A DNA stretch of 64,000 nt from Alphaproteobacteria bacterium (GTDB lineage Bacteria; Pseudomonadota; Alphaproteobacteria; ATCC43930; CGMCC-115725), in NCBI GenBank assembly GCA_019240125.1, contig JAFAYW010000152.1, positions 1 to 64,000 on the forward strand, in the 5' to 3' direction. Below, in pieces: positions 1 through 64,000 of this stretch. The notes beneath the pieces were generated by a model, which worked only from the letters and a program-made list of their open reading frames with translations, made no database searches and was not told the origin of the DNA. The position numbers and the translations under genes are program-made. Within the stretch, counting starts at the first letter, position 1, and each line of letters starts with the position of its first letter.

Positions 1-1243
1 TGGCGAGATAGTTCGGCTGCATCGCCGCCGGCACGCGCGGGTCGGGCGATTTGATGCGCAGCCAGCCGCGGCTTTCCGGGCGGCACGGGATCGCCACCAG
101 CGAGCAGCCGGGGAACGGGTGCATCGGCTCGCCCGGCTTGTCAAAGCTGCCGGCGAGGAATTGATACTGCACATCGGGTGACATCAGCCCTTCGCGCGTC
201 TTGGCGAACAGGCCGATCGGGGCTGCCCCCATCATCAGCGCACCGCGCCGGGTGAACATATATTCGAGGCCGGTCTGCACCTGCTTGACCCAGCTGCGCG
301 AAATCTCGTTCAGCGTGTTGGCGTTGCGCACCTTGACCGAGATGCGGCAGCCGAGATGGTCCTGCAGATTATCGCCGACCCCCGGCAGTTCATGCGCCAC
401 CTCGATGCCGAACTGGCGCAGCAACTCGGCCGGCCCAATGCCCGACAATTGCAGCAGTTGCGGCGACAGCAGCGACCCGCCAGCCAACAATACCTCGCGG
501 CGCGCCCGCACCCGCCGCACCGCGCCATTTTGCGAGAACTCGACGCCGACAGCACGCTTGCCATCAAGGATAACCCGGTTGGCGAAAGCGTGGATTTCGA
601 CCTTGAGATTGGGCCGTTTCATCGCCGGCTTGAGATAGGCGACGGCGGCGCTGCAGCGGCGCATGCCGCGCACCGTGATCTGGTACGCGCCGACGCCTTC
701 CTGCTCGACGCCGTTGAAGTCGGGGTTCAGCGGGAAGCCGGCTTCTTGAGCCGCGGCTATAAAGGCATCGTGCAGTTCGTGACGCGAACGCAGATTGGAG
801 ATGCTGAGCGGCCCTTCAGCGCCGTGATATTCGTCGGCGCCGCGCTCCTGGCCCTCGGCGCGGCGGAAATACGGCAGCACGTCGTCATACGACCAGCCGA
901 CGCAGCCTAGCTGGCGCCAGTAATCGAAATCCTGGCGCTGGCCGCGGATGTAGATCAGGCCGTTGATCGAGCTGGAACCGCCGAGCACCTTGCCGCGCGG
1001 CCACGACACACGGCGTCCGTCGAGCCCCGGCACCGGCTCGGTCTCGAACTGCCAGGTGATGACCGGGTGGTAGATGTTTTTATAGAAGCCGGCCGGGATG
1101 TGTATCCAGGGGTTGGTGTCCTTACCGCCGGCTTCCAGCACGACGATGCTGGTGCCGGGCTCGGCCGATAGCCGGTTGGCCAGGACGCAGCCGGCCGAGC
1201 CGGCGCCGACAATCACAAAATCGTATTCCGCATCAAATTGCAT
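1..1243 (-). CDS. GMC-family FAD-dependent oxidoreductase (choline/alcohol dehydrogenase-like), 3' end cut by window
   Basis: Read on the minus strand from the ATG at 1243; the frame stays open to base 1, giving at least 414 residues with the C-terminus missing. The N-terminus MQFDAEYDFVIVGAGSAG is the Rossmann FAD-binding motif (GAGSAG at residues 13-18), followed by LEAGG and by GKVLGGSSSINGLIYIRG, the GMC signature 1. Near the window edge the frame reads SPDPRVPAAMQPNYLA, typical of the substrate-domain strand in this family. GMC enzymes are normally about 530-560 residues and oxidise alcohols such as choline or polyethylene glycol using FAD; the substrate cannot be read here. A purine-rich AGGCGGCG lies just before the ATG. 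The gene follows the TPR gene on the same strand, 113 bases apart with a hairpin between. Confidence 0.93.
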   Translation of the reverse strand, partial: MQFDAEYDFVIVGAGSAGCVLANRLSAEPGTSIVVLEAGGKDTNPWIHIPAGFYKNIYHPVITWQFETEPVPGLDGRRVSWPRGKVLGGSSSINGLIYIRGQRQDFDYWRQLGCVGWSYDDVLPYFRRAEGQERGADEYHGAEGPLSISNLRSRHELHDAFIAAAQEAGFPLNPDFNGVEQEGVGAYQITVRGMRRCSAAVAYLKPAMKRPNLKVEIHAFANRVILDGKRAVGVEFSQNGAVRRVRARREVLLAGGSLLSPQLLQLSGIGPAELLRQFGIEVAHELPGVGDNLQDHLGCRISVKVRNANTLNEISRSWVKQVQTGLEYMFTRRGALMMGAAPIGLFAKTREGLMSPDVQYQFLAGSFDKPGEPMHPFPGCSLVAIPCRPESRGWLRIKSPDPRVPAAMQPNYLA

Positions 1244-1280
1244 GGCGCCGCCTGCTTTCTTCTTTGGCAAGCTTAGCCGT

Positions 1281-1301
1281 CTTGCCCCTGTAGCGGGCAA
1301 G
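1281..1301 (-). terminator. Possible terminator hairpin downstream of TPR gene
   Basis: CTTGCCC (1281-1287) and GGGCAAG (1295-1301) form a perfect 7-bp stem around a 7-base loop, in the gap between the TPR gene and the GMC oxidoreductase gene. There is no clear T-run after it on either strand, so intrinsic termination is only a guess. Confidence 0.3.
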
Positions 1302-1356
1302 TCGATTCCGGCCGCCGACTGAGCCAAGCCGCCACGCCCAAGCGTCCAATGTGCAG

Positions 1357-2283
1357 CTACTTTGCCTTATCCGGCTTCGGCTTGTCCGCCGCCGGTGCGG
1401 TCCTGACCGCCGCAGCATCCGGGTCATTCTTCGCAGCGGCTTCCAGACGGGCAATGTTGTTCTTGGCGGCGTCGCCGTCGCCGCCATTCGGGTCAAGCGC
1501 CGCGACACGCTGCCAATCCCGGCGGGCAGCGGTCGCGTCGCCACGCATTGCATTGATATAGCCGCGTTCGAGCAACGCGGGCACCGAATCGGGCGACTTA
1601 TCGAGCGCTTTGTTGATGTCGATAAAGGCGGGGTCGAGACGGCCGAGTGCACGATGCGCCGATGCCCGGAAGATCAGCGCATCGACGCGCGTCGGAGCGG
1701 CCTTCAGCGCCTTGTCGAGATCGACGATCGCTTTGTCATACCAGCCGGCCGCGCCGGCCGCTTCCGCGCGATCGACCAGGAGGTCGTTATCGTTTGGGCG
1801 GAGCGCCAAGGCCTGCCCGTCCGCCGTGTAGGCCCTGCCGGGATCGCCGGCCAGCAGCCAGGCCTGCGCGGCTTGATCGAGCACGTCCGCACGCAGCGTC
1901 GCCGGCGCGTGGATCATCGCCTGCTGCAATTTCTCGAGCCGGGCGGCGCCCTCCTTGTACTGCTTCAGGCCGATCAGCGAGACCGCCAGACAGTGTTCGG
2001 CGGGGTGGGCGCCGCCGTGGATTACCCAGCTCTCCGCCAGATTATGCGCCGCGGTCGGGTCCGTCTTGGCCAGGCCGAGACAGCGATCGTAGGTCGCGGC
2101 GTCGGCGTCGCGTGGTTCTGGTGCGCGCGGCGGCAGTAGAGTTTGCTGCTGTTGCACTGGCGGCAGCCAAAGTGAGGGGTCGCCGAGATTCATCTTTTGC
2201 TCGGTCGCGCCCGCCGCATGCAGGCCTGCGGCGAACAGCGCAAACACGGGCACGATGATCGGCGCGAGGCGGGTGGGGCTCAT
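1357..2283 (-). CDS. Exported tetratricopeptide-repeat protein
   Basis: A 308-residue protein. The start is placed at MSPTRLAPIIVPVFALF because this gives a clean signal peptide ending near AGLHAAGA; a start 30 bases upstream is open but would put ten extra polar residues before it. Residues from about 60 onward form helical pairs in TPR style; the clearest units are ALALRPNDNDLLVDRAEAAG, DLDKALKAAPTRVDALIFRA and DINKALDKSPDSVPALLERG. The C-terminus is a charged, Ala/Lys/Pro-rich tail. TPR proteins are scaffolds, so a periplasmic protein-protein role is inferred; no enzymatic domain is visible. The GMC oxidoreductase gene follows on the same strand. Confidence 0.8.
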   Translation of the reverse strand: MSPTRLAPIIVPVFALFAAGLHAAGATEQKMNLGDPSLWLPPVQQQQTLLPPRAPEPRDADAATYDRCLGLAKTDPTAAHNLAESWVIHGGAHPAEHCLAVSLIGLKQYKEGAARLEKLQQAMIHAPATLRADVLDQAAQAWLLAGDPGRAYTADGQALALRPNDNDLLVDRAEAAGAAGWYDKAIVDLDKALKAAPTRVDALIFRASAHRALGRLDPAFIDINKALDKSPDSVPALLERGYINAMRGDATAARRDWQRVAALDPNGGDGDAAKNNIARLEAAAKNDPDAAAVRTAPAADKPKPDKAK

Positions 2284-2437
2284 GCACCGACATGAACCGC
2301 AAACCGGGGCCAAGGCGCAACTGCCAATGCTGCGCTACGATGCCGCCGAGGTCCGCACGCCGAGTGGTGTTGCGCATTCGGTTCGCTGCGAGGCGCGAGT
2401 CATACAATCGCGCGTTCTGGTGGTCGGAGAAACGAGA

Positions 2438-3274
2438 ATGAGTGGTCATTTGTTGTGCTTCGGTCTCGGCTATTCGGCGAGCGCCCTGGCACGCCGGCTC
2501 GTGGGCGAGGGCTGGCGGATCGACGGTACTTCGCGCTCGCCGGGTGCCGCTCTGCGCTTTGATCGCGACCATCCTCTTCCGGCGGTCGCCTTTTCCAGCA
2601 TCACCCATATTCTCGTGTCTGTGCCACCGGACACCGCCGGTGACCCGGTGCTCGATAGTCATGGCGCTGACATCGCTGCTCTGCCGGGTCTGCGCTGGCT
2701 GGGATATCTGTCAACTACCGGTGTGTATGGCAATCGCGACGGCGGCTGGGTCGACGAGAGCGATGCGTTGCGGCCGAGCGGCGAACGCGGACGCCGGCGG
2801 GTTGCGGCCGAGACGGGCTGGCTCGATCTGTGGAGGAATGCCGCGGTGCCGGTGCATGTATTTCGCCTCGCCGCTATCTACGGGGCGGGTCGCAGCAGCT
2901 TTGATGCGCTGCGCGCCGGGACCGCAAAGCGCATCGACAAGCCGGGGCAGGTGTTTTCGCGCATCCATGTCGAGGACCTGGCGAGCACATTGGCGGCGTC
3001 GATCAAACGGCCGAGACCGGGCGCGATCTATAACGTGTGCGACGACGACCCGGCGCCGCCGGCGTCGGTTGTGGAACACGCGGCGGCATTGCTCGGGATA
3101 GCGCCGCCACCGCTGATGCCGTTTGCGGTGACCGAGTTGTCACCAATGGCGCGCAGCTTCTACGACGATAACAAGCGCGTCTCGAACGCACTGATAAAGC
3201 GCGAGTTGGGGCATGTTCTGCGTTATCGGAGCTACCGCGACGGATTGGCCGCCATCCTTGCGGAAGGCGGCTGA
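2438..3274 (+). CDS. NAD(P)-dependent epimerase/dehydratase-like SDR protein (YeeZ type)
   Basis: 278 residues. The ATG at 2438 follows GGAGAAACGAGA and starts directly at the Rossmann strand MSGHLLCFGLGYSASALARRL. The nucleotide-binding motif is GLGYSASAL, a variant of GxGxxG seen in the small atypical extended SDRs annotated as YeeZ or Rossmann-fold epimerases. YLSTTGVYGNRDGGWVDES matches the strand and active-site region (S/T-T-x-VYG). FRLAAIYGAGRSS and RIHVEDLASTL are the usual substrate-domain motifs. The substrate is unknown. The next gene begins 42 bases downstream on the same strand, so co-transcription is possible. Confidence 0.85.
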   Translation: MSGHLLCFGLGYSASALARRLVGEGWRIDGTSRSPGAALRFDRDHPLPAVAFSSITHILVSVPPDTAGDPVLDSHGADIAALPGLRWLGYLSTTGVYGNRDGGWVDESDALRPSGERGRRRVAAETGWLDLWRNAAVPVHVFRLAAIYGAGRSSFDALRAGTAKRIDKPGQVFSRIHVEDLASTLAASIKRPRPGAIYNVCDDDPAPPASVVEHAAALLGIAPPPLMPFAVTELSPMARSFYDDNKRVSNALIKRELGHVLRYRSYRDGLAAILAEGG

Positions 3275-3316
3275 TCGGATATTGTGCCGGCAAATGCTCA
3301 GCCGGAGGAGAGCCGC

Positions 3317-4384
3317 ATGCCTGCGTACAATATTCTGATTTTGGGAGCCTCCTACGGCTCGCTGCTGGCGACCAAGATGCTGTTTGGCGGCCATAAGATC
3401 ACGATGGTTTGCCTGCCCGCCGAGGTCGAGGCGTTCAACAGCGAGGGGGCGCAGGTGCGACTGCCGGTGCGCGGCCGCAAGGAACAGGTTCTGCTCGACT
3501 CGCGCAAGCTGCCGGGCAAGTTGCGGGCGGCCGGACCAGCCGATGTAAAGCCGAGCGATTTCGATCTGGTGGCTCTGGCGATGCAGGAGCCGCAATATCG
3601 CTCGCCGGGGGTGCGCGAACTGCTCGACGCGGTGGCGGTCAGCAAGGTGCCGACCATGTCGATCATGAACATGCCGCCCTTGCCCTATCTGCGCCGTATC
3701 CCGGGGCTCAATGGCGACTCGTTGAAGCCGGCCTTTACCGACGCCAGCGTATGGGACAATTTCGAACCGGGCCGACTGACCCTGTGCAGCCCGGACCCGC
3801 AGGCGATCCGCCCGCCGGGCGAGAAGATCAATTTCCTGCAGGTCACGTTGCCGACGAACTTCAAGGTCGCGCGGTTTGACTCCGATGAATCGACCGGCAT
3901 CCTGCGTCAGATCGAAAAGGATATCGACGGGGCCCGCTATAACCCTGGTGACGGCGAGGTTGAACTGCCGGTGAAGTTGCGAGTGCATGACTCGATCTTC
4001 GTGCCGCTCGCCAAATGGGCGATGCTGCTCACCGGCAATTACCGCTGCGTTACGGCGGATGGCGCGATCGACATCAAGGACGCGGTGCACGGCGATATCG
4101 AAAAGTCGCGCTCGGTCTACAATTTCGTGTCCGAGGTGTGCGAGAAGCTCGGTGCATCCTCGAAGGACCTTGTTCCATTCGAGAAGTATGCAGCCGCTGC
4201 CAACGATCTGGTCCGGCCTTCATCGGCAGCGCGGGCGCTCAACAACGGTGTGCCGAATATTGAGCGGACGGATCGGCTGGTTCAGTTGATCGCGGCACAA
4301 TTCGGCATGAAGAACCCGGTGGTCGACGCAACGGTTGCACAAGTCGATGCGCGGCTTGACGCTAACCGCAAGAAGGCCGCCTGA
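3317..4384 (+). CDS. Ketopantoate-reductase-like Rossmann dehydrogenase of unknown substrate
   Basis: 355 residues. The start at 3317 was chosen over an in-frame ATG at 3284 because GGAGGAGAG precedes it and the protein then starts at the nucleotide-binding strand MPAYNILILGASYGSLLATK. The fold suggests the ApbA/PanE family: an N-terminal Rossmann domain, then a helical C-terminal domain with LPVKLRVHDSIFVPLAKWAMLLTGNYRC. It is longer than true PanE (about 300 residues), and the classical GxGxxG is replaced by GASYGS, so pantothenate synthesis should not be assumed; opine or octopine dehydrogenase relatives are alternatives. It probably shares a transcript with the SDR gene upstream. Confidence 0.65.
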   Translation: MPAYNILILGASYGSLLATKMLFGGHKITMVCLPAEVEAFNSEGAQVRLPVRGRKEQVLLDSRKLPGKLRAAGPADVKPSDFDLVALAMQEPQYRSPGVRELLDAVAVSKVPTMSIMNMPPLPYLRRIPGLNGDSLKPAFTDASVWDNFEPGRLTLCSPDPQAIRPPGEKINFLQVTLPTNFKVARFDSDESTGILRQIEKDIDGARYNPGDGEVELPVKLRVHDSIFVPLAKWAMLLTGNYRCVTADGAIDIKDAVHGDIEKSRSVYNFVSEVCEKLGASSKDLVPFEKYAAAANDLVRPSSAARALNNGVPNIERTDRLVQLIAAQFGMKNPVVDATVAQVDARLDANRKKAA

Positions 4385-4399
4385 TCCCGGCAGCTAACC

Positions 4400-4440
4400 G
4401 GACCGTACTAACGAAACGTTAGGTTTTGTCGGTACGGTCC
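4400..4440. repeat. Nested inverted repeat, possible operator or terminator
   Basis: GGACCGTAC (4400-4408) pairs perfectly with GTACGGTCC (4432-4440). Inside it CTAAC (4408-4412) and GTTAG (4418-4422) form a second, smaller palindrome. It lies 15 bases after the ketopantoate-reductase-like gene and about 85 bases before the DUF4870-like gene. It has no T-run. Two nested dyads close upstream of a small membrane operon would also suit a repressor operator. Confidence 0.45.
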
Positions 4441-4525
4441 ATAATTGCTCATAAGCTGATCACACGCTACCTTGGCGGCTGACGACGGCGATGTTACTCG
4501 CTGAAACTGCTCAGGCGGGATGTTG

Positions 4526-4888
4526 ATGAGCCAACCCTACGCTATAGTCGATAGCAGCGACCCGGCGCATGCAAGTACCGCCAAGGTTGTTTATATCCTC
4601 TACCTCGTTGGGCTTGTCGTGGGCATCACGCCGATCGTCGGCGTGATCATTGCCTATGTGAACCGATCCAGCGCGCCGTTCTGGGTACAGACCCACTACC
4701 AGGTTCAGATACGCACCTTCTGGATTGGGATGCTTTATGGCCTGGTCGCGGCAGCCACGACATTCGTGATGATCGGCTTTGCGGTCGCGCTGTTCTCGCT
4801 GGTGTGGTGGATCGTGCGCTGCGCCAAGGGGCTCAAGACCGCTTCGGCCGGTCTGCCCTACGACAACCCCACCTCGTGGCTTTGGTAG
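4526..4888 (+). CDS. Small DUF4870-like integral membrane protein
   Basis: 120 residues. GGCGGGA at 4514-4520 sits five bases before the ATG at 4526, so this start (MSQPYAIVDSS) was preferred to the ATG at 4520. Three hydrophobic spans are visible: VVYILYLVGLVVGITPIVG, a central span after the sequence PFWVQTHYQVQIRTFWIG, and a C-terminal one ending FSLVWWIVRCAKGL. The short loop with H-Y-Q-x-Q-I-R-T-F-W is typical of the DUF4870 / TMEM-like family, whose function is unknown. The DUF805 gene starts nine bases downstream, so the two are very likely co-translated. Confidence 0.75.
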   Translation: MSQPYAIVDSSDPAHASTAKVVYILYLVGLVVGITPIVGVIIAYVNRSSAPFWVQTHYQVQIRTFWIGMLYGLVAAATTFVMIGFAVALFSLVWWIVRCAKGLKTASAGLPYDNPTSWLW

Positions 4889-4897
4889 TCGGCGGCG

Positions 4898-5593
4898 TTG
4901 AGAGGCCGCGTTATCGGGTTCGACCCGATCAGCCGTTCCGGCGCACTCACAGGCGATGACGGACGCCGCTATGATTTCACTCAGCTAGACTGGCGCGGCG
5001 GTGAGCCCCCGCCACGTACCGGTTCAATCGTCGATTTCCTTCCCGATGGGGCACACGCAGCGCAGATTTACGCTCTAGAACCGGAGTATCGCCCGCAACC
5101 AGCCGGGCAAGCGTTTTGGGTGTTCTATTTCTCGCCCTATGGGCGGGCGAGCCGGTTTGATTATTGGGTGCGTTTCTTCCTGCCCGTTTTGGTCATCGGC
5201 GTCGTCTTAGGAGCGTTTTCCGGCGTAGCCGAGGCCGTCGGAAACAACAATCTCGTTCTACTCTTCGATACGCTGAAATACCTGTTCAGTCTTGCGACGC
5301 TGTGGCCAGGTATCGCGGTACTCATCAAGCGCATCCACGATCGCGACAAATCAGGCTGGTTGGCGGCTTTGCCGTACGCGCTGATCATAATTTTTGTGAT
5401 CGGAGTTGTCGTGAGCGCGGTTGCGCAGTCGACACTTGCAATGATCCTGGCGGTTGTACTGTGGGGACTGGCGATGCTGGTGGTGGCGCTGTGGTTCTTT
5501 ATCGAGTTCGGCTGCCTCAAAGGCACGACCGGGCCAAACACTTACGGACCTGATCCGGTCCGTGGCCGCTACGCCGAGCGTGCCAAAATGTAA
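4898..5593 (+). CDS. DUF805 membrane protein with N-terminal cold-shock-like domain
   Basis: 231 residues from a TTG at 4898. Residues 1 to about 60 (MRGRVIGFDPISRSGALTGD to AAQIYALE) look like a small OB-fold/cold-shock-like module. Residues from about 70 (FWVFYFSPYGRASRFDYWVR) are the start of DUF805, recognised by the GRxxRxxYW motif, followed by four hydrophobic segments and the family motif RIHDRDKSGW. Fusions of a cold-shock-like domain with DUF805 or DUF1294 are known in proteobacteria but not functionally explained. No ATG is available upstream in frame, so the TTG is accepted with moderate certainty. Nine bases separate it from the DUF4870-like gene. Confidence 0.8.
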   Translation: MRGRVIGFDPISRSGALTGDDGRRYDFTQLDWRGGEPPPRTGSIVDFLPDGAHAAQIYALEPEYRPQPAGQAFWVFYFSPYGRASRFDYWVRFFLPVLVIGVVLGAFSGVAEAVGNNNLVLLFDTLKYLFSLATLWPGIAVLIKRIHDRDKSGWLAALPYALIIIFVIGVVVSAVAQSTLAMILAVVLWGLAMLVVALWFFIEFGCLKGTTGPNTYGPDPVRGRYAERAKM

Positions 5594-5649
5594 GCGACGT
5601 GCCGAAGGCTTGCTCCGACACGCCGTGTCACAGGCTTGAGGCTAACGGC

Positions 5650-6525
5650 CTAGCAGGACGAGTCGCTGCCGCCGCCGAAATCCCCACCGCCACCAAAGTC
5701 ACCACCACTATCGCCGCCACCGCCGTAATCGCCGCCGCCGCCATAGTCGCCGCCGCCACCGCCGCCGTAATCGGAATCGGGACCGCCGCCAGCGTAGCCG
5801 GCATCACCACCGCCGCCAGCGTAATCTCCGCCGCCGCCGTAATCACCGCCGGGCGCACCACCGTCGCCGTAATAGTTGTTGATGACGGTCTCGCCGAGGC
5901 CGGGGCTCATGCCGCCGCCCACGCCACCGAGGCTGTTGGCGTAGCCGTGGCCGAACATCGAAGAGATGCCTTCAAACAACAGCGCGCCGCCGGCAACGCC
6001 TGCCGCCGTCGCGGCCGCGGAGCGCAGGAACCCGCCACCGGCGCCGCCCATTGCGGCTCCGACGCCGCCACCCATCATGCCACCGGCCGGGGCGTAACCT
6101 TGCTGCGGTGCGTAGCCCTGCTGGGGCGCATAACCCTGCTGCTGGCCATAGCCGGGAGGTGGCGGAGGCGCCACCTGCGGACCGCGACTCCACGGGCCAC
6201 CGGCGGCTCCGCCGCCACCGGGAACGGGAGCAGGCGGTGGTGCATCGCGATGCCCGAAGAGGCTGCCGAGAAAGCTGGTGCTTTGCGGCTTCGCGGCGCC
6301 GGCATCGGCCAGTTGCTTTTCGAGTTCGGCGATCCGGTTCTGCGCCTGATGCAGGCTCAAATCCTGGATCAGCACCGTTTGGACCAGGTAATAGGGCGCG
6401 TCAGGCTGTTCGCCGACTGCTTGCCGAATCATTGTGTCGGCATCGGGATCTTTTGGTTGGCCGCTACCGGCGCCCTTGAGGCGTTGCAGCAGCGTCGAGA
6501 TCAGGTCGCGTTCCTGGGGAGTCAT
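5650..6525 (-). CDS. DUF2076 family protein with Gly/Tyr/Asp-rich disordered tail
   Basis: 291 residues. The ATG at 6525 follows GGAAGG and gives MTPQERDLISTLLQRLKGAG, the characteristic DUF2076 N-terminus. Residues about 50-85 are a helical coiled stretch (DLSLHQAQNRIAELEKQLAD). Then come QQGYAP repeats (three near-identical copies at about 6100-6160), a hydrophobic AAATAAGVAGGALLFEGISS segment, and a tail made of G(G/D)YGGGGD units ending GSDSSC. DUF2076 proteins are described only as putative periplasmic or ligand-binding proteins. The accA gene lies upstream on the same strand, 139 bases away. Long opposite-strand frames here are artefacts of the GGC/GCC bias. Confidence 0.85.
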   Translation of the reverse strand: MTPQERDLISTLLQRLKGAGSGQPKDPDADTMIRQAVGEQPDAPYYLVQTVLIQDLSLHQAQNRIAELEKQLADAGAAKPQSTSFLGSLFGHRDAPPPAPVPGGGGAAGGPWSRGPQVAPPPPPGYGQQQGYAPQQGYAPQQGYAPAGGMMGGGVGAAMGGAGGGFLRSAAATAAGVAGGALLFEGISSMFGHGYANSLGGVGGGMSPGLGETVINNYYGDGGAPGGDYGGGGDYAGGGGDAGYAGGGPDSDYGGGGGGDYGGGGDYGGGGDSGGDFGGGGDFGGGSDSSC

Positions 6526-6664
6526 CGACACCTTCCACGCGTATGCGACAGCCTCCCCTGAGGCTGCCGGCGCCTGAAGAGGCGCTGTGGCGCTAATGTG
6601 GGGAGAGCGTGGCGGCGATTTCAATGAGCCGAGCTGCGATGGCCAGCAGCGCCGCATCAGTGCT

Positions 6665-7621
6665 CTACAGCGCTGCGTGCATTCCCATGTCGAGGAATTT
6701 CCGCCGCCGCTGGGTGCGCAGATCATCGCCGCCGGAGCCGAGCAGCGGGCGCAATGTCTCGTCGAGCGCTTCGCCGAGCGCGGCGAGAGCGGCCTCCGGA
6801 GCACGGTGCGCGCCGCCGAGGGGTTCGGGCACGATGTGATCGATGACCCGCAGCCGGAGCAGATCCTGGGCCGTCAGTTTCAGCGCCTCGGCCGCATCCT
6901 GGGCGTGCGCGGAGTCGCGCCACAGGATAGAGGCGCAGCCCTCTGGCGAGATGACGCTGTACACCGCGTGCTCGAGCATCAGCACGGTGTTGCCGGCGGC
7001 CAACGCGATCGCGCCGCCCGAGCCGCCTTCGCCAAGGATCGTCGCGACCACCGGGACGCGCAGGTCAAGACAGGTCTCGATCGCGCTGGCGATTGCCTCG
7101 CTCTGGCCGCGGGCCTCGGCATCGACCCCGGGATAGGCGCCGGCGGTGTCGACAAAGGTCAAAAGCGGCAGGCCAAAGCGTTCGGCAAGCCGCATCAGGC
7201 GCCGTGCTTTGCGATAGCCCTCGGGTTTAGCCATCCCGAAATTATGCTTAACGCGCGCATCGGTATCCGCCCCCTTCTCGGTCCCGAGAACCATTACGCT
7301 GCGCCCGTGAAACCGGCCGATGCCGCCGATTACCGCTGCGTCTTCGGCAAACCCGCGATCGCCGGCGAGCGGCATGAACTCGGTAATCAGCGCGCCGATA
7401 CAATCACGGCAATGCGGCCGCTCGGGATGGCGGGCGACCTGCACTTTCTGCCACGGCGTCAACTGGGCGTAGCTTTGCCGAAGCAGGCGCGTCGCCTGGG
7501 TTTCGAGCCGGCTGACCTCTTCGGCGATATTGAGCCCGCTGTCGTTCGAAAGGTGGCGCAGCTCCTCGATCTTGCTTTCCAGCTCGGCGATCGGTCGCTC
7601 GAAGTCGAGAAAATGGCGCAT
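6665..7621 (-). CDS. accA: Acetyl-CoA carboxylase carboxyltransferase subunit alpha
   Basis: 318 residues, the usual AccA length. With AccD it transfers the carboxyl group from carboxybiotin to acetyl-CoA, giving malonyl-CoA for fatty acid synthesis in the cytoplasm. The N-terminus MRHFLDFERPIAELESKIEE, the ARHPERPHCRDCI motif, the crotonase-fold core FVDTAGAYPGVDAEARGQSE and the oxyanion-hole region ILGEGGSGGAIALA are all present. GAGGCTG precedes the ATG. The gene follows xerD by 30 bases on the same strand, an arrangement common in alphaproteobacteria. Confidence 0.97.
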   Translation of the reverse strand: MRHFLDFERPIAELESKIEELRHLSNDSGLNIAEEVSRLETQATRLLRQSYAQLTPWQKVQVARHPERPHCRDCIGALITEFMPLAGDRGFAEDAAVIGGIGRFHGRSVMVLGTEKGADTDARVKHNFGMAKPEGYRKARRLMRLAERFGLPLLTFVDTAGAYPGVDAEARGQSEAIASAIETCLDLRVPVVATILGEGGSGGAIALAAGNTVLMLEHAVYSVISPEGCASILWRDSAHAQDAAEALKLTAQDLLRLRVIDHIVPEPLGGAHRAPEAALAALGEALDETLRPLLGSGGDDLRTQRRRKFLDMGMHAAL

Positions 7622-7651
7622 CAGCCTCTAGTGCCCGCAGTCATCGTGTTG

Positions 7652-8602
7652 TCATTTGCGCCGTGCCAGCGGGTGTGCGGTTTCGACCAGGCGCCGCAAG
7701 CGTTCGCTTTGCACATGCGTATAGATCTGCGTCGTCGCGATGTCGGCGTGGCCGAGCATCTGTTGGACGCTGCGCAGATCGGCGCCGTGATCAAGCAGGT
7801 GGCTGGCGAAGGCATGGCGCAACACATGGGGCGACAGCCGCGCCGGGTCGAGCCCCGCCGCCAGTGCCAATTCCTTGAGGAGTTGCCCGCAGCGCTGACG
7901 GGTCAGGTGGCCTTCCTTGCCGCGTGACGGAAACAGCCAGCGTAACGGCCGCCCGGCGGGCAGGAAAGAAGGTCGGCAGGCGAGATACGCCGTGATGCGC
8001 TCGCGCGCCGGGACGCTCAGCGGGACGACGCGTTCCTTGCCACCTTTTCCACGGACCAGCAGAAAGCGTGGGTCGCGTTGCGCCGCGGCCAGGGGCAGGG
8101 TGACCAGCTCCGAGACGCGCAGCCCAGTAGCGTACAGCATTTCGAGAAGACAGCGCAGCCGCACTCCCTCGTCGCCGGGCCAGCCCTCGGCGGTGGCGAT
8201 CAGCCGCTGCACCTCCGCTTCATCAAGGATTTTCGGCAGCGGCCGGCCGAGGCGGGGTGTGTCGAGCCCGGCCGTTGGATCGCCGGCGCGCAGCCCGTCG
8301 GTCACCAGAAAGCGAAAGAACTGACGCAGCGCCGACAGCCGCCGCGCCTGGGTGCGCGGCGCCAGGTCGCGAGTTGCCATGCCCGCCATGTAATCATGCA
8401 GGGCGGCGGCCGGAACCTGTTCGAGCACCATGCCGCGGCGGGCAAGGTACCCGGCGAGATCGACCAGGTCGTTGCGGTAGGCACCGAGAGTAAGCCGCGC
8501 CACGCCGCGTTCGGCCGCGAGCATTTCGAGAAACGCCTCGAGATGCCGGGAGAAAGGTACCGACGTGGCTAGGCCTCGCAGGTTATTTCGGGAAACGGGC
8601 AT
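7652..8602 (-). CDS. xerD: Site-specific tyrosine recombinase XerD
   Basis: 316 residues. XerC/XerD resolve chromosome dimers at dif during division. Residues 15-100 form the SAM-like core-binding domain (FLEMLAAERGVARLTLGAYRNDL). The catalytic domain has the full tyrosine-recombinase set: Arg162 in ATGLRVSEL, Lys186 in RGKGGKE, His259 and Arg262 in HVLRHAFASHLLDHG, His285 in LGHADIATTQIYTHV and nucleophile Tyr294. XerD rather than XerC is chosen from the neighbourhood (accA below, aroK above) and general likeness. The first codons overlap the end of the 46-residue membrane peptide gene by 20 bases, suggesting translational coupling. Confidence 0.92.
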   Translation of the reverse strand: MPVSRNNLRGLATSVPFSRHLEAFLEMLAAERGVARLTLGAYRNDLVDLAGYLARRGMVLEQVPAAALHDYMAGMATRDLAPRTQARRLSALRQFFRFLVTDGLRAGDPTAGLDTPRLGRPLPKILDEAEVQRLIATAEGWPGDEGVRLRCLLEMLYATGLRVSELVTLPLAAAQRDPRFLLVRGKGGKERVVPLSVPARERITAYLACRPSFLPAGRPLRWLFPSRGKEGHLTRQRCGQLLKELALAAGLDPARLSPHVLRHAFASHLLDHGADLRSVQQMLGHADIATTQIYTHVQSERLRRLVETAHPLARRK

Positions 8603-8723
8603 CCGGCAGAACCTTCTCGACCGAGGTCGTGGGTACCGGGAAGTTGCCGTAGGCTAGATAGAGACAGCCGGCGAGCACGGCTAAGATAATCAACGCAATA
8701 AAGGCGATACCGACCTTGACCAT
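8583..8723 (-). CDS. 46-residue single-span membrane peptide upstream of xerD
   Basis: Reads MVKVGIAFIALIILAVLAGC, then a short periplasmic tail ending in VLPDARFPK. It has one strong transmembrane helix with an inverted Lys residue at the start; the C at residue 20 lies in a lipobox-like LAGC, so a tiny lipoprotein is also possible. The stop codon overlaps the start of xerD. Small proteins of this kind are commonly annotated as hypothetical between aroK and xerD in alphaproteobacteria. No function is known. Confidence 0.6.
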   Translation of the reverse strand: MVKVGIAFIALIILAVLAGCLYLAYGNFPVPTTSVEKVLPDARFPK

Positions 8724-8837
8724 GTCCCATCCGATTCGGCCGATCCGGGGCGCGCGGTTGACGAGAACGCCACGCCTGATGCTAGTTACCCCCACTACGC
8801 CTTGGGCGGAAGGGCAACGAGGCATGAGGGAGCGGCG

Positions 8838-9437
8838 GTGGAGGTTCAAACCACTCGCTCGCCGGTGAGAACGGCAGCGACGCCTGGATTTGTCGCGGCG
8901 CGCACCATTGTGCTCGTCGGGCTGATGGGTGCCGGGAAAACGAAAATCGGCCGGCGACTGGCAACTCGCCTCAACCTTCCCTTTTCCGATTCGGACAACG
9001 AGATCGAGACAGCGGCTGGGGAGACCATCGAAGACATTTTCCGCCGCCACGGCGAAGCCGTGTTTCGCGACGGCGAGCGCCGCGTTATCGCCCGTCTGCT
9101 GATGCAGCCGAAACACATTCTGGCGACCGGCGGTGGCGCGTTCATGGACCCGCTGACCCGCGAGGTCATCGCGCAACGCGGCGTCTCCGTGTGGCTGCGG
9201 GCCGATCTGGACGTGCTGCTGGCGCGGGTATTGCGCCGCAACAACCGCCCGCTGCTGCAGCACAGTGATCCGCGCGCCGTGCTGGCCGAGTTGATGGAGC
9301 GGCGGCACCCGATCTATGCCGAAGCGGATCTTGTGATTGATAGCGGCGATGCGCCGGTCGAGACCACGACGTCGCGCGTTATCGCCGCGCTGAGGGATTG
9401 TCCGCGTGCGCTGCAGGAACCGGTGGAGGAATTCTAA
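8838..9437 (+). CDS. aroK: Shikimate kinase
   Basis: 199 residues from the GTG at 8838, preceded by GAGGGAG; a TTG at 8802 is open but has no good ribosome site. The enzyme phosphorylates shikimate at the 3-hydroxyl with ATP, the fifth step towards chorismate. The P-loop GLMGAGKT is at residues 28-35, the shikimate-binding DSDNEIE follows, then FRDGERRVI and GGGAFMDP (core GGG), and the lid region LRRNNRPLL. A 20-residue N-terminal extension precedes the fold. The stop codon is two bases from the aroB start, so the pair forms an operon, divergent from xerD. Confidence 0.95.
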   Translation: MEVQTTRSPVRTAATPGFVAARTIVLVGLMGAGKTKIGRRLATRLNLPFSDSDNEIETAAGETIEDIFRRHGEAVFRDGERRVIARLLMQPKHILATGGGAFMDPLTREVIAQRGVSVWLRADLDVLLARVLRRNNRPLLQHSDPRAVLAELMERRHPIYAEADLVIDSGDAPVETTTSRVIAALRDCPRALQEPVEEF

Positions 9438-9439
9438 GC

Positions 9440-10552
9440 ATGACCGGCGCAAGCGAGCGGCTGCGTGTCGAACTCGCCGACCGCAGCTACGACATTCTTA
9501 TCGGGCCTGATCTCGTGGCTCGGGCCGGTGAACTGATCCGGCCGTTGATGCGCCGCAAGCAGGCAGTCGTCGTGACCGATGAGACGGTGGCTGGCTACCA
9601 TCTACCGGCGTTGCGCGACAGCCTGACCGAGCACGGTATCGCTCAGCACGCAATCGTGTTGCCCCCCGGTGAGGCAACCAAGGATCTGGCGCATTTCGGG
9701 CGTTTAGTTGATGACACGCTGGCTCTCGGCATCGAGCGCGGCACGATGCTGATCGCTTTGGGTGGCGGAGTGGTTGGCGACATAACCGGATTTGCCGCCG
9801 CGACATTGTTGCGCGGTGTCGACTTCGTTCAGATCCCGACGACATTGCTCGCTCAGGTCGACAGTTCGGTCGGTGGCAAGACGGCGATCAACACACAAGC
9901 TGGCAAGAACCTGCTCGGCGCGTTCTATCAGCCCCGGCTCGTCCTGGCGGATACCGACACGTTGCACAGCCTGGCCCGACGCGAGGTGCTGGCCGGATAT
10001 GGCGAGATCGTCAAATACGGGCTGATCCGGGATGCTGAGTTCTTCGATTGGCTGGAGGCGGCGGGGGATGCGGTATGCGCCCTGGAGCCGGCGGCGTTGA
10101 CAAGAGCTGTGCGGGTCAGCTGCGAAATGAAGGCCCGGATTGTCGCGGCGGATGAGCGCGAGGCGGGCGATCGCGCGTTACTAAACTTTGGCCATACCTT
10201 CGGGCATGCTCTGGAGGCCGAAACCGGGTTCGGCGAACGTCTGTTGCATGGCGAGGCGGTGGCACTGGGCATTGTGCTGGCGTTCGACTTCGCGGTCCGG
10301 CTTGAGCTTGCCTCGGGGCAAGACTCGGAGCGCGTGCGGCGCCACATCACGCGAATGGGACTGCCGACCACCTTGGGTGAGATCGGTCTGGATGGCACCG
10401 CGGCTGACCGGCTGATCGGCCACATGGGCAAGGATAAGAAGGTGCGCGAGGGCGCGATCACGCTGATCCTGCCGCACCGGATCGGTGATGCCTTCGAAAT
10501 GCGCGACGCGCCGGCCGATGCGCTGCGCGCGTTTCTCGCCGGAATCCGATAA
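9440..10552 (+). CDS. aroB: 3-dehydroquinate synthase
   Basis: 370 residues. GGTGGAGGAATTC precedes the ATG at 9440, inside the end of aroK. The NAD- and metal-dependent enzyme converts DAHP to 3-dehydroquinate, step two of the shikimate pathway. Diagnostic stretches: GGGVVGDITGFAAATLLRG (NAD binding), IPTTLLAQVDSSVGGKTAIN (substrate and phosphate binding, with the DSSVGGK motif), the metal-ligand His in NFGHTFGHALE and HGEAVALG. The length is normal. A small hairpin with CTGCCG/CGGCAG arms (10558-10578) follows, which may end transcription from both converging genes. Confidence 0.97.
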   Translation: MTGASERLRVELADRSYDILIGPDLVARAGELIRPLMRRKQAVVVTDETVAGYHLPALRDSLTEHGIAQHAIVLPPGEATKDLAHFGRLVDDTLALGIERGTMLIALGGGVVGDITGFAAATLLRGVDFVQIPTTLLAQVDSSVGGKTAINTQAGKNLLGAFYQPRLVLADTDTLHSLARREVLAGYGEIVKYGLIRDAEFFDWLEAAGDAVCALEPAALTRAVRVSCEMKARIVAADEREAGDRALLNFGHTFGHALEAETGFGERLLHGEAVALGIVLAFDFAVRLELASGQDSERVRRHITRMGLPTTLGEIGLDGTAADRLIGHMGKDKKVREGAITLILPHRIGDAFEMRDAPADALRAFLAGIR

Positions 10553-10566
10553 CCGTACTGCCGCGA

Positions 10567-10842
10567 TTAAACCGGCAGGGACCTCGACTGCGCCTGCAGC
10601 GCCTGGGCAGCTTGCAGCGCCGCCTCACGGTAGAAATTTACAATGTGGACGCGAATTGCTGCCGTGAGGCTCGAAGAGGTCCGGTGTTCGTCAATGAATG
10701 TGACGAGATCGTGAATGGTGACGCGCTCCCGCTTCGCGATATCACGCAAAGCATCCCACATCGCCGGCTCGAGCCGAACACTCGTGCGGTGTCCGCTGAC
10801 CACTACGTTGCGTATGACCAAAGAAGAAGGGGCGTTATCCAT
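10567..10842 (-). CDS. Ribbon-helix-helix domain protein, putative DNA-binding
   Basis: 91 residues starting MDNAPSSLVIRNVVVSGHRT at the ATG at 10842. The pattern SVRLEPAMWDALRDIAKRER is a ribbon strand and first helix; VTIHDLVTFIDEHRT is the second helix. This matches the predicted DNA-binding RHH family often found as stand-alone genes in alphaproteobacteria (COG4321-like). It is probably a small dimeric transcription factor; its targets cannot be inferred. Longer upstream starts exist but add an unlikely Cys/Leu-rich leader. It converges on aroB. Confidence 0.75.
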   Translation of the reverse strand: MDNAPSSLVIRNVVVSGHRTSVRLEPAMWDALRDIAKRERVTIHDLVTFIDEHRTSSSLTAAIRVHIVNFYREAALQAAQALQAQSRSLPV

Positions 10843-11091
10843 TCGGTGCGCCCGTCTCGATAATCCTTGAGGCATGGGAATGCAGTTTATTTGACATGGC
10901 GCTAATTGCAACCAATGCGTGTTCATTATAAGACAATTTAACAATCAGTTGCATACTATCGTATTTTGATGTGAAATCCCTATCTAAGGGGGGAGGATCC
11001 TGTCCTACGGCGCGCCGAAGACCTTGGCTATCACGGAACGCCGTTCGGATTTCGGTGGCTTGCCTGTGCGAAAGCGGGCGTCTCAGCGAGC

Positions 11092-12570
11092 GTGAATAGA
11101 GTGCCCGACAATCCGGTCCTGATCGTTACCAGCGTGAAACCCAGCCGGGTTCATGTCGTCCCCGCGGCCATTCTTGCCAGCCTGCTGTTTTTCGGGGCGG
11201 CGGCGACGCTGCCCTTCAGCAATGTCGCGCTGCCGCATAATCCGAGTTTTCTGCCGGCGTTTGGCGCGGCAACGTTTAGCGTCGATCTGATCACGGCGAT
11301 CCTTCTGCTGGGGCAGGCGCGCATCGCCGACGACGCGGGTACGCTGCGCCTCGGCGCGGCCTATTTGTTTTCGGCCGCCATCATCATCCCGCATATGGCG
11401 GCCTTTCCTCTGGTTATGGCTGAGACGCCTCTTTTGGGCAGTTCGGCGACCGCCATATGGCTGTGGGCCTTCTGGCACGCCGGATTTGCGCTGTTGATCA
11501 TCTGGCACGCCTTGATGCGAGACGCACGCAGGCCGCAGGTTCGTCTGCCGCTGCGTATCGCCCTCGTGGTGGCGGCGGTCACTATCCTGGCGGTAACCGC
11601 GTCGGCCGGGTTGCCGTATCTCCCGATCCTGTTGTGGGACAACAGTTATGAACGGCTGAACAGCCTGGGCGTCGGTCCCTTTGTTTTTTTATGCAATGTC
11701 ACGGCCCTCGCGCTGGTGGTAGGCCGGTTGCGCTTTGGGACTATTATGGCGCTGTGGCTGAGCGTCGCGATGCTTGCCGCATGCATCGACGTCGGCGAGA
11801 CGCTCCTCGGTTTGAGCCGGTTCTCGCTCGGTTGGTATGTCGGGCGATTTGCCAGCCTGCTGACTGGTCTTTTCGTGTTGGGCGCGCTGCTATTCGAGTC
11901 GCTGCATCTTTATGGGCAACTGGCTCAAGTGAACCAGGCGCTTGGGCGTCTGGCGACCACCGATGGGCTGACACGCATCAACAACCGTCGCGCCTTCGAT
12001 ATGACGCTTGATACCGAGTGGCGCCGAGCCGTCCGCGATGGCAGCGAAATGTCGTTGCTGTTGGCCGATATCGACTGGTTCAAGGGTTATAACGATCGTT
12101 ATGGCCATCTTGCTGGCGACGATTGCCTGCGCCAGGTCGCGGCTGCCGTGCAAGGCGCGTTGCGGCGCGCCTCCGACTTTGCCGCGCGTTATGGCGGGGA
12201 GGAGTTCGCGGTGATCCTGCCGGGGACCAACGCGGCCAGCGCGATGGTGATCGCCGAGCGAGTGCGCGCGGCTGTCGAGGCGCTTGATCTGCCGCACGAG
12301 CGCAGCACGTTTGGCCATGTCACGATCAGCGTAGGAGTCGCGACCGCCCGTCCGCAGGACGGGGGTTTCGCTGAGGAACTGATCGAGCGCAGCGACGCGG
12401 TGCTCTACCAGGCCAAATCCCGTGGGCGCAACCACGTGATCAGCGACAACGACGCGCCGGCGGCGGTCAGCCAACCCGTCGCCGCGGATCAGCACGGGCC
12501 CGATCAAGCGCTGCTGGCGAGCGCTGCGACCGCGGCAAACAACGCCTCAACATCGGGCCTTCGAACATGA
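11092..12570 (+). CDS. MASE4-GGDEF diguanylate cyclase
   Basis: 492 residues from a GTG at 11092. Residues about 20-270 hold seven or eight membrane spans of the MASE4 sensory type (note FLPAFGAATFSVDLITAILL and WLWAFWHAGFALLIIWH). The GGDEF domain starts near residue 290 (TTDGLTRINNRRAFD). The active-site motif GGEEF is at 368-372, with LLADIDWFKGYNDRYGH before it. An inhibitory RxxD site (RASD, 359-362) lies exactly five residues upstream, so the enzyme should make c-di-GMP from GTP and be product-inhibited. The 3' end overlaps the convergent CobW-type gene by 67 bases. The 249-base gap upstream is AT-rich and should hold the promoter. Confidence 0.92.
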   Translation: MNRVPDNPVLIVTSVKPSRVHVVPAAILASLLFFGAAATLPFSNVALPHNPSFLPAFGAATFSVDLITAILLLGQARIADDAGTLRLGAAYLFSAAIIIPHMAAFPLVMAETPLLGSSATAIWLWAFWHAGFALLIIWHALMRDARRPQVRLPLRIALVVAAVTILAVTASAGLPYLPILLWDNSYERLNSLGVGPFVFLCNVTALALVVGRLRFGTIMALWLSVAMLAACIDVGETLLGLSRFSLGWYVGRFASLLTGLFVLGALLFESLHLYGQLAQVNQALGRLATTDGLTRINNRRAFDMTLDTEWRRAVRDGSEMSLLLADIDWFKGYNDRYGHLAGDDCLRQVAAAVQGALRRASDFAARYGGEEFAVILPGTNAASAMVIAERVRAAVEALDLPHERSTFGHVTISVGVATARPQDGGFAEELIERSDAVLYQAKSRGRNHVISDNDAPAAVSQPVAADQHGPDQALLASAATAANNASTSGLRT

Positions 12571-13565
12571 CGGGTTATAAAGACCAGGCGTGAGCGTCGA
12601 TCTCCGTCGGGCCAGGCCTCGAGCTCGATCGGCCGGTGCGCGACGTGCTGTACGGCATGGACAACGATGGGCCCTCGGCAGCCTTCGACCGCAACCAGCC
12701 CCTTCACCCGCAGCAAGTCGCTGCCGCGGAGCGCAGTCAGCACAGCCATCGCCTGTTCGAACACCGGCCATGAAAGTGCGCGTGGCAGCTCGATGACGAA
12801 GCTGTTGATGTCGTGGCTGTGGGTATGATCGGGGTGGCCGTGCTCATGACGACTATGCGGGCGGGCCGGCAGGTCAATCGCTTCATCGAGCAGGAATTCG
12901 GGATCGATCCGGCCGCCGAGCGCTTCGCGGATCGGCGCCGCCGACAACTCGTTGAGCCGGGCGACAAGGTGCGCCGCCGCTTCCGGCTCGACCAGATCGG
13001 TTTTGGTCAGCACAATGCGGTCGGCAAGCGCGACCTGGTGCCCGGCTTCGGGTGCGCTCTCCAGATTGCGGGCGCCACCCGGCGCGTCGACCACGGCGAT
13101 CAGCCCTTGCAGATGAAACTCCTCGCCGAGCGCGCGGTCGCTGGCAAAGGTCTGCAATACCGGGCCGGGATCGGCGAGCCCGCTGGTCTCGATGATGACG
13201 CGCTCGAAATTCGCGATCGCGCCGCGTGTACGGTCGGCGAATAGCGTTCGCAGCGTCTCCTGCAGATCGCTGCGCATCATGCAGCACATGCAGCCATTGC
13301 CGAGGAGCACGGTGGTATCGCTCGACCCACGCAACAGCGCGTCGTCGATCCCGACCTCGCCGTATTCGTTGACGATGACGGCGGTGTTTGCAGCTTGAGG
13401 CTGAGCAAGCAGGGTGCGGATCAGCGTGGTCTTGCCGGCGCCAAGAAACCCGGTGACGATCGTCACCGGTATGCGCGACCCGCGCGGCCGCCGCTGCCGC
13501 CGCCCGAACGGGCTGGCGCCGGCGCCGGCGAACAAAGTGCTGATCGGCGCCCGAATGTCGCTCAT
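12504..13565 (-). CDS. CobW/COG0523-family metal-chaperone GTPase
   Basis: 353 residues from MSDIRAPISTLFAGAGASPF; a longer frame upstream is basic and unlikely. This G3E GTPase family delivers metal ions, usually zinc or cobalt, to client enzymes. Visible motifs: P-loop GFLGAGKT (39-46), VNEYGEVGIDDALL (Mg/switch region), the metal-binding CxCC in GNGCMCCM (Cys92, 94, 95), IETSGLADPGPVLQ, and the base-recognition TKTDLV. A histidine-rich linker HSRHEHGHPDHTHSHD lies at about 233-251, as in zinc-linked members. The C-terminal domain contains LLRVKGLVAVEGCRGPIVVH. The metal cannot be decided from sequence; no obvious Zur box was seen upstream. It overlaps the diguanylate cyclase gene tail to tail. 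Confidence 0.9.
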   Translation of the reverse strand: MSDIRAPISTLFAGAGASPFGRRQRRPRGSRIPVTIVTGFLGAGKTTLIRTLLAQPQAANTAVIVNEYGEVGIDDALLRGSSDTTVLLGNGCMCCMMRSDLQETLRTLFADRTRGAIANFERVIIETSGLADPGPVLQTFASDRALGEEFHLQGLIAVVDAPGGARNLESAPEAGHQVALADRIVLTKTDLVEPEAAAHLVARLNELSAAPIREALGGRIDPEFLLDEAIDLPARPHSRHEHGHPDHTHSHDINSFVIELPRALSWPVFEQAMAVLTALRGSDLLRVKGLVAVEGCRGPIVVHAVQHVAHRPIELEAWPDGDRRSRLVFITRHVRRPDVEALFAAVAALASSA

Positions 13566-13744
13566 GGTGGTGAAACTGTGGCTTTTTCGACTGGCCCGGG
13601 TTTTGCCCGCGCATCTACGCCACCTCCCGCCCGAACGGCCTGTTGGTGGAAGCGTACCGTGGATGCCCACGGATCAAGTCTGTGCGCTGAACGCCCACGG
13701 ACCAGGTCCGGCCACAGTGAATCGGGAGATGATCGCATCAAACC

Positions 13745-14965
13745 TTAGAAATCCATTTCGAGGATGTAGAGGCCGCCGACGAAACGATCGACCGTGTAGA
13801 CGATGCCGCGATCGTCGATGAACACGTCGTTGAGTTGGCACGAGCCGAACGGGGCGCCCGGCACCTCCGGGGTGAAGTAGGCGATTTCCTTGGGTTGGTA
13901 CGGGTTGGCCAGATCGAAAGCGCGCAGACCGCCGTTGAAGAAGGTGCCGAACACCACCTGATCGTTCTTGTAGCAGCCTTCTTTAGGCAGGTTTTCCCAC
14001 AGATTATGGGCGCCGAAGCGGCCGCCGCGGCGCGAGAAGACGTCGACCGGCGGCATCGGGCAGGTCGCTATCGGTACCGGGTTCTCCTCGGCGCGGTTGT
14101 CGACGATCCACACCAGCTTCGGCCAATCGGCGCCGTCATTGCGCACGCACTCATCGCTGACCACCAGCAGATCGCGCTCGAAAAACGGCACGACGGTATG
14201 GGTGAAGCCGGGGTTAGGGGGATGGTAGTCCCAGCGTGACACCATCTGCGGGTGCGCCTGGTCGGAGATGTCGAGGGTGATCATCCCGCCATCGAGATAG
14301 CCCATGTAAACCCGGTCGGGCCGCTCCGGATAAACGTTGGTGTTGTGCGGCCGAAAGCCGCTGTCGTTCTCGGCCGGGTGGCGCTTCGGCGGCGCCTCGT
14401 TGTCGCCCTGCATCGTGCCGGGCAGCCACCAGCGGCTGATCTCCTGCGGCCTTGACGGGTTGCTGACATCGACCGCCTGATAGAACTGGTCGTCATGGGG
14501 GTGGGTCGGTGTGAAGTCGCCGGCGCCCGAACTCATGTGGATCGTCTTGCCGTCGGTGAACCACAGCTGGTGCACACCGCGCGAATGCGGACCGGAGCGA
14601 TCGAAAAAGCTGATGCTCTTTGGATTTTCCGGGTTGGATATGTCGAACAATTCGAAACCCGCCGGCTGCTGCCCGACCTGCTTGGTCTGGTAGGCCACCG
14701 CGAGGATGTCGCCGACCGTCTCCAGCGAGTTCGACCGCATATGTGAGGTCGGCAGGTCGGCGCGGGCGACGATCTTGGGGTTTTTGGGGTCGGTCACATC
14801 GACCGCGGTGAAGTTTTTCGGCGCGCTTTCATGCGCCAGCCAGAGGATGCGGCGGCCGTCCTTGGCGAGCTGCATCGACATGCCTTCGCCGATGCCGCCG
14901 AACCCGTCGAGCGTGTTGTGGCTTATCAGCTTGAAATTCCAGATCAGCGAGTCGCCGTTGCTCAT
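13745..14965 (-). CDS. LVIVD-repeat beta-propeller-like protein
   Basis: 406 residues from the ATG at 14965 (MSNGDSLIWNFKLISHNTLD). The protein contains repeated blade-like units of the LVIVD type, seen as FTAVDVTDPKNPKIVARADL, FELFDISNPENPKSISFF, YQAVDVSNPSRPQEISRW, MITLDISDQAHPQMVSRW and LRAFDLANPYQPKEIAYF. Each repeat is a 'value-D-(I/V)-S/T-N/D-P-x-x-P' strand turn. No signal peptide is visible. Such proteins are found beside dehydrogenases and in degradation loci but have no defined activity. The small gene upstream ends one base before this start, so the two are translationally coupled. Confidence 0.85.
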   Translation of the reverse strand: MSNGDSLIWNFKLISHNTLDGFGGIGEGMSMQLAKDGRRILWLAHESAPKNFTAVDVTDPKNPKIVARADLPTSHMRSNSLETVGDILAVAYQTKQVGQQPAGFELFDISNPENPKSISFFDRSGPHSRGVHQLWFTDGKTIHMSSGAGDFTPTHPHDDQFYQAVDVSNPSRPQEISRWWLPGTMQGDNEAPPKRHPAENDSGFRPHNTNVYPERPDRVYMGYLDGGMITLDISDQAHPQMVSRWDYHPPNPGFTHTVVPFFERDLLVVSDECVRNDGADWPKLVWIVDNRAEENPVPIATCPMPPVDVFSRRGGRFGAHNLWENLPKEGCYKNDQVVFGTFFNGGLRAFDLANPYQPKEIAYFTPEVPGAPFGSCQLNDVFIDDRGIVYTVDRFVGGLYILEMDF

Positions 14966-14966
14966 G

Positions 14967-15254
14967 TCAGCCTCTAGCAAGGTGGTTGGAAGAATCGGTG
15001 GGTTCCGGATCGAGCGGCGCCTGCATCAGCCCAGAGACGGCGCGGACCGTCGCCTGCGCGACGCGCCAGGCTGCATCGGCCGCATTTTCGGCGTGCACGC
15101 TGACAAGACCGCGATAACCGCCGCCGTCATCGGTGACCTCGACTTGCCAGACGAGGCCTTCGTGCCGGGATGCTTCCAGGGCAATCAATCGGCCAGGAAA
15201 ATGCACCTGCACGAAGCCTTTGCGTGCGATCGAAACCTCGATGCGGTAGCGCAT
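14967..15254 (-). CDS. Small hypothetical protein coupled to the LVIVD gene
   Basis: 95 residues (MRYRIEVSIARKGFVQVHFP and onward). It reads as alternating strands and one helix (AENAADAAWRVAQATVRAVS), with no signal peptide, membrane span or recognised motif. Its TGA stop is separated from the LVIVD-protein ATG by a single base, and GAGGCTGA serves both, so they form an operon. It may be a partner or regulator of the LVIVD protein, but that is only inferred from position. Confidence 0.7.
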   Translation of the reverse strand: MRYRIEVSIARKGFVQVHFPGRLIALEASRHEGLVWQVEVTDDGGGYRGLVSVHAENAADAAWRVAQATVRAVSGLMQAPLDPEPTDSSNHLARG

Positions 15255-15289
15255 GGGCGCGCACGATAATCATGCGCATGCCACGAAGT

Positions 15290-15463
15290 CTACGTGAGTC
15301 TACCGGGTGTCCTCGGTGCCGGCTTCTCGCCCTGGGCCGGTGCCGGTGCTGTGAGCCCGGCGGGCTGGGGCGGAGAGGGCGGCGCGGCCGGGGGGATGCG
15401 GCGGATGACGGCGGGTGGGCCAGTGATCACATCGAAATCGCCGATGGGTTTGCTGCGTGACAT
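15290..15463 (-). CDS. 57-residue Pro-rich ORF with strong ribosome site
   Basis: Reads MSRSKPIGDFDVITGPPAVI then a Pro/Ala-rich tail ending TPGRLT. It is supported mainly by CAGGAGGTCTC immediately before the ATG at 15463, the best Shine-Dalgarno in this part of the window. It resembles no family I recognise. The tail looks disordered. It lies 35 bases upstream of, and on the same strand as, the 95-residue hypothetical gene, so all three could form one transcript. Confidence 0.5.
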   Translation of the reverse strand: MSRSKPIGDFDVITGPPAVIRRIPPAAPPSPPQPAGLTAPAPAQGEKPAPRTPGRLT

Positions 15464-15788
15464 GAGACCTCCTGTTGGAAAGAGGCCACTCCGCTTCGGC
15501 GACTGTCGGGCGGAACACACCCGGAAATACGAAAGCCGCCTTACGGGCGGCTTCGGGATTGACGCGTCAAAGCGCTCCTAGGCCGCCGGAATGTAACGGC
15601 GGTACCAAAATCGCGATGAGAGACACAGCGTCATGCCCTGACGATAGCATCGCGCATCGGCAATGCAAGGCTCATCCCAAAGAGGGCTGTTGTCAGCCGG
15701 AGCACCACTTGTGCGAAGGCGCGGTTCCCACTAAAGAAGCAGGTGCGGCGAAACGCGCGCGGAGATCGCGCCGCCGGGGAGGATTGCG
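15464..15788. other. 325-base intergenic region between divergent units
   Basis: No gene is seen here. It separates the leftward small-ORF/LVIVD unit from the rightward ABC importer operon, so promoters for both should lie in it. It contains one clear hairpin: AAGCCGCC (15533-15540) and GGCGGCTT (15546-15553) around a five-base loop. No convincing -35/-10 pair could be picked by eye. Confidence 0.6.
15533..15553. repeat. GC-rich hairpin in divergent promoter region
   Basis: A perfect 8-bp stem, AAGCCGCC and GGCGGCTT, with loop TTACG. Its shape resembles intrinsic terminators or small-RNA 3' ends, but neither strand has a long T-run after it. It could be a terminator of a short leader or RNA transcribed from this region. 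Confidence 0.4.
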
Positions 15789-16730
15789 ATGGCGACGGTC
15801 GACGCCGTTACCCCTAGTGCCTATGTCGCGACGCCGCAGCGCGGGGCTATCACGCGGCTGCTCGAAGACGAGCGTTGGCTGGCCTTGTGCCTGATGCTGC
15901 CGACGGCCGTCCTGCTTGCGTTGTTCATCGCCTACCCCTTCGTCAATGGTATCCTTCTTTCCGTGACCGATGCCACGGTCGGTGTGCCGGGGCAGTTCGT
16001 CGGGCTCGATAACTTCAAGAAAATCTGGAACGACGACATCTTCCGCGTCGCCGTGTGGAACACCTGTCTGTACACGTTTGTTACAACGGTTCTGAAGCTG
16101 GTGCTCGGCTTGTGGCTGGCGCTGTTGTTGAATCGTAATTTTCGCGGCAAGGCGTTTATGCGCGCCTTTATTTTATTACCGTTCATCATCCCCACAGTGC
16201 TGTCGACGTTTGCCTGGAAATGGATGTTCGACCCGACCTTCAGCGTCCTGAACTGGATGCTGTTCCATGTCGGGATCATCCACTCCCGGATCAATTGGCT
16301 GGGCGATCCAACCTTGGCGATGATTTCGGTAATCGTCGTCAATGTATGGCGCGGGGTGCCGTTCTACGCGATCAGCCTGTTGGCCGGATTGCAGACGATC
16401 AGCCCGGAGTTGCACGAGGCGGCGGCGATCGACGGGGCGCGGGCCTGGGCGAGATTTCGCCACGTGACCTGGCCGCTACTGCTGCCGGTGACCCTGGTCA
16501 TCGTGTTGTTCTCAGTCATCCAGACCTTCGCCGACTTCCAGCTCGTCTACGTGTTGACCGGCGGTGGACCGGCGAACGCGACGCAGCTGTTTGCCACCTA
16601 TGCCTATCAACTCGGGATCGGTACCGGCTTGTTGAGCCAGGGGGCCGCGATTTCGCTGGCGATCTTCCCGATACTGCTGCTCGTTGTGATTGTGCAGCTC
16701 GTCTATATCCGCAAGGCGGAGACGCTTTAA
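15789..16730 (+). CDS. ABC sugar-type importer permease 1 (UgpA/MalF-like)
   Basis: 313 residues from the ATG at 15789 after GGGGAGGATTGCG. It has six predicted membrane spans, the first at LCLMLPTAVLLALFIAYPFV, and the cytoplasmic EAA loop HEAAAIDGARAWARFRHVT (around residue 215) that docks the ATPase. Its length and motifs fit carbohydrate uptake transporter family 1 (CUT1). It opens an operon with a second permease three bases downstream, an ATPase and three binding proteins. The substrate is unknown; sugars, polyols or glycerol phosphates are typical for this type. Confidence 0.93.
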   Translation: MATVDAVTPSAYVATPQRGAITRLLEDERWLALCLMLPTAVLLALFIAYPFVNGILLSVTDATVGVPGQFVGLDNFKKIWNDDIFRVAVWNTCLYTFVTTVLKLVLGLWLALLLNRNFRGKAFMRAFILLPFIIPTVLSTFAWKWMFDPTFSVLNWMLFHVGIIHSRINWLGDPTLAMISVIVVNVWRGVPFYAISLLAGLQTISPELHEAAAIDGARAWARFRHVTWPLLLPVTLVIVLFSVIQTFADFQLVYVLTGGGPANATQLFATYAYQLGIGTGLLSQGAAISLAIFPILLLVVIVQLVYIRKAETL

Positions 16731-16733
16731 GCC

Positions 16734-17585
16734 ATGATCGAAGGAGCTGCCTGGCGGCGTTGGGTCTTTTTCTACACGCCGACGACCTGCTTTGTCGTCG
16801 CGCTGCTGTTTCCGTTCTATTGGATGATTATCACGACCATACGGCCGGATAGCGAGTTGTACCGGCCATGGAGCGCCGCGAACTACGCGCCCTTCTGGAC
16901 GACCCATCCGACCCTCGAACACGTCCGGGACCTGCTCACGGAAACATTGTTCAGCACATGGATGCTGAACACGATGATTATTTCGCTGGCGGCGACTGCG
17001 ATCTCATTGGTGTGCGGGCTGTTCGCGGGCTATGCACTGTCGCGCCTCAAATTCCCCTTCGCGGGCAGTATCGGCACCGGGATTTTCGTCACCTATCTTG
17101 TCCCCCAGACACTGCTCTTTATTCCGCTCAGCGATATCATCCGTAATTTCAAGCTCGGCGACACGCCCTGGGCGCTAATCCTGACCTATCCGACCTTCCT
17201 CATTCCGTTCTGCACCTGGCTGTTGATGGGATATTTCAAGTCGATCCCGAAAGAGCTCGAGGAATGCGCCCGAATTGACGGCGCGCCGCGCTGGAAGGCG
17301 ATGGTCTACATCATCTTTCCGGTGGCGATCCCCGGCATCCTGTCGGCCGGCATCTTTGCGTTCACCCTATCGTGGAACGAGTTCATCTATGCACTGGTGT
17401 TCCTGTCCTCGCCGGAACAGAAGACCGTGCCGGTCGGTGTTACCTCGGAACTGGTGCGCGGCGATGTATTTTTCTGGGGCGAGCTGATGGCCGGGGCCCT
17501 GCTGGGCTCGATCCCGGTAGCCTTTGTCTACTCGTTCTTTGTTGAATACTACGTGTCCGGGATCACCGGATCGGTAAAAGGCTAG
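16734..17585 (+). CDS. ABC sugar-type importer permease 2 (UgpE/MalG-like)
   Basis: 283 residues. It is the partner permease of the gene ending three bases upstream. Six membrane spans are visible; the EAA loop is LEECARIDGAPRWKAMVYII (about 176-195). The C-terminal SGITGSVKG is the usual MalG-type end. Together the two permeases form the heterodimeric channel in the inner membrane. Confidence 0.93.
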   Translation: MIEGAAWRRWVFFYTPTTCFVVALLFPFYWMIITTIRPDSELYRPWSAANYAPFWTTHPTLEHVRDLLTETLFSTWMLNTMIISLAATAISLVCGLFAGYALSRLKFPFAGSIGTGIFVTYLVPQTLLFIPLSDIIRNFKLGDTPWALILTYPTFLIPFCTWLLMGYFKSIPKELEECARIDGAPRWKAMVYIIFPVAIPGILSAGIFAFTLSWNEFIYALVFLSSPEQKTVPVGVTSELVRGDVFFWGELMAGALLGSIPVAFVYSFFVEYYVSGITGSVKG

Positions 17586-17609
17586 AATAAGCACCTGGGG
17601 GAGTTGACG

Positions 17610-18701
17610 ATGGCTCGCGTCGCGATGCGCAGCTTGAACAAGAAATATGACGAGGTCCACGCGGTCATCGATGTGAATCTCGATATCCGCGACAAGGAGT
17701 TCGTTGTTCTGGTCGGCCCATCCGGCTGCGGCAAGACGACGACATTGCGCATGGTGGCGGGGCTCGAAAGCATCACCTCGGGCCACATCTCGATTGACGA
17801 GAAGATCGTCAACGCGTTACCGCCGATGGATCGCGACATCGCGATGGTGTTCCAGAATTACGCGCTCTACCCGCATATGAGCGTGTACGACAACATGGCG
17901 TTCGGCCTTAAGATGCGAAAATTCGATAAGGCAGAGATTGCCAAGCGGGTGCAGGACGCGGCCGAAATTCTTGGCATTCAGGATTATCTCAAGCGCAAAC
18001 CGCGGCAGCTTTCCGGCGGGCAGCGGCAGCGCGTCGCGCTGGGGCGCGCGATCGTGCGTCACCCGCAGGTCTTCCTGTTCGACGAGCCGCTCTCGAACCT
18101 CGACGCCAAATTGCGCGTGCAGATGCGTGTCGAGCTGAAGAAATTGCACGAACGGCTCGGTACCACCGCGATCTACGTCACCCACGACCAGGTCGAGGCG
18201 ATGACGCTGGGCGACCGCGTGGTGGTTATGCGCGACGGTCGGGTGCAGCAGGTCGGCGACCCGATGGAATTGTACAACCAGCCGGCCAACCGGTTTGTCG
18301 CCGGCTTTATCGGCTCGCCGGCGATGAATTTCGCGCCGGTTCGGCTCGCCGCCGAAAACGGCTCGCTGTGGGCCGAAGGGGATGGAATGCGGGTCAAGGT
18401 TCCCGCGCCGATCGCGCCGCGGCTGGGCGCGCATGCCGGCAAGCCGGTGACCTTAGGCGTGCGGCCGGAAGATATGCGCATCGCGCGCGACGGCGACCCC
18501 GCCGACCTCAATGTCAATGCCGCGGTCGAGGTGGTCGAGCGGCTCGGCTCGGAAATTCTGCTCGATGTCGCGGTCGGCGGCACGACGATGGTGGCTTCGG
18601 TCGAGCCGACCGCCCCGACCAAGGTCCACGAAAAACTGCGCCTCGCGCTCAACCCCGACCGCATCCATTTCTTCGACAACGAAACCGAAGCCGCACTTTA
18701 A
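17610..18701 (+). CDS. ABC importer ATPase, MalK/UgpC type
   Basis: 363 residues; the ATG at 17610 follows CTGGGGGAG. The nucleotide-binding domain has Walker [11 protein letters not shown]-loop [11 protein letters not shown], signature [15 protein letters not shown], Walker [13 protein letters not shown] and the switch His in [15 protein letters not shown]. After residue 235 there is a C-terminal TOBE/OB regulatory domain ([12 protein letters not shown]). Such ATPases drive CUT1 importers and can be shared between several. It sits between the permease pair and the binding proteins. Confidence 0.96.
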
Positions 18702-18767
18702 AAGCGCCGGTTGACCAAACCAATAATCCAAGGCGGCCACCGCCGCCGAACAGGGGAGAGAAACGCC

Positions 18768-20096
18768 ATGCCACGGATGCATCGACGTCGGTTTTTGCAA
18801 TTATCGGGCGCCGGCACCGTGAGCACTGCAACCGGCGGCCTCGCCGGCATCCTGGCGAGCGGGCGGGCGCCGGCATATGCGCAAGAGCAAACCGTGCACT
18901 GGCTGCGATGGGCCGATTTTGTGCCGGCCTCCGACCAGTTTCTGAAGGGACCATTCACGCAGCAATGCCAGAAGGATCTCGGCATCAAATTGACCGTCGA
19001 GACCATCAACGCCAACGATATCCAGGCGCGCGTCACCTCAGCGATCCAGTCAGGGTCCGGACCGGACATCTTCTATCTGCTCAACAACTGGCCTCAGCTC
19101 TATGGGCAGAGCGCGGCTGATGTAAGCGAACTCGCCGACGAACTCGGCAAGGCGCAGGGCGGCTTCTACGACATCTGCAAGGTCGTAGGGACAATAGGCG
19201 GCAAGTGGATCGGTGTGCCGTTTTGCGTCGGTGGCGGCCTTATCGCCTGGCGCAAATCCTGGCTGGAGGAGGCCGGCGCCAAGGATGGGTTCCCGAAGAC
19301 GTGGGACGAGTACCGCGCAGTCGGCCAGAAGCTCAAAAAAGCAGGGCACCCCTACGGTCAGACCGCGGGCCATACCTTCGGCGACGCACCCGGCTGGTGG
19401 TATCCCTACCTTTGGTCGTGGGGCGGCAAGGAAGTCGAAGCCGATAGCAAGACTGTCGTGCTCAACAGCAAGGAAACGATCGAGTCCGTCAAATTCGCCG
19501 CCGCGCTCTGGAAGGAGACGATGGACGAGGGCGGGCTGTCCTGGGACGATACCAGCAACAACCGCGCATTTCTGTCAGGTACGATCAGCGCCACCAATAA
19601 TGGCGCATCGATCTATCTGGAAGCCAAGAAGAAGCCCGATGCCTATCAAACAGAGAAGGGCGAGCCGATGTTTAAGGACATCCTCCACGCCAGCATTCCT
19701 GGTGGAGCTGGCGGGGTGTTCAACCTGCCGGGGCCATTCACCAACATGCTGATGAAGTATTCGAAGAATCAGGACGCGGCGAAGAAATTCATCAGTTGGG
19801 CTCATTCGAAGCCGGTGTTCCAAGGCTGGTTCAATACTCAGCAGGGCTACACCGCCGGGGCGACCAAGGTGTGGGAAGATGACCCCATTTGGAACGTCGA
19901 CCCGGTGATGGCGCCGTTCAAGAAAATTCCGGTCACCGGGCGCTTGTCCGGTTTTGCCGGGCCGCCCAACCAGAAAGCGGCAGAGGCGCAGACCAAGTAC
20001 ATCATCGTCGATATGTACGCCAAGGCGATCCAGGGGATGGCGGCGGAGGACTCCGTCAAATGGGCGCACGGGGAGCTGGTCAAGGTTTATGCATAG
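18768..20096 (+). CDS. Tat-exported sugar-type ABC substrate-binding protein, copy 1
   Basis: 442 residues. GGGGAGAG precedes the ATG at 18768. The N-terminus MPRMHRRRFLQLSGAG is a twin-arginine signal, with likely cleavage after APAYA. The mature part is a family 1 (CUT1, UgpB/MalE-like) binding protein, with the shared blocks WLRWADFVPASDQFLKG, YLWSWGGKEVEAD, NRAFLSGTISATNNGASIYL and IIVDMYAKAIQGMA. It is the first of three consecutive paralogues. Copy 1 is the most divergent: it has FCVGGGLIAW where the others have a FTILG block, implying a different ligand. A strong hairpin follows it. Confidence 0.92.
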   Translation: MPRMHRRRFLQLSGAGTVSTATGGLAGILASGRAPAYAQEQTVHWLRWADFVPASDQFLKGPFTQQCQKDLGIKLTVETINANDIQARVTSAIQSGSGPDIFYLLNNWPQLYGQSAADVSELADELGKAQGGFYDICKVVGTIGGKWIGVPFCVGGGLIAWRKSWLEEAGAKDGFPKTWDEYRAVGQKLKKAGHPYGQTAGHTFGDAPGWWYPYLWSWGGKEVEADSKTVVLNSKETIESVKFAAALWKETMDEGGLSWDDTSNNRAFLSGTISATNNGASIYLEAKKKPDAYQTEKGEPMFKDILHASIPGGAGGVFNLPGPFTNMLMKYSKNQDAAKKFISWAHSKPVFQGWFNTQQGYTAGATKVWEDDPIWNVDPVMAPFKKIPVTGRLSGFAGPPNQKAAEAQTKYIIVDMYAKAIQGMAAEDSVKWAHGELVKVYA

Positions 20097-20108
20097 ATGA
20101 AGAACGCA

Positions 20109-20137
20109 TGATGCGCCGGTGATCGGCCGGCGCATCA
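20109..20137 (+). terminator. Strong hairpin after first binding-protein gene
   Basis: TGATGCGCCGG (20109-20119) and CCGGCGCATCA (20127-20137) form a perfect 11-bp stem around a seven-base loop, 13 bases after the stop of the first binding-protein gene. There is no T-run, so it may act as a 3'-end stabiliser or partial terminator that raises copy 1 expression relative to copies 2 and 3. Confidence 0.55.
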
Positions 20138-20197
20138 CTTGCCATTCGATAGAGCCGGCTAACGGCCATTGAATCAAGTGGACCGGGAGGAAATCAG

Positions 20198-21508
20198 ATG
20201 GAACGGATTACCCGTCGCCGGGCAATACAACTCGCCGGCGCCGCGACGCTTAAGACGCTCGCCACCCCGCGCGCCCCGGCCTACGCCGAGGGGACAACGC
20301 TGCACTGGCTCAAGTTTGTCGATTTCGTGCCCGTGTCCGACCAGTTGCTGAAAGGTAAGCTCAAGGATGATTGCAAGAAGGCGCTTGGCATCGACCTGGC
20401 GATCGAGACGATCAACGGCGACGGCGTCCAGGCCCGCATCACCGCCGCGATCCAGTCAAAGAATGGCCCCGATATCATGATGGCGGTGAGCAACTGGGCG
20501 CAGTTATATGCCGACAGTCTCACCGATATGAGCGACCTCGCCGAGGAGGTCGGCACCGCGCAGGGCGGCTATTTCAACACCGCCAAAGCTGTCGCCAACA
20601 ACGGCAAGCGCTGGATCGCGCTGCCGTTTACGATCCTCGGTGTGCTCTACGCCAACCGGACCTCTTGGTTTGCCGAATTCGGCTACGGGCCGGAGAAATT
20701 CCCCGCCACGTGGGAGGAATATCGCGCAGTCGGCAAGAAGTTGAAGGCGAAGAGCCATCCGCTCGGGCAGACCCTGGCGCATGCCTTCGGTGATGGCCCC
20801 GCCGGGTGGTATCCCTATCTCTGGTCGTGGGGCGGCAAGGAGGTCGAGGCTGACGGCAAGACCGTGGTGCTGGACAGCAAGGAGACCGTCGAGTCGGTCA
20901 AGTTCGCGGTCGCCATGTGGAAGGATGCCTACGACGAAGGCGGCATGTCATGGGACGATGCCGGCAACAATCGGGCCTTCCTGTCAAACACGATCAGCTC
21001 GACCAGCAATGGCGCCTCGATCTATCTGCTGGCGCGCGCCAAACCCAACGATTACCTGACGGAAGCGGGCAAGCCGATCAAGGACGATATCTTCCACGCG
21101 CCATTGCCATCGGGGCCGGGCGGACAGTTCAGCTATCACGTCCCGTTTTCGAACCTGATCCCGACCTATACGGCCAATCAGAAAGCGGCGAAGGAGTTCC
21201 TTCGCTGGTTTCACTCGAAAGACATCTACGAGGAGTGGTTTACCTCCCAGCAGGGTTTCTCGGTCGGGGCGACGAAGATGTGGGAGGATGACAAGGTCTG
21301 GGGTGTCGATCCGATTATGGCGCCGTTCCGCAGAGCGGCCGAAAGCGGCCGTTTTGCCGGCTATGCCGGGCCGGCTGGCCGCGCCGCCGCCGAGGCCATC
21401 AGCAAGTTCATCATCGTTGACATGTACGCCAAGGCCGTCCAAGGCATCGCGCCGGAAGACGCCGTGAAATGGGCGCATGGCGAGTTGATAAAGATCTACG
21501 CAGCCTGA
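20198..21508 (+). CDS. Tat-exported sugar-type ABC substrate-binding protein, copy 2
   Basis: 436 residues; GGGAGGAAATCAG precedes the ATG at 20198. The twin-arginine leader MERITRRRAIQLAGAATLKT is shorter than in copies 1 and 3 and lacks the ILASGRAP segment. Shared blocks with the others: TLHWLKFVDFVPVSDQLLKG, YLWSWGGKEVEADGKTVVL, NRAFLSNTISSTSNGASIYL, MYAKAVQGIAPEDAVKWAHG. It is closer to copy 3 than to copy 1 (both have LPFTILG/MPFTILG, GPxGQFSYH and DIYEEWF/DVFEEWF). It probably supplies an alternative ligand or affinity to the same importer. Confidence 0.92.
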   Translation: MERITRRRAIQLAGAATLKTLATPRAPAYAEGTTLHWLKFVDFVPVSDQLLKGKLKDDCKKALGIDLAIETINGDGVQARITAAIQSKNGPDIMMAVSNWAQLYADSLTDMSDLAEEVGTAQGGYFNTAKAVANNGKRWIALPFTILGVLYANRTSWFAEFGYGPEKFPATWEEYRAVGKKLKAKSHPLGQTLAHAFGDGPAGWYPYLWSWGGKEVEADGKTVVLDSKETVESVKFAVAMWKDAYDEGGMSWDDAGNNRAFLSNTISSTSNGASIYLLARAKPNDYLTEAGKPIKDDIFHAPLPSGPGGQFSYHVPFSNLIPTYTANQKAAKEFLRWFHSKDIYEEWFTSQQGFSVGATKMWEDDKVWGVDPIMAPFRRAAESGRFAGYAGPAGRAAAEAISKFIIVDMYAKAVQGIAPEDAVKWAHGELIKIYAA

Positions 21509-21564
21509 GCCAACAACTCAGGGCGTCGATCATTTCTGGAAACGCTCTCAACAAGGAAACAAGA

Positions 21565-22899
21565 ATGCAGCGCATCGATCGACGCCGGGTATTGCAGCTT
21601 TCCGGCGCGGGAGTTTTGGCCGCCAGAGCAGGCGGTGGCCTCGCCGCCATCCTGGCGAGCGGCCGCGCTCCCGCGTTTGCCCAGGGCACCACATTGCATT
21701 GGGTCAAGCCGGTGGATTTCGTGCCGATCTCCGATCAGTTGCTCAAGGGCAAAATGAAGGAGGAGTGCCAGAAGGCGCTCGGCATCAACCTCAATGTCGA
21801 GACGATCGAGGGTAACGGCGTCCAGGCGCGTACGACTTCGGCGATTCAGTCCGGTGCTGGCCCCGACATCATCATGGAGCTGAACAACTGGGCCCAGCTC
21901 TATGCCGAAAGCACGGCCGATATGAGCGATCTCGCCGAAGAGGTCGGGAATGCCCAGAAAGGCTACTACGACACCGCCAAGGCGGTCGCGTTCGACGGCA
22001 AGAAATGGGTCGGGATGCCGTTCACCATCCTCGGGGCGCAGATCGTCAACCGCACCTCGTGGTGGAAGGAGGCCGGCATCACGGCCGACAACTACCCGAA
22101 AACCTGGGAGGACTACCGCGCCGCTGGCAAGAAGCTGAAGGGCAAGGACCACCCGCTGGGACAGACCCTGGCACATACCTATGGCGACGCGCCGACCTTC
22201 TGGTATCCGTATCTGTGGTCGTGGGGCGGCAAGGAGGTCGAAGCCGATGGCAAGACCGTCGTGCTCAACAGCAAGGAAACCGTCGAGTCTGTGAAGTTCG
22301 CGACCGCCTTCTACAAGGAATGTTTCGATGATGGCGGCATGGCGTGGGACGATTCCGGTAATAACCGCGCGTTTCTGTCCGGCACGATCAGCGCCACGCT
22401 GAACGGCGCCTCGATCTATCTCCTGGCCAAGGCGAAACCCGACAATTATGCCGATGAGAATGGCAAGCCGCTGAAGGACGACATGTTCCACACGGCCTTG
22501 CCAAAAGGGCCGGCCGGGCAGTTCAGCTATCACCTGCCCTTTGTCAACATCGTCCCGAACTACGGCAAGAATCAGAAGCCGGCGAAGGACTTCCTGCGCT
22601 GGTTTCACTCAAAGGACGTGTTCGAGGAGTGGTTCACCTCGCAGCAGGGCTTCTGCGTCGGCCCGACCAAGATGTGGATGGATGACAAGGTGTGGCAGGT
22701 CGATCCGGTCATGGCACCGTTCCGCACCGCCGTCGAAAGCGGCAAGTTCGCCGGCTATCCGGCCACCTCCGGCCGCAAGGCGGCGGAAGTTGTTAGCAAA
22801 TACATCATCGTCGACATGTACGCCAAAGCCGCACAGGGAATGGCAGCCGAGGAATCGGTAAAATGGGCTCACGATGAGCTGGTGAAGATCTACGCCTGA
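21565..22899 (+). CDS. Tat-exported sugar-type ABC substrate-binding protein, copy 3
   Basis: 444 residues. The start at 21565 (MQRIDRRRVLQLSGAG) gives a twin-arginine signal and follows AAGGAAACAAGA; the frame is open upstream, overlapping copy 2, but this is not needed. The leader contains GLAAILASGRAPAFAQG, nearly identical in pattern to copy 1. The mature domain keeps TLHWVKPVDFVPISDQLLKG, YLWSWGGKEVEADGKTVVLN and NRAFLSGTISATLNGASIYL. A small CCTGAT/ATCAGG hairpin (22895-22909) overlaps the stop codon. It ends the binding-protein trio before the RidA-like gene. Confidence 0.92.
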   Translation: MQRIDRRRVLQLSGAGVLAARAGGGLAAILASGRAPAFAQGTTLHWVKPVDFVPISDQLLKGKMKEECQKALGINLNVETIEGNGVQARTTSAIQSGAGPDIIMELNNWAQLYAESTADMSDLAEEVGNAQKGYYDTAKAVAFDGKKWVGMPFTILGAQIVNRTSWWKEAGITADNYPKTWEDYRAAGKKLKGKDHPLGQTLAHTYGDAPTFWYPYLWSWGGKEVEADGKTVVLNSKETVESVKFATAFYKECFDDGGMAWDDSGNNRAFLSGTISATLNGASIYLLAKAKPDNYADENGKPLKDDMFHTALPKGPAGQFSYHLPFVNIVPNYGKNQKPAKDFLRWFHSKDVFEEWFTSQQGFCVGPTKMWMDDKVWQVDPVMAPFRTAVESGKFAGYPATSGRKAAEVVSKYIIVDMYAKAAQGMAAEESVKWAHDELVKIYA

Positions 22900-22949
22900 T
22901 CAAATCAGGTTTAGCATCGCCCGACTTCTTTAACCCAGCGGAGACGGTC

Positions 22950-23339
22950 TTGGAAAAGCGGCGCAGCATCGAAGTGCCTGGCGTAAAGCACGTCAACCCG
23001 ATCCCGGCCGCCTGCCGTCGCGGCCCATTCGTCACGACAGGAGCGATATCCGGTGCGGATATCGATACGGGCAAGGTGCCGGAAGACCTCGATGCCCAAT
23101 GCGCGGCGATGTTCGCGAATGTCCGCCGTCTGATCGAGGCGGCGGGAGGCACTACGGACGACATCGTGAAGATGACGGTCTGGATCACCGATCGAGCGCT
23201 GCGTCCGGTGCTGAACAAATACTGGGTCGAGATGTTCCCCGACCCGCACTCGCGTCCGGCGCGGCATACGACGACGAGCAGCGATTTCATGCCGCCGATG
23301 CAGGTACAATGCGATTTCCTGGCCGTGATCGGCGAATAA
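22950..23339 (+). CDS. RidA/YjgF-family protein (probable imine deaminase)
   Basis: 129 residues from a TTG at 22950 after AGCGGAGA. RidA proteins are trimeric enzymes that hydrolyse reactive enamines/imines to ketones. The family core is present: GPFVTTGAISGADIDTGKVP, DDIVKMTVWITDRALRPVLN, and the substrate-binding arginine in RPARHTTT. Its place 50 bases after the binding-protein genes suggests it is the last gene of the importer operon, possibly acting on a breakdown product of the imported compound. Subfamily assignment is not possible by eye. Confidence 0.85.
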   Translation: MEKRRSIEVPGVKHVNPIPAACRRGPFVTTGAISGADIDTGKVPEDLDAQCAAMFANVRRLIEAAGGTTDDIVKMTVWITDRALRPVLNKYWVEMFPDPHSRPARHTTTSSDFMPPMQVQCDFLAVIGE

Positions 23340-23458
23340 GCTCGGGCTCTCCTAGCGAGGCGTCACCTCCGGGCGCGCCAGTCGGGTGTCAACACGATTG
23401 CATCGGTGCGCTGGCCGGGGCATCAACAGCTTGTGGTGTTAGTCGGTAAGAGATCAGC

Positions 23459-24130
23459 ATGAACGATGGCGCCGTATCCCTGTCGGTGATTTCGCTGTTC
23501 CTCAACGCCGATCCGGTTGTCAAGCTGGTGATGCTCTTGCTGCTGGCAGCCTCGATCTGGAGTTGGGCGGTCATTGTCGAAAAGCTGATCGACCTTGGCG
23601 CGGTCGGTCGGGTTGCGCGAGGCTATGAGCAGCGCGCCGCCGAGGCGCGGACCGCCGCCGAGCTCATCGGGCCGAACATAGCCGCGGCCGCGCCCCCGGT
23701 GCGCGCGATTTTGAGCGCCGGTCTCGATGAGCGCGCTGATCCGCATGATGGCATCCCGGAAACGACGAACGAGCGGCGCGACCGGATCGAGCGGGCAATG
23801 CGGTTGGCGTTGAACGGCGAATTGCGTCGGCTTGAGAACCGCTTGCCGTTTCTCGCGAGCCTTGGCTCGGCGGCGCCGTTTATCGGGCTGTTCGGCACCG
23901 TCTGGGGCATCATGCACAGCTTTGCCGCTATCGCTGCCGCCAACAATACGAGCCTTGCGGTGGTGGCGCCGGGGATCGCGGAGTCGCTATTTGCCACAGC
24001 GATGGGGCTCGCCGCCGCGATACCGGCGGTCATTGCCTATAACAAATTCATCGTTGATATCGGCCGCTTTGCCGGCCGCATGCAGGGGCTGATCGGCCGC
24101 TCCGGCGCGCTACTCTGCCGAGCCGGTTAG
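23459..24130 (+). CDS. exbB: ExbB/TolQ-type proton channel subunit
   Basis: 223 residues with three membrane spans: residues about 20-40 (VVKLVMLLLLAASIWSWAVI), and two at the C-terminus around the signature FLASLGSAAPFIGLFGTVWG and AVVAPGIAESLFATAMGLAA. This is the MotA/TolQ/ExbB family, which uses the proton gradient with ExbD to energise TonB. It starts a locus with a TonB-dependent receptor, ExbD and TonB, so ExbB rather than TolQ is chosen. Confidence 0.9.
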   Translation: MNDGAVSLSVISLFLNADPVVKLVMLLLLAASIWSWAVIVEKLIDLGAVGRVARGYEQRAAEARTAAELIGPNIAAAAPPVRAILSAGLDERADPHDGIPETTNERRDRIERAMRLALNGELRRLENRLPFLASLGSAAPFIGLFGTVWGIMHSFAAIAAANNTSLAVVAPGIAESLFATAMGLAAAIPAVIAYNKFIVDIGRFAGRMQGLIGRSGALLCRAG

Positions 24131-24149
24131 GGCAAGTCGCGGTAGCCGG

Positions 24150-24530
24150 ATGTCACGCGGCCGGCATCTAGCGATCCGTCAGGGCCCTGCCCTCGGGCAT
24201 GGCCGGCGGTCGCGCATCGCGAGCCTCGGCGTCTTTGCCGTTCTATTTCAGGCTCTCCTCTTCGGCTGGCATCACCATCCGGCGAATTTCTCGTCTCACG
24301 GCCCGCTTGCCCTGGCAGCCCCGGCGGCCGACCAGCCGCTCGCGCCGATCACAGCGGATGACGATTGCGACATCTGCGCCGCGCTGCATCACCATAGCGC
24401 GGCACCGTTGGCGTTTTTCGGGCTGGTACCGCCGCCGCCGGGCCGCCACAACCACCTACTGCTCGCGCGTGTCTTTATTGAGCTGAAGGCACCGCGCTAT
24501 TTCCAAGGCCGCGCGCCACCTCGGGCTTGA
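24150..24530 (+). CDS. Small His-rich DUF2946-like protein
   Basis: 126 residues, 19 bases after exbB. Around residues 24-38 there is a hydrophobic stretch (IASLGVFAVLFQALLFGW) followed by HHHP, then D-D-D-C-D-I-C-A-A-L-HHH. Such 'hydrophobic leader, His cluster, C-x-x-C plus His' proteins are usually classed as DUF2946 and often sit next to TonB-dependent receptors thought to handle metals. A metal-binding role is inferred from residue content and neighbours only. Confidence 0.65.
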   Translation: MSRGRHLAIRQGPALGHGRRSRIASLGVFAVLFQALLFGWHHHPANFSSHGPLALAAPAADQPLAPITADDDCDICAALHHHSAAPLAFFGLVPPPPGRHNHLLLARVFIELKAPRYFQGRAPPRA

Positions 24531-24556
24531 GTCTCCCGGTCTCAAGCTAAATCCGA

Positions 24557-24580
24557 CGCCGCGGCGGGTCTGCCCGCGGC
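24557..24580 (+). terminator. GC-rich hairpin before the TonB-dependent receptor gene
   Basis: GCCGCGG (24558-24564) plus GGG pairs with CCCGCGGC (24573-24580) with one bulged base and a short loop. It lies between the DUF2946-like gene and the receptor ribosome site. It may attenuate transcription or shield the mRNA. There is no T-run. Confidence 0.35.
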
Positions 24581-24604
24581 CTCTGTATCCGTTCGAGGTG
24601 GCCA

Positions 24605-26791
24605 ATGCAAAGCCCTGCCCCTGGCAGCCGGCGCGGTGCGTCCGCGCTAGCTGCCCTCGCCGTGCCTTTCTTGATCGTCAACTCAGCCGGGGCGCAGCAA
24701 GCGCAACCGGGGCCGGCAAGACCCTCTGAGACGCCGGGAGCGCCTCCGGAAATGGAAGGATCGATGTCTCTCGATCTCGATATCGTCGGAAAAGCTCCCG
24801 ATGGCGCCGCCGGGCGGATAGATCCTGGTGTTGGTGCCAGCACCTACACGCTCAGCCTTCCGGCGGTCGAAAACCGGCCGCAGGGGGAGAATGCGCCACT
24901 CAACCAGGTGCTCCTGCAAGCCCCTGGTGTGGCGCAGGATTCATTCGGTCAGCTGCATGTCCGTGGTGAGCATGCGAACTTGCAATACCGGCTGAACGGC
25001 GTCGAATTGCCAGAGGGCATCAACGTCTTTGGCCAAGCCTTGGAAACCCGCCTCGCGCAGTCGATCTCGCTGATCACCGGCGCATTGCCGGCGCAATATG
25101 GCCTTCGCACCGGAGGCATCATCGACATCCGGACCAAGACCGGCGCGCTCGGCGATGGCGCCTCGGTTTCGCTATATGGCGGCACGCAAGGTTGGCTTCA
25201 GCCGAGTTTCGAATGGGGCGGCCATGACGGTCAGGTGGAATACTTCGTGACCGGCAATTTCCTTCACAACGATATCGGCATCGAGAATCCGGCCGGCAGC
25301 TATCACGCAATCCATGATCAGACCAACCAGTTTCGCGGCTTCGGATATGTATCCGGCGCTCTCGATCCGACGACCCGGCTAAGCGCCATCGTCGGCACTT
25401 CCCGCAGCCAGTTCCAGATACCGAACAATCCCGGGCAGTCGCCCGGACTCGGCCTCGTTGCAAATGGCATCGCGAGTTTTGACTCGTCCGATCTCAATGA
25501 AAACCAGCGGGAGATCACTCATTACGGCGTTGTCGCACTGCAAAAGAGCATCGACGCGCTGGATGTTCAGGTCTCAACCTTCAGCCGGTACAGCAGCCTC
25601 TACTTTACCCCCGACCCGATCGGCGACCTGCTGTTCAACGGGGTGGCACAAAACGCCTATCGCCGCAGCGTGGCCACCGGGACGCAGGGAGATGCCTCTT
25701 ATCGGCTCGATGACGTGCACACCCTCCGGGCGGGCTATCTCGTACAGGGCGAGCGATCGGCCTTCTCCACCAGCACCAGCGTCCTGCCGCTCGCTGGGGA
25801 CGGCACGCAGCTCTCTGACCAGCCGCTGAGCATCGCGGATTCAGGCGGGAAGACCGGCTGGCTTTACGGCCTCTATCTGCAGGATGCGTGGAAGATCGTG
25901 CCGACCGTCACGATAAATTTCGGGGCGCGGTTTGATCTGGTCGACCAGTACACGCACGAGCAGCAGCTGAGCCCGCGCGTCAATGTCGTCTGGCAGCCGA
26001 ACGACCAGACCACGGTCCATGCCGGTTATGCCCGGTATTTCACGCCACCGCCGTTCGAACTGGTCTCGGCGCCGACCCTTGCGTTGTTCGCGAACACAAG
26101 CGCCGCTCCGACTGTAACCGCCGACAGCCCGGTCAAGGCAGAGCGCGATCATTATTTCGATATCGGCGCGACCCAGATCCTGTTGCCGGGGCTCAAGATC
26201 GGCCTCGACGGATATTACAAGATCGCCAAGAACCTGATCGATGAAGGTCAGTTCGGCGCGCCGGTTATCCTGACGCCGTTCAACTATGCGCGGGGTTTTG
26301 CCGAAGGGTTGGAGCTGACGGCGAGCTATGAGATCGAAAATTGGAGCCTGTACGCGAATTTCGCAGTCGGAAAGGCGATGGGCGAGGATATCGTTTCCGG
26401 ACAGTTCAACTTCGCGCCCGACGAACTGGCCTATATCGCCGGCCATTTCATCCATCTCGATCACGACCAGACCTACACGGGCTCGGGCGGTGTCGCCTAC
26501 ACATTCCCGACGAAGACCCGCGTATCGGCCAGCGTCATCTTTGGCAGCGGCCTGCGTGCCAGCACCGCTGATGTGCCAAACGGCGCCTCATTGCCGGATT
26601 ATCAGCAGGTTAATCTGAGCCTGTTGCAGCCGCTCGATTTCGGCGTGTGGACCGGCATGGAGGCGCGGCTCGATATCCTCAACCTGTTGGACCTGAAATA
26701 CTTGATCCGCAACGGCACCGGGGTCGGGGTTGGCGCACCGCAGTTCGGCCCGCGGCGCACGATACTCGCCGGCTTGACGCAACGCTTCTGA
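24605..26791 (+). CDS. TonB-dependent outer membrane receptor
   Basis: 728 residues. A signal peptide ends near SAGAQ (residue 30). A candidate TonB-box-like stretch is DLDIVGK near residue 58. The plug domain has ENAPLNQVLLQAPGVAQDSF, LHVRGEHANLQYRLNGVELP and GALPAQYGLRTGGIIDIRTK. The rest is a 22-strand beta-barrel pattern ending with the TonB-receptor C-terminal signature GPRRTILAGLTQRF (terminal Phe). Siderophore, cobalamin or metal ligands cannot be told apart; no cobalamin riboswitch is visible upstream. Flanked by exbB and the His-rich gene upstream and exbD-tonB downstream, it is probably the dedicated client of this TonB system. Confidence 0.93.
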   Translation: MQSPAPGSRRGASALAALAVPFLIVNSAGAQQAQPGPARPSETPGAPPEMEGSMSLDLDIVGKAPDGAAGRIDPGVGASTYTLSLPAVENRPQGENAPLNQVLLQAPGVAQDSFGQLHVRGEHANLQYRLNGVELPEGINVFGQALETRLAQSISLITGALPAQYGLRTGGIIDIRTKTGALGDGASVSLYGGTQGWLQPSFEWGGHDGQVEYFVTGNFLHNDIGIENPAGSYHAIHDQTNQFRGFGYVSGALDPTTRLSAIVGTSRSQFQIPNNPGQSPGLGLVANGIASFDSSDLNENQREITHYGVVALQKSIDALDVQVSTFSRYSSLYFTPDPIGDLLFNGVAQNAYRRSVATGTQGDASYRLDDVHTLRAGYLVQGERSAFSTSTSVLPLAGDGTQLSDQPLSIADSGGKTGWLYGLYLQDAWKIVPTVTINFGARFDLVDQYTHEQQLSPRVNVVWQPNDQTTVHAGYARYFTPPPFELVSAPTLALFANTSAAPTVTADSPVKAERDHYFDIGATQILLPGLKIGLDGYYKIAKNLIDEGQFGAPVILTPFNYARGFAEGLELTASYEIENWSLYANFAVGKAMGEDIVSGQFNFAPDELAYIAGHFIHLDHDQTYTGSGGVAYTFPTKTRVSASVIFGSGLRASTADVPNGASLPDYQQVNLSLLQPLDFGVWTGMEARLDILNLLDLKYLIRNGTGVGVGAPQFGPRRTILAGLTQRF

Positions 26792-26807
26792 CGGGCGAGA
26801 CGGACCT

Positions 26808-27245
26808 ATGGCTATCGATCTCCCGCCGTCCGGCGAGCCCGGCGAGGACCATTATCGGCCCTTGGCGCAGATCAACGTGACCCCGATGGTCGATGTGATG
26901 CTGGTGTTGCTGGTGATCTTTATGGTCACCGCGCCGCTGCTCACCGTCGGCGTGCCGCTGAGCCTCCCCAAGAGCAGCAGCGCCGCCGTGACCCAGCCCC
27001 GGCAGCCAATCATCGTCAGCATCAACAACAAGGGCGCGACCTTTATCGGCGATCAACCGTATAGCGGTGACACGTTGCGGCAACAGCTAACGGTGCTAGC
27101 GGCGGCAGATCCAACGCGGATTGTCTATGTGCGCGGTGATCGGAACATACTCTACGCGCAACTGATGGACGTTCTCGATATCGTCGATAAGGCCGGCTTT
27201 GCGAAGGTGTCGCTGCTCGCCGAGGCGGCGAACAGCGCGCCATGA
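26808..27245 (+). CDS. exbD: ExbD-type energy-transducing protein
   Basis: 145 residues. The start gives MAIDLPPSGEPGEDHYRPLA, then the single membrane helix with the essential aspartate in INVTPMVDVMLVLLVIFMVT, and a periplasmic domain ending with VLDIVDKAGFAKVSLLAEA. These are the diagnostic features of ExbD/TolR. It starts 16 bases after the receptor stop and its TGA overlaps the tonB ATG. Confidence 0.95.
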   Translation: MAIDLPPSGEPGEDHYRPLAQINVTPMVDVMLVLLVIFMVTAPLLTVGVPLSLPKSSSAAVTQPRQPIIVSINNKGATFIGDQPYSGDTLRQQLTVLAAADPTRIVYVRGDRNILYAQLMDVLDIVDKAGFAKVSLLAEAANSAP

Positions 27246-28075
27246 TGCGCATCAGCAAACCGCTGTCGGTCTCTGTCGGTCTGCATCTCGGCGGCGCGGT
27301 CTTGCTGATCCTGCTGTCAAAGGCGGTACCGCCGCCGCTGATCCTGCCACCCCAGAAGAGCGTTGAGATCGAGCTGAACCAGGCGCCGCCGCTATCGCCG
27401 GCGCCGGCGCCACTTCCGACATCTGTGCCGGCACCGCCCCCCGCCGCGGAGCCGCCGCCCCCTGCAGCTGTCGAGCCGTCGGCACTGCCGCCGCCTGCAC
27501 CGCTGCCCGCCGCAACAGATCCGGCCGAAACGCAGCCTTCAAAGCCGGTCGTCCGACACCCGCCTCCTAAGCCTCCGCCGCGACAAGTCGCTCGGCCATC
27601 GAGACCCACCGAGCGGGCGATCGAACCGCAGAGCCCGCCACTCGTATTGCCGATGCCGGCCGTGCCGCGAATGGTGGCGCCAACGCCCGCGCCGACTTAC
27701 TCGCCACCACCGGCACGTGCTTATGTACCGCCGTCCGCGCTGCCGGTGGCTCCGCCAGCACCTTCTCCTGATGCTCTGGCTCCTGATGCTCTGGCCGGGT
27801 ACCGCTCCGCCCTTGGGGCGTGGTTCGAAAGCCACAAGCGCTATCCGGAATCCGCTCGACAGCGCGGCGAACAAGGGGTGGCGCAGGTACGGTTTCGGGT
27901 CGATCGCTATGGGCGGGTCCTCGATTACGCGATTGCGCGCAGTACCGGGTATTCCGATATCGATGCCGGCATCATGGAGATGCTGCGCGGCGCTCAGTTG
28001 CCGCCCTTTCCGCCTGGCATGAACCTGCCGGAATTCGAGATTACGGTGACACTGCGGTTCAGCCTGACGCGCTGA
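27242..28075 (+). CDS. tonB: TonB-type energy transducer
   Basis: 277 residues. It overlaps exbD by four bases (ATGA). Residues about 8-28 are the membrane anchor (VSVGLHLGGAVLLILLSKAV); then a long Pro-rich periplasmic spacer (residues about 35-180) of the PPAPAP and PPPPAA kind; and a C-terminal TonB domain starting near SHKRYPESARQRGEQGVAQV with RFRVDRYGRVLDYAI and LPEFEITVTLRFSL at the end. It couples the ExbB/ExbD proton channel to the receptor encoded just upstream. Confidence 0.94.
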   Translation: MMRISKPLSVSVGLHLGGAVLLILLSKAVPPPLILPPQKSVEIELNQAPPLSPAPAPLPTSVPAPPPAAEPPPPAAVEPSALPPPAPLPAATDPAETQPSKPVVRHPPPKPPPRQVARPSRPTERAIEPQSPPLVLPMPAVPRMVAPTPAPTYSPPPARAYVPPSALPVAPPAPSPDALAPDALAGYRSALGAWFESHKRYPESARQRGEQGVAQVRFRVDRYGRVLDYAIARSTGYSDIDAGIMEMLRGAQLPPFPPGMNLPEFEITVTLRFSLTR

Positions 28076-28321
28076 GTGCGACCGCCAGACGGCTCGTTTC
28101 GCCCCCGCTGCCCGCTTACGCCTCCGCAGGCGTTCCTGGCGCCGCGGCAAGAATCAAATCTGAAATAACTGGGTTCTAGAACACTTGCGCGGCAAGCAAA
28201 CGCATGTTACGGGAGTTGCGAAATTTTCGTATTTCGTCAAGTCGGGAAACCGTAGCGCGAATACGCCAGGAACGGAAACTGAAACATCTGCCTGCCAACC
28301 GCGTGGGCAAGGACGAACCTT

Positions 28322-28888
28322 ATGTCAGACCGCGCCGCGTTCCTCAGCCGCATCGTTCTCCCGATCGCCTGGGAACGGATGGCCCACGCGCCCTCCTTGA
28401 AAGCGCAACGCGCGGCGCAAATCGCAAATACCGGCGCCCTGGCGTTCCTGTTGCGCAACATCGAGATCGAGGCCAACCAGCGACCTCCCGACGAACGCAT
28501 GGCGGAGGCTCTGGCGCCGCTTCATGGCAAGCTCGACATGCTGACGGAAATGCTGAGCCACCTCTGCTATCGCGACACGCCGTTGCCGCCAGCGCAGGAG
28601 ATCGAGTTCGGGGTGGGGCGTATCGCGTGGTCGCTGCTGGAACCGGTGCGGCCCTACGACTGGATGCGTTTCAAGCTGTATTTTCATCCGACACTGCTGG
28701 AGCCGGTGATATTGGACGGCCAGGTGACTGACGCGGCGCCCGAGGCTGACGGAACGTATCGCGCCGAAGCCGAGCTGGTGGAATTGCCGGAAGAAGCCAG
28801 TGATGCACTGGCGCGGCTGGCGTTTCTGGCACACCGGCGGCAATTGGCGCGACGGCCGGCCGCCGTTTCGGTCGCCGCGGCGAGGTAA
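28322..28888 (+). CDS. PilZ-like (atypical) protein at the head of the flagellar cluster
   Basis: 188 residues, ATG at 28322 after AAGGACGAACC. N-terminal half: a helical segment (residues 20-80). C-terminal half: strands EIEFGVGRIAWSLLEPVRPY, DWMRFKLYFHPTLLEPVILD and YRAEAELVELPEEASDALAR, then the basic LAFLAHRRQLARRP. The strand/helix order and basic end fit the atypical PilZ domain seen in some flagellar loci, but the classical RxxxR and DxSxxG motifs are not clear. It starts six bases before fliE, so it is the first gene of the operon and may act as a c-di-GMP-responsive brake. The family call is tentative. Confidence 0.5.
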   Translation: MSDRAAFLSRIVLPIAWERMAHAPSLKAQRAAQIANTGALAFLLRNIEIEANQRPPDERMAEALAPLHGKLDMLTEMLSHLCYRDTPLPPAQEIEFGVGRIAWSLLEPVRPYDWMRFKLYFHPTLLEPVILDGQVTDAAPEADGTYRAEAELVELPEEASDALARLAFLAHRRQLARRPAAVSVAAAR

Positions 28889-28893
28889 ATGCG

Positions 28894-29244
28894 ATGGTCG
28901 GAGCGATCGCCGCGATGTCGTCGGTTCTGTCCGAGATGGAAAGCCTGGCATCGGCGGCAAGCGGCCCGAGCGCCAGCGCCGGGATGGTGGCGCCCGGCCT
29001 CGAAATTGCCCCGATGGGCGGTGCCTCGTTCTCGCAGATGCTGCATGCGGCTGTAGGGCAGCTCGATGACACGGTCGCGTCGGCGAGTGGGGCGGCGCAA
29101 TCCTTCGCCGCTGGCAATCACGACATCCCGCTCAGTGATGTCATGATCTCGATGGAACAGGCCAACATCGCGATGCAACTCGCCGCGAATGTGCGTGACA
29201 AGGTCACCGCGGCCTATACCAACGTCATGAATATGCCGGTCTGA
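28894..29244 (+). CDS. fliE: Flagellar hook-basal body protein FliE
   Basis: 116 residues. FliE joins the MS ring to the proximal rod. The conserved C-terminal block is SFSQMLHAAVGQLDDT, DIPLSDVMISMEQANIAMQL and VRDKVTAAYTNVMNMPV, which matches FliE closely. The N-terminus is a variable Ala/Ser-rich region. It is followed by fliF 16 bases downstream, the standard pairing. Confidence 0.94.
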   Translation: MVGAIAAMSSVLSEMESLASAASGPSASAGMVAPGLEIAPMGGASFSQMLHAAVGQLDDTVASASGAAQSFAAGNHDIPLSDVMISMEQANIAMQLAANVRDKVTAAYTNVMNMPV

Positions 29245-29260
29245 TCAACGCGGGCGCAGT

Positions 29261-30970
29261 GTGGCCGTTTTCGATCGATTCATTCCGAAGGCGTTGCTCG
29301 ACCGGATCATTCCGGTTGTTATCGCCAATCGGCGACTGGCGATTGCCGCCGGTGCTGCGCTGGCAGCCGCGCTTGTCGCAATGGCGGTACTCTGGGCGCC
29401 AGGATCGAGCTATTCCGTGCTCTTTGCCGGGCTCTCCAGCGACGAGGGTGGCCGCACTATTGCTGAGCTGCAAAAGCTCAACATTCCCTTCAGCATCAGC
29501 GAGGGGGGGCGGGTCATCATGGTGCCGGCGGCGGATGCGGGCCGGGCCCGCCTACAGCTGGCGGCGCGCGGCGTGCCCAAGCAGGAACATGACGACTGGG
29601 CGTTATTCGATAACGAAAGCCTGTCGGTCAGCCCATTCGCCGAGCAGGTACACTACGTCCGCGCCACTGAAACCGCGCTGGCCCGCACCATTCGCGATGT
29701 TGACGGCGTGGTTTCGGCGAAGGTCATGCTGGCGCTGCCTAAGCAGACGAGCTTTCTCGCCGACACTCCAAAACCGAGTGCCTCGGTGATGCTGCAACTG
29801 CGCCCGGGTATGCAGCTGAGCGGAGAGCAGGTTGACGGAATCGTTGGTTTGGTGGCGGGCAGCGTGCCGGGGATGGCGCGCGATAATGTCACCATTGTCG
29901 ATCAGAGTGGCCGCGGTCTGAAGCCAACCGGCGCCGATACGATGCAGCAGCTGCCGCAGCAGCTCGACCTGGTGCGTGAGGTCGACCATCGCTACGAAAC
30001 CTTGGTGACGGAATTGCTGACGCCGGTATTAGGACCGCGCAACTTTCGCGTCTCGGCGGATGCCGATATCGATTTCTCAAAGACCAAGGAAAGCTTCATT
30101 AAGTACGGCGACAGCCATGTGCTGAGCCAGAACGAGATCATCCGCTCGCATCCCAACGATGTGACGCCGATCGGCATTCCGGGCGCGCTGTCGAACCGTC
30201 CACCCGACACGCCGACCGTCAACCCGCCGCTGCCGCAGCCACAACCGCCACCCAAGCCCGCGGGCAAAGCCAATGTGGCGGATGCCGGCGATGCCACGGA
30301 GCCGACGCCGCCGGTGCCGCCGGTGCCAGCAGATTCGCACAAGACGACCAATTACGACATCGATCATACGATCGAGTACCGCGAGCATCCGGCCTGGACG
30401 TTGCGCGGTATCAACGTCGCGGTGCTGGTGAACAACCCGTCCGGGCATTTGCCACCTGACCGCATCAAGTCGATCAACACCTTGGTCGCTTCGGCCATCG
30501 GGGTAGCGCAGAATCCGCGCGTGACGGTGGTCGATCTGCCGTTCGAGGACGCCGCCGCGGATCAGGCGGCCGGCGTCATGCCCTGGTGGCAGCAGCCCGG
30601 CATCGTTGCCTTGCGCGACAATGCGGTGTTGGCGTTAGCCGGTTTGCTGGCGCTGTTTGGCGGAATCCTGCCGTTGTTGCGGCGGATGGAGCATCTGCAA
30701 CTCGGGCTCGCCCCTGCCGCGACGGCTGCGGGCGCAGCGTCCGCCGGCACGGCTGCCAACATCAACGTGATGGTCGGATCGGATACGGCGCGCCCCGCAT
30801 GGTCGATGACCAGCGGCGTCCGCCGCACCACACCGGCGCCGGTCAATACAATCGAGCCTGAAACCGTGCGCGCACTGGTCGCCAACGATCCGGCGCGCAC
30901 GGCGCAGGTCATCAAAGGGTGGATAGCAGATGGCAGAAGTAGCGTTCGCGCCGACGGCCAGTCTCAGTGA
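29261..30970 (+). CDS. fliF: Flagellar MS-ring protein FliF
   Basis: 569 residues from a GTG at 29261. FliF builds the MS ring and C-ring mount in the inner membrane. N-terminal span RRLAIAAGAALAAALVAMAV; the YscJ-like region VLFAGLSSDEGGRTIAELQK and ARTIRDVDGVVSAKVMLALP; the second span near residue 455 (NAVLALAGLLALFGGILPLL); and a C-terminal FliG-binding tail ending GWIADGRSSVRADGQSQ. An unusual Pro-rich insert (residues about 320-355, PPLPQPQPPPKPAG and TPPVPPVP) sits in the periplasmic loop. The 3' end overlaps fliG by 41 bases. Confidence 0.95.
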   Translation: MAVFDRFIPKALLDRIIPVVIANRRLAIAAGAALAAALVAMAVLWAPGSSYSVLFAGLSSDEGGRTIAELQKLNIPFSISEGGRVIMVPAADAGRARLQLAARGVPKQEHDDWALFDNESLSVSPFAEQVHYVRATETALARTIRDVDGVVSAKVMLALPKQTSFLADTPKPSASVMLQLRPGMQLSGEQVDGIVGLVAGSVPGMARDNVTIVDQSGRGLKPTGADTMQQLPQQLDLVREVDHRYETLVTELLTPVLGPRNFRVSADADIDFSKTKESFIKYGDSHVLSQNEIIRSHPNDVTPIGIPGALSNRPPDTPTVNPPLPQPQPPPKPAGKANVADAGDATEPTPPVPPVPADSHKTTNYDIDHTIEYREHPAWTLRGINVAVLVNNPSGHLPPDRIKSINTLVASAIGVAQNPRVTVVDLPFEDAAADQAAGVMPWWQQPGIVALRDNAVLALAGLLALFGGILPLLRRMEHLQLGLAPAATAAGAASAGTAANINVMVGSDTARPAWSMTSGVRRTTPAPVNTIEPETVRALVANDPARTAQVIKGWIADGRSSVRADGQSQ

Positions 30971-31952
30971 TATCGAAAAGGCGGCGGTTGTCCTGCTGTC
31001 GGTGGGGCAGGACGCCGCCGCCGAGGTCATGAAGCTGATGACCGAGCCTGAGATCAACACGTTGTCGCTTGCGATGGCGCGCATTTCGAAGGTGCCGCAG
31101 GCCGCGGTTGGCGAGGTGTTCCAGGAATTTAGCGATCTGATGCTGCAGGAGACCTCGCTCGGTATCGGCGCCGACGCTTATGTCCAGGGGGTGCTCGAAA
31201 AGGCGCTGGGGCCGGGACGCGCCAAGCGCATGGTAGGGCGGTTGCAGCACGACGAGCCGATGGCCGGGATCGAGGCGGTGCAGTGGCAGGATCCGCGGGT
31301 TCTGGCCGAGAGTATCAAAAATGAGCACCCGCAGATCGTCGCGATGATCTTTGCCTATCTCGAGCCGGAGCAGGTTGACGCGTTGCTGCGCTACCTGCCG
31401 CAGGATCTGGTGGAGCAGGTGATCCCGCGGCTCGCTACCCTCGACACGATCCCGCCAACCGCCATTCGCGAGCTTAACGAGGCGATCGAAGACCTGCTCT
31501 CGGGCGACATTCAGCAGAACCGCGTCGCGGTTGGCGGTGTCACGGTTGCGTCCAAGATACTGAAGCGCCTCGACGAGGCGGCTATCGATAAGATTATCGA
31601 GCAGGTGAGGGAGGTCGATCCCGAGCTGGGGCAGAAGCTGGCCGACAGCATGTTCGCCTTCGAAGACCTGATCCAGATGGATGATCGGAACTTCCAGGTA
31701 ATGCTGCGGGCGGTCGATCAGAGGCTGCTGGTATCGGCGCTCAAAGGTACCGACCCGGCGATGCAGAACAAGGTGCTGCGCAATCTGTCACAACGCGCCG
31801 CCGAAATGCTGCGTGACGAGATGGGGGCTCGAGGGCCGATGCGGGCCGCGGATGTCGAGGCCGCCAAGCGCGATATTGTCGAGATCGCGCGGCGCCTCGC
31901 CGACGAGGGCAAGATCATGCTTGGCAACGAGAGCGACCAGATGGTCGCCTGA
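30930..31952 (+). CDS. fliG: Flagellar motor switch protein FliG
   Basis: 340 residues; the ATG lies inside the fliF 3' end. FliG transmits torque between MotA and the rotor and binds FliM. Recognisable blocks: IEKAAVVLLSVGQDAAAEVM, ESIKNEHPQIVAMIFAYLEP (middle domain with the EHPQ motif), and the torque-helix region LADSMFAFEDLIQMDDRNFQ. The charged torque-generating residues follow in the C-terminal domain (RDEMGARGPMRAADVEAAKR). Length is normal. Confidence 0.96.
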   Translation: MAEVAFAPTASLSDIEKAAVVLLSVGQDAAAEVMKLMTEPEINTLSLAMARISKVPQAAVGEVFQEFSDLMLQETSLGIGADAYVQGVLEKALGPGRAKRMVGRLQHDEPMAGIEAVQWQDPRVLAESIKNEHPQIVAMIFAYLEPEQVDALLRYLPQDLVEQVIPRLATLDTIPPTAIRELNEAIEDLLSGDIQQNRVAVGGVTVASKILKRLDEAAIDKIIEQVREVDPELGQKLADSMFAFEDLIQMDDRNFQVMLRAVDQRLLVSALKGTDPAMQNKVLRNLSQRAAEMLRDEMGARGPMRAADVEAAKRDIVEIARRLADEGKIMLGNESDQMVA

Positions 31953-31965
31953 GCCGGAGCCTCGA

Positions 31966-33816
31966 TTGTCTCGCCTCAGCATATCGCTTTCGAGCCAAAC
32001 GCCCGGCGCTTCCAGCGGCGCCAGCGGCAGTACGCACGCTGCTCGTCGGGGTGACGCGGTGCAAGGCTTTGCGGCAAAGCTTGGTGCGCCGACGCGCGCC
32101 GACACCGTGCCGCTCTCCGACCCAAATGACAGCGCACGCCTCGCGGCCACTGGCGGTTCAAATCGTAATGGAACGGCGCGCGGTCGCGCTGATTCTGACG
32201 CTACACCAACGGCGGACGCTGACATCCTCCCGGACGCTGCCATTCCCGTGCGCATCAGCGGTGCGACAAACTTAGCGAGCCAGCCGATGCCTCGCCATTC
32301 CCTCCCTGCCGATCAAGCGACCGATAACGCTGCGCCCGCGGGTTCATCGCCAACCACGCCACTACCGTCTGCCCCCGCCACATGTGGTGCTGCCCGTGAC
32401 GGCACCGGGGAAAGTGCCAGGGCTGCAACGCAGCACCTCGTGAGCGCCGGCGAAGTTTCACTGCCTCCAGGAGGGGCGAAAGTGAACGAACCCGCATGGT
32501 CCTCGGCGCACGACGCAATGGTCAGCGGTGCGATATCCGCTGATGCCACTGCAGGCGGCGAGAAGGTCAAGAGCGACGCCGGTAAGATCGGCCGGGAAGC
32601 TATGGGGCACGCCGATGCCACTGCAGGCGGCGAGAAGGTCAAGAGCGACGGCAGGAGCGCGCGACCCCCAACACCACTCCAGAGGCAGGCGAGCGACGTC
32701 GCGGCGGTGTCGGATATGGCCGCGACGATCTCCGCCAGCACGCCACTGCCGGCGATCGCCGCAGCCGATAAGGGCAAGATGGCGCAAGGTTCAACGCGCC
32801 AACCTGTCATTGGTGCCACCGCAGCGGTCTTCAACAAAGCCGCGGCGCCTGTGGCGATGGCGTCTGCAGCTTCCGTCCCGTCGAAGAATGTCGCGGGTGA
32901 CGGCTCGCCACCTAGGAGCGTCAGCGCGCTTGGCGAGAAAACCACTCAGTCCACGATGCAACACAAGGACAGCGCGGCGGATGGTCCCGCATCCCCTGTC
33001 GATGGCATGCAGGCCGCCAGTTCTCCGCAACCCGACCAGAGCGCGTTTTCGGCGGATGGCACAGCAGCACCTTCGAGCGGTGATGCCAGTAGCATCGCGA
33101 GTGTCGCCGGCAATCGCCCGCGACCCGCTTTGCTAGTGCAAGGCGATACCGGTGACACCTCCGCACCTCAACTCGGCCCTACGACGCTCGTCCCTGGCCT
33201 CGCTGGACCGATCGTGGCCCAGGCCGCGGCTGATCCGGCGGGCGACAATGCAATTCCGGATATCGATCCAAGACATTACTCGAGGGATGTGACGGCAGCC
33301 GATGCGGTATTGCCGTCGAGCGGCAATACCGGCGTCGCGGCGACAGGCACCATCAACGGTGCGACGCCAATGGCGGAGGTCACAGGGAGCTGGCAGCCGG
33401 CACGGATGGCAGTGGATGAGGTGACGGACCGGCTTGGCGGGCGGCTGGTTACCCTGGTGTCGAGCAACGAGCGGGAAATGGTCATTAATCTGCATCCGCC
33501 GGAGCTCGGTCAGCTCCTGGTGCGGGTCGCGGTCAATGGCCATAACGTATCCGCCTGGTTCGAGACGCCGCAGCCGCAAGCGCAGCAGGCGATCAGTCAG
33601 GCGATCGATCAGCTGCATAGCGACTTGGGCGGCGCCGGGTATGCCCTGACAGGGGCCTGGGTCGGGTCCGGTACCGGAAGCGGCGGTCCTGGGAATTCGG
33701 CGCCCATCGTGCCAATGGCGTCGCGGCGGTCTGCCGCGGCGGTCCGGTCCGCCGGCTCCCGATTGCTGGGAAGCGCCGCAAAAGCGGCGACCGCCTCGGT
33801 GAACATCTATGTCTGA
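31966..33816 (+). CDS. fliK: Flagellar hook-length control protein FliK
   Basis: 616 residues from a TTG at 31966 with GGAG six bases upstream; no ATG start fits. The first 480 residues are Ala/Ser/Thr/Pro-rich and disordered, with an in-frame duplication (DATAGGEKVKSD at 193-204 and 217-228). The C-terminal Flg_hook domain is clear at about 480-590: RLGGRLVTLVSSNEREMVIN, HPPELGQLLVRVAVNGHNVS and ETPQPQAQQAISQAIDQLHS. FliK measures the hook and switches export specificity by contacting FlhB. It overlaps fliM by eight bases. Confidence 0.85.
   Translation: MSRLSISLSSQTPGASSGASGSTHAARRGDAVQGFAAKLGAPTRADTVPLSDPNDSARLAATGGSNRNGTARGRADSDATPTADADILPDAAIPVRISGATNLASQPMPRHSLPADQATDNAAPAGSSPTTPLPSAPATCGAARDGTGESARAATQHLVSAGEVSLPPGGAKVNEPAWSSAHDAMVSGAISADATAGGEKVKSDAGKIGREAMGHADATAGGEKVKSDGRSARPPTPLQRQASDVAAVSDMAATISASTPLPAIAAADKGKMAQGSTRQPVIGATAAVFNKAAAPVAMASAASVPSKNVAGDGSPPRSVSALGEKTTQSTMQHKDSAADGPASPVDGMQAASSPQPDQSAFSADGTAAPSSGDASSIASVAGNRPRPALLVQGDTGDTSAPQLGPTTLVPGLAGPIVAQAAADPAGDNAIPDIDPRHYSRDVTAADAVLPSSGNTGVAATGTINGATPMAEVTGSWQPARMAVDEVTDRLGGRLVTLVSSNEREMVINLHPPELGQLLVRVAVNGHNVSAWFETPQPQAQQAISQAIDQLHSDLGGAGYALTGAWVGSGTGSGGPGNSAPIVPMASRRSAAAVRSAGSRLLGSAAKAATASVNIYV
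32542..32650 (+). repeat. In-frame 37-bp direct repeat inside fliK
   Basis: An identical 37-base block (starting GATGCCACTGCAGGCGGCGA) occurs at 32542-32578 and 32614-32650, with 72 bases between starts (24 codons). The repeat keeps the reading frame of fliK and encodes DATAGGEKVKSD twice. A recent duplication in the ruler region is likely. Confidence 0.9.
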
Positions 33817-34738
33817 CACGATTGTCCAGCTGCCGGGGGACGCGGTTCGGGTTTATGACCTGCTCGACGAGCGCAAGCGGTCGCGTGCCCGCCTGCCGAC
33901 GTTCGAACCGACCATGGAGCTGATCAATGATCGGTTCTGCCGGTATCTGCGGTCGGCCCTGCTGCACCATCTGCGGCGCCCTGTCGAGGTAAGCTGTGTT
34001 CGCATCGAATGCGTCAGTCACCGCGCCTTGCTCGAAGGCTTCAAGCTGCCGAGCTACATGACCTTGATTGGCCTGCGGCCGCTGCAAGGCGCGCTGATGA
34101 TCGAACTCGATGCACGTCTGGTAGCGGCGATCGTCGAGAGCCGGTTTGGCGGCGACGGGCGCTTTCCGGTGACAATTGCCAATCGCGAATTCAGCCCGGT
34201 TGAACAGAAATCAATGCGCCGCGTGACGGAGAGCATTCTGATGCAGCTTGCGACCGCTTGGGAGCCAGTCGGGCGCTTTGAGCCGGAGATCCTGCGCCAG
34301 GAGGTTAATCCGCAATTTGCCGGTTTCGCGGCGGTCGACGATACGATTGTCGTCAACGAGTTCGAGGTCAGGATCGAGCGGGCTGCCGGTCAGCTGGTTA
34401 TCGCCATCCCGTACTCGGCGCTGGAGCCGTTGCGCGATCAGCTCGTGGTCGACGCCCCCGAAGACTCGGCCGCGGACGATCTTCGCTGGCAGGAGACGCT
34501 GCGGGCGAGCGTGGCGCAAGCGGGGGTCACCCTGACAGCGGAACTGACGCGCATTGAGATCAGTGTAGCCGACCTGGTCTCGCTGCAACCCGGCAATGTG
34601 TTCGAGATGGACCGCAACACCACAGCCACCGTCATGGCCAACGGGATGCCGCTGTTTCGCGGTGCGTGGGGACGACGCGGGCGGACGATCGCGGTGCGCG
34701 TCGACGAGCACCTGGTTATCCCGCCAGCAGATCGGTGA
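33809..34738 (+). CDS. fliM: Flagellar motor switch protein FliM
   Basis: 309 residues. FliM is the C-ring protein that binds CheY-P and sets rotation direction. The middle (CheC-like) domain includes LPSYMTLIGLRPLQGALMIE, LDARLVAAIVESRFGGDGRF and FSPVEQKSMRRVTESILMQL. The C-terminal SpoA/FliN-like domain ends GAWGRRGRTIAVRVDEHLVI. The N-terminal CheY-binding LSQxEIDALL motif is not present in its usual form: the protein starts MSDTIVQLPGDAVRVYDLLD. It overlaps fliK. Confidence 0.92.
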   Translation: MSDTIVQLPGDAVRVYDLLDERKRSRARLPTFEPTMELINDRFCRYLRSALLHHLRRPVEVSCVRIECVSHRALLEGFKLPSYMTLIGLRPLQGALMIELDARLVAAIVESRFGGDGRFPVTIANREFSPVEQKSMRRVTESILMQLATAWEPVGRFEPEILRQEVNPQFAGFAAVDDTIVVNEFEVRIERAAGQLVIAIPYSALEPLRDQLVVDAPEDSAADDLRWQETLRASVAQAGVTLTAELTRIEISVADLVSLQPGNVFEMDRNTTATVMANGMPLFRGAWGRRGRTIAVRVDEHLVIPPADR

Positions 34739-34748
34739 ACGGCAAGTC

Positions 34749-35153
34749 ATGAAGTCCGAGCGGATCGCAGGCGTGCAAAGCACCATTAAGGGACCGCCCG
34801 CCAACCAACTGGCCTTTGCCAGTTTGGAAAACAACGGCGAGGGCACGGCGCTGGAAACGGCGACCGACGAGACGCCGGCTGGGGTTACACCGGCGCGCCT
34901 CGATCTCGTGATGGATGTGCCGGTGTGGCTCTCGGTCGAACTCGGCCGCACCGAGACGGCGATCAGAGAGGTCGTCGGGCTCAGCCGCGGTTCCGTCATC
35001 GAGCTGGATCGGGGGCCCGGCGCGCCACTGGATGTGCGGGTGAACGGAGTCCTGATCGGGCGCGGCGAGATCGTGCTGATCAACGAAGAGCGATTGGGGC
35101 TGCGGTTCCTGGAAGTGGTGAGCCCGTCGGAGCGGGTGAAGGGATCGGATTAG
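34749..35153 (+). CDS. fliN: Flagellar motor switch protein FliN
   Basis: 134 residues from the ATG at 34749. A longer frame upstream overlaps fliM and is not needed. An N-terminal variable region of about 50 residues precedes the SpoA domain: DLVMDVPVWLSVELGRTETA, IREVVGLSRGSVIELDRGPG and VNGVLIGRGEIVLINEERLG, typical for FliN. With FliM and FliG it forms the C ring and also docks the FliH-FliI export complex. The stop is ten bases from fliM. Confidence 0.93.
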   Translation: MKSERIAGVQSTIKGPPANQLAFASLENNGEGTALETATDETPAGVTPARLDLVMDVPVWLSVELGRTETAIREVVGLSRGSVIELDRGPGAPLDVRVNGVLIGRGEIVLINEERLGLRFLEVVSPSERVKGSD

Positions 35154-35204
35154 GAGGCGGCGGGTTCGGGGGAGCTGCTGGTCGCGTCGGGGGACGCGGC
35201 TGGA

Positions 35205-35489
35205 ATGCCGCAAGGTCGGGGGATCGAGTTGGGGTTGTCACAGGCCTCTCACGACGCGTTGCTGACGCTCGTCTATGTCGCCGGGCCGATGCTCTGCGTC
35301 ATAATGGTGATCGGCGTGATCGTCAGCGTCTTTCTGGCGGTAACGCAGCTGAATGAGCCGACGCTCAGCTTCGTGCCGAAATTTCTCGGCACGATCCTGG
35401 CGCTTGTGCTGCTGGGACCCTGGCTGCTGCATCATCTCGAGGAATTCACTATCCAGATCCTGACGGGTCTGCCCGGGATCGCGTCATGA
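35205..35489 (+). CDS. fliQ: Flagellar export-gate protein FliQ, copy 1 (upstream of flhA)
   Basis: 94 residues from the ATG at 35205 (a TTG at 35229 is also possible). FliQ is a two-span protein in the FliP5Q4R1 export gate. Hydrophobic spans: VYVAGPMLCVIMVIGVIVSV and FLGTILALVLLGPWLLHHLE, joined by the family-defining loop TQLNEPTLSFVPKF. This copy matches the canonical FliQ consensus better than the other one, at 44829. It sits between fliN and flhA, 13 bases before flhA, an order recalled from rhizobial loci. Confidence 0.9.
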   Translation: MPQGRGIELGLSQASHDALLTLVYVAGPMLCVIMVIGVIVSVFLAVTQLNEPTLSFVPKFLGTILALVLLGPWLLHHLEEFTIQILTGLPGIAS

Positions 35490-35502
35490 AGCCGAGCGCG
35501 AC

Positions 35503-37623
35503 ATGAACTCTGCGACCTCAGTCCTTACGCCGCGGCTATCGTTTGGCACGCTGCGGCAGAACCTGACCTCGATGGTCGGGCCGGCGGCCTTTGTCCTGAT
35601 CCTGGCGATGGTGATCGTGCCGTTGCCGCCGCTGGCGCTCGATTTTTTCTTTACCTTCAATATCTGCTTCGGGCTGATGATCCTGCTGGCGGCGCTGTAC
35701 ACGGCGAAGTCCACCGACTTTGCCGCGTTTCCGACGCTGCTGTTGATGACGACATTGTTGCGGTTGGCTCTCAATGTTGCCGCCGCGCGAGTCATCCTGC
35801 TTGACGGCTATATGGGCTCCGACGCCGCCGGAAGGGTCATCGAGTCATTCGGCGCGTTTGTCATCGGCGGCAATTACGCGGTCGGCATCGCGGTCTTTGC
35901 GATCCTGATCATCATCAATTTCGTCGTCATCACCAAAGGCGCCGGCCGCATCGCCGAGGTCGCGGCCCGGTTTGTGCTCGACGGCATGCCCGGCAAGCAG
36001 ATGGCGATCGACGCCGATCTGAACGCCGGGCTGATCAATCAGGAAGAGGCCACCAGGCGGCGTCAGGACGTGTCGCGCGAAGCTGATTTCTTCGGCGCGA
36101 TGGACGGCGCCAGCAAGTTTGTACGCGGTGACGCAGTGGCGGCCGTATTGATTCTGTTCATCAACTTGATCGGCGGCCTTATCATCGGCGTGTGGCAGCA
36201 CGAGCTGAGCCTTGCCGAGGCGGCGCAGACCTACACCCTGCTGACCGTAGGTGACGGGCTGGTGGCGCAAATCCCGGCGCTGGTGATTTCCTCGGCGGCG
36301 GGCGTCATCGTCAGCCGGGTGACGACCGGCCACGATGTTGGCGGCCAGATCATCTCGCAATTCGCCAATTATCCGAAAGCGTGGATGCTGGCGTCGGGAA
36401 TAGTCGGACTGTTCGGATTGATCCCGGGCATGCCGCATGTGCCGTTTGTCGCCTTTGCCGGTGTGCTTGGCGGTACCGGCTGGTGGATCGATCGCGAGCA
36501 GCGGCGAGCCGCGCAGGCGCCGCCCGCGCCACCACTGCCGCAGCCCGATAGCGGCGAGATCGATATCGGGGTCGTCGAACTGGTCGAACCGCTGGAAGTG
36601 CAGCTCGGTTATCGCCTCGTCGGATTGGTCAGCAATGAGCGCGACGGCGGCCTTCTGCGCCGCTTGCGCGCGGTGCGGCGGCAGGTGTCGCGTGAGTTCG
36701 GCTATCTCGTTCCGGTGGTCCATGTGCGCGACAATCCGGACCTGAAATCGACCGGCTATCGCATCCTGATCCATGGCGTCGAACGCGCGTCGGGCGAGGT
36801 GTTCCCCGATCGGCTGATGGCGATGTCGACCGGGCGCGTGTTGCGCGAGGTGCACGGCAGCCCGACGCGCGATCCGGTGTTTGGGCGTCCGGCTTTATGG
36901 GTCATGCCGGCGGCGGCCGAGGAGGCGCGCGGCTCGGGCTACACCGTGTTCGACGCGCCGGTGATCATCGCGACGCATTTCGAGCGCGTCATCCGCGAAA
37001 ACATTGACGGCTTGTTTGGGCGCGGCGAACTGGAGGCAGTGCTGAAGCATCTCGGCACGTTGATGCCGAAAATCGTCGAGGAATTGACACCCAAGGTGAT
37101 GTCGCTAACGGTCGTGCACAATGTGCTGACCGGCCTCCTCGCCGAACATGTGCCGATCCGTGATTTGCGCACCATCATCAGTACGCTGATCGAGGCTGGT
37201 GGCACGGCGCAGGAGCCGCGCGCGCTGCTGCAATTCGTCCGGCAGCGGCTTGGTGGCTTCATCGTCCAGACGCTGTTCGGCGCGATCGATGAATTGAAGG
37301 TGCTGGCCCTTGAGAGCGGGCTCGAGCGCCTGTTGCACGACGTCGTGAGGCTCGCCGCCAATAGCATCTCCTATGATGTCGAACCAACCCTGGCCGCCGA
37401 GGTGCAGATGCAGGCGGCCGCCAGCGCGGCACGGTTTGAGGCGGCGGGGTCGAACGCGGTGGTTCTGGTTCGGCCGGAATTGCGTGAGTGTGTCCTGCAC
37501 CTGCTGCGCCCGGTGCACCCGCGAATAAGCGTGCTCGGCTTTTCCGAAGTTCCACCGGCAAAGCGGATCAAGGTGGTCGAGCTGCTCGGCCGGGCTCCGG
37601 AGGGCCCCGCGCGTGCCGGATAA
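35503..37623 (+). CDS. flhA: Flagellar export apparatus protein FlhA
   Basis: 706 residues, the normal size. Eight membrane spans lie in the first 330 residues; the FHIPEP-family signature region follows FFGAMDGASKFVRGDAVAAV (near residue 200). The C-terminal cytoplasmic domain, which binds chaperone-substrate complexes, includes ARGSGYTVFDAPVIIATHFE and FIVQTLFGAIDELKVLALES. FlhA forms the nonameric ring of the export gate and uses proton motive force. It overlaps the start of fliA by 11 bases, and no flhF/flhG follows. Confidence 0.96.
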   Translation: MNSATSVLTPRLSFGTLRQNLTSMVGPAAFVLILAMVIVPLPPLALDFFFTFNICFGLMILLAALYTAKSTDFAAFPTLLLMTTLLRLALNVAAARVILLDGYMGSDAAGRVIESFGAFVIGGNYAVGIAVFAILIIINFVVITKGAGRIAEVAARFVLDGMPGKQMAIDADLNAGLINQEEATRRRQDVSREADFFGAMDGASKFVRGDAVAAVLILFINLIGGLIIGVWQHELSLAEAAQTYTLLTVGDGLVAQIPALVISSAAGVIVSRVTTGHDVGGQIISQFANYPKAWMLASGIVGLFGLIPGMPHVPFVAFAGVLGGTGWWIDREQRRAAQAPPAPPLPQPDSGEIDIGVVELVEPLEVQLGYRLVGLVSNERDGGLLRRLRAVRRQVSREFGYLVPVVHVRDNPDLKSTGYRILIHGVERASGEVFPDRLMAMSTGRVLREVHGSPTRDPVFGRPALWVMPAAAEEARGSGYTVFDAPVIIATHFERVIRENIDGLFGRGELEAVLKHLGTLMPKIVEELTPKVMSLTVVHNVLTGLLAEHVPIRDLRTIISTLIEAGGTAQEPRALLQFVRQRLGGFIVQTLFGAIDELKVLALESGLERLLHDVVRLAANSISYDVEPTLAAEVQMQAAASAARFEAAGSNAVVLVRPELRECVLHLLRPVHPRISVLGFSEVPPAKRIKVVELLGRAPEGPARAG

Positions 37624-38404
37624 TGGGATGCCGGATACCGTTGAGGCGCCGGTCATCGCTCGCGCCGCGGCGGAGTACGAGGCGGTGTCGACCGCTGGCC
37701 TTGACGAGAGCGAGGTGATCCGCCGCTACGCGCCGCTGGTGAAGAAAATCGCCACGCATCTCAAAGGCCGCCTGCCAGAGGCTGTGCAGGTCGACGATCT
37801 GTTCCAAGCCGGGCTGATCGCGGTGTTGCGCGTCATGCGCAGGGACGGAATGTCACTCGGCGGCATGCCGCCATTTTCGCTCCACCGCATCATCACCAAC
37901 GCGATGATCGACGAGGCCCGGCGTGACACCTGGGCGCCGGTGCGCACGGTGCGCCTGGCGCAGAACGCCGGTCGGGCGATGCGGCTGGTCAAGCAGCGCC
38001 TTGGCCGCGACGGTACCGATGAGGAAATCGCCGAAGCGATGGGCATCGCACTGGCCGATTACCACCAGCTGCTGGTCGAGGTTGCCGGCATAAGGCTGAC
38101 CCCGCTTGAGCGGTTCGAAGATGCCAACGAGCCACAGGCCGATGACGATCAGCATGCCGACCTCGATCGCAGCCAGATGCTCTCGGTGTTGACCGAGGCG
38201 GTCGCGTCACTGCCGGAGCGAGAGCGGACGATCGTCTCACTCTACTACGAGCACGAATTGAACATGGACGAGGTCGGTAAGGTGCTGGGCATCGACAAAT
38301 CGACGGTGTGCCGGGCGCATGGCCGCGCCTTGCTGAATTTGCGCGTTGCACTCGGCGACTGGGTGACGGCGCGGCACAGCATCAGCGGCGAGCGGGGAGA
38401 TTAG
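37613..38404 (+). CDS. fliA: Flagellar sigma factor FliA (sigma-28)
   Basis: 263 residues from a GTG at 37613 after GGAGGG (a start at ATG 37628 is possible). FliA directs RNA polymerase to late flagellar genes such as flagellin. Region 2 has RRYAPLVKKIATHLKGRLPE, VDDLFQAGLIAVLRVMRRDG and PPFSLHRIITNAMIDEARRD; region 3 has LVKQRLGRDGTDEEIAEAMG; region 4 has SLPERERTIVSLYYEHELNM and the helix-turn-helix MDEVGKVLGIDKSTVCRAHGRAL. It is embedded in the cluster between flhA and motA. No anti-sigma FlgM is seen in the window. Confidence 0.93.
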   Translation: MPDNGMPDTVEAPVIARAAAEYEAVSTAGLDESEVIRRYAPLVKKIATHLKGRLPEAVQVDDLFQAGLIAVLRVMRRDGMSLGGMPPFSLHRIITNAMIDEARRDTWAPVRTVRLAQNAGRAMRLVKQRLGRDGTDEEIAEAMGIALADYHQLLVEVAGIRLTPLERFEDANEPQADDDQHADLDRSQMLSVLTEAVASLPERERTIVSLYYEHELNMDEVGKVLGIDKSTVCRAHGRALLNLRVALGDWVTARHSISGERGD

Positions 38405-38407
38405 GCG

Positions 38408-39220
38408 GTGGATTTTCTCTCCATAGGCGGAATTATTCTGGCGTTCGCTTCGGTGCTGCTCACGATGGTGATCGATGGCGGCAATCTGGGTGCGCTGGTG
38501 CAGGATTCGGCTGCGCTGATTGTGTTCGGCGGCACCATCGGAGCCGTGTTGCTGCAAACCCCGCTCAGCGCCTTTTTGCGTGGCGTGAAGATGGGGTTGT
38601 GGGTCTTCCTTCCGCCCAAGGACGACCGTGCCGAGCAGCTTAAGAACGTGACAGACTGGCTGCGGATCGCGCGCCACCAGTTCGTACTGGCGCTCGACCC
38701 GGTGGCGGACCAGCAGACTGATCCGTTTATCCGCCAGGGGCTGCGCATGATCGTCGACGGCATCGAGGCGCCGCAAATCCGTACGATGCTCGAGGCGATC
38801 ATATCGACCCGAGCGCATGAGGAGATGCACGGCGCGGAGATGTATGAGGCGATGGGCGGATATGCCCCTACCGTCGGCATTCTCGGTGCTGTGATGGGCC
38901 TTATCACCGTGATGTCGCATCTTGACGATCCCTCCAAACTGGGCAGTGGCATCGCCACTGCGTTCGTCGCCACGGTGTACGGCGTTGCCTTTGCCAACCT
39001 GATCTGCCTGCCCATCGCCAGCAAACTGAAGTTTCACGTGCGCCGGCGGATACGCCGGCTGGAACTGATCGCCGAGGGGATGGTCGGCATCGCGATCCTC
39101 GAAAGCCCGCTGCAGCTCGAAATGAAATTGCGCGGCTATCTCGACGGGAACGCGATGGAAGCGCCGGAGCGCGACGGTGGGCGGGAGGCAGGTGACGTGT
39201 CGCCCGCGCCGGCCACGTGA
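38408..39220 (+). CDS. motA: Flagellar motor stator protein MotA
   Basis: 270 residues from a GTG at 38408. MotA with MotB forms the proton-driven stator. Visible: four membrane spans, with the last two around MYEAMGGYAPTVGILGAVMG (the TVGILGAVxG motif) and GIATAFVATVYGVAFANLIC; a large cytoplasmic loop between spans 2 and 3; and PIASKLKFHVRRRIRRLELI at the C-terminal tail. The gene follows fliA by three bases. Confidence 0.95.
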   Translation: MDFLSIGGIILAFASVLLTMVIDGGNLGALVQDSAALIVFGGTIGAVLLQTPLSAFLRGVKMGLWVFLPPKDDRAEQLKNVTDWLRIARHQFVLALDPVADQQTDPFIRQGLRMIVDGIEAPQIRTMLEAIISTRAHEEMHGAEMYEAMGGYAPTVGILGAVMGLITVMSHLDDPSKLGSGIATAFVATVYGVAFANLICLPIASKLKFHVRRRIRRLELIAEGMVGIAILESPLQLEMKLRGYLDGNAMEAPERDGGREAGDVSPAPAT

Positions 39221-39247
39221 CGGGCAGGCCGGAGACGGAGACATTCC

Positions 39248-40234
39248 ATGCATTTTGAGGAAAAGCCACCCAATCACGAGCGCTGGATCATCTCATACGC
39301 CGATTTCACGACGCTGCTGCTCGCCACCTTTGTCGTCATGTACGCGGTGTCGAGCATCAATTCGTCGAAGTTCCAGGAGATGGCCGAGGCATTCTCCACT
39401 GCCTTTATCGGCCGCACCGTCACCTTGGATTCGACCGGGCTTGGCGCGCCGAACAAAGCGCCGTTCGACTTTATGCCGTCGCCCGTGCACGTTCCGGTGG
39501 TGACCCGGCAGGAGGAGATCAAGAACCTGCCGATCGCTCTGCGCCAGGAGAATGCGCTGCGTGCCATGCCGCAGGGCGAAACCGACAAGACGGCGCCCGT
39601 CTTGAAACAAGGTGATTTCAAACTGCCGCCGATCGATATCCGCCGCCTGACCGAGCATCACGCGCGCGAACTCGATGCCGCGTATGAAAAGCTGACGCAG
39701 GCATTGTCTTCGCTGATCGGGAAGGGTGAGGTGCAGGTGTCATTGCAGAGTCTCGGCGTCGTCATCGACATCAACGACGTATTGCTGTTCAGCAGCGGCA
39801 AGGCGCAGCTGACCTCGGATGCGTTGCCGCTGATCGATCAGGTGGCCGGCATTTTGAAAGGGCTGCCGTATCAGATTCAGGTCAATGGCTTCACCGACAA
39901 CGCGCCGATTCATAATCCGCAATTCGATTCCAATTGGGATCTGTCGGCGACACGCGCGATCTCGGTGGTGAAACGGTTTGTCTCGGCCGGGGTCGACCCC
40001 GGTCTGATCGTCGGCGCAGGGTTTGGCGAGTATCACCCGGTCGTCTCCAACAGCACGCCAGAAGGCAAGGCGCAAAACCGCCGGGTATCGATTGTGGTGG
40101 TATCGCCCGCCGAGGATGAAAGCGCCATGAAGGTACGGTTGTTCGGTGGTGATGCGAAGCATGTTTCGACCAGTCCGATGCCGTCCGTAGGTGCAGTTAA
40201 ACGTGGCGATGCGCCGCTTGGCGCCGCCAGGTGA
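39248..40234 (+). CDS. motB: Flagellar motor stator protein MotB
   Basis: 328 residues. The N-terminus HERWIISYADFTTLLLATFV carries the proton-accepting aspartate in the YADF motif at the start of the single span. A periplasmic linker follows, then the OmpA-like peptidoglycan-binding domain with LPYQIQVNGFTDNAPIHNPQ and NWDLSATRAISVVKRFVSAG, GFGEYHP and QNRRVSIVV. The motAB pair is complete, anchoring the stator to the cell wall. Confidence 0.95.
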   Translation: MHFEEKPPNHERWIISYADFTTLLLATFVVMYAVSSINSSKFQEMAEAFSTAFIGRTVTLDSTGLGAPNKAPFDFMPSPVHVPVVTRQEEIKNLPIALRQENALRAMPQGETDKTAPVLKQGDFKLPPIDIRRLTEHHARELDAAYEKLTQALSSLIGKGEVQVSLQSLGVVIDINDVLLFSSGKAQLTSDALPLIDQVAGILKGLPYQIQVNGFTDNAPIHNPQFDSNWDLSATRAISVVKRFVSAGVDPGLIVGAGFGEYHPVVSNSTPEGKAQNRRVSIVVVSPAEDESAMKVRLFGGDAKHVSTSPMPSVGAVKRGDAPLGAAR

Positions 40235-40258
40235 GATTGCAGCGCGGCGACGCCTGCT

Positions 40259-40534
40259 ATGGCCGGCAAAAACGACAGTGCGAAAAAGCCCGCCAAATCC
40301 CGGCAGCCGGGTGCGTTGCGACCAGTATTGCTGGCGGGCGGTTTGGGTTTGCTGTGGTTTGCCGAGACACCCATGGCCGGGCTTACCGACCAAGGGCCGA
40401 TGTGGTCGGTCAGCGCGATCGTCGGTATTCGCCTCCTGGCGGATTTTGTCGGTGGCTGGGTCGTCGTGTCGCTGTTGCGGCTCGGTGTCGCGATCGCACG
40501 CTATGTGATCAGCCGCACCCGTGCTGCGGCCTAA
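40259..40534 (+). CDS. Small membrane protein between motB and fliH
   Basis: 91 residues: a basic N-terminus (MAGKNDSAKKPAKSRQPGAL), then two hydrophobic stretches (RPVLLAGGLGLLWFAETPMA and LADFVGGWVVVSLLRLGVAI). It matches no flagellar family I know. It sits in the operon 24 bases after motB and ends just before the fliH start. It could be a stator accessory or an assembly protein, inferred from place only. Confidence 0.6.
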   Translation: MAGKNDSAKKPAKSRQPGALRPVLLAGGLGLLWFAETPMAGLTDQGPMWSVSAIVGIRLLADFVGGWVVVSLLRLGVAIARYVISRTRAAA

Positions 40535-40544
40535 GGATCGCGAG

Positions 40545-41348
40545 GTGACAGCGCATCACGGCGCGCCCATGCCGTCGATCCTGCCATGGCAATATCCGTC
40601 GCTTGATGGCGAGGTGATCACGGAGCTGGTGCCGGAACCGGTGCCGCAGGAGCCACCAGCGGCACCCGTGCAAACCGCGCTGCCGCTCGAGATGGTAGCC
40701 GTCGAAGCACCCGCGGAGCCGGTCAGCCACGTGCTGCCGGACGCCAATCCTGCCACCGCCTATCATGAGGCGATCGAGCGCGGCCATGCGGAAGGATATG
40801 AGCGCGGGGTCGAGGAAGGCAGTATGGCCGCCTATGCCGCCGGCTTTGCCGAAGGCCGCGCGGCCGGTGAGGCGGCACTGGCGGGCCAGGTTGCCCGGCT
40901 TGTCTCTGTTATCGCAAACCTGTCGGCGCCGATCGCGACGTTCGACCGGGCGGTGGAGGATGCGGTCGTGGCTCTGGCGCTTGAGGTGGCACGTTGCGTC
41001 ATCGGGGGTGAGGTGGCGCGCTCGCGCGAATACCTCGTGCGGTTGGTGCACGAAGCGATCGCCAAGGTGCCGATCGGCATGACGCAACTGCGTCTGCTCC
41101 TGAACCCTGGCGACCTCGATCTGGTCCGCAAGCTGGCGCCTGACATCGAGGAGCACGGCGGCGTCCTGGTCGGCGACGACAACATCGAGGCGGGCGGCTG
41201 CGTGATTTTTGCTGATGTCGAAGGTGGTGCCGGCTCCGATCGGCGCTGGCGGTCGCGTAGTGCGGAGGGCGCGACACAGGTCGATCTGACACTGCCCTTC
41301 CGCTGGCGCGCTGTCCTGCAAAGCTTGTTTGAGGGGGCGGATGACTGA
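40545..41348 (+). CDS. fliH: Flagellar export ATPase regulator FliH
   Basis: 267 residues from a GTG at 40545 after AAGGATCGCGA (an open frame starts 24 bases further upstream). FliH binds and restrains FliI and links it to the C ring. The N-terminal SILPWQYPSLDG resembles the FliN-binding tip; the long middle has GHAEGYERGVEEGSMAAYAA with the glycine-spaced GxxxG repeats (AAGFAEGRAAGEAALAG) typical of FliH. The C-terminal domain has LALEVARCVIGGEVARSREY and LLLNPGDLDLVRKLAPDIEE. It overlaps fliI by eight bases. Confidence 0.85.
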   Translation: MTAHHGAPMPSILPWQYPSLDGEVITELVPEPVPQEPPAAPVQTALPLEMVAVEAPAEPVSHVLPDANPATAYHEAIERGHAEGYERGVEEGSMAAYAAGFAEGRAAGEAALAGQVARLVSVIANLSAPIATFDRAVEDAVVALALEVARCVIGGEVARSREYLVRLVHEAIAKVPIGMTQLRLLLNPGDLDLVRKLAPDIEEHGGVLVGDDNIEAGGCVIFADVEGGAGSDRRWRSRSAEGATQVDLTLPFRWRAVLQSLFEGADD

Positions 41349-42693
41349 GCTGCAGTCGTTCGTGGACACGCAACGGCTACTTGACGGGCTGGAACGCTAT
41401 CGCGCGCGGTTGGCCGGCAGGGGTAGCGGTGTGATTGTGCAAGGCAGCCTGATGCGCACCGTCGGCCTCGTCATGGAAGCGCGCGGTATCCATGTCGCGA
41501 TCGGCGAGCGCTGCTTTATCGAGAACGAAGATAAGCGCCTAGTCTCGGCCGAGGTCGTGGGCTTCGACGGCGACCGTGTGTTGTTGATGGCGGAGACCCG
41601 TGCCGATGGGCTGGCGCCGGGGGCACGGGTGATCCCCGGCGGCGGCACGATGGAAGTCGGTGTCGGGGACGAGCTGCTGGGTCGTGTCATCGACAGCAGC
41701 GGTCAGCCGATCGACGGGCACGGGCCGGTCAAATGCTCCGAGCGGCTGCCGCTGTTCGGGCATTCGATCAATCCGATGCGCCGCGCCCTGGTCGAGCAGC
41801 CGCTCGATGTCGGCGTGCGGGCGATCAACGCGCTGTTTACGGTCGGTCGCGGTGCGCGGCTCGGGCTGTTTGCCGGCAGCGGTGTCGGCAAGAGCGTGTT
41901 GCTCGGGATGATGGCGCGCTACACCAGCGCCGATGTTGTGGTGGTCGGCCTGATTGGCGAGCGCAGCCGCGAGGTGAAGGAGTTTGTCGAACGCATCCTT
42001 GGCGCCGGACTGAAGAAGGCGGTGGTGGTGGCCGCGCCAGCCAGCGACTCCGCTCTGGCGCGGGTGCACGGGGCGTACCGTGCGACCGCGATAGCCGAGT
42101 ATTTTCGTGACCGCGGGCAACACGTCCTGCTGCTGATGGATTCGCTGACACGGCTGGCCATGGCACAGCGCGAGATCGGCCTGGCAGTGGGTGAAATCCC
42201 CGCCAGCCGCGGCTATCCCGCGACGGTTTTCGGCCGTATTGCGTCCTTGTGCGAACGGGCCGGTAATGGCGCGGATGACAATGGCAGCATCACCGCCTTT
42301 TACACCGTGCTGATCGAAGCCGATGACCCGAACGACCCGATCGGTGACGCGGCGCGGTCGATCCTCGACGGCCATCTCGTATTGTCGCGAGGCTTGGCCG
42401 ATCGCGGCCATTTCCCGGCGATCGATGTCGGCGCGTCGGTGAGCCGGGTGATGCCGGCGGTCGTGCGGCGCGACCAGATCGTCCGGACGCAGCGGTTCAA
42501 GCAGCTTTACACGCGGTTCGAGGAAAGTCGCGACATGATCGCGATTGGTGGCTATCGCGCCGGTAACGATGCCGAACTCGATCGCGCCGTTGCGTTGCAA
42601 CCGACGATGGACGCCTTTCTTTGCCAGGATATGACCAGCGCCATAGCGCTCGCGGACAGTGTCGCTGCCCTGGCGGGAGTATTGGGTGAATGA
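41341..42693 (+). CDS. fliI: Flagellum-specific ATP synthase FliI
   Basis: 450 residues from the ATG at 41341. FliI is the hexameric ATPase of the flagellar export system, related to F1 beta. Walker A GLFAGSGVGKSVLLG at about 176-190; VVVGLIGERSREVKEFVERI; Walker B HVLLLMDSLTRLAMAQREIG near 260; and AVGEIPASRGYPATVFGRIA. All catalytic elements are intact. It is overlapped by fliJ (ATGA). Confidence 0.97.
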   Translation: MTELQSFVDTQRLLDGLERYRARLAGRGSGVIVQGSLMRTVGLVMEARGIHVAIGERCFIENEDKRLVSAEVVGFDGDRVLLMAETRADGLAPGARVIPGGGTMEVGVGDELLGRVIDSSGQPIDGHGPVKCSERLPLFGHSINPMRRALVEQPLDVGVRAINALFTVGRGARLGLFAGSGVGKSVLLGMMARYTSADVVVVGLIGERSREVKEFVERILGAGLKKAVVVAAPASDSALARVHGAYRATAIAEYFRDRGQHVLLLMDSLTRLAMAQREIGLAVGEIPASRGYPATVFGRIASLCERAGNGADDNGSITAFYTVLIEADDPNDPIGDAARSILDGHLVLSRGLADRGHFPAIDVGASVSRVMPAVVRRDQIVRTQRFKQLYTRFEESRDMIAIGGYRAGNDAELDRAVALQPTMDAFLCQDMTSAIALADSVAALAGVLGE

Positions 42694-43139
42694 CCACCAA
42701 CGCCTCGATGAAGATGCTGATCGGCTCGGTCGAGCAGCGCACCGAGGGGGCTCTGGCGACATGGCAGTCGATGCGCCAGGAGTGTCAGCAGGCGCTTGAC
42801 AAGCTGGAGGTGCTGAAGCGGCACCGCGAACGCTACAGCGAGCTTTTGCGCGGCGGGTTGCAGAACGGCATGTCGGGGTTTGCGACATCGGCTTATCTCG
42901 GCTTCATCAAGAAGATCGACGATGTCGTGCTGACGCAGCAAGGGGAAGTCATCCGTATCGAGGCGGCCTGCGCCCGCCAGTGGGAGCAGGTCGTCGCGCT
43001 GCGGCGCGAAAAGCGCACCTATGAGCTGCTCGGCGAGCGCAGCGAGACGCGCGAGCTGCAGACCGCGCTGCGGCGCAGCCAGCGAGAGATCGATGACGTG
43101 CTACAGCGCGCCGCAAGTCTGCCGGCGCTGTTTAATTGA
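42690..43139 (+). CDS. fliJ: Flagellar FliJ-type chaperone/stalk protein
   Basis: 149 residues, mostly charged helix (ECQQALDKLEVLKRHRERYS and AACARQWEQVVALRREKRTY). FliJ is the coiled-coil stalk in the FliI ring and an export chaperone escort. The family is poorly conserved; assignment rests on the ATGA overlap with fliI, the length and the antiparallel coiled-coil pattern. It ends with a short gap of 64 bases before fliL. Confidence 0.85.
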   Translation: MTTNASMKMLIGSVEQRTEGALATWQSMRQECQQALDKLEVLKRHRERYSELLRGGLQNGMSGFATSAYLGFIKKIDDVVLTQQGEVIRIEAACARQWEQVVALRREKRTYELLGERSETRELQTALRRSQREIDDVLQRAASLPALFN

Positions 43140-43203
43140 GCCCGATTGACATTAGCCCGCGCTTGACTGATTCCCACATGACGAAATTCGGAAATTTGTC
43201 CCC

Positions 43204-43740
43204 ATGAGTGATGCCAGCGGAGCAGTCGCCGCGGCGCCTTCCGCGAAGGGTGCCGGCAAGTCTAAAATGCTGATGCTGGTGGCCGCCGCGTTGCTCGCGG
43301 TCGGGTTGGGCGGCGGGGCCTATTGGTTTCTTGTCATGTCGAGGGCGCCTACCGGCGGCGGCGACGGCAAAGCAGCCGAAAGCCCACTCCCTTTCACCGT
43401 TGCGGTGAAGCCGTTTGTCGTCAGCATGGCGGGCAGTGACGGCACCTCGCATTTTGTGCAACTCGGGGTGAACCTGCAGGTGCCCGGCGCGCATGCCGGC
43501 GATGTCGTCACGACTATCCTGCCGCAATTGCAGGATGCGATGCGCCAGACCGTTCTGACGATGAAGTCCGATGACCTGCAGACCGTGCCGGGTATCAACA
43601 AGATGCGCGCCGCGATGCTGAGCCAGATCAACGAAGCGTTGGGCGAGGTGCTGGGCACAAAGCGGGTCACCGAGCTTTCTGGCGGCGACAAGATACCGGT
43701 GGTGCAGAACATCTTCTTCACGACGCTGATCGTCGAATAA
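43204..43740 (+). CDS. fliL: Flagellar stator-associated protein FliL
   Basis: 178 residues. A cytoplasmic N-terminus of about 20 residues (MSDASGAVAAAPSAKGAGKS), a single span MLMLVAAALLAVGLGGGAYW, then a periplasmic domain with FTVAVKPFVVSMAGSDGTSH, LPQLQDAMRQTVLTMKSDDL and EVLGTKRVTELSGGDKIPVV, ending VQNIFFTTLIVE. This matches FliL, which stiffens stators around MotAB. It is followed by fliO seven bases later. Confidence 0.92.
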   Translation: MSDASGAVAAAPSAKGAGKSKMLMLVAAALLAVGLGGGAYWFLVMSRAPTGGGDGKAAESPLPFTVAVKPFVVSMAGSDGTSHFVQLGVNLQVPGAHAGDVVTTILPQLQDAMRQTVLTMKSDDLQTVPGINKMRAAMLSQINEALGEVLGTKRVTELSGGDKIPVVQNIFFTTLIVE

Positions 43741-43747
43741 ACGGGTT

Positions 43748-44095
43748 GTGGCTGATCTCGTGCCCCTAGCGCCGGACTCTCTCAGCAGCCTGATCTTGGC
43801 AACCGGTGTTCTCGTCATTGTGCTGGGCGGTGCGGTTTGGCTGATGCGCCGCATGCGACCGGGTGCCGGCTGGGCGGGCGGGGGTGACTGCGTCGTCCTG
43901 CGCTCGTTGTCGCTGGGGCCGCGCGAGCGGCTGGTCGTGGTCGGGGTCGGCACCCGGCATCTTGTTCTCGGGGTTGCGAGCTCAAGCGTCACGCTCCTGT
44001 GCGAGCTCGACGGACCGTTGGCGCCGGCGGGATCAAGCGATCCCGCGTTTGGTCTGGCGGTGCGGCAAGCGGTCGATCGATGGCGCGGTCGTTAA
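43748..44095 (+). CDS. fliO: Flagellar export gate assembly protein FliO
   Basis: 115 residues from a GTG at 43748. It has one span LILATGVLVIVLGGAVWLMR and a small cytoplasmic domain with VLRSLSLGPRERLVVVGVGT and the FliO motif HLVLGVASSSVTLLCELDGP. FliO helps assemble FliP rings. The region overlaps the fliP start by 16 bases. FliO is poorly conserved but place and pattern agree. Confidence 0.88.
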   Translation: MADLVPLAPDSLSSLILATGVLVIVLGGAVWLMRRMRPGAGWAGGGDCVVLRSLSLGPRERLVVVGVGTRHLVLGVASSSVTLLCELDGPLAPAGSSDPAFGLAVRQAVDRWRGR

Positions 44096-44832
44096 CGGTT
44101 GCGGCGCTCGCCGCTGGCGGCGTGCTGCTGCTGAGCGGACTTGCGGCCCAGGCCGCCGAAATTCCGGCGCTCAACCTGCAGCCTGATGGGCAGGGCGGTC
44201 AGAACCTGACTGTGCCGGTGCAATTATTGATCGCGATGGCCGGGCTGGTGTTCCTGCCGGCCATCCTGCTGACGATGACATCCTTCACTCGCATCATCAT
44301 CGTGCTCTCGCTGCTGCGCCAGGCGCTGGGCCTTACACAGACGCCACCGAACCAGATTTTGATCGGGCTTGCGCTGTTCCTGACCTTGTTCGTGATGGGG
44401 CCGGTCTTCACCCAGGTGTCGAACGACGCCTTACAGCCGTTGCTCGATAACAAGATTTCGGCGACGGACGCGTTTGCCAAGGCGGAGGGACCATTCCGCG
44501 AGTTCATGGTTCGACAGACTCGCCGCGACGATCTCGGGCTGTTCCTCAAGCTGGCCGGCGGCGAGACATATGCCAACGCCAATGCGGTGCCGATGCGCAT
44601 CCTGATCCCGGCCTTTGTAACCTCGGAACTCAAGACCGGGTTCCAGATCGGCTTTCTGATCTTTCTGCCGTTTCTCGTCATCGACATCGTTGTTGCCGCG
44701 GTGATGATGTCGCTCGGCATGATGCTGTTATCGCCGACCAGCATTTCGTTGCCGCTCAAACTCGCGCTCTTCGTGCTGGTCAATGGCTGGACGCTGGTGA
44801 TCGGGTCGCTCGCCGAAGGCTTTGCCAAATGA
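44080..44832 (+). CDS. fliP: Flagellar export gate protein FliP
   Basis: 250 residues; start chosen at MARSLTVAALAAGGVLLLSG, which gives the signal peptide typical of FliP. The family core is complete: LLIAMAGLVFLPAILLTMTS, FTRIIIVLSLLRQALGLTQT, PPNQILIGLALFLTLFVMGP, LIPAFVTSELKTGFQIGFLI and GMMLLSPTSISLPLKLALFV. It forms the FliP5 ring of the export gate with FliQ and FliR. It overlaps fliQ copy 2 (ATGA). Confidence 0.96.
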   Translation: MARSLTVAALAAGGVLLLSGLAAQAAEIPALNLQPDGQGGQNLTVPVQLLIAMAGLVFLPAILLTMTSFTRIIIVLSLLRQALGLTQTPPNQILIGLALFLTLFVMGPVFTQVSNDALQPLLDNKISATDAFAKAEGPFREFMVRQTRRDDLGLFLKLAGGETYANANAVPMRILIPAFVTSELKTGFQIGFLIFLPFLVIDIVVAAVMMSLGMMLLSPTSISLPLKLALFVLVNGWTLVIGSLAEGFAK

Positions 44833-45098
44833 GCGAGGCGATGATCGTCGCGGCGGCGCAGGACATGCTGCGGCTGACGTTTCTCCTGGTCAGCCCCTTC
44901 CTGTTGATCGGGGTCGCTGCCAGCCTGTTGATCGGCCTGTTGCAGGCCAGCACCCGAATGAACGATTTGACCCTGAGTTTTGTGCCGCGATTTTTAGCCG
45001 TGCTGTTGCTGGCGTATCTGCTGTCGTCATGGGCGGGACAGCGCGTCGCCGCCTATATCGAGCGTTCCGCCGCGACGGCCGCGACGCTCGTCGACTGA
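44829..45098 (+). CDS. fliQ: Flagellar export-gate protein FliQ, copy 2 (within fliPQR)
   Basis: 89 residues, overlapping fliP by four bases, four bases before fliR: the textbook fliP-fliQ-fliR arrangement. Spans: LTFLLVSPFLLIGVAASLLI and FLAVLLLAYLLSSWAGQRVA, joined by STRMNDLTLSFVPRF. It deviates from the usual FliQ loop (TQ[IL]NExTLSF[IV]PK): R replaces Q, M-N-D replaces I/L-N-E, and R replaces K. It is thus distinct from copy 1 at 35205, which is closer to consensus. Either may be the main gate subunit. Confidence 0.9.
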   Translation: MSEAMIVAAAQDMLRLTFLLVSPFLLIGVAASLLIGLLQASTRMNDLTLSFVPRFLAVLLLAYLLSSWAGQRVAAYIERSAATAATLVD

Positions 45099-45102
45099 AC
45101 CC

Positions 45103-45888
45103 GTGCTGAGTTTCAGCGTGTCAGATGTCGCGCGCTGGGCTGGCGAGCTATTCTGGCCATTTCTGCGCGTATTGGGGCTCCTGTCGGTCGCGCCAGGCTT
45201 TAACTCGCCGCTGATCCCCGCGCGCGTCAAGGTAGCGTTGGCGTTGCTGACGGCCATTGTGCTGGCCGGCGGCCTCAAGCAATCGGCGCCGCTCGATGTG
45301 TCGTGGGACACGCTGTTGCTGTCGGTCGAGCAGGTGCTGGTCGGTCTCGCGATCGGTCTGGCGATGCAGCTGGTGATGACCGCAATGGCGCTCGCCGGCG
45401 AGTTTGTCGGCGTGCAGATGGGGTTTGGGATCGCCAGCCTGTTCGATCCGCAAAGCGGTTTCGAGGTGCCGGTCATGTCCAACTTCTTCAGCCTGACCGG
45501 CAGCGTGCTGTTCCTTGCGATGAACGGGCACCTGATCCTGCTCGGTGTCCTGATGAAAAGTTTTGACGCGGTGCCGATTGCGACCGGGATGGGGATCAGC
45601 GGCAGTGGCTGGCATGCGCTCGCGGCATCCGGCGCGATGCTGTTCCAGCTCGGGGTGTGGCTGGCGCTACCTGTGGTCGCGGTGCTGTTGGCGGTGCATC
45701 TCGCAGTGGCGCTGGTGTCGCGCGTCGCGCCGCAATTCAACATCATCTCGGTCGGGTTCGCGGTGTTTCTCTGGGTCGGCATTGCCGCGACGGTCGCGGT
45801 GGTGCCGCTGTTCGTGCCCGCGGTGCAGCACATGATCGAAGGCGGACTGGCGCTGGCAGGCGCCCTCCTGCAGCGGCCGCCGATATGA
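45103..45888 (+). CDS. fliR: Flagellar export gate protein FliR
   Basis: 261 residues from a GTG at 45103. Hydrophobic, with about six spans. Diagnostic stretches: FLRVLGLLSVAPGFNSPLIP, QLVMTAMALAGEFVGVQMGF, LFDPQSGFEVPVMSNFFSLT and VSRVAPQFNIISVGFAVFLW. FliR is the single-copy gate subunit beside FliP and FliQ. It overlaps flhB by four bases. Confidence 0.95.
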   Translation: MLSFSVSDVARWAGELFWPFLRVLGLLSVAPGFNSPLIPARVKVALALLTAIVLAGGLKQSAPLDVSWDTLLLSVEQVLVGLAIGLAMQLVMTAMALAGEFVGVQMGFGIASLFDPQSGFEVPVMSNFFSLTGSVLFLAMNGHLILLGVLMKSFDAVPIATGMGISGSGWHALAASGAMLFQLGVWLALPVVAVLLAVHLAVALVSRVAPQFNIISVGFAVFLWVGIAATVAVVPLFVPAVQHMIEGGLALAGALLQRPPI

Positions 45889-47021
45889 GCGACACATCCG
45901 GCGCCGACGCCCGCACCGAGCAGCCAACCGAGCGGCGGCTCGAAAAGGCGCGCGAGGAAGGCTCCATCGTGCGCGCCCATGGGGCCGCCGGCACCGCGGT
46001 GTTGCTGGCGGGAGCGTGCGTGCTGCTGGCCGGCGGCGGACGGATGGCCGAGCTGTTAAAGCTTAGCCTTGGCGCCGGGCTCGACCTGGCTCCCGATTAC
46101 ATGCGCGATCCGGACCGGCTGCTGGCCGCCACCGCGCGGGTCGTGCGACCGGGACTGACGGCGCTCGCCCCGTTCCTGCTGCTGATGGTGGTGGTGGCCT
46201 TTGTCGCCGACGCCGTGGTCGGCGGCTGGGTGATCTCCAGCCGACCGCTGATGCCAAACATGTCGCGCATCAACCCGCTGAGCGGGTTTCGCCGCCTGTT
46301 TTCGCAGGCGGCCTTGGCGGAAATCGTCAAGGCGCTGCTCAAGTTCATGGTGGTCGCGGGGGTGGCGGCCTGGCTGATCGCCGGCCGATTGCACGGCTTT
46401 CTGCATGTCGGTGCGGATACCTGGCCCGGCGCGGTGCAAGACGCGGCGGGGCTGATCGAGACTATCTTTCTAATTCTGGCCGCCTGCCTCGCCGCGGTAT
46501 CGCTCCTCGAGGTGCCCTACCAGCTGCACGCCTTTCGCGGTGAATTGAAGATGTCGCGGCAGGAGATCAAGGACGAGCAGCGGGAACTCGACGGCAGCCC
46601 GCAAACCCGCCGCCGCATCCGCGGCTTGCGATTGCGGCTGGCACGGATGCGGATGATGACCGAGGTGCCGAAAGCCGATGTCGTCATAATCAACCCCGAG
46701 CACTATGCGGCGGCGCTTCGCTACCGTGAAGGCGGAATGGCCGCTCCTCGGCTTGTCGCAAAGGGGACCGGAATGGTGGCGCTTCGTATCCGCACGGTCG
46801 CCGGGGAACACGGGGTGCCGGTCGTCGAGGTGCCACCTTTGGCGCGTTCGATCTGCCGCTTCGTCGAACTGGGTGATGAGATACCGGTCGGCCTCTACGG
46901 TGCTGTCGCCGAAGTGCTGGCCTATGTCTACCGGCTGCGCACCGCGCGGCAGGCGGGGCAGCCCTTGCCAGGGATGCCGGAGGACGGTCGGTTCGATCCT
47001 CCGACAGACTACGTTGTTTAG
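45885..47021 (+). CDS. flhB: Flagellar export switch protein FlhB
   Basis: 378 residues from the ATG at 45885. The N-terminus SGADARTEQPTERRLEKARE matches FlhB; four spans follow; then the cytoplasmic linker LKMSRQEIKDEQRELDGSPQ. The autocleavage site is normally N-P-T-H; here it is N270-P271-E272-H273 (NPEHYAAALRYREG). The rest of the domain (PRLVAKGTGMVALRIRTVAG, VPPLARSICRFVELGDEIPV) is normal. FlhB switches export from hook to filament proteins on contact with FliK. Glu at the third position may change cleavage rate. Confidence 0.94.
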   Translation: MSDTSGADARTEQPTERRLEKAREEGSIVRAHGAAGTAVLLAGACVLLAGGGRMAELLKLSLGAGLDLAPDYMRDPDRLLAATARVVRPGLTALAPFLLLMVVVAFVADAVVGGWVISSRPLMPNMSRINPLSGFRRLFSQAALAEIVKALLKFMVVAGVAAWLIAGRLHGFLHVGADTWPGAVQDAAGLIETIFLILAACLAAVSLLEVPYQLHAFRGELKMSRQEIKDEQRELDGSPQTRRRIRGLRLRLARMRMMTEVPKADVVIINPEHYAAALRYREGGMAAPRLVAKGTGMVALRIRTVAGEHGVPVVEVPPLARSICRFVELGDEIPVGLYGAVAEVLAYVYRLRTARQAGQPLPGMPEDGRFDPPTDYVV

Positions 47022-47030
47022 TTTGCCTAG

Positions 47031-47066
47031 GCTGCGCCCAGTACCTACGCTGCGCCCAGTACCTGC
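47031..47066. repeat. Tandem 18-bp repeat at the 3' end of the flgN-like gene
   Basis: GCTGCGCCCAGTACCT occurs at 47031-47046 and 47049-47064, two tandem 18-bp units. On the minus strand each unit encodes VLGAA followed by TAG, so the last codons and stop of the flgN-like gene have been duplicated. The second copy lies between the stop and the end of flhB. Confidence 0.85.
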
Positions 47067-47398
47067 GAGGCGGCGGGATTGCGCTCCGACCCGTCGATCG
47101 TATAGGAGCGATGCAGGGGCTGCCGCCGCAAGACATCCAGCGCGCCGCGCAGATGTCGCAGCATCGCGGCGCAGATGATCGAGTTTTCGCGGTTGTAGCG
47201 ATCGAGCGAGGCGATCGCCTCTGCTGGCGCCCCGGGAGCACCGGCGCCCTGCCACGTGGCATCGATCTGCTCTGCCAGGACCAGCTTGCGATGCGCCAGC
47301 TCGGTGATCCGCTCCGGGTTGCCCGACAGAAGGGCGTCCCGCTCCTCGGTCAGCAGGTCGCGCAGCTCGTCGAGCAGCGCCGTGAATTCCATCAGCAT
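47045..47398 (-). CDS. flgN: FlgN-like flagellar export chaperone
   Basis: 117 residues, ATG at 47398 (a second ATG is two codons on). The pattern LLDELRDLLTEERDALLSGN, RITELAHRKLVLAEQIDATW and LDRYNRENSIICAAMLRHLR fits FlgN: a long helical hairpin with 'L..L...E...L..gd...l..l...K..ll..i', then a C-terminal helix. FlgN is the chaperone for hook-associated FlgK and FlgL. It converges on flhB and follows flgA by 26 bases on the same strand, as in enteric flgN-flgM-flgA, but without flgM. The tandem repeat overlaps its end. Confidence 0.75.
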   Translation of the reverse strand: MLMEFTALLDELRDLLTEERDALLSGNPERITELAHRKLVLAEQIDATWQGAGAPGAPAEAIASLDRYNRENSIICAAMLRHLRGALDVLRRQPLHRSYTIDGSERNPAASQVLGAA

Positions 47399-47424
47399 CT
47401 TATCTGCTGCCCGTTGCCCACGGT

Positions 47425-48138
47425 TCAGAACTTTACTTCGACGCCGCCATCGCGAGTGACAGTGGCGCTGACGGTTTTCTGGCTGTCGGGGTTTTCGACG
47501 CGGATATTGTCCCCGACTCGACCGTCCTCCAACGCAACGGCGCTGGTCTTGATTTCCATGGCGCTGTCTTCCGCGGTCAACACGACATGCTGGCCGCGAT
47601 GCACGCTGATCGGCAGATCAAGCTGCGATTGCAGGATCGGCGTGCCCACCGCCAGCCCGGCCCGCAGGATCTTGCCCTCGACCTCCTTCATATCGGTGAT
47701 GACGCCGCCGGTATTGGCGAACAGGTCGACGCGGCCGCGCGTCAGATCGCGCGCGGCAAGCGGCCGGTTCGGGATCAGATTGCCGGCCGCGACGATGGCC
47801 CCGACCCAGGCATGCACGTGCACCGGCACATAGATCGTCCAGTGCGGCGTGTCGCACGTGACCTTGGCCGTCAGGGACGCGGCGTTGGCCGGCGGCAGGC
47901 TCACCTCGATGTTGGGGCAGGGGGCCAGACTGAGCCGCGGATCGATGGCCCCGACCGACACCTCGATCGTCGCGTCATTGAGCGCGGCGAGCCGGGCGCT
48001 GACCTCGTTTTCGATCGCGCCGCGGATTGTCGCCAGGTCTTGACCGTCATTTGTCGCCGCGAAACCGGGCGCGATCCATCCCGCAATCAGAGTTGAGCAG
48101 CCAAGGCGCGCCAGGTACTGCCGAGTTCGGCCATCCAT
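47425..48138 (-). CDS. flgA: Flagellar P-ring assembly chaperone FlgA
   Basis: 237 residues from the ATG at 48138 after GAGGAAACC; a longer frame upstream is unlikely. A signal peptide (LARLGCSTLIAGWIAPGFAA) is followed by the FlgA N-domain and the SAF domain (GNLIPNRPLAARDLTRGRVD, DMKEVEGKILRAGLAVGTPI, DLPISVHRGQHVVLTAEDSA), ending VRVENPDSQKTVSATV-like strands. FlgA helps FlgI form the P ring in the periplasm. It is divergent from flgB, the same layout as in enterics. Confidence 0.92.
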   Translation of the reverse strand: MDGRTRQYLARLGCSTLIAGWIAPGFAATNDGQDLATIRGAIENEVSARLAALNDATIEVSVGAIDPRLSLAPCPNIEVSLPPANAASLTAKVTCDTPHWTIYVPVHVHAWVGAIVAAGNLIPNRPLAARDLTRGRVDLFANTGGVITDMKEVEGKILRAGLAVGTPILQSQLDLPISVHRGQHVVLTAEDSAMEIKTSAVALEDGRVGDNIRVENPDSQKTVSATVTRDGGVEVKF

Positions 48139-48295
48139 CGCAGGTTTCCTCTTGGCAAAATAACGCGACCAGCGGTAATGTACAGAAAAATGGAAATTCG
48201 GCAAGTTACGCGGAAATTCTTCAAGAGGTCGCGACGACGCAGATGGTGCGGATATACAGCATTATTGCCGGGACCGGTCCGGCCGAGGCGACGCG

Positions 48296-48787
48296 GTGAC
48301 AAGCCCGCTGGATGCGGGGCTTGGCCTTTACCGTCACGCGCTGGCGCTGCGTGGCTATCGCCAGGCAATCCTCACGGCTGACATAGCCAATGCCAGCACT
48401 CCCGGATTCAAAGCCGTCGATCTGAATTTCTCGCAGGCTATGAACCGCGCGATGGGTAGCGACACATCCGGTGCCGGCATGCCGGCGGCCGTCGGGACGG
48501 ATACAGGCGTCAAGGCGCTGCTGGTGAACGACGCTCGCCACATCTCAGCATCGGACCTCGGCGGACCGGGCACCGCCAGCGCGCCTGATGAGTTGCCGCG
48601 CGATGCGGTGCAGTATCAGGTCAGCGCCCAGTCGACAATCGACGGCAATACGGTCGATCTCGATCAAGAGAAGGTGACAGCGGCGGGGAACGCCGTCGAC
48701 TACGCGGCGACCGCTACCTTCGCCACTCAGACGATCAAGCTGCTGCTGACCGCGATGGGCGGTGCCGCGCAAGGCGGCGGGGCGTAG
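48296..48787 (+). CDS. flgB: Flagellar proximal rod protein FlgB
   Basis: 163 residues from a GTG at 48296. The N-terminal rod motif is LRGYRQAILTADIANASTPG F-K-A (the ANxxTPGFK motif), and the C-terminal D0 helix is VDYAATATFATQTIKLLLTA. It is longer than the usual 130-140 residues through an Ala/Gly-rich middle. FlgB is the first rod protein and the operon head. Its promoter should lie in the 157-base gap shared with flgA. Confidence 0.9.
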   Translation: MTSPLDAGLGLYRHALALRGYRQAILTADIANASTPGFKAVDLNFSQAMNRAMGSDTSGAGMPAAVGTDTGVKALLVNDARHISASDLGGPGTASAPDELPRDAVQYQVSAQSTIDGNTVDLDQEKVTAAGNAVDYAATATFATQTIKLLLTAMGGAAQGGGA

Positions 48788-48790
48788 GCG

Positions 48791-49210
48791 ATGTCGCTGC
48801 TGGGCGTCTTCGGCATTTCCGGGTCGGGCATGGCGGCCGAGGCGCAGCGCCTGTCTACCGTGGCCAGCAATATCGCCAATGCCAACAGCTCAGTTTCGAC
48901 CGGCGGCCAGCCCTACCGCGCCCGCGAGGTGGTGTTTCGTTCTGTGCCCGTCACGGAAGGTGACAACACGGCCGCATCAGCGGGTATGGCGGGTGTGGAA
49001 GTGGCGGGGGTAGTGGAAAGCGCCACACCGTTCCGGTCGGTTTATGATCCGGGCAGCGGCTTTGCGGACGCTCAGGGCTATGTGCAGATGCCCAATGTGA
49101 GCCCCGTCGACGAGATGGTGAATATGATCTCGTCGCAGCAGAATTATCAGGCGGATCTCGATGCCTTCAATGTCGCGAAGAGTCTTGCTCTGCGCACGCT
49201 ATCGATCTGA
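48791..49210 (+). CDS. flgC: Flagellar proximal rod protein FlgC
   Basis: 139 residues, three bases after flgB. N-terminal EAQRLSTVASNIANANSSVS (rod motif), middle QPYRAREVVFRSVPVTEGDN, and the C-terminal YVQMPNVSPVDEMVNMISSQ QNYQADLDAF, all diagnostic of FlgC. Length is normal. Confidence 0.95.
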   Translation: MSLLGVFGISGSGMAAEAQRLSTVASNIANANSSVSTGGQPYRAREVVFRSVPVTEGDNTAASAGMAGVEVAGVVESATPFRSVYDPGSGFADAQGYVQMPNVSPVDEMVNMISSQQNYQADLDAFNVAKSLALRTLSI

Positions 49211-49222
49211 CGGATGTAGCCA

Positions 49223-49897
49223 ATGACAGCAGCGGCAAGCACATTACCGGCGAGTGTCGTGACGCTCCCAGCGGGCACGCAGCTGGCAAGCTCAGCCGCC
49301 AGTACCGCCGCATCGTCACTTAATCAGAGCGACTTTCTGCAATTGCTGACGGCGCAGCTCGAAAAGCAGGACCCGCTGAACCCTCAGAGCCCCAGCGATT
49401 TCGCCGCCGAGCTGGCGCAATTCTCCACCGCCAGCGGTGTCCAGTCATTGAACACCGCGATGACATCCAATAGTGGCGTGCAGGCCACCGGACTGGTTGG
49501 CCGCAATGTCGCCGTCCCGGGCAATACGATTGTTCTGGGTAGTGGCGGCACCGCCACTGGCGCATTTCAGCTGTCGGGCGCGGCCAGCGATGTGACCGTG
49601 CAGATCAGGAATGCACAAGGCAAAGTCGTCGGCACACTCGATCTTGGCGGGCTCGGCGCCGGCAACCAGAATTTTTCCTGGGGCGGGCAAGGGGCGACGG
49701 GTCAGGCGCAGCCCGCAGGAAACTATACATACACGGTGAACGCCACCGCCGCCAAGGGCGTCAGTTCGGTGACGGCGACGACATTCGCGGTGGCGCCGGT
49801 GACTGCCGTCGTGCTCGGCGGCCAGAGTGGGCCGCAACTCGAGCTCGGCGGGGGTCTCTCACCTGCGGCGCTGAGCTCGGTGCAGGAACTATTTTGA
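49223..49897 (+). CDS. flgD: Hook capping protein FlgD
   Basis: 224 residues. The FlgD N-terminal motif SLNQSDFLQLLTAQLEKQDP with LNPQSPSDFAAELAQFSTAS is clear. The C-terminal part has the FlgD Ig/tudor-like strands (VTVQIRNAQGKVVGTLDLGG and PAGNYTYTVNATAAKG). FlgD caps the growing hook during assembly and is later removed. flgE follows 16 bases downstream. Confidence 0.93.
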   Translation: MTAAASTLPASVVTLPAGTQLASSAASTAASSLNQSDFLQLLTAQLEKQDPLNPQSPSDFAAELAQFSTASGVQSLNTAMTSNSGVQATGLVGRNVAVPGNTIVLGSGGTATGAFQLSGAASDVTVQIRNAQGKVVGTLDLGGLGAGNQNFSWGGQGATGQAQPAGNYTYTVNATAAKGVSSVTATTFAVAPVTAVVLGGQSGPQLELGGGLSPAALSSVQELF

Positions 49898-49913
49898 TCG
49901 GGAGTAGGTAAGG

Positions 49914-51161
49914 ATGTCGCTTTCCATCGCGCTCTCCGGCGTGCAGGCCGCACAGACGGATATCGACACGATCGGTAACAACATTGCCAACGTTTCGACC
50001 ACCGGTTTCAAAGCATCGAACGCCCAGTTCGCCGACATTTACAGCGGTGCCGCCAGCGGTTTCGCTGATGGCCCTGCTGTGCCCGGCGAGGGCGCGGCGC
50101 CCGCCAGCCTCTCCCAGGTATTCACCGAGGGCGCGTTGCAGCAGACCGGCAACCCACTCGATACCGCGATCAGCGGCAATGGCTTTTTTCAGGTGAAGAC
50201 GGGGGCGGGCACCGCCTATACCCGCGATGGCGAGTTCCATATCGACAATAATGGATTTCTGATCACCGATACCGGGGCACAGGTACTCGGCCTGGTGTCA
50301 GCGTCAGCCAATAGCGCCGCGGCACCCGCGAGTCTTCAGGCTATCCAGGTCAATACTGGCGCGGCGCCGGCAACACCGACCTCGGCGGTCGGCATTTCGG
50401 TGAATCTGCCCGCAACGGACACGCCGATCGACACCACCGCTACCCCGTTCGATCCCACTAACAGCGCCAGTTATAATGAGAGCACCTCGTTTTCGGTCTA
50501 TGACAGCCTCGGCGCGAGCCACGCGCTGACCACATACTTCACCGAGGTGAGCGGCTCGGGTTCGCCCAATCAGTGGCAGACGCATTGGCAATTGAGCGAC
50601 CCCAGCGGAGCCGCCATTGCCTCTGGAACCGGTCCGGGTCTGACGTTCAGCTCCTCGGGTCAGCTGCAATCGGGTGGCGGCTCCATCACGACCGGGCCGC
50701 TGCCGAATGGTGCGGCCGCACTCAATATTGCCGAGGATTTTACCGGCTCCGGCGTGTCGAACCTTGCTTTCGCGGTTAACGGCGTCACCAATAATGGCAG
50801 CGGGGCCGGTCAGTTTTCCGGCGTGGCGATCGCTGCCAACGGCGAGGTGACGGCGAGTTATTCCAACGGTGCAACAAAGAGTTTCGGGACGGTGGCGTTG
50901 GCCAATTTTGCCGATCCGCAAGCCTTGACGCCAGTCTCGAACAATATGTGGCTGGCTACGCCCGGTTCCGGCACCCCGATCAGCGGCTCGCCGAATACCG
51001 GCGGTCTTGGGACCCTCCAGTCGGGCGTGCTGGAAGGCTCCAACGTCGATGTATCGACGCAATTGGTCAGCCTGATCACGGCACAGCAGGCGTATCAGGC
51101 CAATGCGCAGGGGATCAGTGTCGAACAGCAGGACATCCAGCGCCTGTTGCAGATTCAATAG
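49914..51161 (+). CDS. flgE: Flagellar hook protein FlgE
   Basis: 415 residues. N-terminal MSLSIALSGVQAAQTDIDTI, then GNNIANVSTTGFKASNAQFA (rod/hook motif); central FlgE strands including YNESTSFSVYDSLGASHALT; C-terminal VDVSTQLVSLITAQQAYQAN, the hook-family D0 end. FlgE polymerises into the hook. Middle domains are Ala/Ser/Gly-rich. Confidence 0.95.
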   Translation: MSLSIALSGVQAAQTDIDTIGNNIANVSTTGFKASNAQFADIYSGAASGFADGPAVPGEGAAPASLSQVFTEGALQQTGNPLDTAISGNGFFQVKTGAGTAYTRDGEFHIDNNGFLITDTGAQVLGLVSASANSAAAPASLQAIQVNTGAAPATPTSAVGISVNLPATDTPIDTTATPFDPTNSASYNESTSFSVYDSLGASHALTTYFTEVSGSGSPNQWQTHWQLSDPSGAAIASGTGPGLTFSSSGQLQSGGGSITTGPLPNGAAALNIAEDFTGSGVSNLAFAVNGVTNNGSGAGQFSGVAIAANGEVTASYSNGATKSFGTVALANFADPQALTPVSNNMWLATPGSGTPISGSPNTGGLGTLQSGVLEGSNVDVSTQLVSLITAQQAYQANAQGISVEQQDIQRLLQIQ

Positions 51162-51192
51162 TCGTCGCGCGCACCAGAGGAGGCGCTGAGTA

Positions 51193-51936
51193 GTGGGGCA
51201 GCAACTGCAGCTTCTCGCGATGACCGGGTTGAACGCGACGATGGATCGCATCACCGCGGCGACAAACAATCTCGCGAATATCAACACCACTGGGTTCAAG
51301 GCACAGCGCCCGGTGTTTCAGGCTCTGCCGGTGTATGGGCAAGGTTTGCCTGATCGGGTCGATGTCGTGGCCCGCGATGATAGCGCGGATTTTCGCTCCG
51401 GGCCCATCGAACACACCGGTCGCAGCCTCGACGTTGCGGTCAATGGCAGCGGCTGGATTGCTGTCAAGACAGCCGACGGCTCGAGCGCGCTCACGCGCAA
51501 CGGCGCCTTGTCCGTGTCCGCAACCGGTATCTTGCAAACGAATGATGGTCACCCGGTTCTCGGCGAGGGGTTTGCGCCGATTTCCCTGCCGCCTTTGCAG
51601 AGTGTCACGATTGGGGCGGATGGCACGATCTCCGGGGCGCTGGTTGGGCAATCGCCGGAGCAGATATCGACACTCAATCGTATCATGCTGGTCGATCCCC
51701 CGGCGCAGAGCCTGACACGCCGAACAGATGGGCTGTTTCAGGATCAATCGGGCAAACCGACACCGTCCGCCAAAGTCACCCTCGCGGTGGGTGCCCTCGA
51801 GGGCAGCAATGCCGACTCGGTCTCGACGATGATCAACCTGATCGAAAACACGCGGACGTTCCAGATGGAAACGGAACTGGTCCACACCGTCGGAGCGTCT
51901 GGCCAGGGTCAGGGCACTCCGCTGTCACTGAATTAG
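51193..51936 (+). CDS. flgF: Flagellar distal rod protein FlgF
   Basis: 247 residues from a GTG at 51193 after AGGAGGCGCTG. The rod motif is DRITAATNNLANINTTGFKA; the middle has LDVAVNGSGWIAVKTADGSS and LTRNGALSVSATGILQTNDG; the C-terminal DSVSTMINLIENTRTFQMET replaces the usual 'YE' ending of FlgG. FlgF is a minor distal rod protein. It lies just before flgG. Confidence 0.92.
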   Translation: MGQQLQLLAMTGLNATMDRITAATNNLANINTTGFKAQRPVFQALPVYGQGLPDRVDVVARDDSADFRSGPIEHTGRSLDVAVNGSGWIAVKTADGSSALTRNGALSVSATGILQTNDGHPVLGEGFAPISLPPLQSVTIGADGTISGALVGQSPEQISTLNRIMLVDPPAQSLTRRTDGLFQDQSGKPTPSAKVTLAVGALEGSNADSVSTMINLIENTRTFQMETELVHTVGASGQGQGTPLSLN

Positions 51937-51969
51937 GCGGCATTCGCGAATGCCAAGGAGGATAGGGCG

Positions 51970-52758
51970 ATGATGCAGTCTCTGGCGGTCGTGCGGACCG
52001 GCCTGGAAGGCTCGCAGACCAAGATGGACGTGATCTCAAACAATCTGGCCAATATCAACACGGCCGGGTTCAAGAAGCAGCGTCCGATCTTCACCGACCT
52101 GCTGTACCAGAACGCGACGCAGCCGGGCGCGTTCACGTCGCAGGCGACCAATTATCCGTCAGGGCTACAGCTTGGCACCGGCGCAAACGTCGTCGCCACT
52201 GAGCCCATCGTCACCCAAGGCAGCCTGGAGCAGACCGGCAACGCGCTTGACCTCGCGATCAATGGCCAAGGCTATTTCCAGGTGCTGTTGCCAACTGGTC
52301 AGATCGCCTATACGCGCGACGGCAGCTTCCAGATCAGCGCGCAGGGTCAGCTCGTCACCGCGAATGGCAACACGGTGCAGCCGGCCATCACGATCCCGCG
52401 CGGCGCCACCAGCGTTACGGTCGGTAGCGATGGTACCGTCAGCGTGCAGATACAGGGACAGGCGAATCCGTCGCAACTCGGCATCATCCAATTGGCCAAT
52501 TTCGTGAACCCGGCCGGATTGCAGAATCTCGGCGGCAATCTGGCGATTCAGACACAGGCGTCAGGCGCGCCGATTGTCGGCTCGCCGACGCAGAACGGCC
52601 TTGGTTCAGTGGCGCAAGGCTATCTTGAAGGGTCGAACGTGTCGGTGGTCGATGAGATGATCGATATGATCGCCACCCAGCGCGCCTACGAGCTGAATAC
52701 CCAGGCGGCGAAAGGGGTCGATCAGATGCTGACCTATCTGACCCAGGCCGCTTCGTAA
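51970..52758 (+). CDS. flgG: Flagellar distal rod protein FlgG
   Basis: 262 residues. MMQSLAVVRTGLEGSQTKMD, then VISNNLANINTAGFKKQRPI; the FlgG-specific strand LYQNATQPGAF; LDLAINGQGYFQVLLPTGQI; and C-terminal VSVVDEMIDMIATQRAYELN. This is a canonical FlgG of normal length. A double ATG leaves the start ambiguous by one codon. Confidence 0.96.
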   Translation: MMQSLAVVRTGLEGSQTKMDVISNNLANINTAGFKKQRPIFTDLLYQNATQPGAFTSQATNYPSGLQLGTGANVVATEPIVTQGSLEQTGNALDLAINGQGYFQVLLPTGQIAYTRDGSFQISAQGQLVTANGNTVQPAITIPRGATSVTVGSDGTVSVQIQGQANPSQLGIIQLANFVNPAGLQNLGGNLAIQTQASGAPIVGSPTQNGLGSVAQGYLEGSNVSVVDEMIDMIATQRAYELNTQAAKGVDQMLTYLTQAAS

Positions 52759-52760
52759 TC

Positions 52761-53489
52761 ATGGCGCATCCCTGGGTCTCGCCGAGTGCGGCATTGCTGA
52801 TCCTCGGCAGCGGCCTGGCCGGTTGCCAATCGCCGCCCAGTCAGGAGAGCATGGTCGCCAGCCTGTCGAACCTGCCGGGCGATCGGTCGACTGCCCTGCC
52901 GGTCACCAATGGCGCGATCTATGAGGGAAACCTGCAAGGGCCGGGACTTCAGCTGTTCCGCGACCACCGGACGTGGCAGATCGGCGATCTGGTGACGGTG
53001 CAGATCGCGCAGAATGCCACGGCGAGCAAAAACGTCAGCCAGAATATCGGGCGCACCGACGCCACCACCAGCACGGTCAACAACCTGTTCGGCTTGCCTA
53101 CCAGTTTCGGGCACTCAAGCCGCTCGACCCAGTTCAATCCGAATATCGATTACAACAGCAGCAATACATTGCAGGGGAGCGGTGCGACGGCGCAGAGCGA
53201 CACCTTTACCGCCACCGTCTCGGCGATGGTGCATCGCATCCGGCCGAATGGCGATCTGGTGATCGCCGGCAATGACCAGGTCCAGCTGGTCGGCGGCAAG
53301 GAATACATCCGCATTGCCGGCGTCGTGCGGCCGGAAGACCTGATCGGCAACGTCGTTGCATCGACCCAGATGGCGGAGGCGCATATCGAGTTCAGCGGCG
53401 ACGGACAGACCTATCTGGCGCCTCAGATGGGTCTGTTGCAGCATCTTTTCCTGACCGTGAGTTCGGCATGGCCAGGCGACTGGTTCTAG
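52761..53489 (+). CDS. flgH: Flagellar L-ring lipoprotein FlgH
   Basis: 242 residues, two bases after flgG. A lipoprotein signal with lipobox LAGC (Cys22). Conserved blocks: LFRDHRTWQIGDLVTVQIAQ (IGDxVTVxI), TFTATVSAMVHRIRPNGDLV, VQLVGGKEYIRIAGVVRPED and TYLAPQMGLLQHLFLTV. FlgH makes the outer-membrane L ring, which implies a Gram-negative outer membrane. The end overlaps flgI by 22 bases. Confidence 0.95.
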   Translation: MAHPWVSPSAALLILGSGLAGCQSPPSQESMVASLSNLPGDRSTALPVTNGAIYEGNLQGPGLQLFRDHRTWQIGDLVTVQIAQNATASKNVSQNIGRTDATTSTVNNLFGLPTSFGHSSRSTQFNPNIDYNSSNTLQGSGATAQSDTFTATVSAMVHRIRPNGDLVIAGNDQVQLVGGKEYIRIAGVVRPEDLIGNVVASTQMAEAHIEFSGDGQTYLAPQMGLLQHLFLTVSSAWPGDWF

Positions 53490-54577
53490 CCGCTTTCTGG
53501 GTTCTTGTAGCCTGTGCGGCGGGGCTTTCCGGCGCCCGGGCCGAGCGCGTGCGCGATCTGGTCCAGGTCGATGGCGTGCGGGAAAATCAGCTGATCGGTT
53601 ATGGCCTGGTTGCCGGGCTCGCCGGCACCGGCGACCAGACGACGCAAGTGCCTTACAGCGTGCAGGCGATCCGCAACATGATGCGGCAGCTTGGCGTGAC
53701 GCTGGACCCCAATGCCTTTATCCAGCCGACGGCTGTCGCGGCGGTGATGGTGACCGCCGATCTGCCGGCCTTTATGGATGTCGGGCAAAAGATCGATGTG
53801 ACAGTGTCTGCATTGGGTAACGCCAAGAGCCTGCGCGGCGGCGTCCTGCTGATGACCGAATTGCGAGGCGCCGATGGCCAGGTTTATGCCGTGGCGCAGG
53901 GCTCGTTGCTGGTCGCGGGGTACGAGGCGAGCGGGCAGGGCGGGTCGACCACGGTCAATATCCCGACTGTAGCGCATGTGCCGCGTGGCGCCTCGATCGA
54001 GCGCATTCCCGCCGCCAGCTTTGCGCCGGACGGGGCTGTACGGCTGCAGCTCGATCATCGCTCGTTCGGTAACAGCGCCCGCATCGCGGATGCGATTAAT
54101 GCCCGGATGGGTCCGATCGCCACATCAACCACTCCCGGCGAGGTGGTCGTTCGCGGCCCGGTTGTGGCCGGTGCGCGGGTCAGGTTCATCGCCGACCTCC
54201 TCGATGTCGATGTGACGCCGGAAAACCCCAACGCCGAGGTCGTGATCGAGGCGCAGAGCGGGACCGTCGTGTTGGGTCAGGATGTCAAAATCGGACCGGC
54301 CGCCGTCGCCTACGGCAATCTGTCGGTGACGGTCAATGAGACACCCGAGGTGTCGCAGCCGGCTCCCTTCAGTCGCGGCCGCACCCAGCAGGTGCCACGT
54401 ACTCAGGTCCAGGCCAGTGAGAAGACGGCCAAGATCATCGAGATGCGCAACGCGCCGCGCGTGTCGGACATCGTGCGCAATCTTAACGCAATCGGGGCGA
54501 CGTCATCAGACCTGATCGCGCTGTTGCAGGCCCTGCATCAGGCAGGTGCGCTGCATGCCCGGATCAAGGTGATCTGA
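53468..54577 (+). CDS. flgI: Flagellar P-ring protein FlgI
   Basis: 369 residues with a signal peptide ending in ARA (residue 25). Core: VRDLVQVDGVRENQLIGYGL, VAGLAGTGDQTTQVPYSVQA, NAKSLRGGVLLMTELRGADG (KSLRGG motif) and VVIEAQSGTVVLGQDVKIGP. FlgI forms the P ring in the peptidoglycan layer. Its stop codon shares bases with the flgJ start. Confidence 0.96.
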   Translation: MARRLVLAAFWVLVACAAGLSGARAERVRDLVQVDGVRENQLIGYGLVAGLAGTGDQTTQVPYSVQAIRNMMRQLGVTLDPNAFIQPTAVAAVMVTADLPAFMDVGQKIDVTVSALGNAKSLRGGVLLMTELRGADGQVYAVAQGSLLVAGYEASGQGGSTTVNIPTVAHVPRGASIERIPAASFAPDGAVRLQLDHRSFGNSARIADAINARMGPIATSTTPGEVVVRGPVVAGARVRFIADLLDVDVTPENPNAEVVIEAQSGTVVLGQDVKIGPAAVAYGNLSVTVNETPEVSQPAPFSRGRTQQVPRTQVQASEKTAKIIEMRNAPRVSDIVRNLNAIGATSSDLIALLQALHQAGALHARIKVI

Positions 54578-55644
54578 TGGATTTGTTCGCGGCTCAGCGG
54601 CTGGCGGCGGCACCCGACCCGCGCGCCCTCGGCGGTCTCTTGAACAAGAGCAGCGACCCGGCCGTCGCCAAGGCCGTGGCGCAGCAATTCGGCTCCCTAT
54701 TCATGCAAGGGCTGTTGCAGCAGAGCGACGGCAGCGGCATGGGGTTTGCCGGTGGTACCGGTGGTGGTGTCGTCAATTCGATGTTCGCCAGCACAATGTC
54801 GCAAGCCGCGATGTCGCATGAAAAGCTCGGCCTCGCCGACTTGATGCTGCGTTCGATCGAGGCGAAGCAGCGTGCCGCCGGGCAAAGCCAAGCCTCTCCA
54901 AGCGACGGCGCAACCGCTGCCTCCGTCATGGGATCGGCGGCGCCGGCCGCGACTGCCGGAGGGGCGGCGGGTTTTCCGCTGTCGCCATATCGCGCCATCA
55001 ACGGGCTGCGGCCGCTGGGGGCCGGCAGCGGGCATTTGCGGGTTCCGGCATCGTCGATGTCGGCCGGTTTCGGTCCGCTCACCAATGCCAGCCTGCCCTC
55101 TGCCGCCGAACCCGTGAGAAGCGCGACCGGTTCTGGCAATACAACACCGGCGCCAACGCAGATGGCGCTATTCACGCAGCAGATGGCGCCACTGCTGCAG
55201 GCGGCGGGCGCGCAGCTCGGGGTCTCTCCGCGCACGCTTTTGGCCCAGGCCGCGCTCGAGACCGGTTGGGGCCGCGCCGTTGTCGGCAACAACATTTTCG
55301 GGATCAAGGCGGGATCGTCTTGGACCGGACCCGCCGTTACAACGCCCACCCACGAATATGAGAATGGCCAGCTCGTCTCGGTGACAGATGCGTTCCGCTC
55401 CTATCCGACGCTGGACGCCGCAGTGCGGGACTTTGTGTCGATCATGTCCGCCAGCTCGCGCTACCGCGGCGCGCTCAACACCGGTGAGGATACCGGCGCC
55501 TACGCCAGCGCGCTGGTGGCGGGCGGTTGGGCGACCGACATCGACTACGTGCAGAAGCTGCAATCCGTCGCGGCCAGCCGCGCCGCAGCATCCGTGTTTG
55601 CGTCGCCGGCCGTTACATCGGGCCTTTCGCCACTTTCGCTATAG
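54577..55644 (+). CDS. flgJ: FlgJ with rod-binding and peptidoglycan-hydrolase domains
   Basis: 355 residues. Residues about 15-95 are the rod-binding domain (AVAKAVAQQFGSLFMQGLLQ, MFASTMSQAAMSHEKLGLAD). Residues about 200-345 are a glucosaminidase/muramidase domain: PLLQAAGAQLGVSPRTLLAQ, AALETGWGRAVVGNNIFGIK with the catalytic Glu in ALETGWG, FRSYPTLDAAVRDFVSIMSA and YASALVAGGWATDIDYVQKL. The hydrolase bores through peptidoglycan for the rod. Two-domain FlgJ is standard in beta/gammaproteobacteria, whereas many alphaproteobacteria encode only the rod-binding half. Confidence 0.93.
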   Translation: MDLFAAQRLAAAPDPRALGGLLNKSSDPAVAKAVAQQFGSLFMQGLLQQSDGSGMGFAGGTGGGVVNSMFASTMSQAAMSHEKLGLADLMLRSIEAKQRAAGQSQASPSDGATAASVMGSAAPAATAGGAAGFPLSPYRAINGLRPLGAGSGHLRVPASSMSAGFGPLTNASLPSAAEPVRSATGSGNTTPAPTQMALFTQQMAPLLQAAGAQLGVSPRTLLAQAALETGWGRAVVGNNIFGIKAGSSWTGPAVTTPTHEYENGQLVSVTDAFRSYPTLDAAVRDFVSIMSASSRYRGALNTGEDTGAYASALVAGGWATDIDYVQKLQSVAASRAAASVFASPAVTSGLSPLSL

Positions 55645-55650
55645 GGGACT

Positions 55651-56022
55651 ATGGTTTCCAGCAATCCATTGTGCGCAGCTTCCGCCACCAAGGCGGCGCG
55701 TCGCCTCGCCCGTCTGTTCCGCATCGAACGTACCGGCGGGTTTGACCGACGGCCGGTGGAGATCGCCGAACAGATCATTGGCCGGCGCGGGCAGGTCATC
55801 AACGCGCTCGGGGCGTTCTATTCGGGCCATCGTCTAGCGGGGCGGGTGGGGTCGGCTGAGCTCGACGCGGCACTGCAGGAGCTCTCAATCGAGGTCGAAC
55901 GTTCGATCATGACGGCAGAAGACCGACATCACAGTCTCGGCGTCGAATTGCACTTCCGACGCGGCGAGACCCTGAGCGGCATGCGCACCGACAAGAGCGG
56001 ACGGTTATTGGCGCGAGGCTGA
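55651..56022 (+). CDS. Unassigned helical protein between flgJ and flgK, possibly FlgN-like
   Basis: 123 residues. Helical pattern: AARRLARLFRIERTGGFDRR, AEQIIGRRGQVINALGAFYS and LDAALQELSIEVERSIMTAE. The spacing of Leu, Glu and the basic centre recalls FlgN-type chaperones for FlgK/FlgL, and it sits six bases after flgJ and one before flgK, where such a chaperone would fit. However, a clearer flgN-like gene lies at 47045, so this one stays unassigned. It contains no signal peptide or span. Confidence 0.6.
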   Translation: MVSSNPLCAASATKAARRLARLFRIERTGGFDRRPVEIAEQIIGRRGQVINALGAFYSGHRLAGRVGSAELDAALQELSIEVERSIMTAEDRHHSLGVELHFRRGETLSGMRTDKSGRLLARG

Positions 56023-56023
56023 C

Positions 56024-57940
56024 ATGGCTGGTCTCTCCGACATCGTCAACATCGGGGGCAGCGGTGTCGCCGCCGCCACCGATGCGATGCAGACGCTCGC
56101 GCGGAACACGGCGAACGTCAACACGCCCGGCTACAATCAGGAATCCGTCGATCAGGTCGAGTTACTGGGGGTTGGCGGCGCCGACGTCGCGACAATCACG
56201 CGCGCGTTCAATCAATTTGCCTACCAGCAGGTGGTCAGTGCCGGCTCGGCCAGTCAGGCGGCGCAAGCGCTGGAGGCAAATATATCCACTATTTCCTCAC
56301 TGTTTCCGGTCGCGTCGGGCGGTGCAAGCGGGCTCGGGGCGGCCCTCGACAGTTTTTTTTCGGCCGCGAACCAAGTCGCGCAGGACCCCTCCAACCAGGC
56401 GGATCGCCAGGTATTTCTCGGCGCGGCACAGTCGCTCGCGTCGCTGTTCAATTCGACGGGCAATCAGCTCGCGGCCAGTCAAAGCAGCGTCGACGGACAA
56501 CTCGCCGCGAGCGTGCAACAGATCAACGGCCTGACCCAGCAGATCGCGGCGTTGAACCGCATTGTGGCGTCGCAACAGGGTGGCTCGACCGCGAGCAATC
56601 AGGTGCTCGACCAGCGCGATCAGCTGGTGCAGCAACTCGGCGCACAGCTTGGCGTCACAGTAACACGGGAAGCCAGCGGGGCGGTTGATGTCTACACCGC
56701 CGGTGGCGCCGCCTTGGTCAATGGCGCCGGCGCGATCTCGCTCGCCGTCACGCCCGATCAGTACTGCAGCGGCGCGCAGGAGATTGTCGATACCGCCACT
56801 GGGCAGGACCTGGCAAAATCGATTTCTGGCGGAACCCTTGGCGGGTTGCTGCAGTCCACTGCCATCATCAACAGCGCGCAGGATAATGTCGGGGGCCTTG
56901 CCGCCGCCTTCGCCGCCGCCGTCAACAAGCAACAATCGCTCGGGCTTGACCTGAATGGCAATCCTGGCGGCGCCTTGTTCTCGGTGACCGGCCCCGCGGT
57001 GTTGCCGGCAAGGACGAATAGCGGCACGGCCTCCCTGACCGCCTCGCTATCCGACCTGAACAGCTTTGTCCCCACTGACTTCGTGCTCAGCATGACCGCC
57101 AGCGGGTATGAGGCCACCGATCTCGGTACCGGGCAAGTCACCCAGCTTGGCGGAGGTCCCCAGCTGCAGCTGGACGGCATGACGATCGATGTTACGGGCA
57201 TGGCGGCGATTGGCGACTTGTTTAAGCTGGAGCCGACCGCCACGGCAGCCCAAACCCTGACGTTCACCGCCAGCGACCCGAGTACGATCGCGGCGGCGTC
57301 CCCGGTAGTCGTGACGCCGGGCGATAACGCCGGCAGCGTGCAGGCGACAGCGGTGGGGCCGGTCTCAGGCGGCAACCTCGCGGCCGGCTCGGTGACGCTG
57401 CCGGCAACCGCACTCGGTCAACCGTTGTCGATCGAATTCACCTCGCCGACCACGTTCAACATCGTGTCCGCGAACAATACTGTGCTTGCCAGCGGCAGCC
57501 TCGCGGCCAACGGCGCCCAGATCGCGATCGCCTTTCCGGCGCCACCCGATGAGTATGCGGTGGTCGATCTGAGCGGTGGTCCGGCGGCGACCGGTGACAC
57601 ATTCAGCATCACTCCTGGTGGTGTCGGCAGCAGCGGCAATATCGCTGCATTGGCGGGTCTTGCCTCAAGCCGCTTGATATCCGGGCAATCGCTCGGCGAT
57701 GCCTATGCGACGCTGGTGGCCGGGATCGGCAGTCGCGGCCAGCAGGCACAGCTCGAGGTGCAGTCCGCACAGGGTGTGCTGACGCAGGCGCAGAACACGC
57801 AACAGTCGATATCGGGCGTGAACCTCGACGAACAGGCCGCCGATCTGGTCAATTTCCAGCAGGCCTATCAGGCATCGGCACAGGTGATCGCGACGGCCGC
57901 GACGCTGTTCCAAAGTCTGCTGAGCGCGGTCCAGGCCTAA
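56024..57940 (+). CDS. flgK: Hook-associated protein 1, FlgK
   Basis: 638 residues. N-terminus: AMQTLARNTANVNTPGYNQE (hook-family motif ANVNTPGY). C-terminus: VNLDEQAADLVNFQQAYQAS and AQVIATAATLFQSLLSAVQA, diagnostic of FlgK. The mid region is Ala/Gly/Thr-rich and variable. FlgK is the first hook-filament junction protein. flgL follows ten bases on. Confidence 0.95.
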   Translation: MAGLSDIVNIGGSGVAAATDAMQTLARNTANVNTPGYNQESVDQVELLGVGGADVATITRAFNQFAYQQVVSAGSASQAAQALEANISTISSLFPVASGGASGLGAALDSFFSAANQVAQDPSNQADRQVFLGAAQSLASLFNSTGNQLAASQSSVDGQLAASVQQINGLTQQIAALNRIVASQQGGSTASNQVLDQRDQLVQQLGAQLGVTVTREASGAVDVYTAGGAALVNGAGAISLAVTPDQYCSGAQEIVDTATGQDLAKSISGGTLGGLLQSTAIINSAQDNVGGLAAAFAAAVNKQQSLGLDLNGNPGGALFSVTGPAVLPARTNSGTASLTASLSDLNSFVPTDFVLSMTASGYEATDLGTGQVTQLGGGPQLQLDGMTIDVTGMAAIGDLFKLEPTATAAQTLTFTASDPSTIAAASPVVVTPGDNAGSVQATAVGPVSGGNLAAGSVTLPATALGQPLSIEFTSPTTFNIVSANNTVLASGSLAANGAQIAIAFPAPPDEYAVVDLSGGPAATGDTFSITPGGVGSSGNIAALAGLASSRLISGQSLGDAYATLVAGIGSRGQQAQLEVQSAQGVLTQAQNTQQSISGVNLDEQAADLVNFQQAYQASAQVIATAATLFQSLLSAVQA

Positions 57941-57950
57941 GGAACGCAGG

Positions 57951-59213
57951 ATGCGCATCAGCACGCAGGAATTTATCCTCGGCTCGCTCAATGATCTACT
58001 GGCGCAGCAGAGCCAGGCCACCCAGCTAAATCGCCAGATTGCCTCAGGCCAGACGCTGCTCGATGCCAGCGACGACCCCACCGCGGCGGCGCAATCGATT
58101 ACCGTTGCCAGCAACATCAATCAGTTTGCCTATGACGCGTCGAATGCGGCGGCAGCGCAGGAACAGGCGCAGACCGGCGTCGCGGCCTTGCAGCAGCTGA
58201 CAACCGTCGTCAGCCAGCTGCAACAGATCGCGACCCAGGCCGGCAACGCCGCGACGACGCAAAGCGCCCGGCAAGGGCTCGTCAGCGAAGCGCAGGCGGC
58301 GCTGGCGCAGCTGATTCAGCTTGGCAATACGCAAGGGACGGACGGCAACTATATCTTCGCCGGGTCGCGCTCCGATGCGCCGGCGTTCCAGGTGCAGGCC
58401 GACGGATCGGTAACCTTTAACGGGGACGCCGCCGGGCAAAGCGTCGAGGTCGCGCCGTCACTCAATGTCGCGTCGACGCTCTCGGGGCGCGATGTCTTCG
58501 AAGGCGTCCCGGCCGGCAATGCCGGTGTCGCGGTGAGCGCCGCGTCGGGGAACACGGGGACCGCCTACGCCGAGGCGCAATCTGTGACCAATGTCAGCCA
58601 GATCGCAGCGGAGGCGATGGCTGGCACCAATTTCTCGATCAGTTTTGCGACCGGTGCCGACGGCAGCCTTGACTACACTGTCACCAGCGGCACCGGCGAC
58701 CCGGCCAGCGCGGGCTTCGCCGCCAGCAGCGGCGTCGTCACATCCGGGACGGTGACCAGCGGCGCAACTCTGTCGTTCGGCGGGATCAACGTGCAGATCA
58801 CCGGGACGCCAGCGGCGGGTGACAGCTTTACGGTGGAACCCGGGCAAAGCACGAGTCTCTTTGCCATCGCGCAAAATCTGCTCGCCGTCCTCGGTGGATC
58901 GCAGACCACCCCAGCTACCGCGGCCACGACCCAGCAACAGGTCGAGAATATTCTCGCCGACCTCGGCGGCGCCCAGACCCGCGTCTTAAATGCACAGGCC
59001 GCGCTTGGCTCGACATTGTCGGAAATTCAGAGCGTGCAGCAGCAGAACAGCACCGGCAGCACCAATGCCCAGGCCGCACTGTCCAGCCTGCAATCGGCCA
59101 ACCTGCCGCAGGTCATCGCCGGTTACAACGAAAGCATCACGGCCTTGCAGGCATCGGAACTGGCGATGTCGCGACTGCAGGGCCTGACGCTCTTCGCCCT
59201 GATCGGGCACTGA
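57951..59213 (+). CDS. flgL: Hook-associated protein 3, FlgL
   Basis: 420 residues, longer than the usual 300-320 through a middle insertion (residues about 165-310, rich in Ala/Ser/Gly/Thr). N-terminus: LAQQSQATQLNRQIASGQTL, then DASDDPTAAAQSITVASNIN, like FlgL and flagellin D0. C-terminus: LQSANLPQVIAGYNESITAL QASELAMSRL. FlgL is the second junction protein. The glycosyltransferase gene starts two bases after it. Confidence 0.93.
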   Translation: MRISTQEFILGSLNDLLAQQSQATQLNRQIASGQTLLDASDDPTAAAQSITVASNINQFAYDASNAAAAQEQAQTGVAALQQLTTVVSQLQQIATQAGNAATTQSARQGLVSEAQAALAQLIQLGNTQGTDGNYIFAGSRSDAPAFQVQADGSVTFNGDAAGQSVEVAPSLNVASTLSGRDVFEGVPAGNAGVAVSAASGNTGTAYAEAQSVTNVSQIAAEAMAGTNFSISFATGADGSLDYTVTSGTGDPASAGFAASSGVVTSGTVTSGATLSFGGINVQITGTPAAGDSFTVEPGQSTSLFAIAQNLLAVLGGSQTTPATAATTQQQVENILADLGGAQTRVLNAQAALGSTLSEIQSVQQQNSTGSTNAQAALSSLQSANLPQVIAGYNESITALQASELAMSRLQGLTLFALIGH

Positions 59214-59215
59214 GT

Positions 59216-62134
59216 GTGAACGACATCCTGCCTCCCGCGATCAGGGATGGGGCCTCTGGCGATGCACGCGACCAGGCGATAGCAGAGCTGCGGCAACGTC
59301 TGGCCCGCGCCGAGCTCGAAACGGCCGAATTGCGTTGGCAGCTGCTGCGTGTGGAGGGCGAGCATGCCGCCCTGAAGCAGGCGACCGAGGCGACCACCCG
59401 GCCAGCCGTACCGCCCCCGCTGACTCCAGAGGCCGCCTATAAATTATGGCTCGAGAGCCGGAAGACCGCGGCGTGGTCGCGCATGGATTGGGTGCTGGAG
59501 CGGGTCCGCGCGTGGCCATCCATCCCGAAGATCGCACTGGCGATGATCCTGCCGGCCGGGACCGAGGCGCGGGTGGCGCTGACCGTGCGGTCGCTGATGC
59601 AGCAGAAGGTCGGCGATTGGGAGTTGCATGTCGCGGCAGATGGCGAAATGCCGCCGCCCTTTGCCGGCGAATCTCGTGTCGTGTGGTATCGCGAGCAGCG
59701 GGCTCCTGCCGAAACCCTCAACGCCGCGCTCGCCGCTTCGACGGTGGATTGGGTGGCATTGATCGATGCCGGTGACCAGATCGCGCCGCATGGCCTGTTC
59801 GCGCTGTTTGACGCCGCGATGCGCAAACCCGAATGGCGTGCCATCTACACCGATGAAGACCGGATCGATTTCCAGGACAAACGATCGGCGCCGCATTTCA
59901 AGCCTGATCTCAATATCGAGCTGTTGCGCGGGATGCCCTACATCGGCGGTCTGTTGGCAGTCAGGCGCGAATTGTTCGTCGATCTCGGCGGCTTCGACCC
60001 GCGCCGCGACGGCACCGAGGAATATGATCTGGCCCTGCGCCTCGCCGAACGGCTCGATCGCGCCGCCTTCGGCCATCTCGCCGACATACTCTATCACCGG
60101 CTGGCGGTTTCCGGTCGCTCCAGGCGACCGGTCGAGAATATCTGCGCCGATATGCCGACCGTCGTGCAGGCGCATCTCGACCGAATGGGGATCGCGGCCG
60201 ATACTGGGCCGGGCACGCAGCCGCATTTCTGCCGTGTCCGATATCGTCACGAAGGCCCCGAGCCGTTCGTCTCCATCGTCGTGCCGAGCCGCGACCAGCC
60301 GGCCCTGTTGAAGCGCTGCGTCGAGACGGTACTGCAGAAGACTCAGTACCAGAATTACGAACTGATCGTCGTCGATAACGGAAGCACCGATCCGCAGGCC
60401 TGCGCCTACCTCACGACGATCGAGGACAAATTCGCCGATATCGGCAGCCGTATCCGGGTGTTGCGGCATCCCGGCGAGTTCAATTTTTCGGCCATGAACA
60501 ACCGCGCCGTGCGCGACGACGCGCGCGGCGAATATCTGTGCCTTCTCAACAATGATGTCGCACCGCTCGATGGCGAATGGCTCGGCGAGATGATTAGCCT
60601 GGCGCGGCGGCCGGATGTCGGCGCGGTCGGTGCCATGCTGCTTTATCCCGATGGCCGTATCCAGCACGCGGGGATCGTGCTCGGAGTCGGCTGGGGCGCG
60701 CCGGCCGAGCACCCCTATATCCGCGAGCCGGGCAATGCCTTCGGCTATTGGGGTCGGTTGCAGGCGTCGCAGGAACTATCCGCCGTGACCGCGGCGTGCC
60801 TCGTGACACGGCGCGCGGCCTGGGACGAAGTCGGCGGCCTCGACGAGGAGACGTTCGCTGTGTCGTACAGCGATGTCGATTTCTGCCTGAAGCTGCAGGA
60901 TGCGGGATACGTAGTGCTCTGGACACCCTTGGCACGGTTGGTTCACGACGGCAACGCGAGCATCAAGACCGATGTCGAGCCGAAGGAGCGGATCGAACGC
61001 AATCGCCGCTTCGCAGCCGAGCGCGAGGCGATGTACCAGCGCTGGCTGCCGCGCATCGCCTTCGACCCGGCCTATAACCGCAACCTGTCGTCATTCGGCC
61101 CTGGTTTCGCGATCGAGACCGAGGGGCCACCGACTTGGGATCCGCAAGCGCGCCCGCGTCGCCGGGTGTTGCTGTACCCGGCGGATCGCGAAGGCTGCGG
61201 CGAGTATCGCATCCTGGCCCCGAGCCGTGCCGCGTTCGCCAGCGGCGAATTGCAGGCCCACGCCGCCGGCCGCCTGCTCAGCCTGCCAGAAGTGGCCCGC
61301 ATGGCGCCGGATAGCATCGTCTTTCAGCGTCAGCTTGAGGTGCATCAGATCGAGACAATTGAACGAGCCAAACGATATACGCCCGCCTTTCGCGTTTTCG
61401 AACTTGACGACCTGATCACCAACCTGCCGCCAAAAAGCCCGCATCGTTCAGCGATCCCGCGTGATATCGCCGAGCGGGTCAAACGGGCGATCGGCTTATG
61501 CGACCGGCTGGTTGTCAGCACCGAACCGCTGGCTGCTGCCTACGGCAAATGGGCCGGCGAGGTGAGGGTGGTCCCCAACCGGCTGGAAAAGGCGCGGTGG
61601 CTTGGCCTTGAACCGAGGCGCCGCGACGGTATGAAACCGCGCATCGGGTGGGCCGGGGCGATCGGCCACGCCGGCGACCTCGCGCTGATCACCAGCGTTG
61701 TCGAGGCAACCGCGCGAGATGTCGATTGGGTATTTTTTGGGATGTGCCCGGACCCGCTCCGGTCGTTGATAGCCGAATACCATAGCTGGGTCCCGCTCCA
61801 TGATTATGCCAAGAAGCTGGCCTCGCTCGACCTTGATCTCGCCATCGCACCCCTGGAACCGCATCCATTCAACGATGCGAAAAGCAATCTGCGGCTGCTG
61901 GAGTACGGGATCCTCGGATATCCGGTGCTGTGCAGCGATATCCTTCCGTATCGCGGGGCTCTGCCGGTGCGGCGGGTGCGCAATCGGCCGCGTGACTGGA
62001 TCAACGGCATTCGCGAGCTGATCGCCGACCGCGAGGCCTGCCGCCTCTTGGGCGAACGCCTGCGCCAGGCCGTGTTGCGCGATTGGATGCTCGAGGATCA
62101 TCTGGCTGATTGGCGGCGCGGCTGGCTTCCCTGA
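59216..62134 (+). CDS. Three-domain glycosyltransferase (GT2-GT2-GT-B)
   Basis: 972 residues from a GTG at 59216. Residues 1-70 are coiled (ELRQRLARAELETAELRWQL). Domain 1, about 100-320, is GT2-like with IYTDEDRIDFQ (DxD-like, about 211). Domain 2, about 348-580, is a classic GT2: VSIVVPSRDQPALLKRCVET, VVDNGSTDPQA, LLNNDVAPLDGEWLGEM (445) and YSDVDFCLKLQDAGY (550). Domain 3, about 645-972, is GT-B-like (GT4 type): RRRVLLYPADREGCGEYRIL, FELDDLITNLPPKSPHRSAI and KSNLRLLEYGILGYPVLCSD. Between flgL and flagellin it is a candidate flagellin or filament glycosylation enzyme. Donor and acceptor are unknown. Confidence 0.88.
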   Translation: MNDILPPAIRDGASGDARDQAIAELRQRLARAELETAELRWQLLRVEGEHAALKQATEATTRPAVPPPLTPEAAYKLWLESRKTAAWSRMDWVLERVRAWPSIPKIALAMILPAGTEARVALTVRSLMQQKVGDWELHVAADGEMPPPFAGESRVVWYREQRAPAETLNAALAASTVDWVALIDAGDQIAPHGLFALFDAAMRKPEWRAIYTDEDRIDFQDKRSAPHFKPDLNIELLRGMPYIGGLLAVRRELFVDLGGFDPRRDGTEEYDLALRLAERLDRAAFGHLADILYHRLAVSGRSRRPVENICADMPTVVQAHLDRMGIAADTGPGTQPHFCRVRYRHEGPEPFVSIVVPSRDQPALLKRCVETVLQKTQYQNYELIVVDNGSTDPQACAYLTTIEDKFADIGSRIRVLRHPGEFNFSAMNNRAVRDDARGEYLCLLNNDVAPLDGEWLGEMISLARRPDVGAVGAMLLYPDGRIQHAGIVLGVGWGAPAEHPYIREPGNAFGYWGRLQASQELSAVTAACLVTRRAAWDEVGGLDEETFAVSYSDVDFCLKLQDAGYVVLWTPLARLVHDGNASIKTDVEPKERIERNRRFAAEREAMYQRWLPRIAFDPAYNRNLSSFGPGFAIETEGPPTWDPQARPRRRVLLYPADREGCGEYRILAPSRAAFASGELQAHAAGRLLSLPEVARMAPDSIVFQRQLEVHQIETIERAKRYTPAFRVFELDDLITNLPPKSPHRSAIPRDIAERVKRAIGLCDRLVVSTEPLAAAYGKWAGEVRVVPNRLEKARWLGLEPRRRDGMKPRIGWAGAIGHAGDLALITSVVEATARDVDWVFFGMCPDPLRSLIAEYHSWVPLHDYAKKLASLDLDLAIAPLEPHPFNDAKSNLRLLEYGILGYPVLCSDILPYRGALPVRRVRNRPRDWINGIRELIADREACRLLGERLRQAVLRDWMLEDHLADWRRGWLP

Positions 62135-62307
62135 AAGCGCTCGTAAGATTTTTCAAAATTATCTGCAACAGGTTCCGGAAGCGTCCGTCTCTAGTCACGT
62201 GGAGAGACACGGCGCCGTAATGGAGGGGGTTCCCGCGGCGCCGGGTCGGTGGGGTCACACACGCCGCGCCGCGCTACTCTAACGCGGCGCGGCGCAGGAG
62301 ACGGGAC

Positions 62308-63807
62308 ATGTTGTCAGGGGTCATCAACACCAACGTAAATGCGCTTTACGCGCTGAATTCGCTGTCCAATACCGCGAGCGCGGCCAATACACTGGAACAG
62401 CAGCTGTCGTCCGGACAGTCGATCAACAGCCCGGCTGACAATCCGGCGGGGTATATCGCGGCGCAGGGCTTTACCACCCAGATCGGTGGCACCGAACAGG
62501 CGATCTCGAACGTCAACCAGGCGATCTCGCTGGTCCAGACGGCCGACGGCTCGGTCACCCAACAGGTCAACATCCTGCAACAGCTGCGCACCATCGCCGC
62601 CCAATCGGCCAACGGCATCAACAGCTCGCAGCAGCTGCAATCGCTGCAGCAGGTCGTGTCGCAATTGCAGACGCAAGTCACGACGATTTCGCAACAGGCC
62701 GTGTTCAGCGGCCTTAACCTGCTCGACGGCTCACTGAACGGGGTACAATTCCAGGTCGGCTCCTCGGAAGGGCAGACGATCGGCCTGTCGATCGCCAGCA
62801 CTGCCGCAAACAATCTCGGCTCGTATCAGTCGGCCTCGAAATCGGGCGGCATATACTCGACCGCTGGTAGTGCGACCGGTGGGGTCGGCGACACCTCCGG
62901 CAACTCCTTCACCGTCACGTCCGGTACAACTCAAGGCGCTTTCACCGCGGGCGCTGTCGCGGTTTCCGGCTCGGCGGGCTCCGCCTCGGCGACGGTAACA
63001 GGCGTGGCTGAATCAGCCCAGGACGTTGCCGCGTCGATCAACCAGATCACGCCGCAGACGAATGTCAGCGCGTTGGCGAACACCAGCGTCGCCTTCACGG
63101 TGACCTCGGGGTCAATATCCTTCAAGCTGGGGAATGGCAGTGGCACCAGCGCGACGAACTCGGTGGATATTTCGGCCACGGTGACCAGCGTGACGCAAAG
63201 CGGCCTGCAATCACTCGTGTCCGCTATCAATCAACAGACCGGCACAACCGGTATTACGGCCACCGTCAACAGCTCGAACCAGCTGATCCTCAACCAGGGG
63301 AACGGCGACAACATCTCAATCAGCAGCTTCGCGGCGGGCGGTGGTTCGCTTGCGGCGGGTGGCGTCACGATCGGGGGTGCGGGGGCAACCAGCGCGACGG
63401 TACAGGGTCTTGTGACGCTGCAGTCAAACCAGAATTTTGCGATCGACGACACAACGGCCGGCAGCATCGGTCTCGGTTCGACCTCAAGTTTGTCCAACCT
63501 GTCGAGTGTAAACGTCAGCACGACCTCGGGTGCGAACGCAGCCCTCAATGTCGTCGATTATGCCTTGCAGCAGCTGGAAAACATCGGTGCGCAACTTGGT
63601 GCGGTGCAGCAGCGCTTGCAGGCGACCGCGTCTAACCTGCAGTCGACCGACACTAACCTCACCACGGCACGATCGATCGTGCAGGACGCCAATATCCCGC
63701 AGGTCACCAGCAAGCTGACGACGCAGCAGATCCTGCAGCAGGCGGGAGTGTCGGCCCTGGCGCAATCGAGCAGCCTCGAACAATCCTACCTGAAGCTCCT
63801 GCAGTAG
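62308..63807 (+). CDS. fliC: Flagellin
   Basis: 499 residues from the ATG at 62308 after GCAGGAGACGGGAC. The conserved N-terminal D0/D1: MLSGVINTNVNALYALNSLS, LEQQLSSGQSINSPADNPAG, LQQLRTIAAQSANG and AVFSGLNLLDGS. The C-terminal D0/D1: LQQLENIGAQLGAVQQRLQA, NLQSTDTNLTTARSIVQDAN and ALAQSSSLEQSYLKLLQ. The Ser/Thr/Gly-rich middle (residues about 180-400) is the surface-exposed part and would carry glycans if the upstream enzyme acts on it. The 173-base gap upstream is AT-rich near 62143-62172; no sure sigma-28 box was found. A strong terminator follows. Confidence 0.95.
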   Translation: MLSGVINTNVNALYALNSLSNTASAANTLEQQLSSGQSINSPADNPAGYIAAQGFTTQIGGTEQAISNVNQAISLVQTADGSVTQQVNILQQLRTIAAQSANGINSSQQLQSLQQVVSQLQTQVTTISQQAVFSGLNLLDGSLNGVQFQVGSSEGQTIGLSIASTAANNLGSYQSASKSGGIYSTAGSATGGVGDTSGNSFTVTSGTTQGAFTAGAVAVSGSAGSASATVTGVAESAQDVAASINQITPQTNVSALANTSVAFTVTSGSISFKLGNGSGTSATNSVDISATVTSVTQSGLQSLVSAINQQTGTTGITATVNSSNQLILNQGNGDNISISSFAAGGGSLAAGGVTIGGAGATSATVQGLVTLQSNQNFAIDDTTAGSIGLGSTSSLSNLSSVNVSTTSGANAALNVVDYALQQLENIGAQLGAVQQRLQATASNLQSTDTNLTTARSIVQDANIPQVTSKLTTQQILQQAGVSALAQSSSLEQSYLKLLQ

Positions 63808-63843
63808 GTCACGGGTGACTCCCACCAACCATAACAGGGTGCA

Positions 63844-63863
63844 CCCCGGCCGTTCGGCCGGGG
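63844..63863 (+). terminator. Terminator hairpin after flagellin gene
   Basis: CCCCGGCC (63844-63851), loop GTTC, GGCCGGGG (63856-63863): a perfect 8-bp GC stem 37 bases after the flagellin stop and before fliD. The trailing sequence TAGTCCCGTTTC has only a short T stretch. Confidence 0.75.
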
Positions 63864-63900
63864 TAGTCCCGTTTCTGCCGAGCGTTGAGTAGGCCGCCCC

Positions 63901-64000
63901 ATGGCTGCTGTCACCGGCTCTCTAACCTCGGACCAGATCACCTCGCTGATTCAGCAGGCGAGCACGGCCTATCAAGCGCCGGCGACCGCGTTGCAGGCGC
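63901..64000 (+). CDS. fliD: Filament cap protein FliD, 5' end only (window ends)
   Basis: Only 33 codons are present: MAAVTGSLTSDQITSLIQQA, then STAYQAPATALQA. It starts 94 bases after flagellin, past the terminator. The pattern 'L-S-S-D-x-I-x-x-L-I-x-x... P-x-x-x-L' matches the N-terminal coil of FliD (HAP2), which caps the filament, and the location after fliC is typical. It is too short to be certain; a second hook-associated or capping protein is possible. Confidence 0.6.
   Translation, partial: MAAVTGSLTSDQITSLIQQASTAYQAPATALQA

Follow-up and report, generated by a model that had tools for sequence, protein, structure and literature searches.

Two intact fliQ genes in one flagellar gene cluster, a long-conserved pair in an uncultured alphaproteobacterial lineage

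Few components of type III secretion machines are as conserved as FliQ, and every solved gate, to our knowledge, uses a single FliQ gene. In these structures four FliQ subunits are arranged around FliP5-FliR, and FlhB takes a fifth place from which its loop contacts every FliQ (PMC7064499). Residues E46 and K54 (Salmonella numbering, used throughout for FliQ) form a salt bridge between FliQ subunits. Alanine changes at these positions nearly abolish motility, and E46D affects gating jointly with the M-loop of FliP, with which the bridge interacts (PMC8239009). The canonical FliPQR-FlhB gate of Salmonella, Vibrio and Pseudomonas (PMC7064499) shares with the locus described here FliO, FliP, FliQ, FliR, FlhB and FlhA, as well as the hairpin fold of FliQ and its TLSF-P-K/R loop. 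However, one FliQ gene fills all four places in the canonical gate, whereas the present locus carries two paralogues with differing interface residues and a FliP with MML in its M-loop.

Two other groups of flagellar systems invite comparison. The flagella of Acidithiobacillus and betaproteobacteria are the sister group by FlhA, share the fliPQR order and possess a FliP that is about 57 to 60% identical, but in the loci read they carry a single fliQ, within fliPQR, and none before flhA. The Rhodobacterales fla1, fla2 and fla3 clusters (PMC12363192) are likewise extra flagellar systems spread between alphaproteobacteria; they differ in that the non-fla1 loci sampled from family f23 have neither a double FliQ nor the fliN-fliQ-flhA arrangement, where the fla1 and fla2/3 labels are taken from FlhA scores and the published grouping rather than from its reference clusters.

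The window, by which we mean the whole stretch of 64,000 nucleotides that was analyzed, is contig C320 of the alphaproteobacterial draft genome G000. A preliminary description had proposed from the sequence alone that one flagellar cluster in this window contains two distinct fliQ genes. Pfam matches and gene spacing defined a plus-strand block with the order fliE-fliF-fliG-fliK-fliM-fliN-fliQ1-flhA-sigma-motA-motB-fliH-fliI-fliJ-fliL-fliO-fliP-fliQ2-fliR-flhB, composed of the following features.

28894 to 31952, plus strand: fliE, fliF and fliG, the start of the block (Pfam matches)
31813 to 33816, plus strand: fliK, hook-length control (PF02120, 49.9 bits)
33809 to 34738, plus strand: fliM (PF02154)
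34596 to 35153, plus strand: fliN (PF01052)
35205 to 35489, plus strand: fliQ1, 94 aa, between fliN and flhA, consensus-like, with the E/K salt-bridge pair (PF01313, 82.9 bits)
35503 to 37623, plus strand: flhA (PF00771, 796.5 bits)
37613 to 43740, plus strand: sigma factor, motA, motB, fliH, fliI, fliJ and fliL, between flhA and fliO (Pfam matches)
43748 to 44095, plus strand: fliO (PF04347, 55.3 bits)
43999 to 44832, plus strand: fliP, M-loop GMML in place of GMMM (PF00813, 262 bits)
44829 to 45098, plus strand: fliQ2, 89 aa, within fliOPQR-flhB, divergent, with the R43/D46/R54 signature (PF01313, 61.7 bits)
45103 to 45888, plus strand: fliR (PF01311, 205 bits)
45885 to 47021, plus strand: flhB, start at 45885 (PF01312, 346 bits)

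The block is co-directional from fliE to flhB, and neighboring genes overlap or lie 3 to 64 bp apart, with the single exception of the 286 bp between motB and fliH. The overlap between fliP and fliQ2 is 4 bp. Both the neighbors named in the preliminary description (fliN-fliQ1-flhA and fliO-fliP-fliQ2-fliR-flhB) and the two FliQ loop sequences quoted there were confirmed. Directly upstream of fliE, window positions 23459 to 28888 hold exbB, a TonB-dependent receptor, exbD and tonB, together with an atypical PilZ protein. On the other side, the interval from flhB to flgB contains flgN-like and flgA genes on the minus strand (47045 to 48204); an open reading frame conserved on the plus strand at 47111 to 47833 is only their antisense.

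Both products belong to the FliQ family, with PF01313 scores above the Pfam cut-off of 25 bits. As the preliminary description noted, the fliPQR copy deviates more from the consensus. With the NCBIfam profiles, the flagellar FliQ model (TIGR01402) outscored the injectisome SctS model for FliQ1 (76.1 versus 53.1 bits) and for FliQ2 (61.1 versus 33.0 bits), both copies lying below the TIGR01402 equivalog cut-off of 88.9. Membership of the second FliQ in an injectisome was ruled out on these scores and by the absence of injectisome genes here. The AF2 model of FliQ2 (pLDDT 86) is a two-helix hairpin that superimposes on solved FliQ with TM values of 0.79 to 0.83, and its ten best matches in the PDB are all FliQ or SctS (TMq 0.72 to 0.83). 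FliQ1 was also predicted as two helices, at a lower confidence of 73. The concern that one copy might lack the FliQ fold was not borne out, both matching the family. FliQ1 may begin at TTG 35229 instead of ATG 35205, because relatives lack the N-terminal residues that the ATG start would add.

The same double arrangement, fliN-fliQ1-flhA and fliP-fliQ2-fliR, was found in genera g1, g9 and g11 of the family. In the genus-mate G002, a single 17.8-kb contig running from fliM to flgE (L038) carries both fliQ genes. Six further genomes have both copies with matching synteny on separate contigs, namely, G001, G003 and G007 of the same genus, G028 and G032 of g9, and G061 of g11; in G024 the fliQ2 side alone was seen, the contig ending inside flhA. 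Since the two copies are the only FliQ genes found in these seven genomes, they serve one flagellar system, G000 being the exception in that it holds a third FliQ. This pair, long conserved in the lineage, is not explained by an assembly artifact or contamination, given its presence on one contig of G002 and its recurrence in other metagenome-assembled genomes. Where the family's other genera possess FliQ, their flagellar cluster is a different one and contains just one FliQ in the loci read. G061 (loci L189, L190) is the only FliQ carrier among nine g11 genomes and its FlhA falls inside those of g1; acquisition of this cluster by transfer is possible.

The third FliQ of G000 is located on contig C322 (L036, L037), where its gene precedes flhA and is the only fliQ of a distinct, alpha-type flagellar cluster. 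The estimated contamination of this genome bin is 6.5%, and C322 may well belong to the same genome as the window because its tetranucleotide usage is close to that of the window (correlation, 0.97).

Purifying selection acts on both copies: the dN/dS ratio (NG86) was below 1 for FliQ1 and FliQ2 in every pair with computable dS, with values in the closest pairs of 0.12 for FliQ1 and 0.16 to 0.29 for FliQ2; distant pairs are near saturation, so that the direction alone is trustworthy. FliQ2 evolves somewhat faster than FliQ1. A pseudogene was ruled out by these ratios and by the open frames in all genomes, and close relatives retain both copies intact, so that the second copy does not look like the remnant for which the preliminary description had allowed.

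To evaluate how unusual the pair is, we screened with PF01313 two partly shared sets of 387 alphaproteobacterial and 397 Pseudomonadota genomes (approximately 780 sampled), and genomes with at least two FliQs were re-examined for gene position. Outside the family, two FliQs in one flagellar cluster were found only in G670 and G696, from one genus (g310) of another alphaproteobacterial family. All other extra FliQs belong to separate systems wherever they could be placed, which upholds the expectation of a single fliQ per flagellar system. Where the FliQs of a draft genome lie on more than one contig, the neighbors were checked in part, and a few more cases could be hidden; where readable, the neighbors in the multi-FliQ drafts of the class indicated separate systems or injectisomes. 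Two individual candidates were discarded, G091, in which an injectisome-like and a flagellar cluster lie side by side with one FliQ each, and G052 (f14), a class relative with a non-alpha-type FlhA and a single FliQ. Searches of the open-access literature turned up no paper that describes a fliQ duplication inside a single flagellar system.

The third flagellar system of g310 (L222, L228 to L232; contigs G696:C41 and G670:C7), which accompanies two other FliQ loci, is a counterpart in gene order. It shares fliM-fliN-fliQ-flhA-sigma-motA-motB-fliI, a second fliQ before fliR-flhB, D46 in this fliR-side FliQ, and an FlhA that is sister to that of the window clade. It differs in that its second FliQ is very divergent (about 30 bits), its fliR-flhB block is inverted, and its fliP lies about 30 kb away and encodes MIM in the M-loop. 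The pair is absent from the third genome of the genus, G1070, and the other non-fla1 loci of the family to which g310 belongs do not show this arrangement either.

The two copies differ precisely where FliQ subunits are joined. The loop reads TQxNE-(P/A)-T(L/I)SFVPKF in eight of eight FliQ1 sequences and (T/I/S/M)R(M/I)(N/T)DLTL(S/G)FVPR(F/L) in nine of nine FliQ2 sequences. FliQ1 has Q43, E46 and K54, keeping the salt-bridge residues, and FliQ2 has R43, D46 and R54, where the charges are retained and the residues changed. Among 151 aligned FliQ rows, of which 4 are FliR C termini caught by the profile, positions 46 and 54 are E/K in 132, D/R in 9 (all FliQ2), D/K in 5 and E/R in 1. The D/K rows are three injectisome SctS and the second copies of G670 and G696; neither the D/R pair nor R43 occurs in any sampled row outside FliQ2.

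The M-loop of FliP is GMML throughout the window clade, GMIM in g310, and GMMM in almost every flagellar relative with a single FliQ. The coincidence of MML with the FliQ2 signature would be a hint of co-adaptation, not a proof; the published correlation pairs D46 with polar M-loop variants, and MML is not polar. Elsewhere in the family, genus g2 (G018 and G008; L051 and L052) has GMVS in single-FliQ flagellar clusters.

These observations bear on whether the second gene is a redundant duplicate, retained for dosage or by a neutral ratchet and devoid of positional or gating specialization. Each gate contains several copies of the small FliQ protein, FliQ2 evolves somewhat faster than FliQ1, and the second copy of g310 is very degenerate, all of which suits such a duplicate. 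Nevertheless, the R/D/R signature is fixed in all nine FliQ2 sequences from three genera, whose genomes also have the altered FliP, and we regard simple redundancy as improbable.

The phylogeny speaks to origin. In the FlhA tree the window clade pairs with the g310 system (100/98), and the two together adjoin FlhA of Acidithiobacillus and betaproteobacteria (93/94), far from alpha-type FlhA; the g310 branch is long, and its grouping with fla2/3-type and f14 FlhA was not rejected (p 0.165). The preliminary description had considered a merged cluster of two origins. In the form evaluated here, FliQ1 would be a transferred alpha-type fliQ that arrived with a fliQ-flhA segment. The adjacency of fliQ and flhA does resemble the alpha-type order (fliE-fliQ-flhA), and the alpha-type cluster of the same genome likewise has fliQ right before flhA. 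Moreover, placing FliQ1 together with the alpha FliQs was not rejected by an AU test (p 0.27). However, the window FlhA is 54% identical to that of Acidithiobacillus versus 39% to the alpha-type FlhA of its own genome (contig C322), and in the FliQ tree FliQ1 and FliQ2, each a single clade (100/99 and 100/98, respectively), both fall outside the alpha FliQ group, itself supported at 98/86, though this tree is weakly resolved. With FlhA of the Acidithiobacillus/betaproteobacterial type and neither FliQ grouping with alpha-type FliQ, the cluster does not behave as an alpha-type one, and a merger was not borne out; we consider it very improbable. FliQ1 and FliQ2 as sisters were not rejected (p 0.49), and the 94 columns of the alignment are too few to show this relationship. 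By position, the flhA-side fliQ is the gained locus, because betaproteobacterial relatives carry their only fliQ within fliPQR; even so, the copy in fliPQR is the divergent one.

Taken as a whole, we lean slightly towards an explanation in which one export gate contains two paralogous FliQ subunits, an old pair forming a heteromeric belt in which FliQ2 and FliP changed together. The flagellar system would have entered the lineage from an Acidithiobacillus/betaproteobacterial-type flagellum, or the two would have a common origin; relatives of that flagellum have a single fliQ, located in fliPQR. The gain of another fliQ, next to flhA, would predate the divergence of the genera and probably also that of the lineage from g310-type systems. 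Afterwards, FliQ1 may have stayed standard while FliQ2 diverged and fixed R43, D46 and R54. Both proteins would then insert in the same FliP5-FliR scaffold and divide the four FliQ places between them. Mixed neighbors are chemically plausible, since D46-R54 and E46-K54 each retain a salt bridge and either copy could adjoin the other. The MML M-loop probably matched the altered bridge of FliQ2, which may have changed how tightly the gate closes.

A mixed belt is the simplest reading because one set of FliP, FliR, FlhB and FlhA accompanies both fliQ genes in one block. Among the ideas put forward in the preliminary description, a paralogue giving mixed gates survives best, with two intact genes in one system; the mixed gate itself, that is, joint assembly, preference for certain places and an effect on gating, we infer. 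The more specific proposal that the two ancient paralogues sit at fixed, different places around FliP5-FliR, with the M-gasket of FliP changed to match, is tentative, and we would not yet count on it. The same single set of partners has to be shared if FliQ1 and FliQ2 are instead alternative subunits, each forming a homogeneous gate at a different stage or under a different condition. Each copy does have a self-consistent bridge (E/K or D/R) and could form a ring alone, but a single co-directional block with short spacers would, judging from gene layout, argue for joint expression, and we find this alternative unlikely. It might also be that one paralogue fills all FliQ places and the other has a different role.

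Under the mixed-belt reading, the FliQ ring, thought of as made of identical subunits, may be mixed in these bacteria, in which a homomeric ring may have become heteromeric. A natural two-FliQ system that differs at the residues joining FliQ to FliQ offers a way to ask if all FliQ places are equivalent and how FliQ packing controls FliP gating. If true, a FliQ belt with fixed places would be a bacterial parallel to the specialization of ring paralogues in the V-ATPase.
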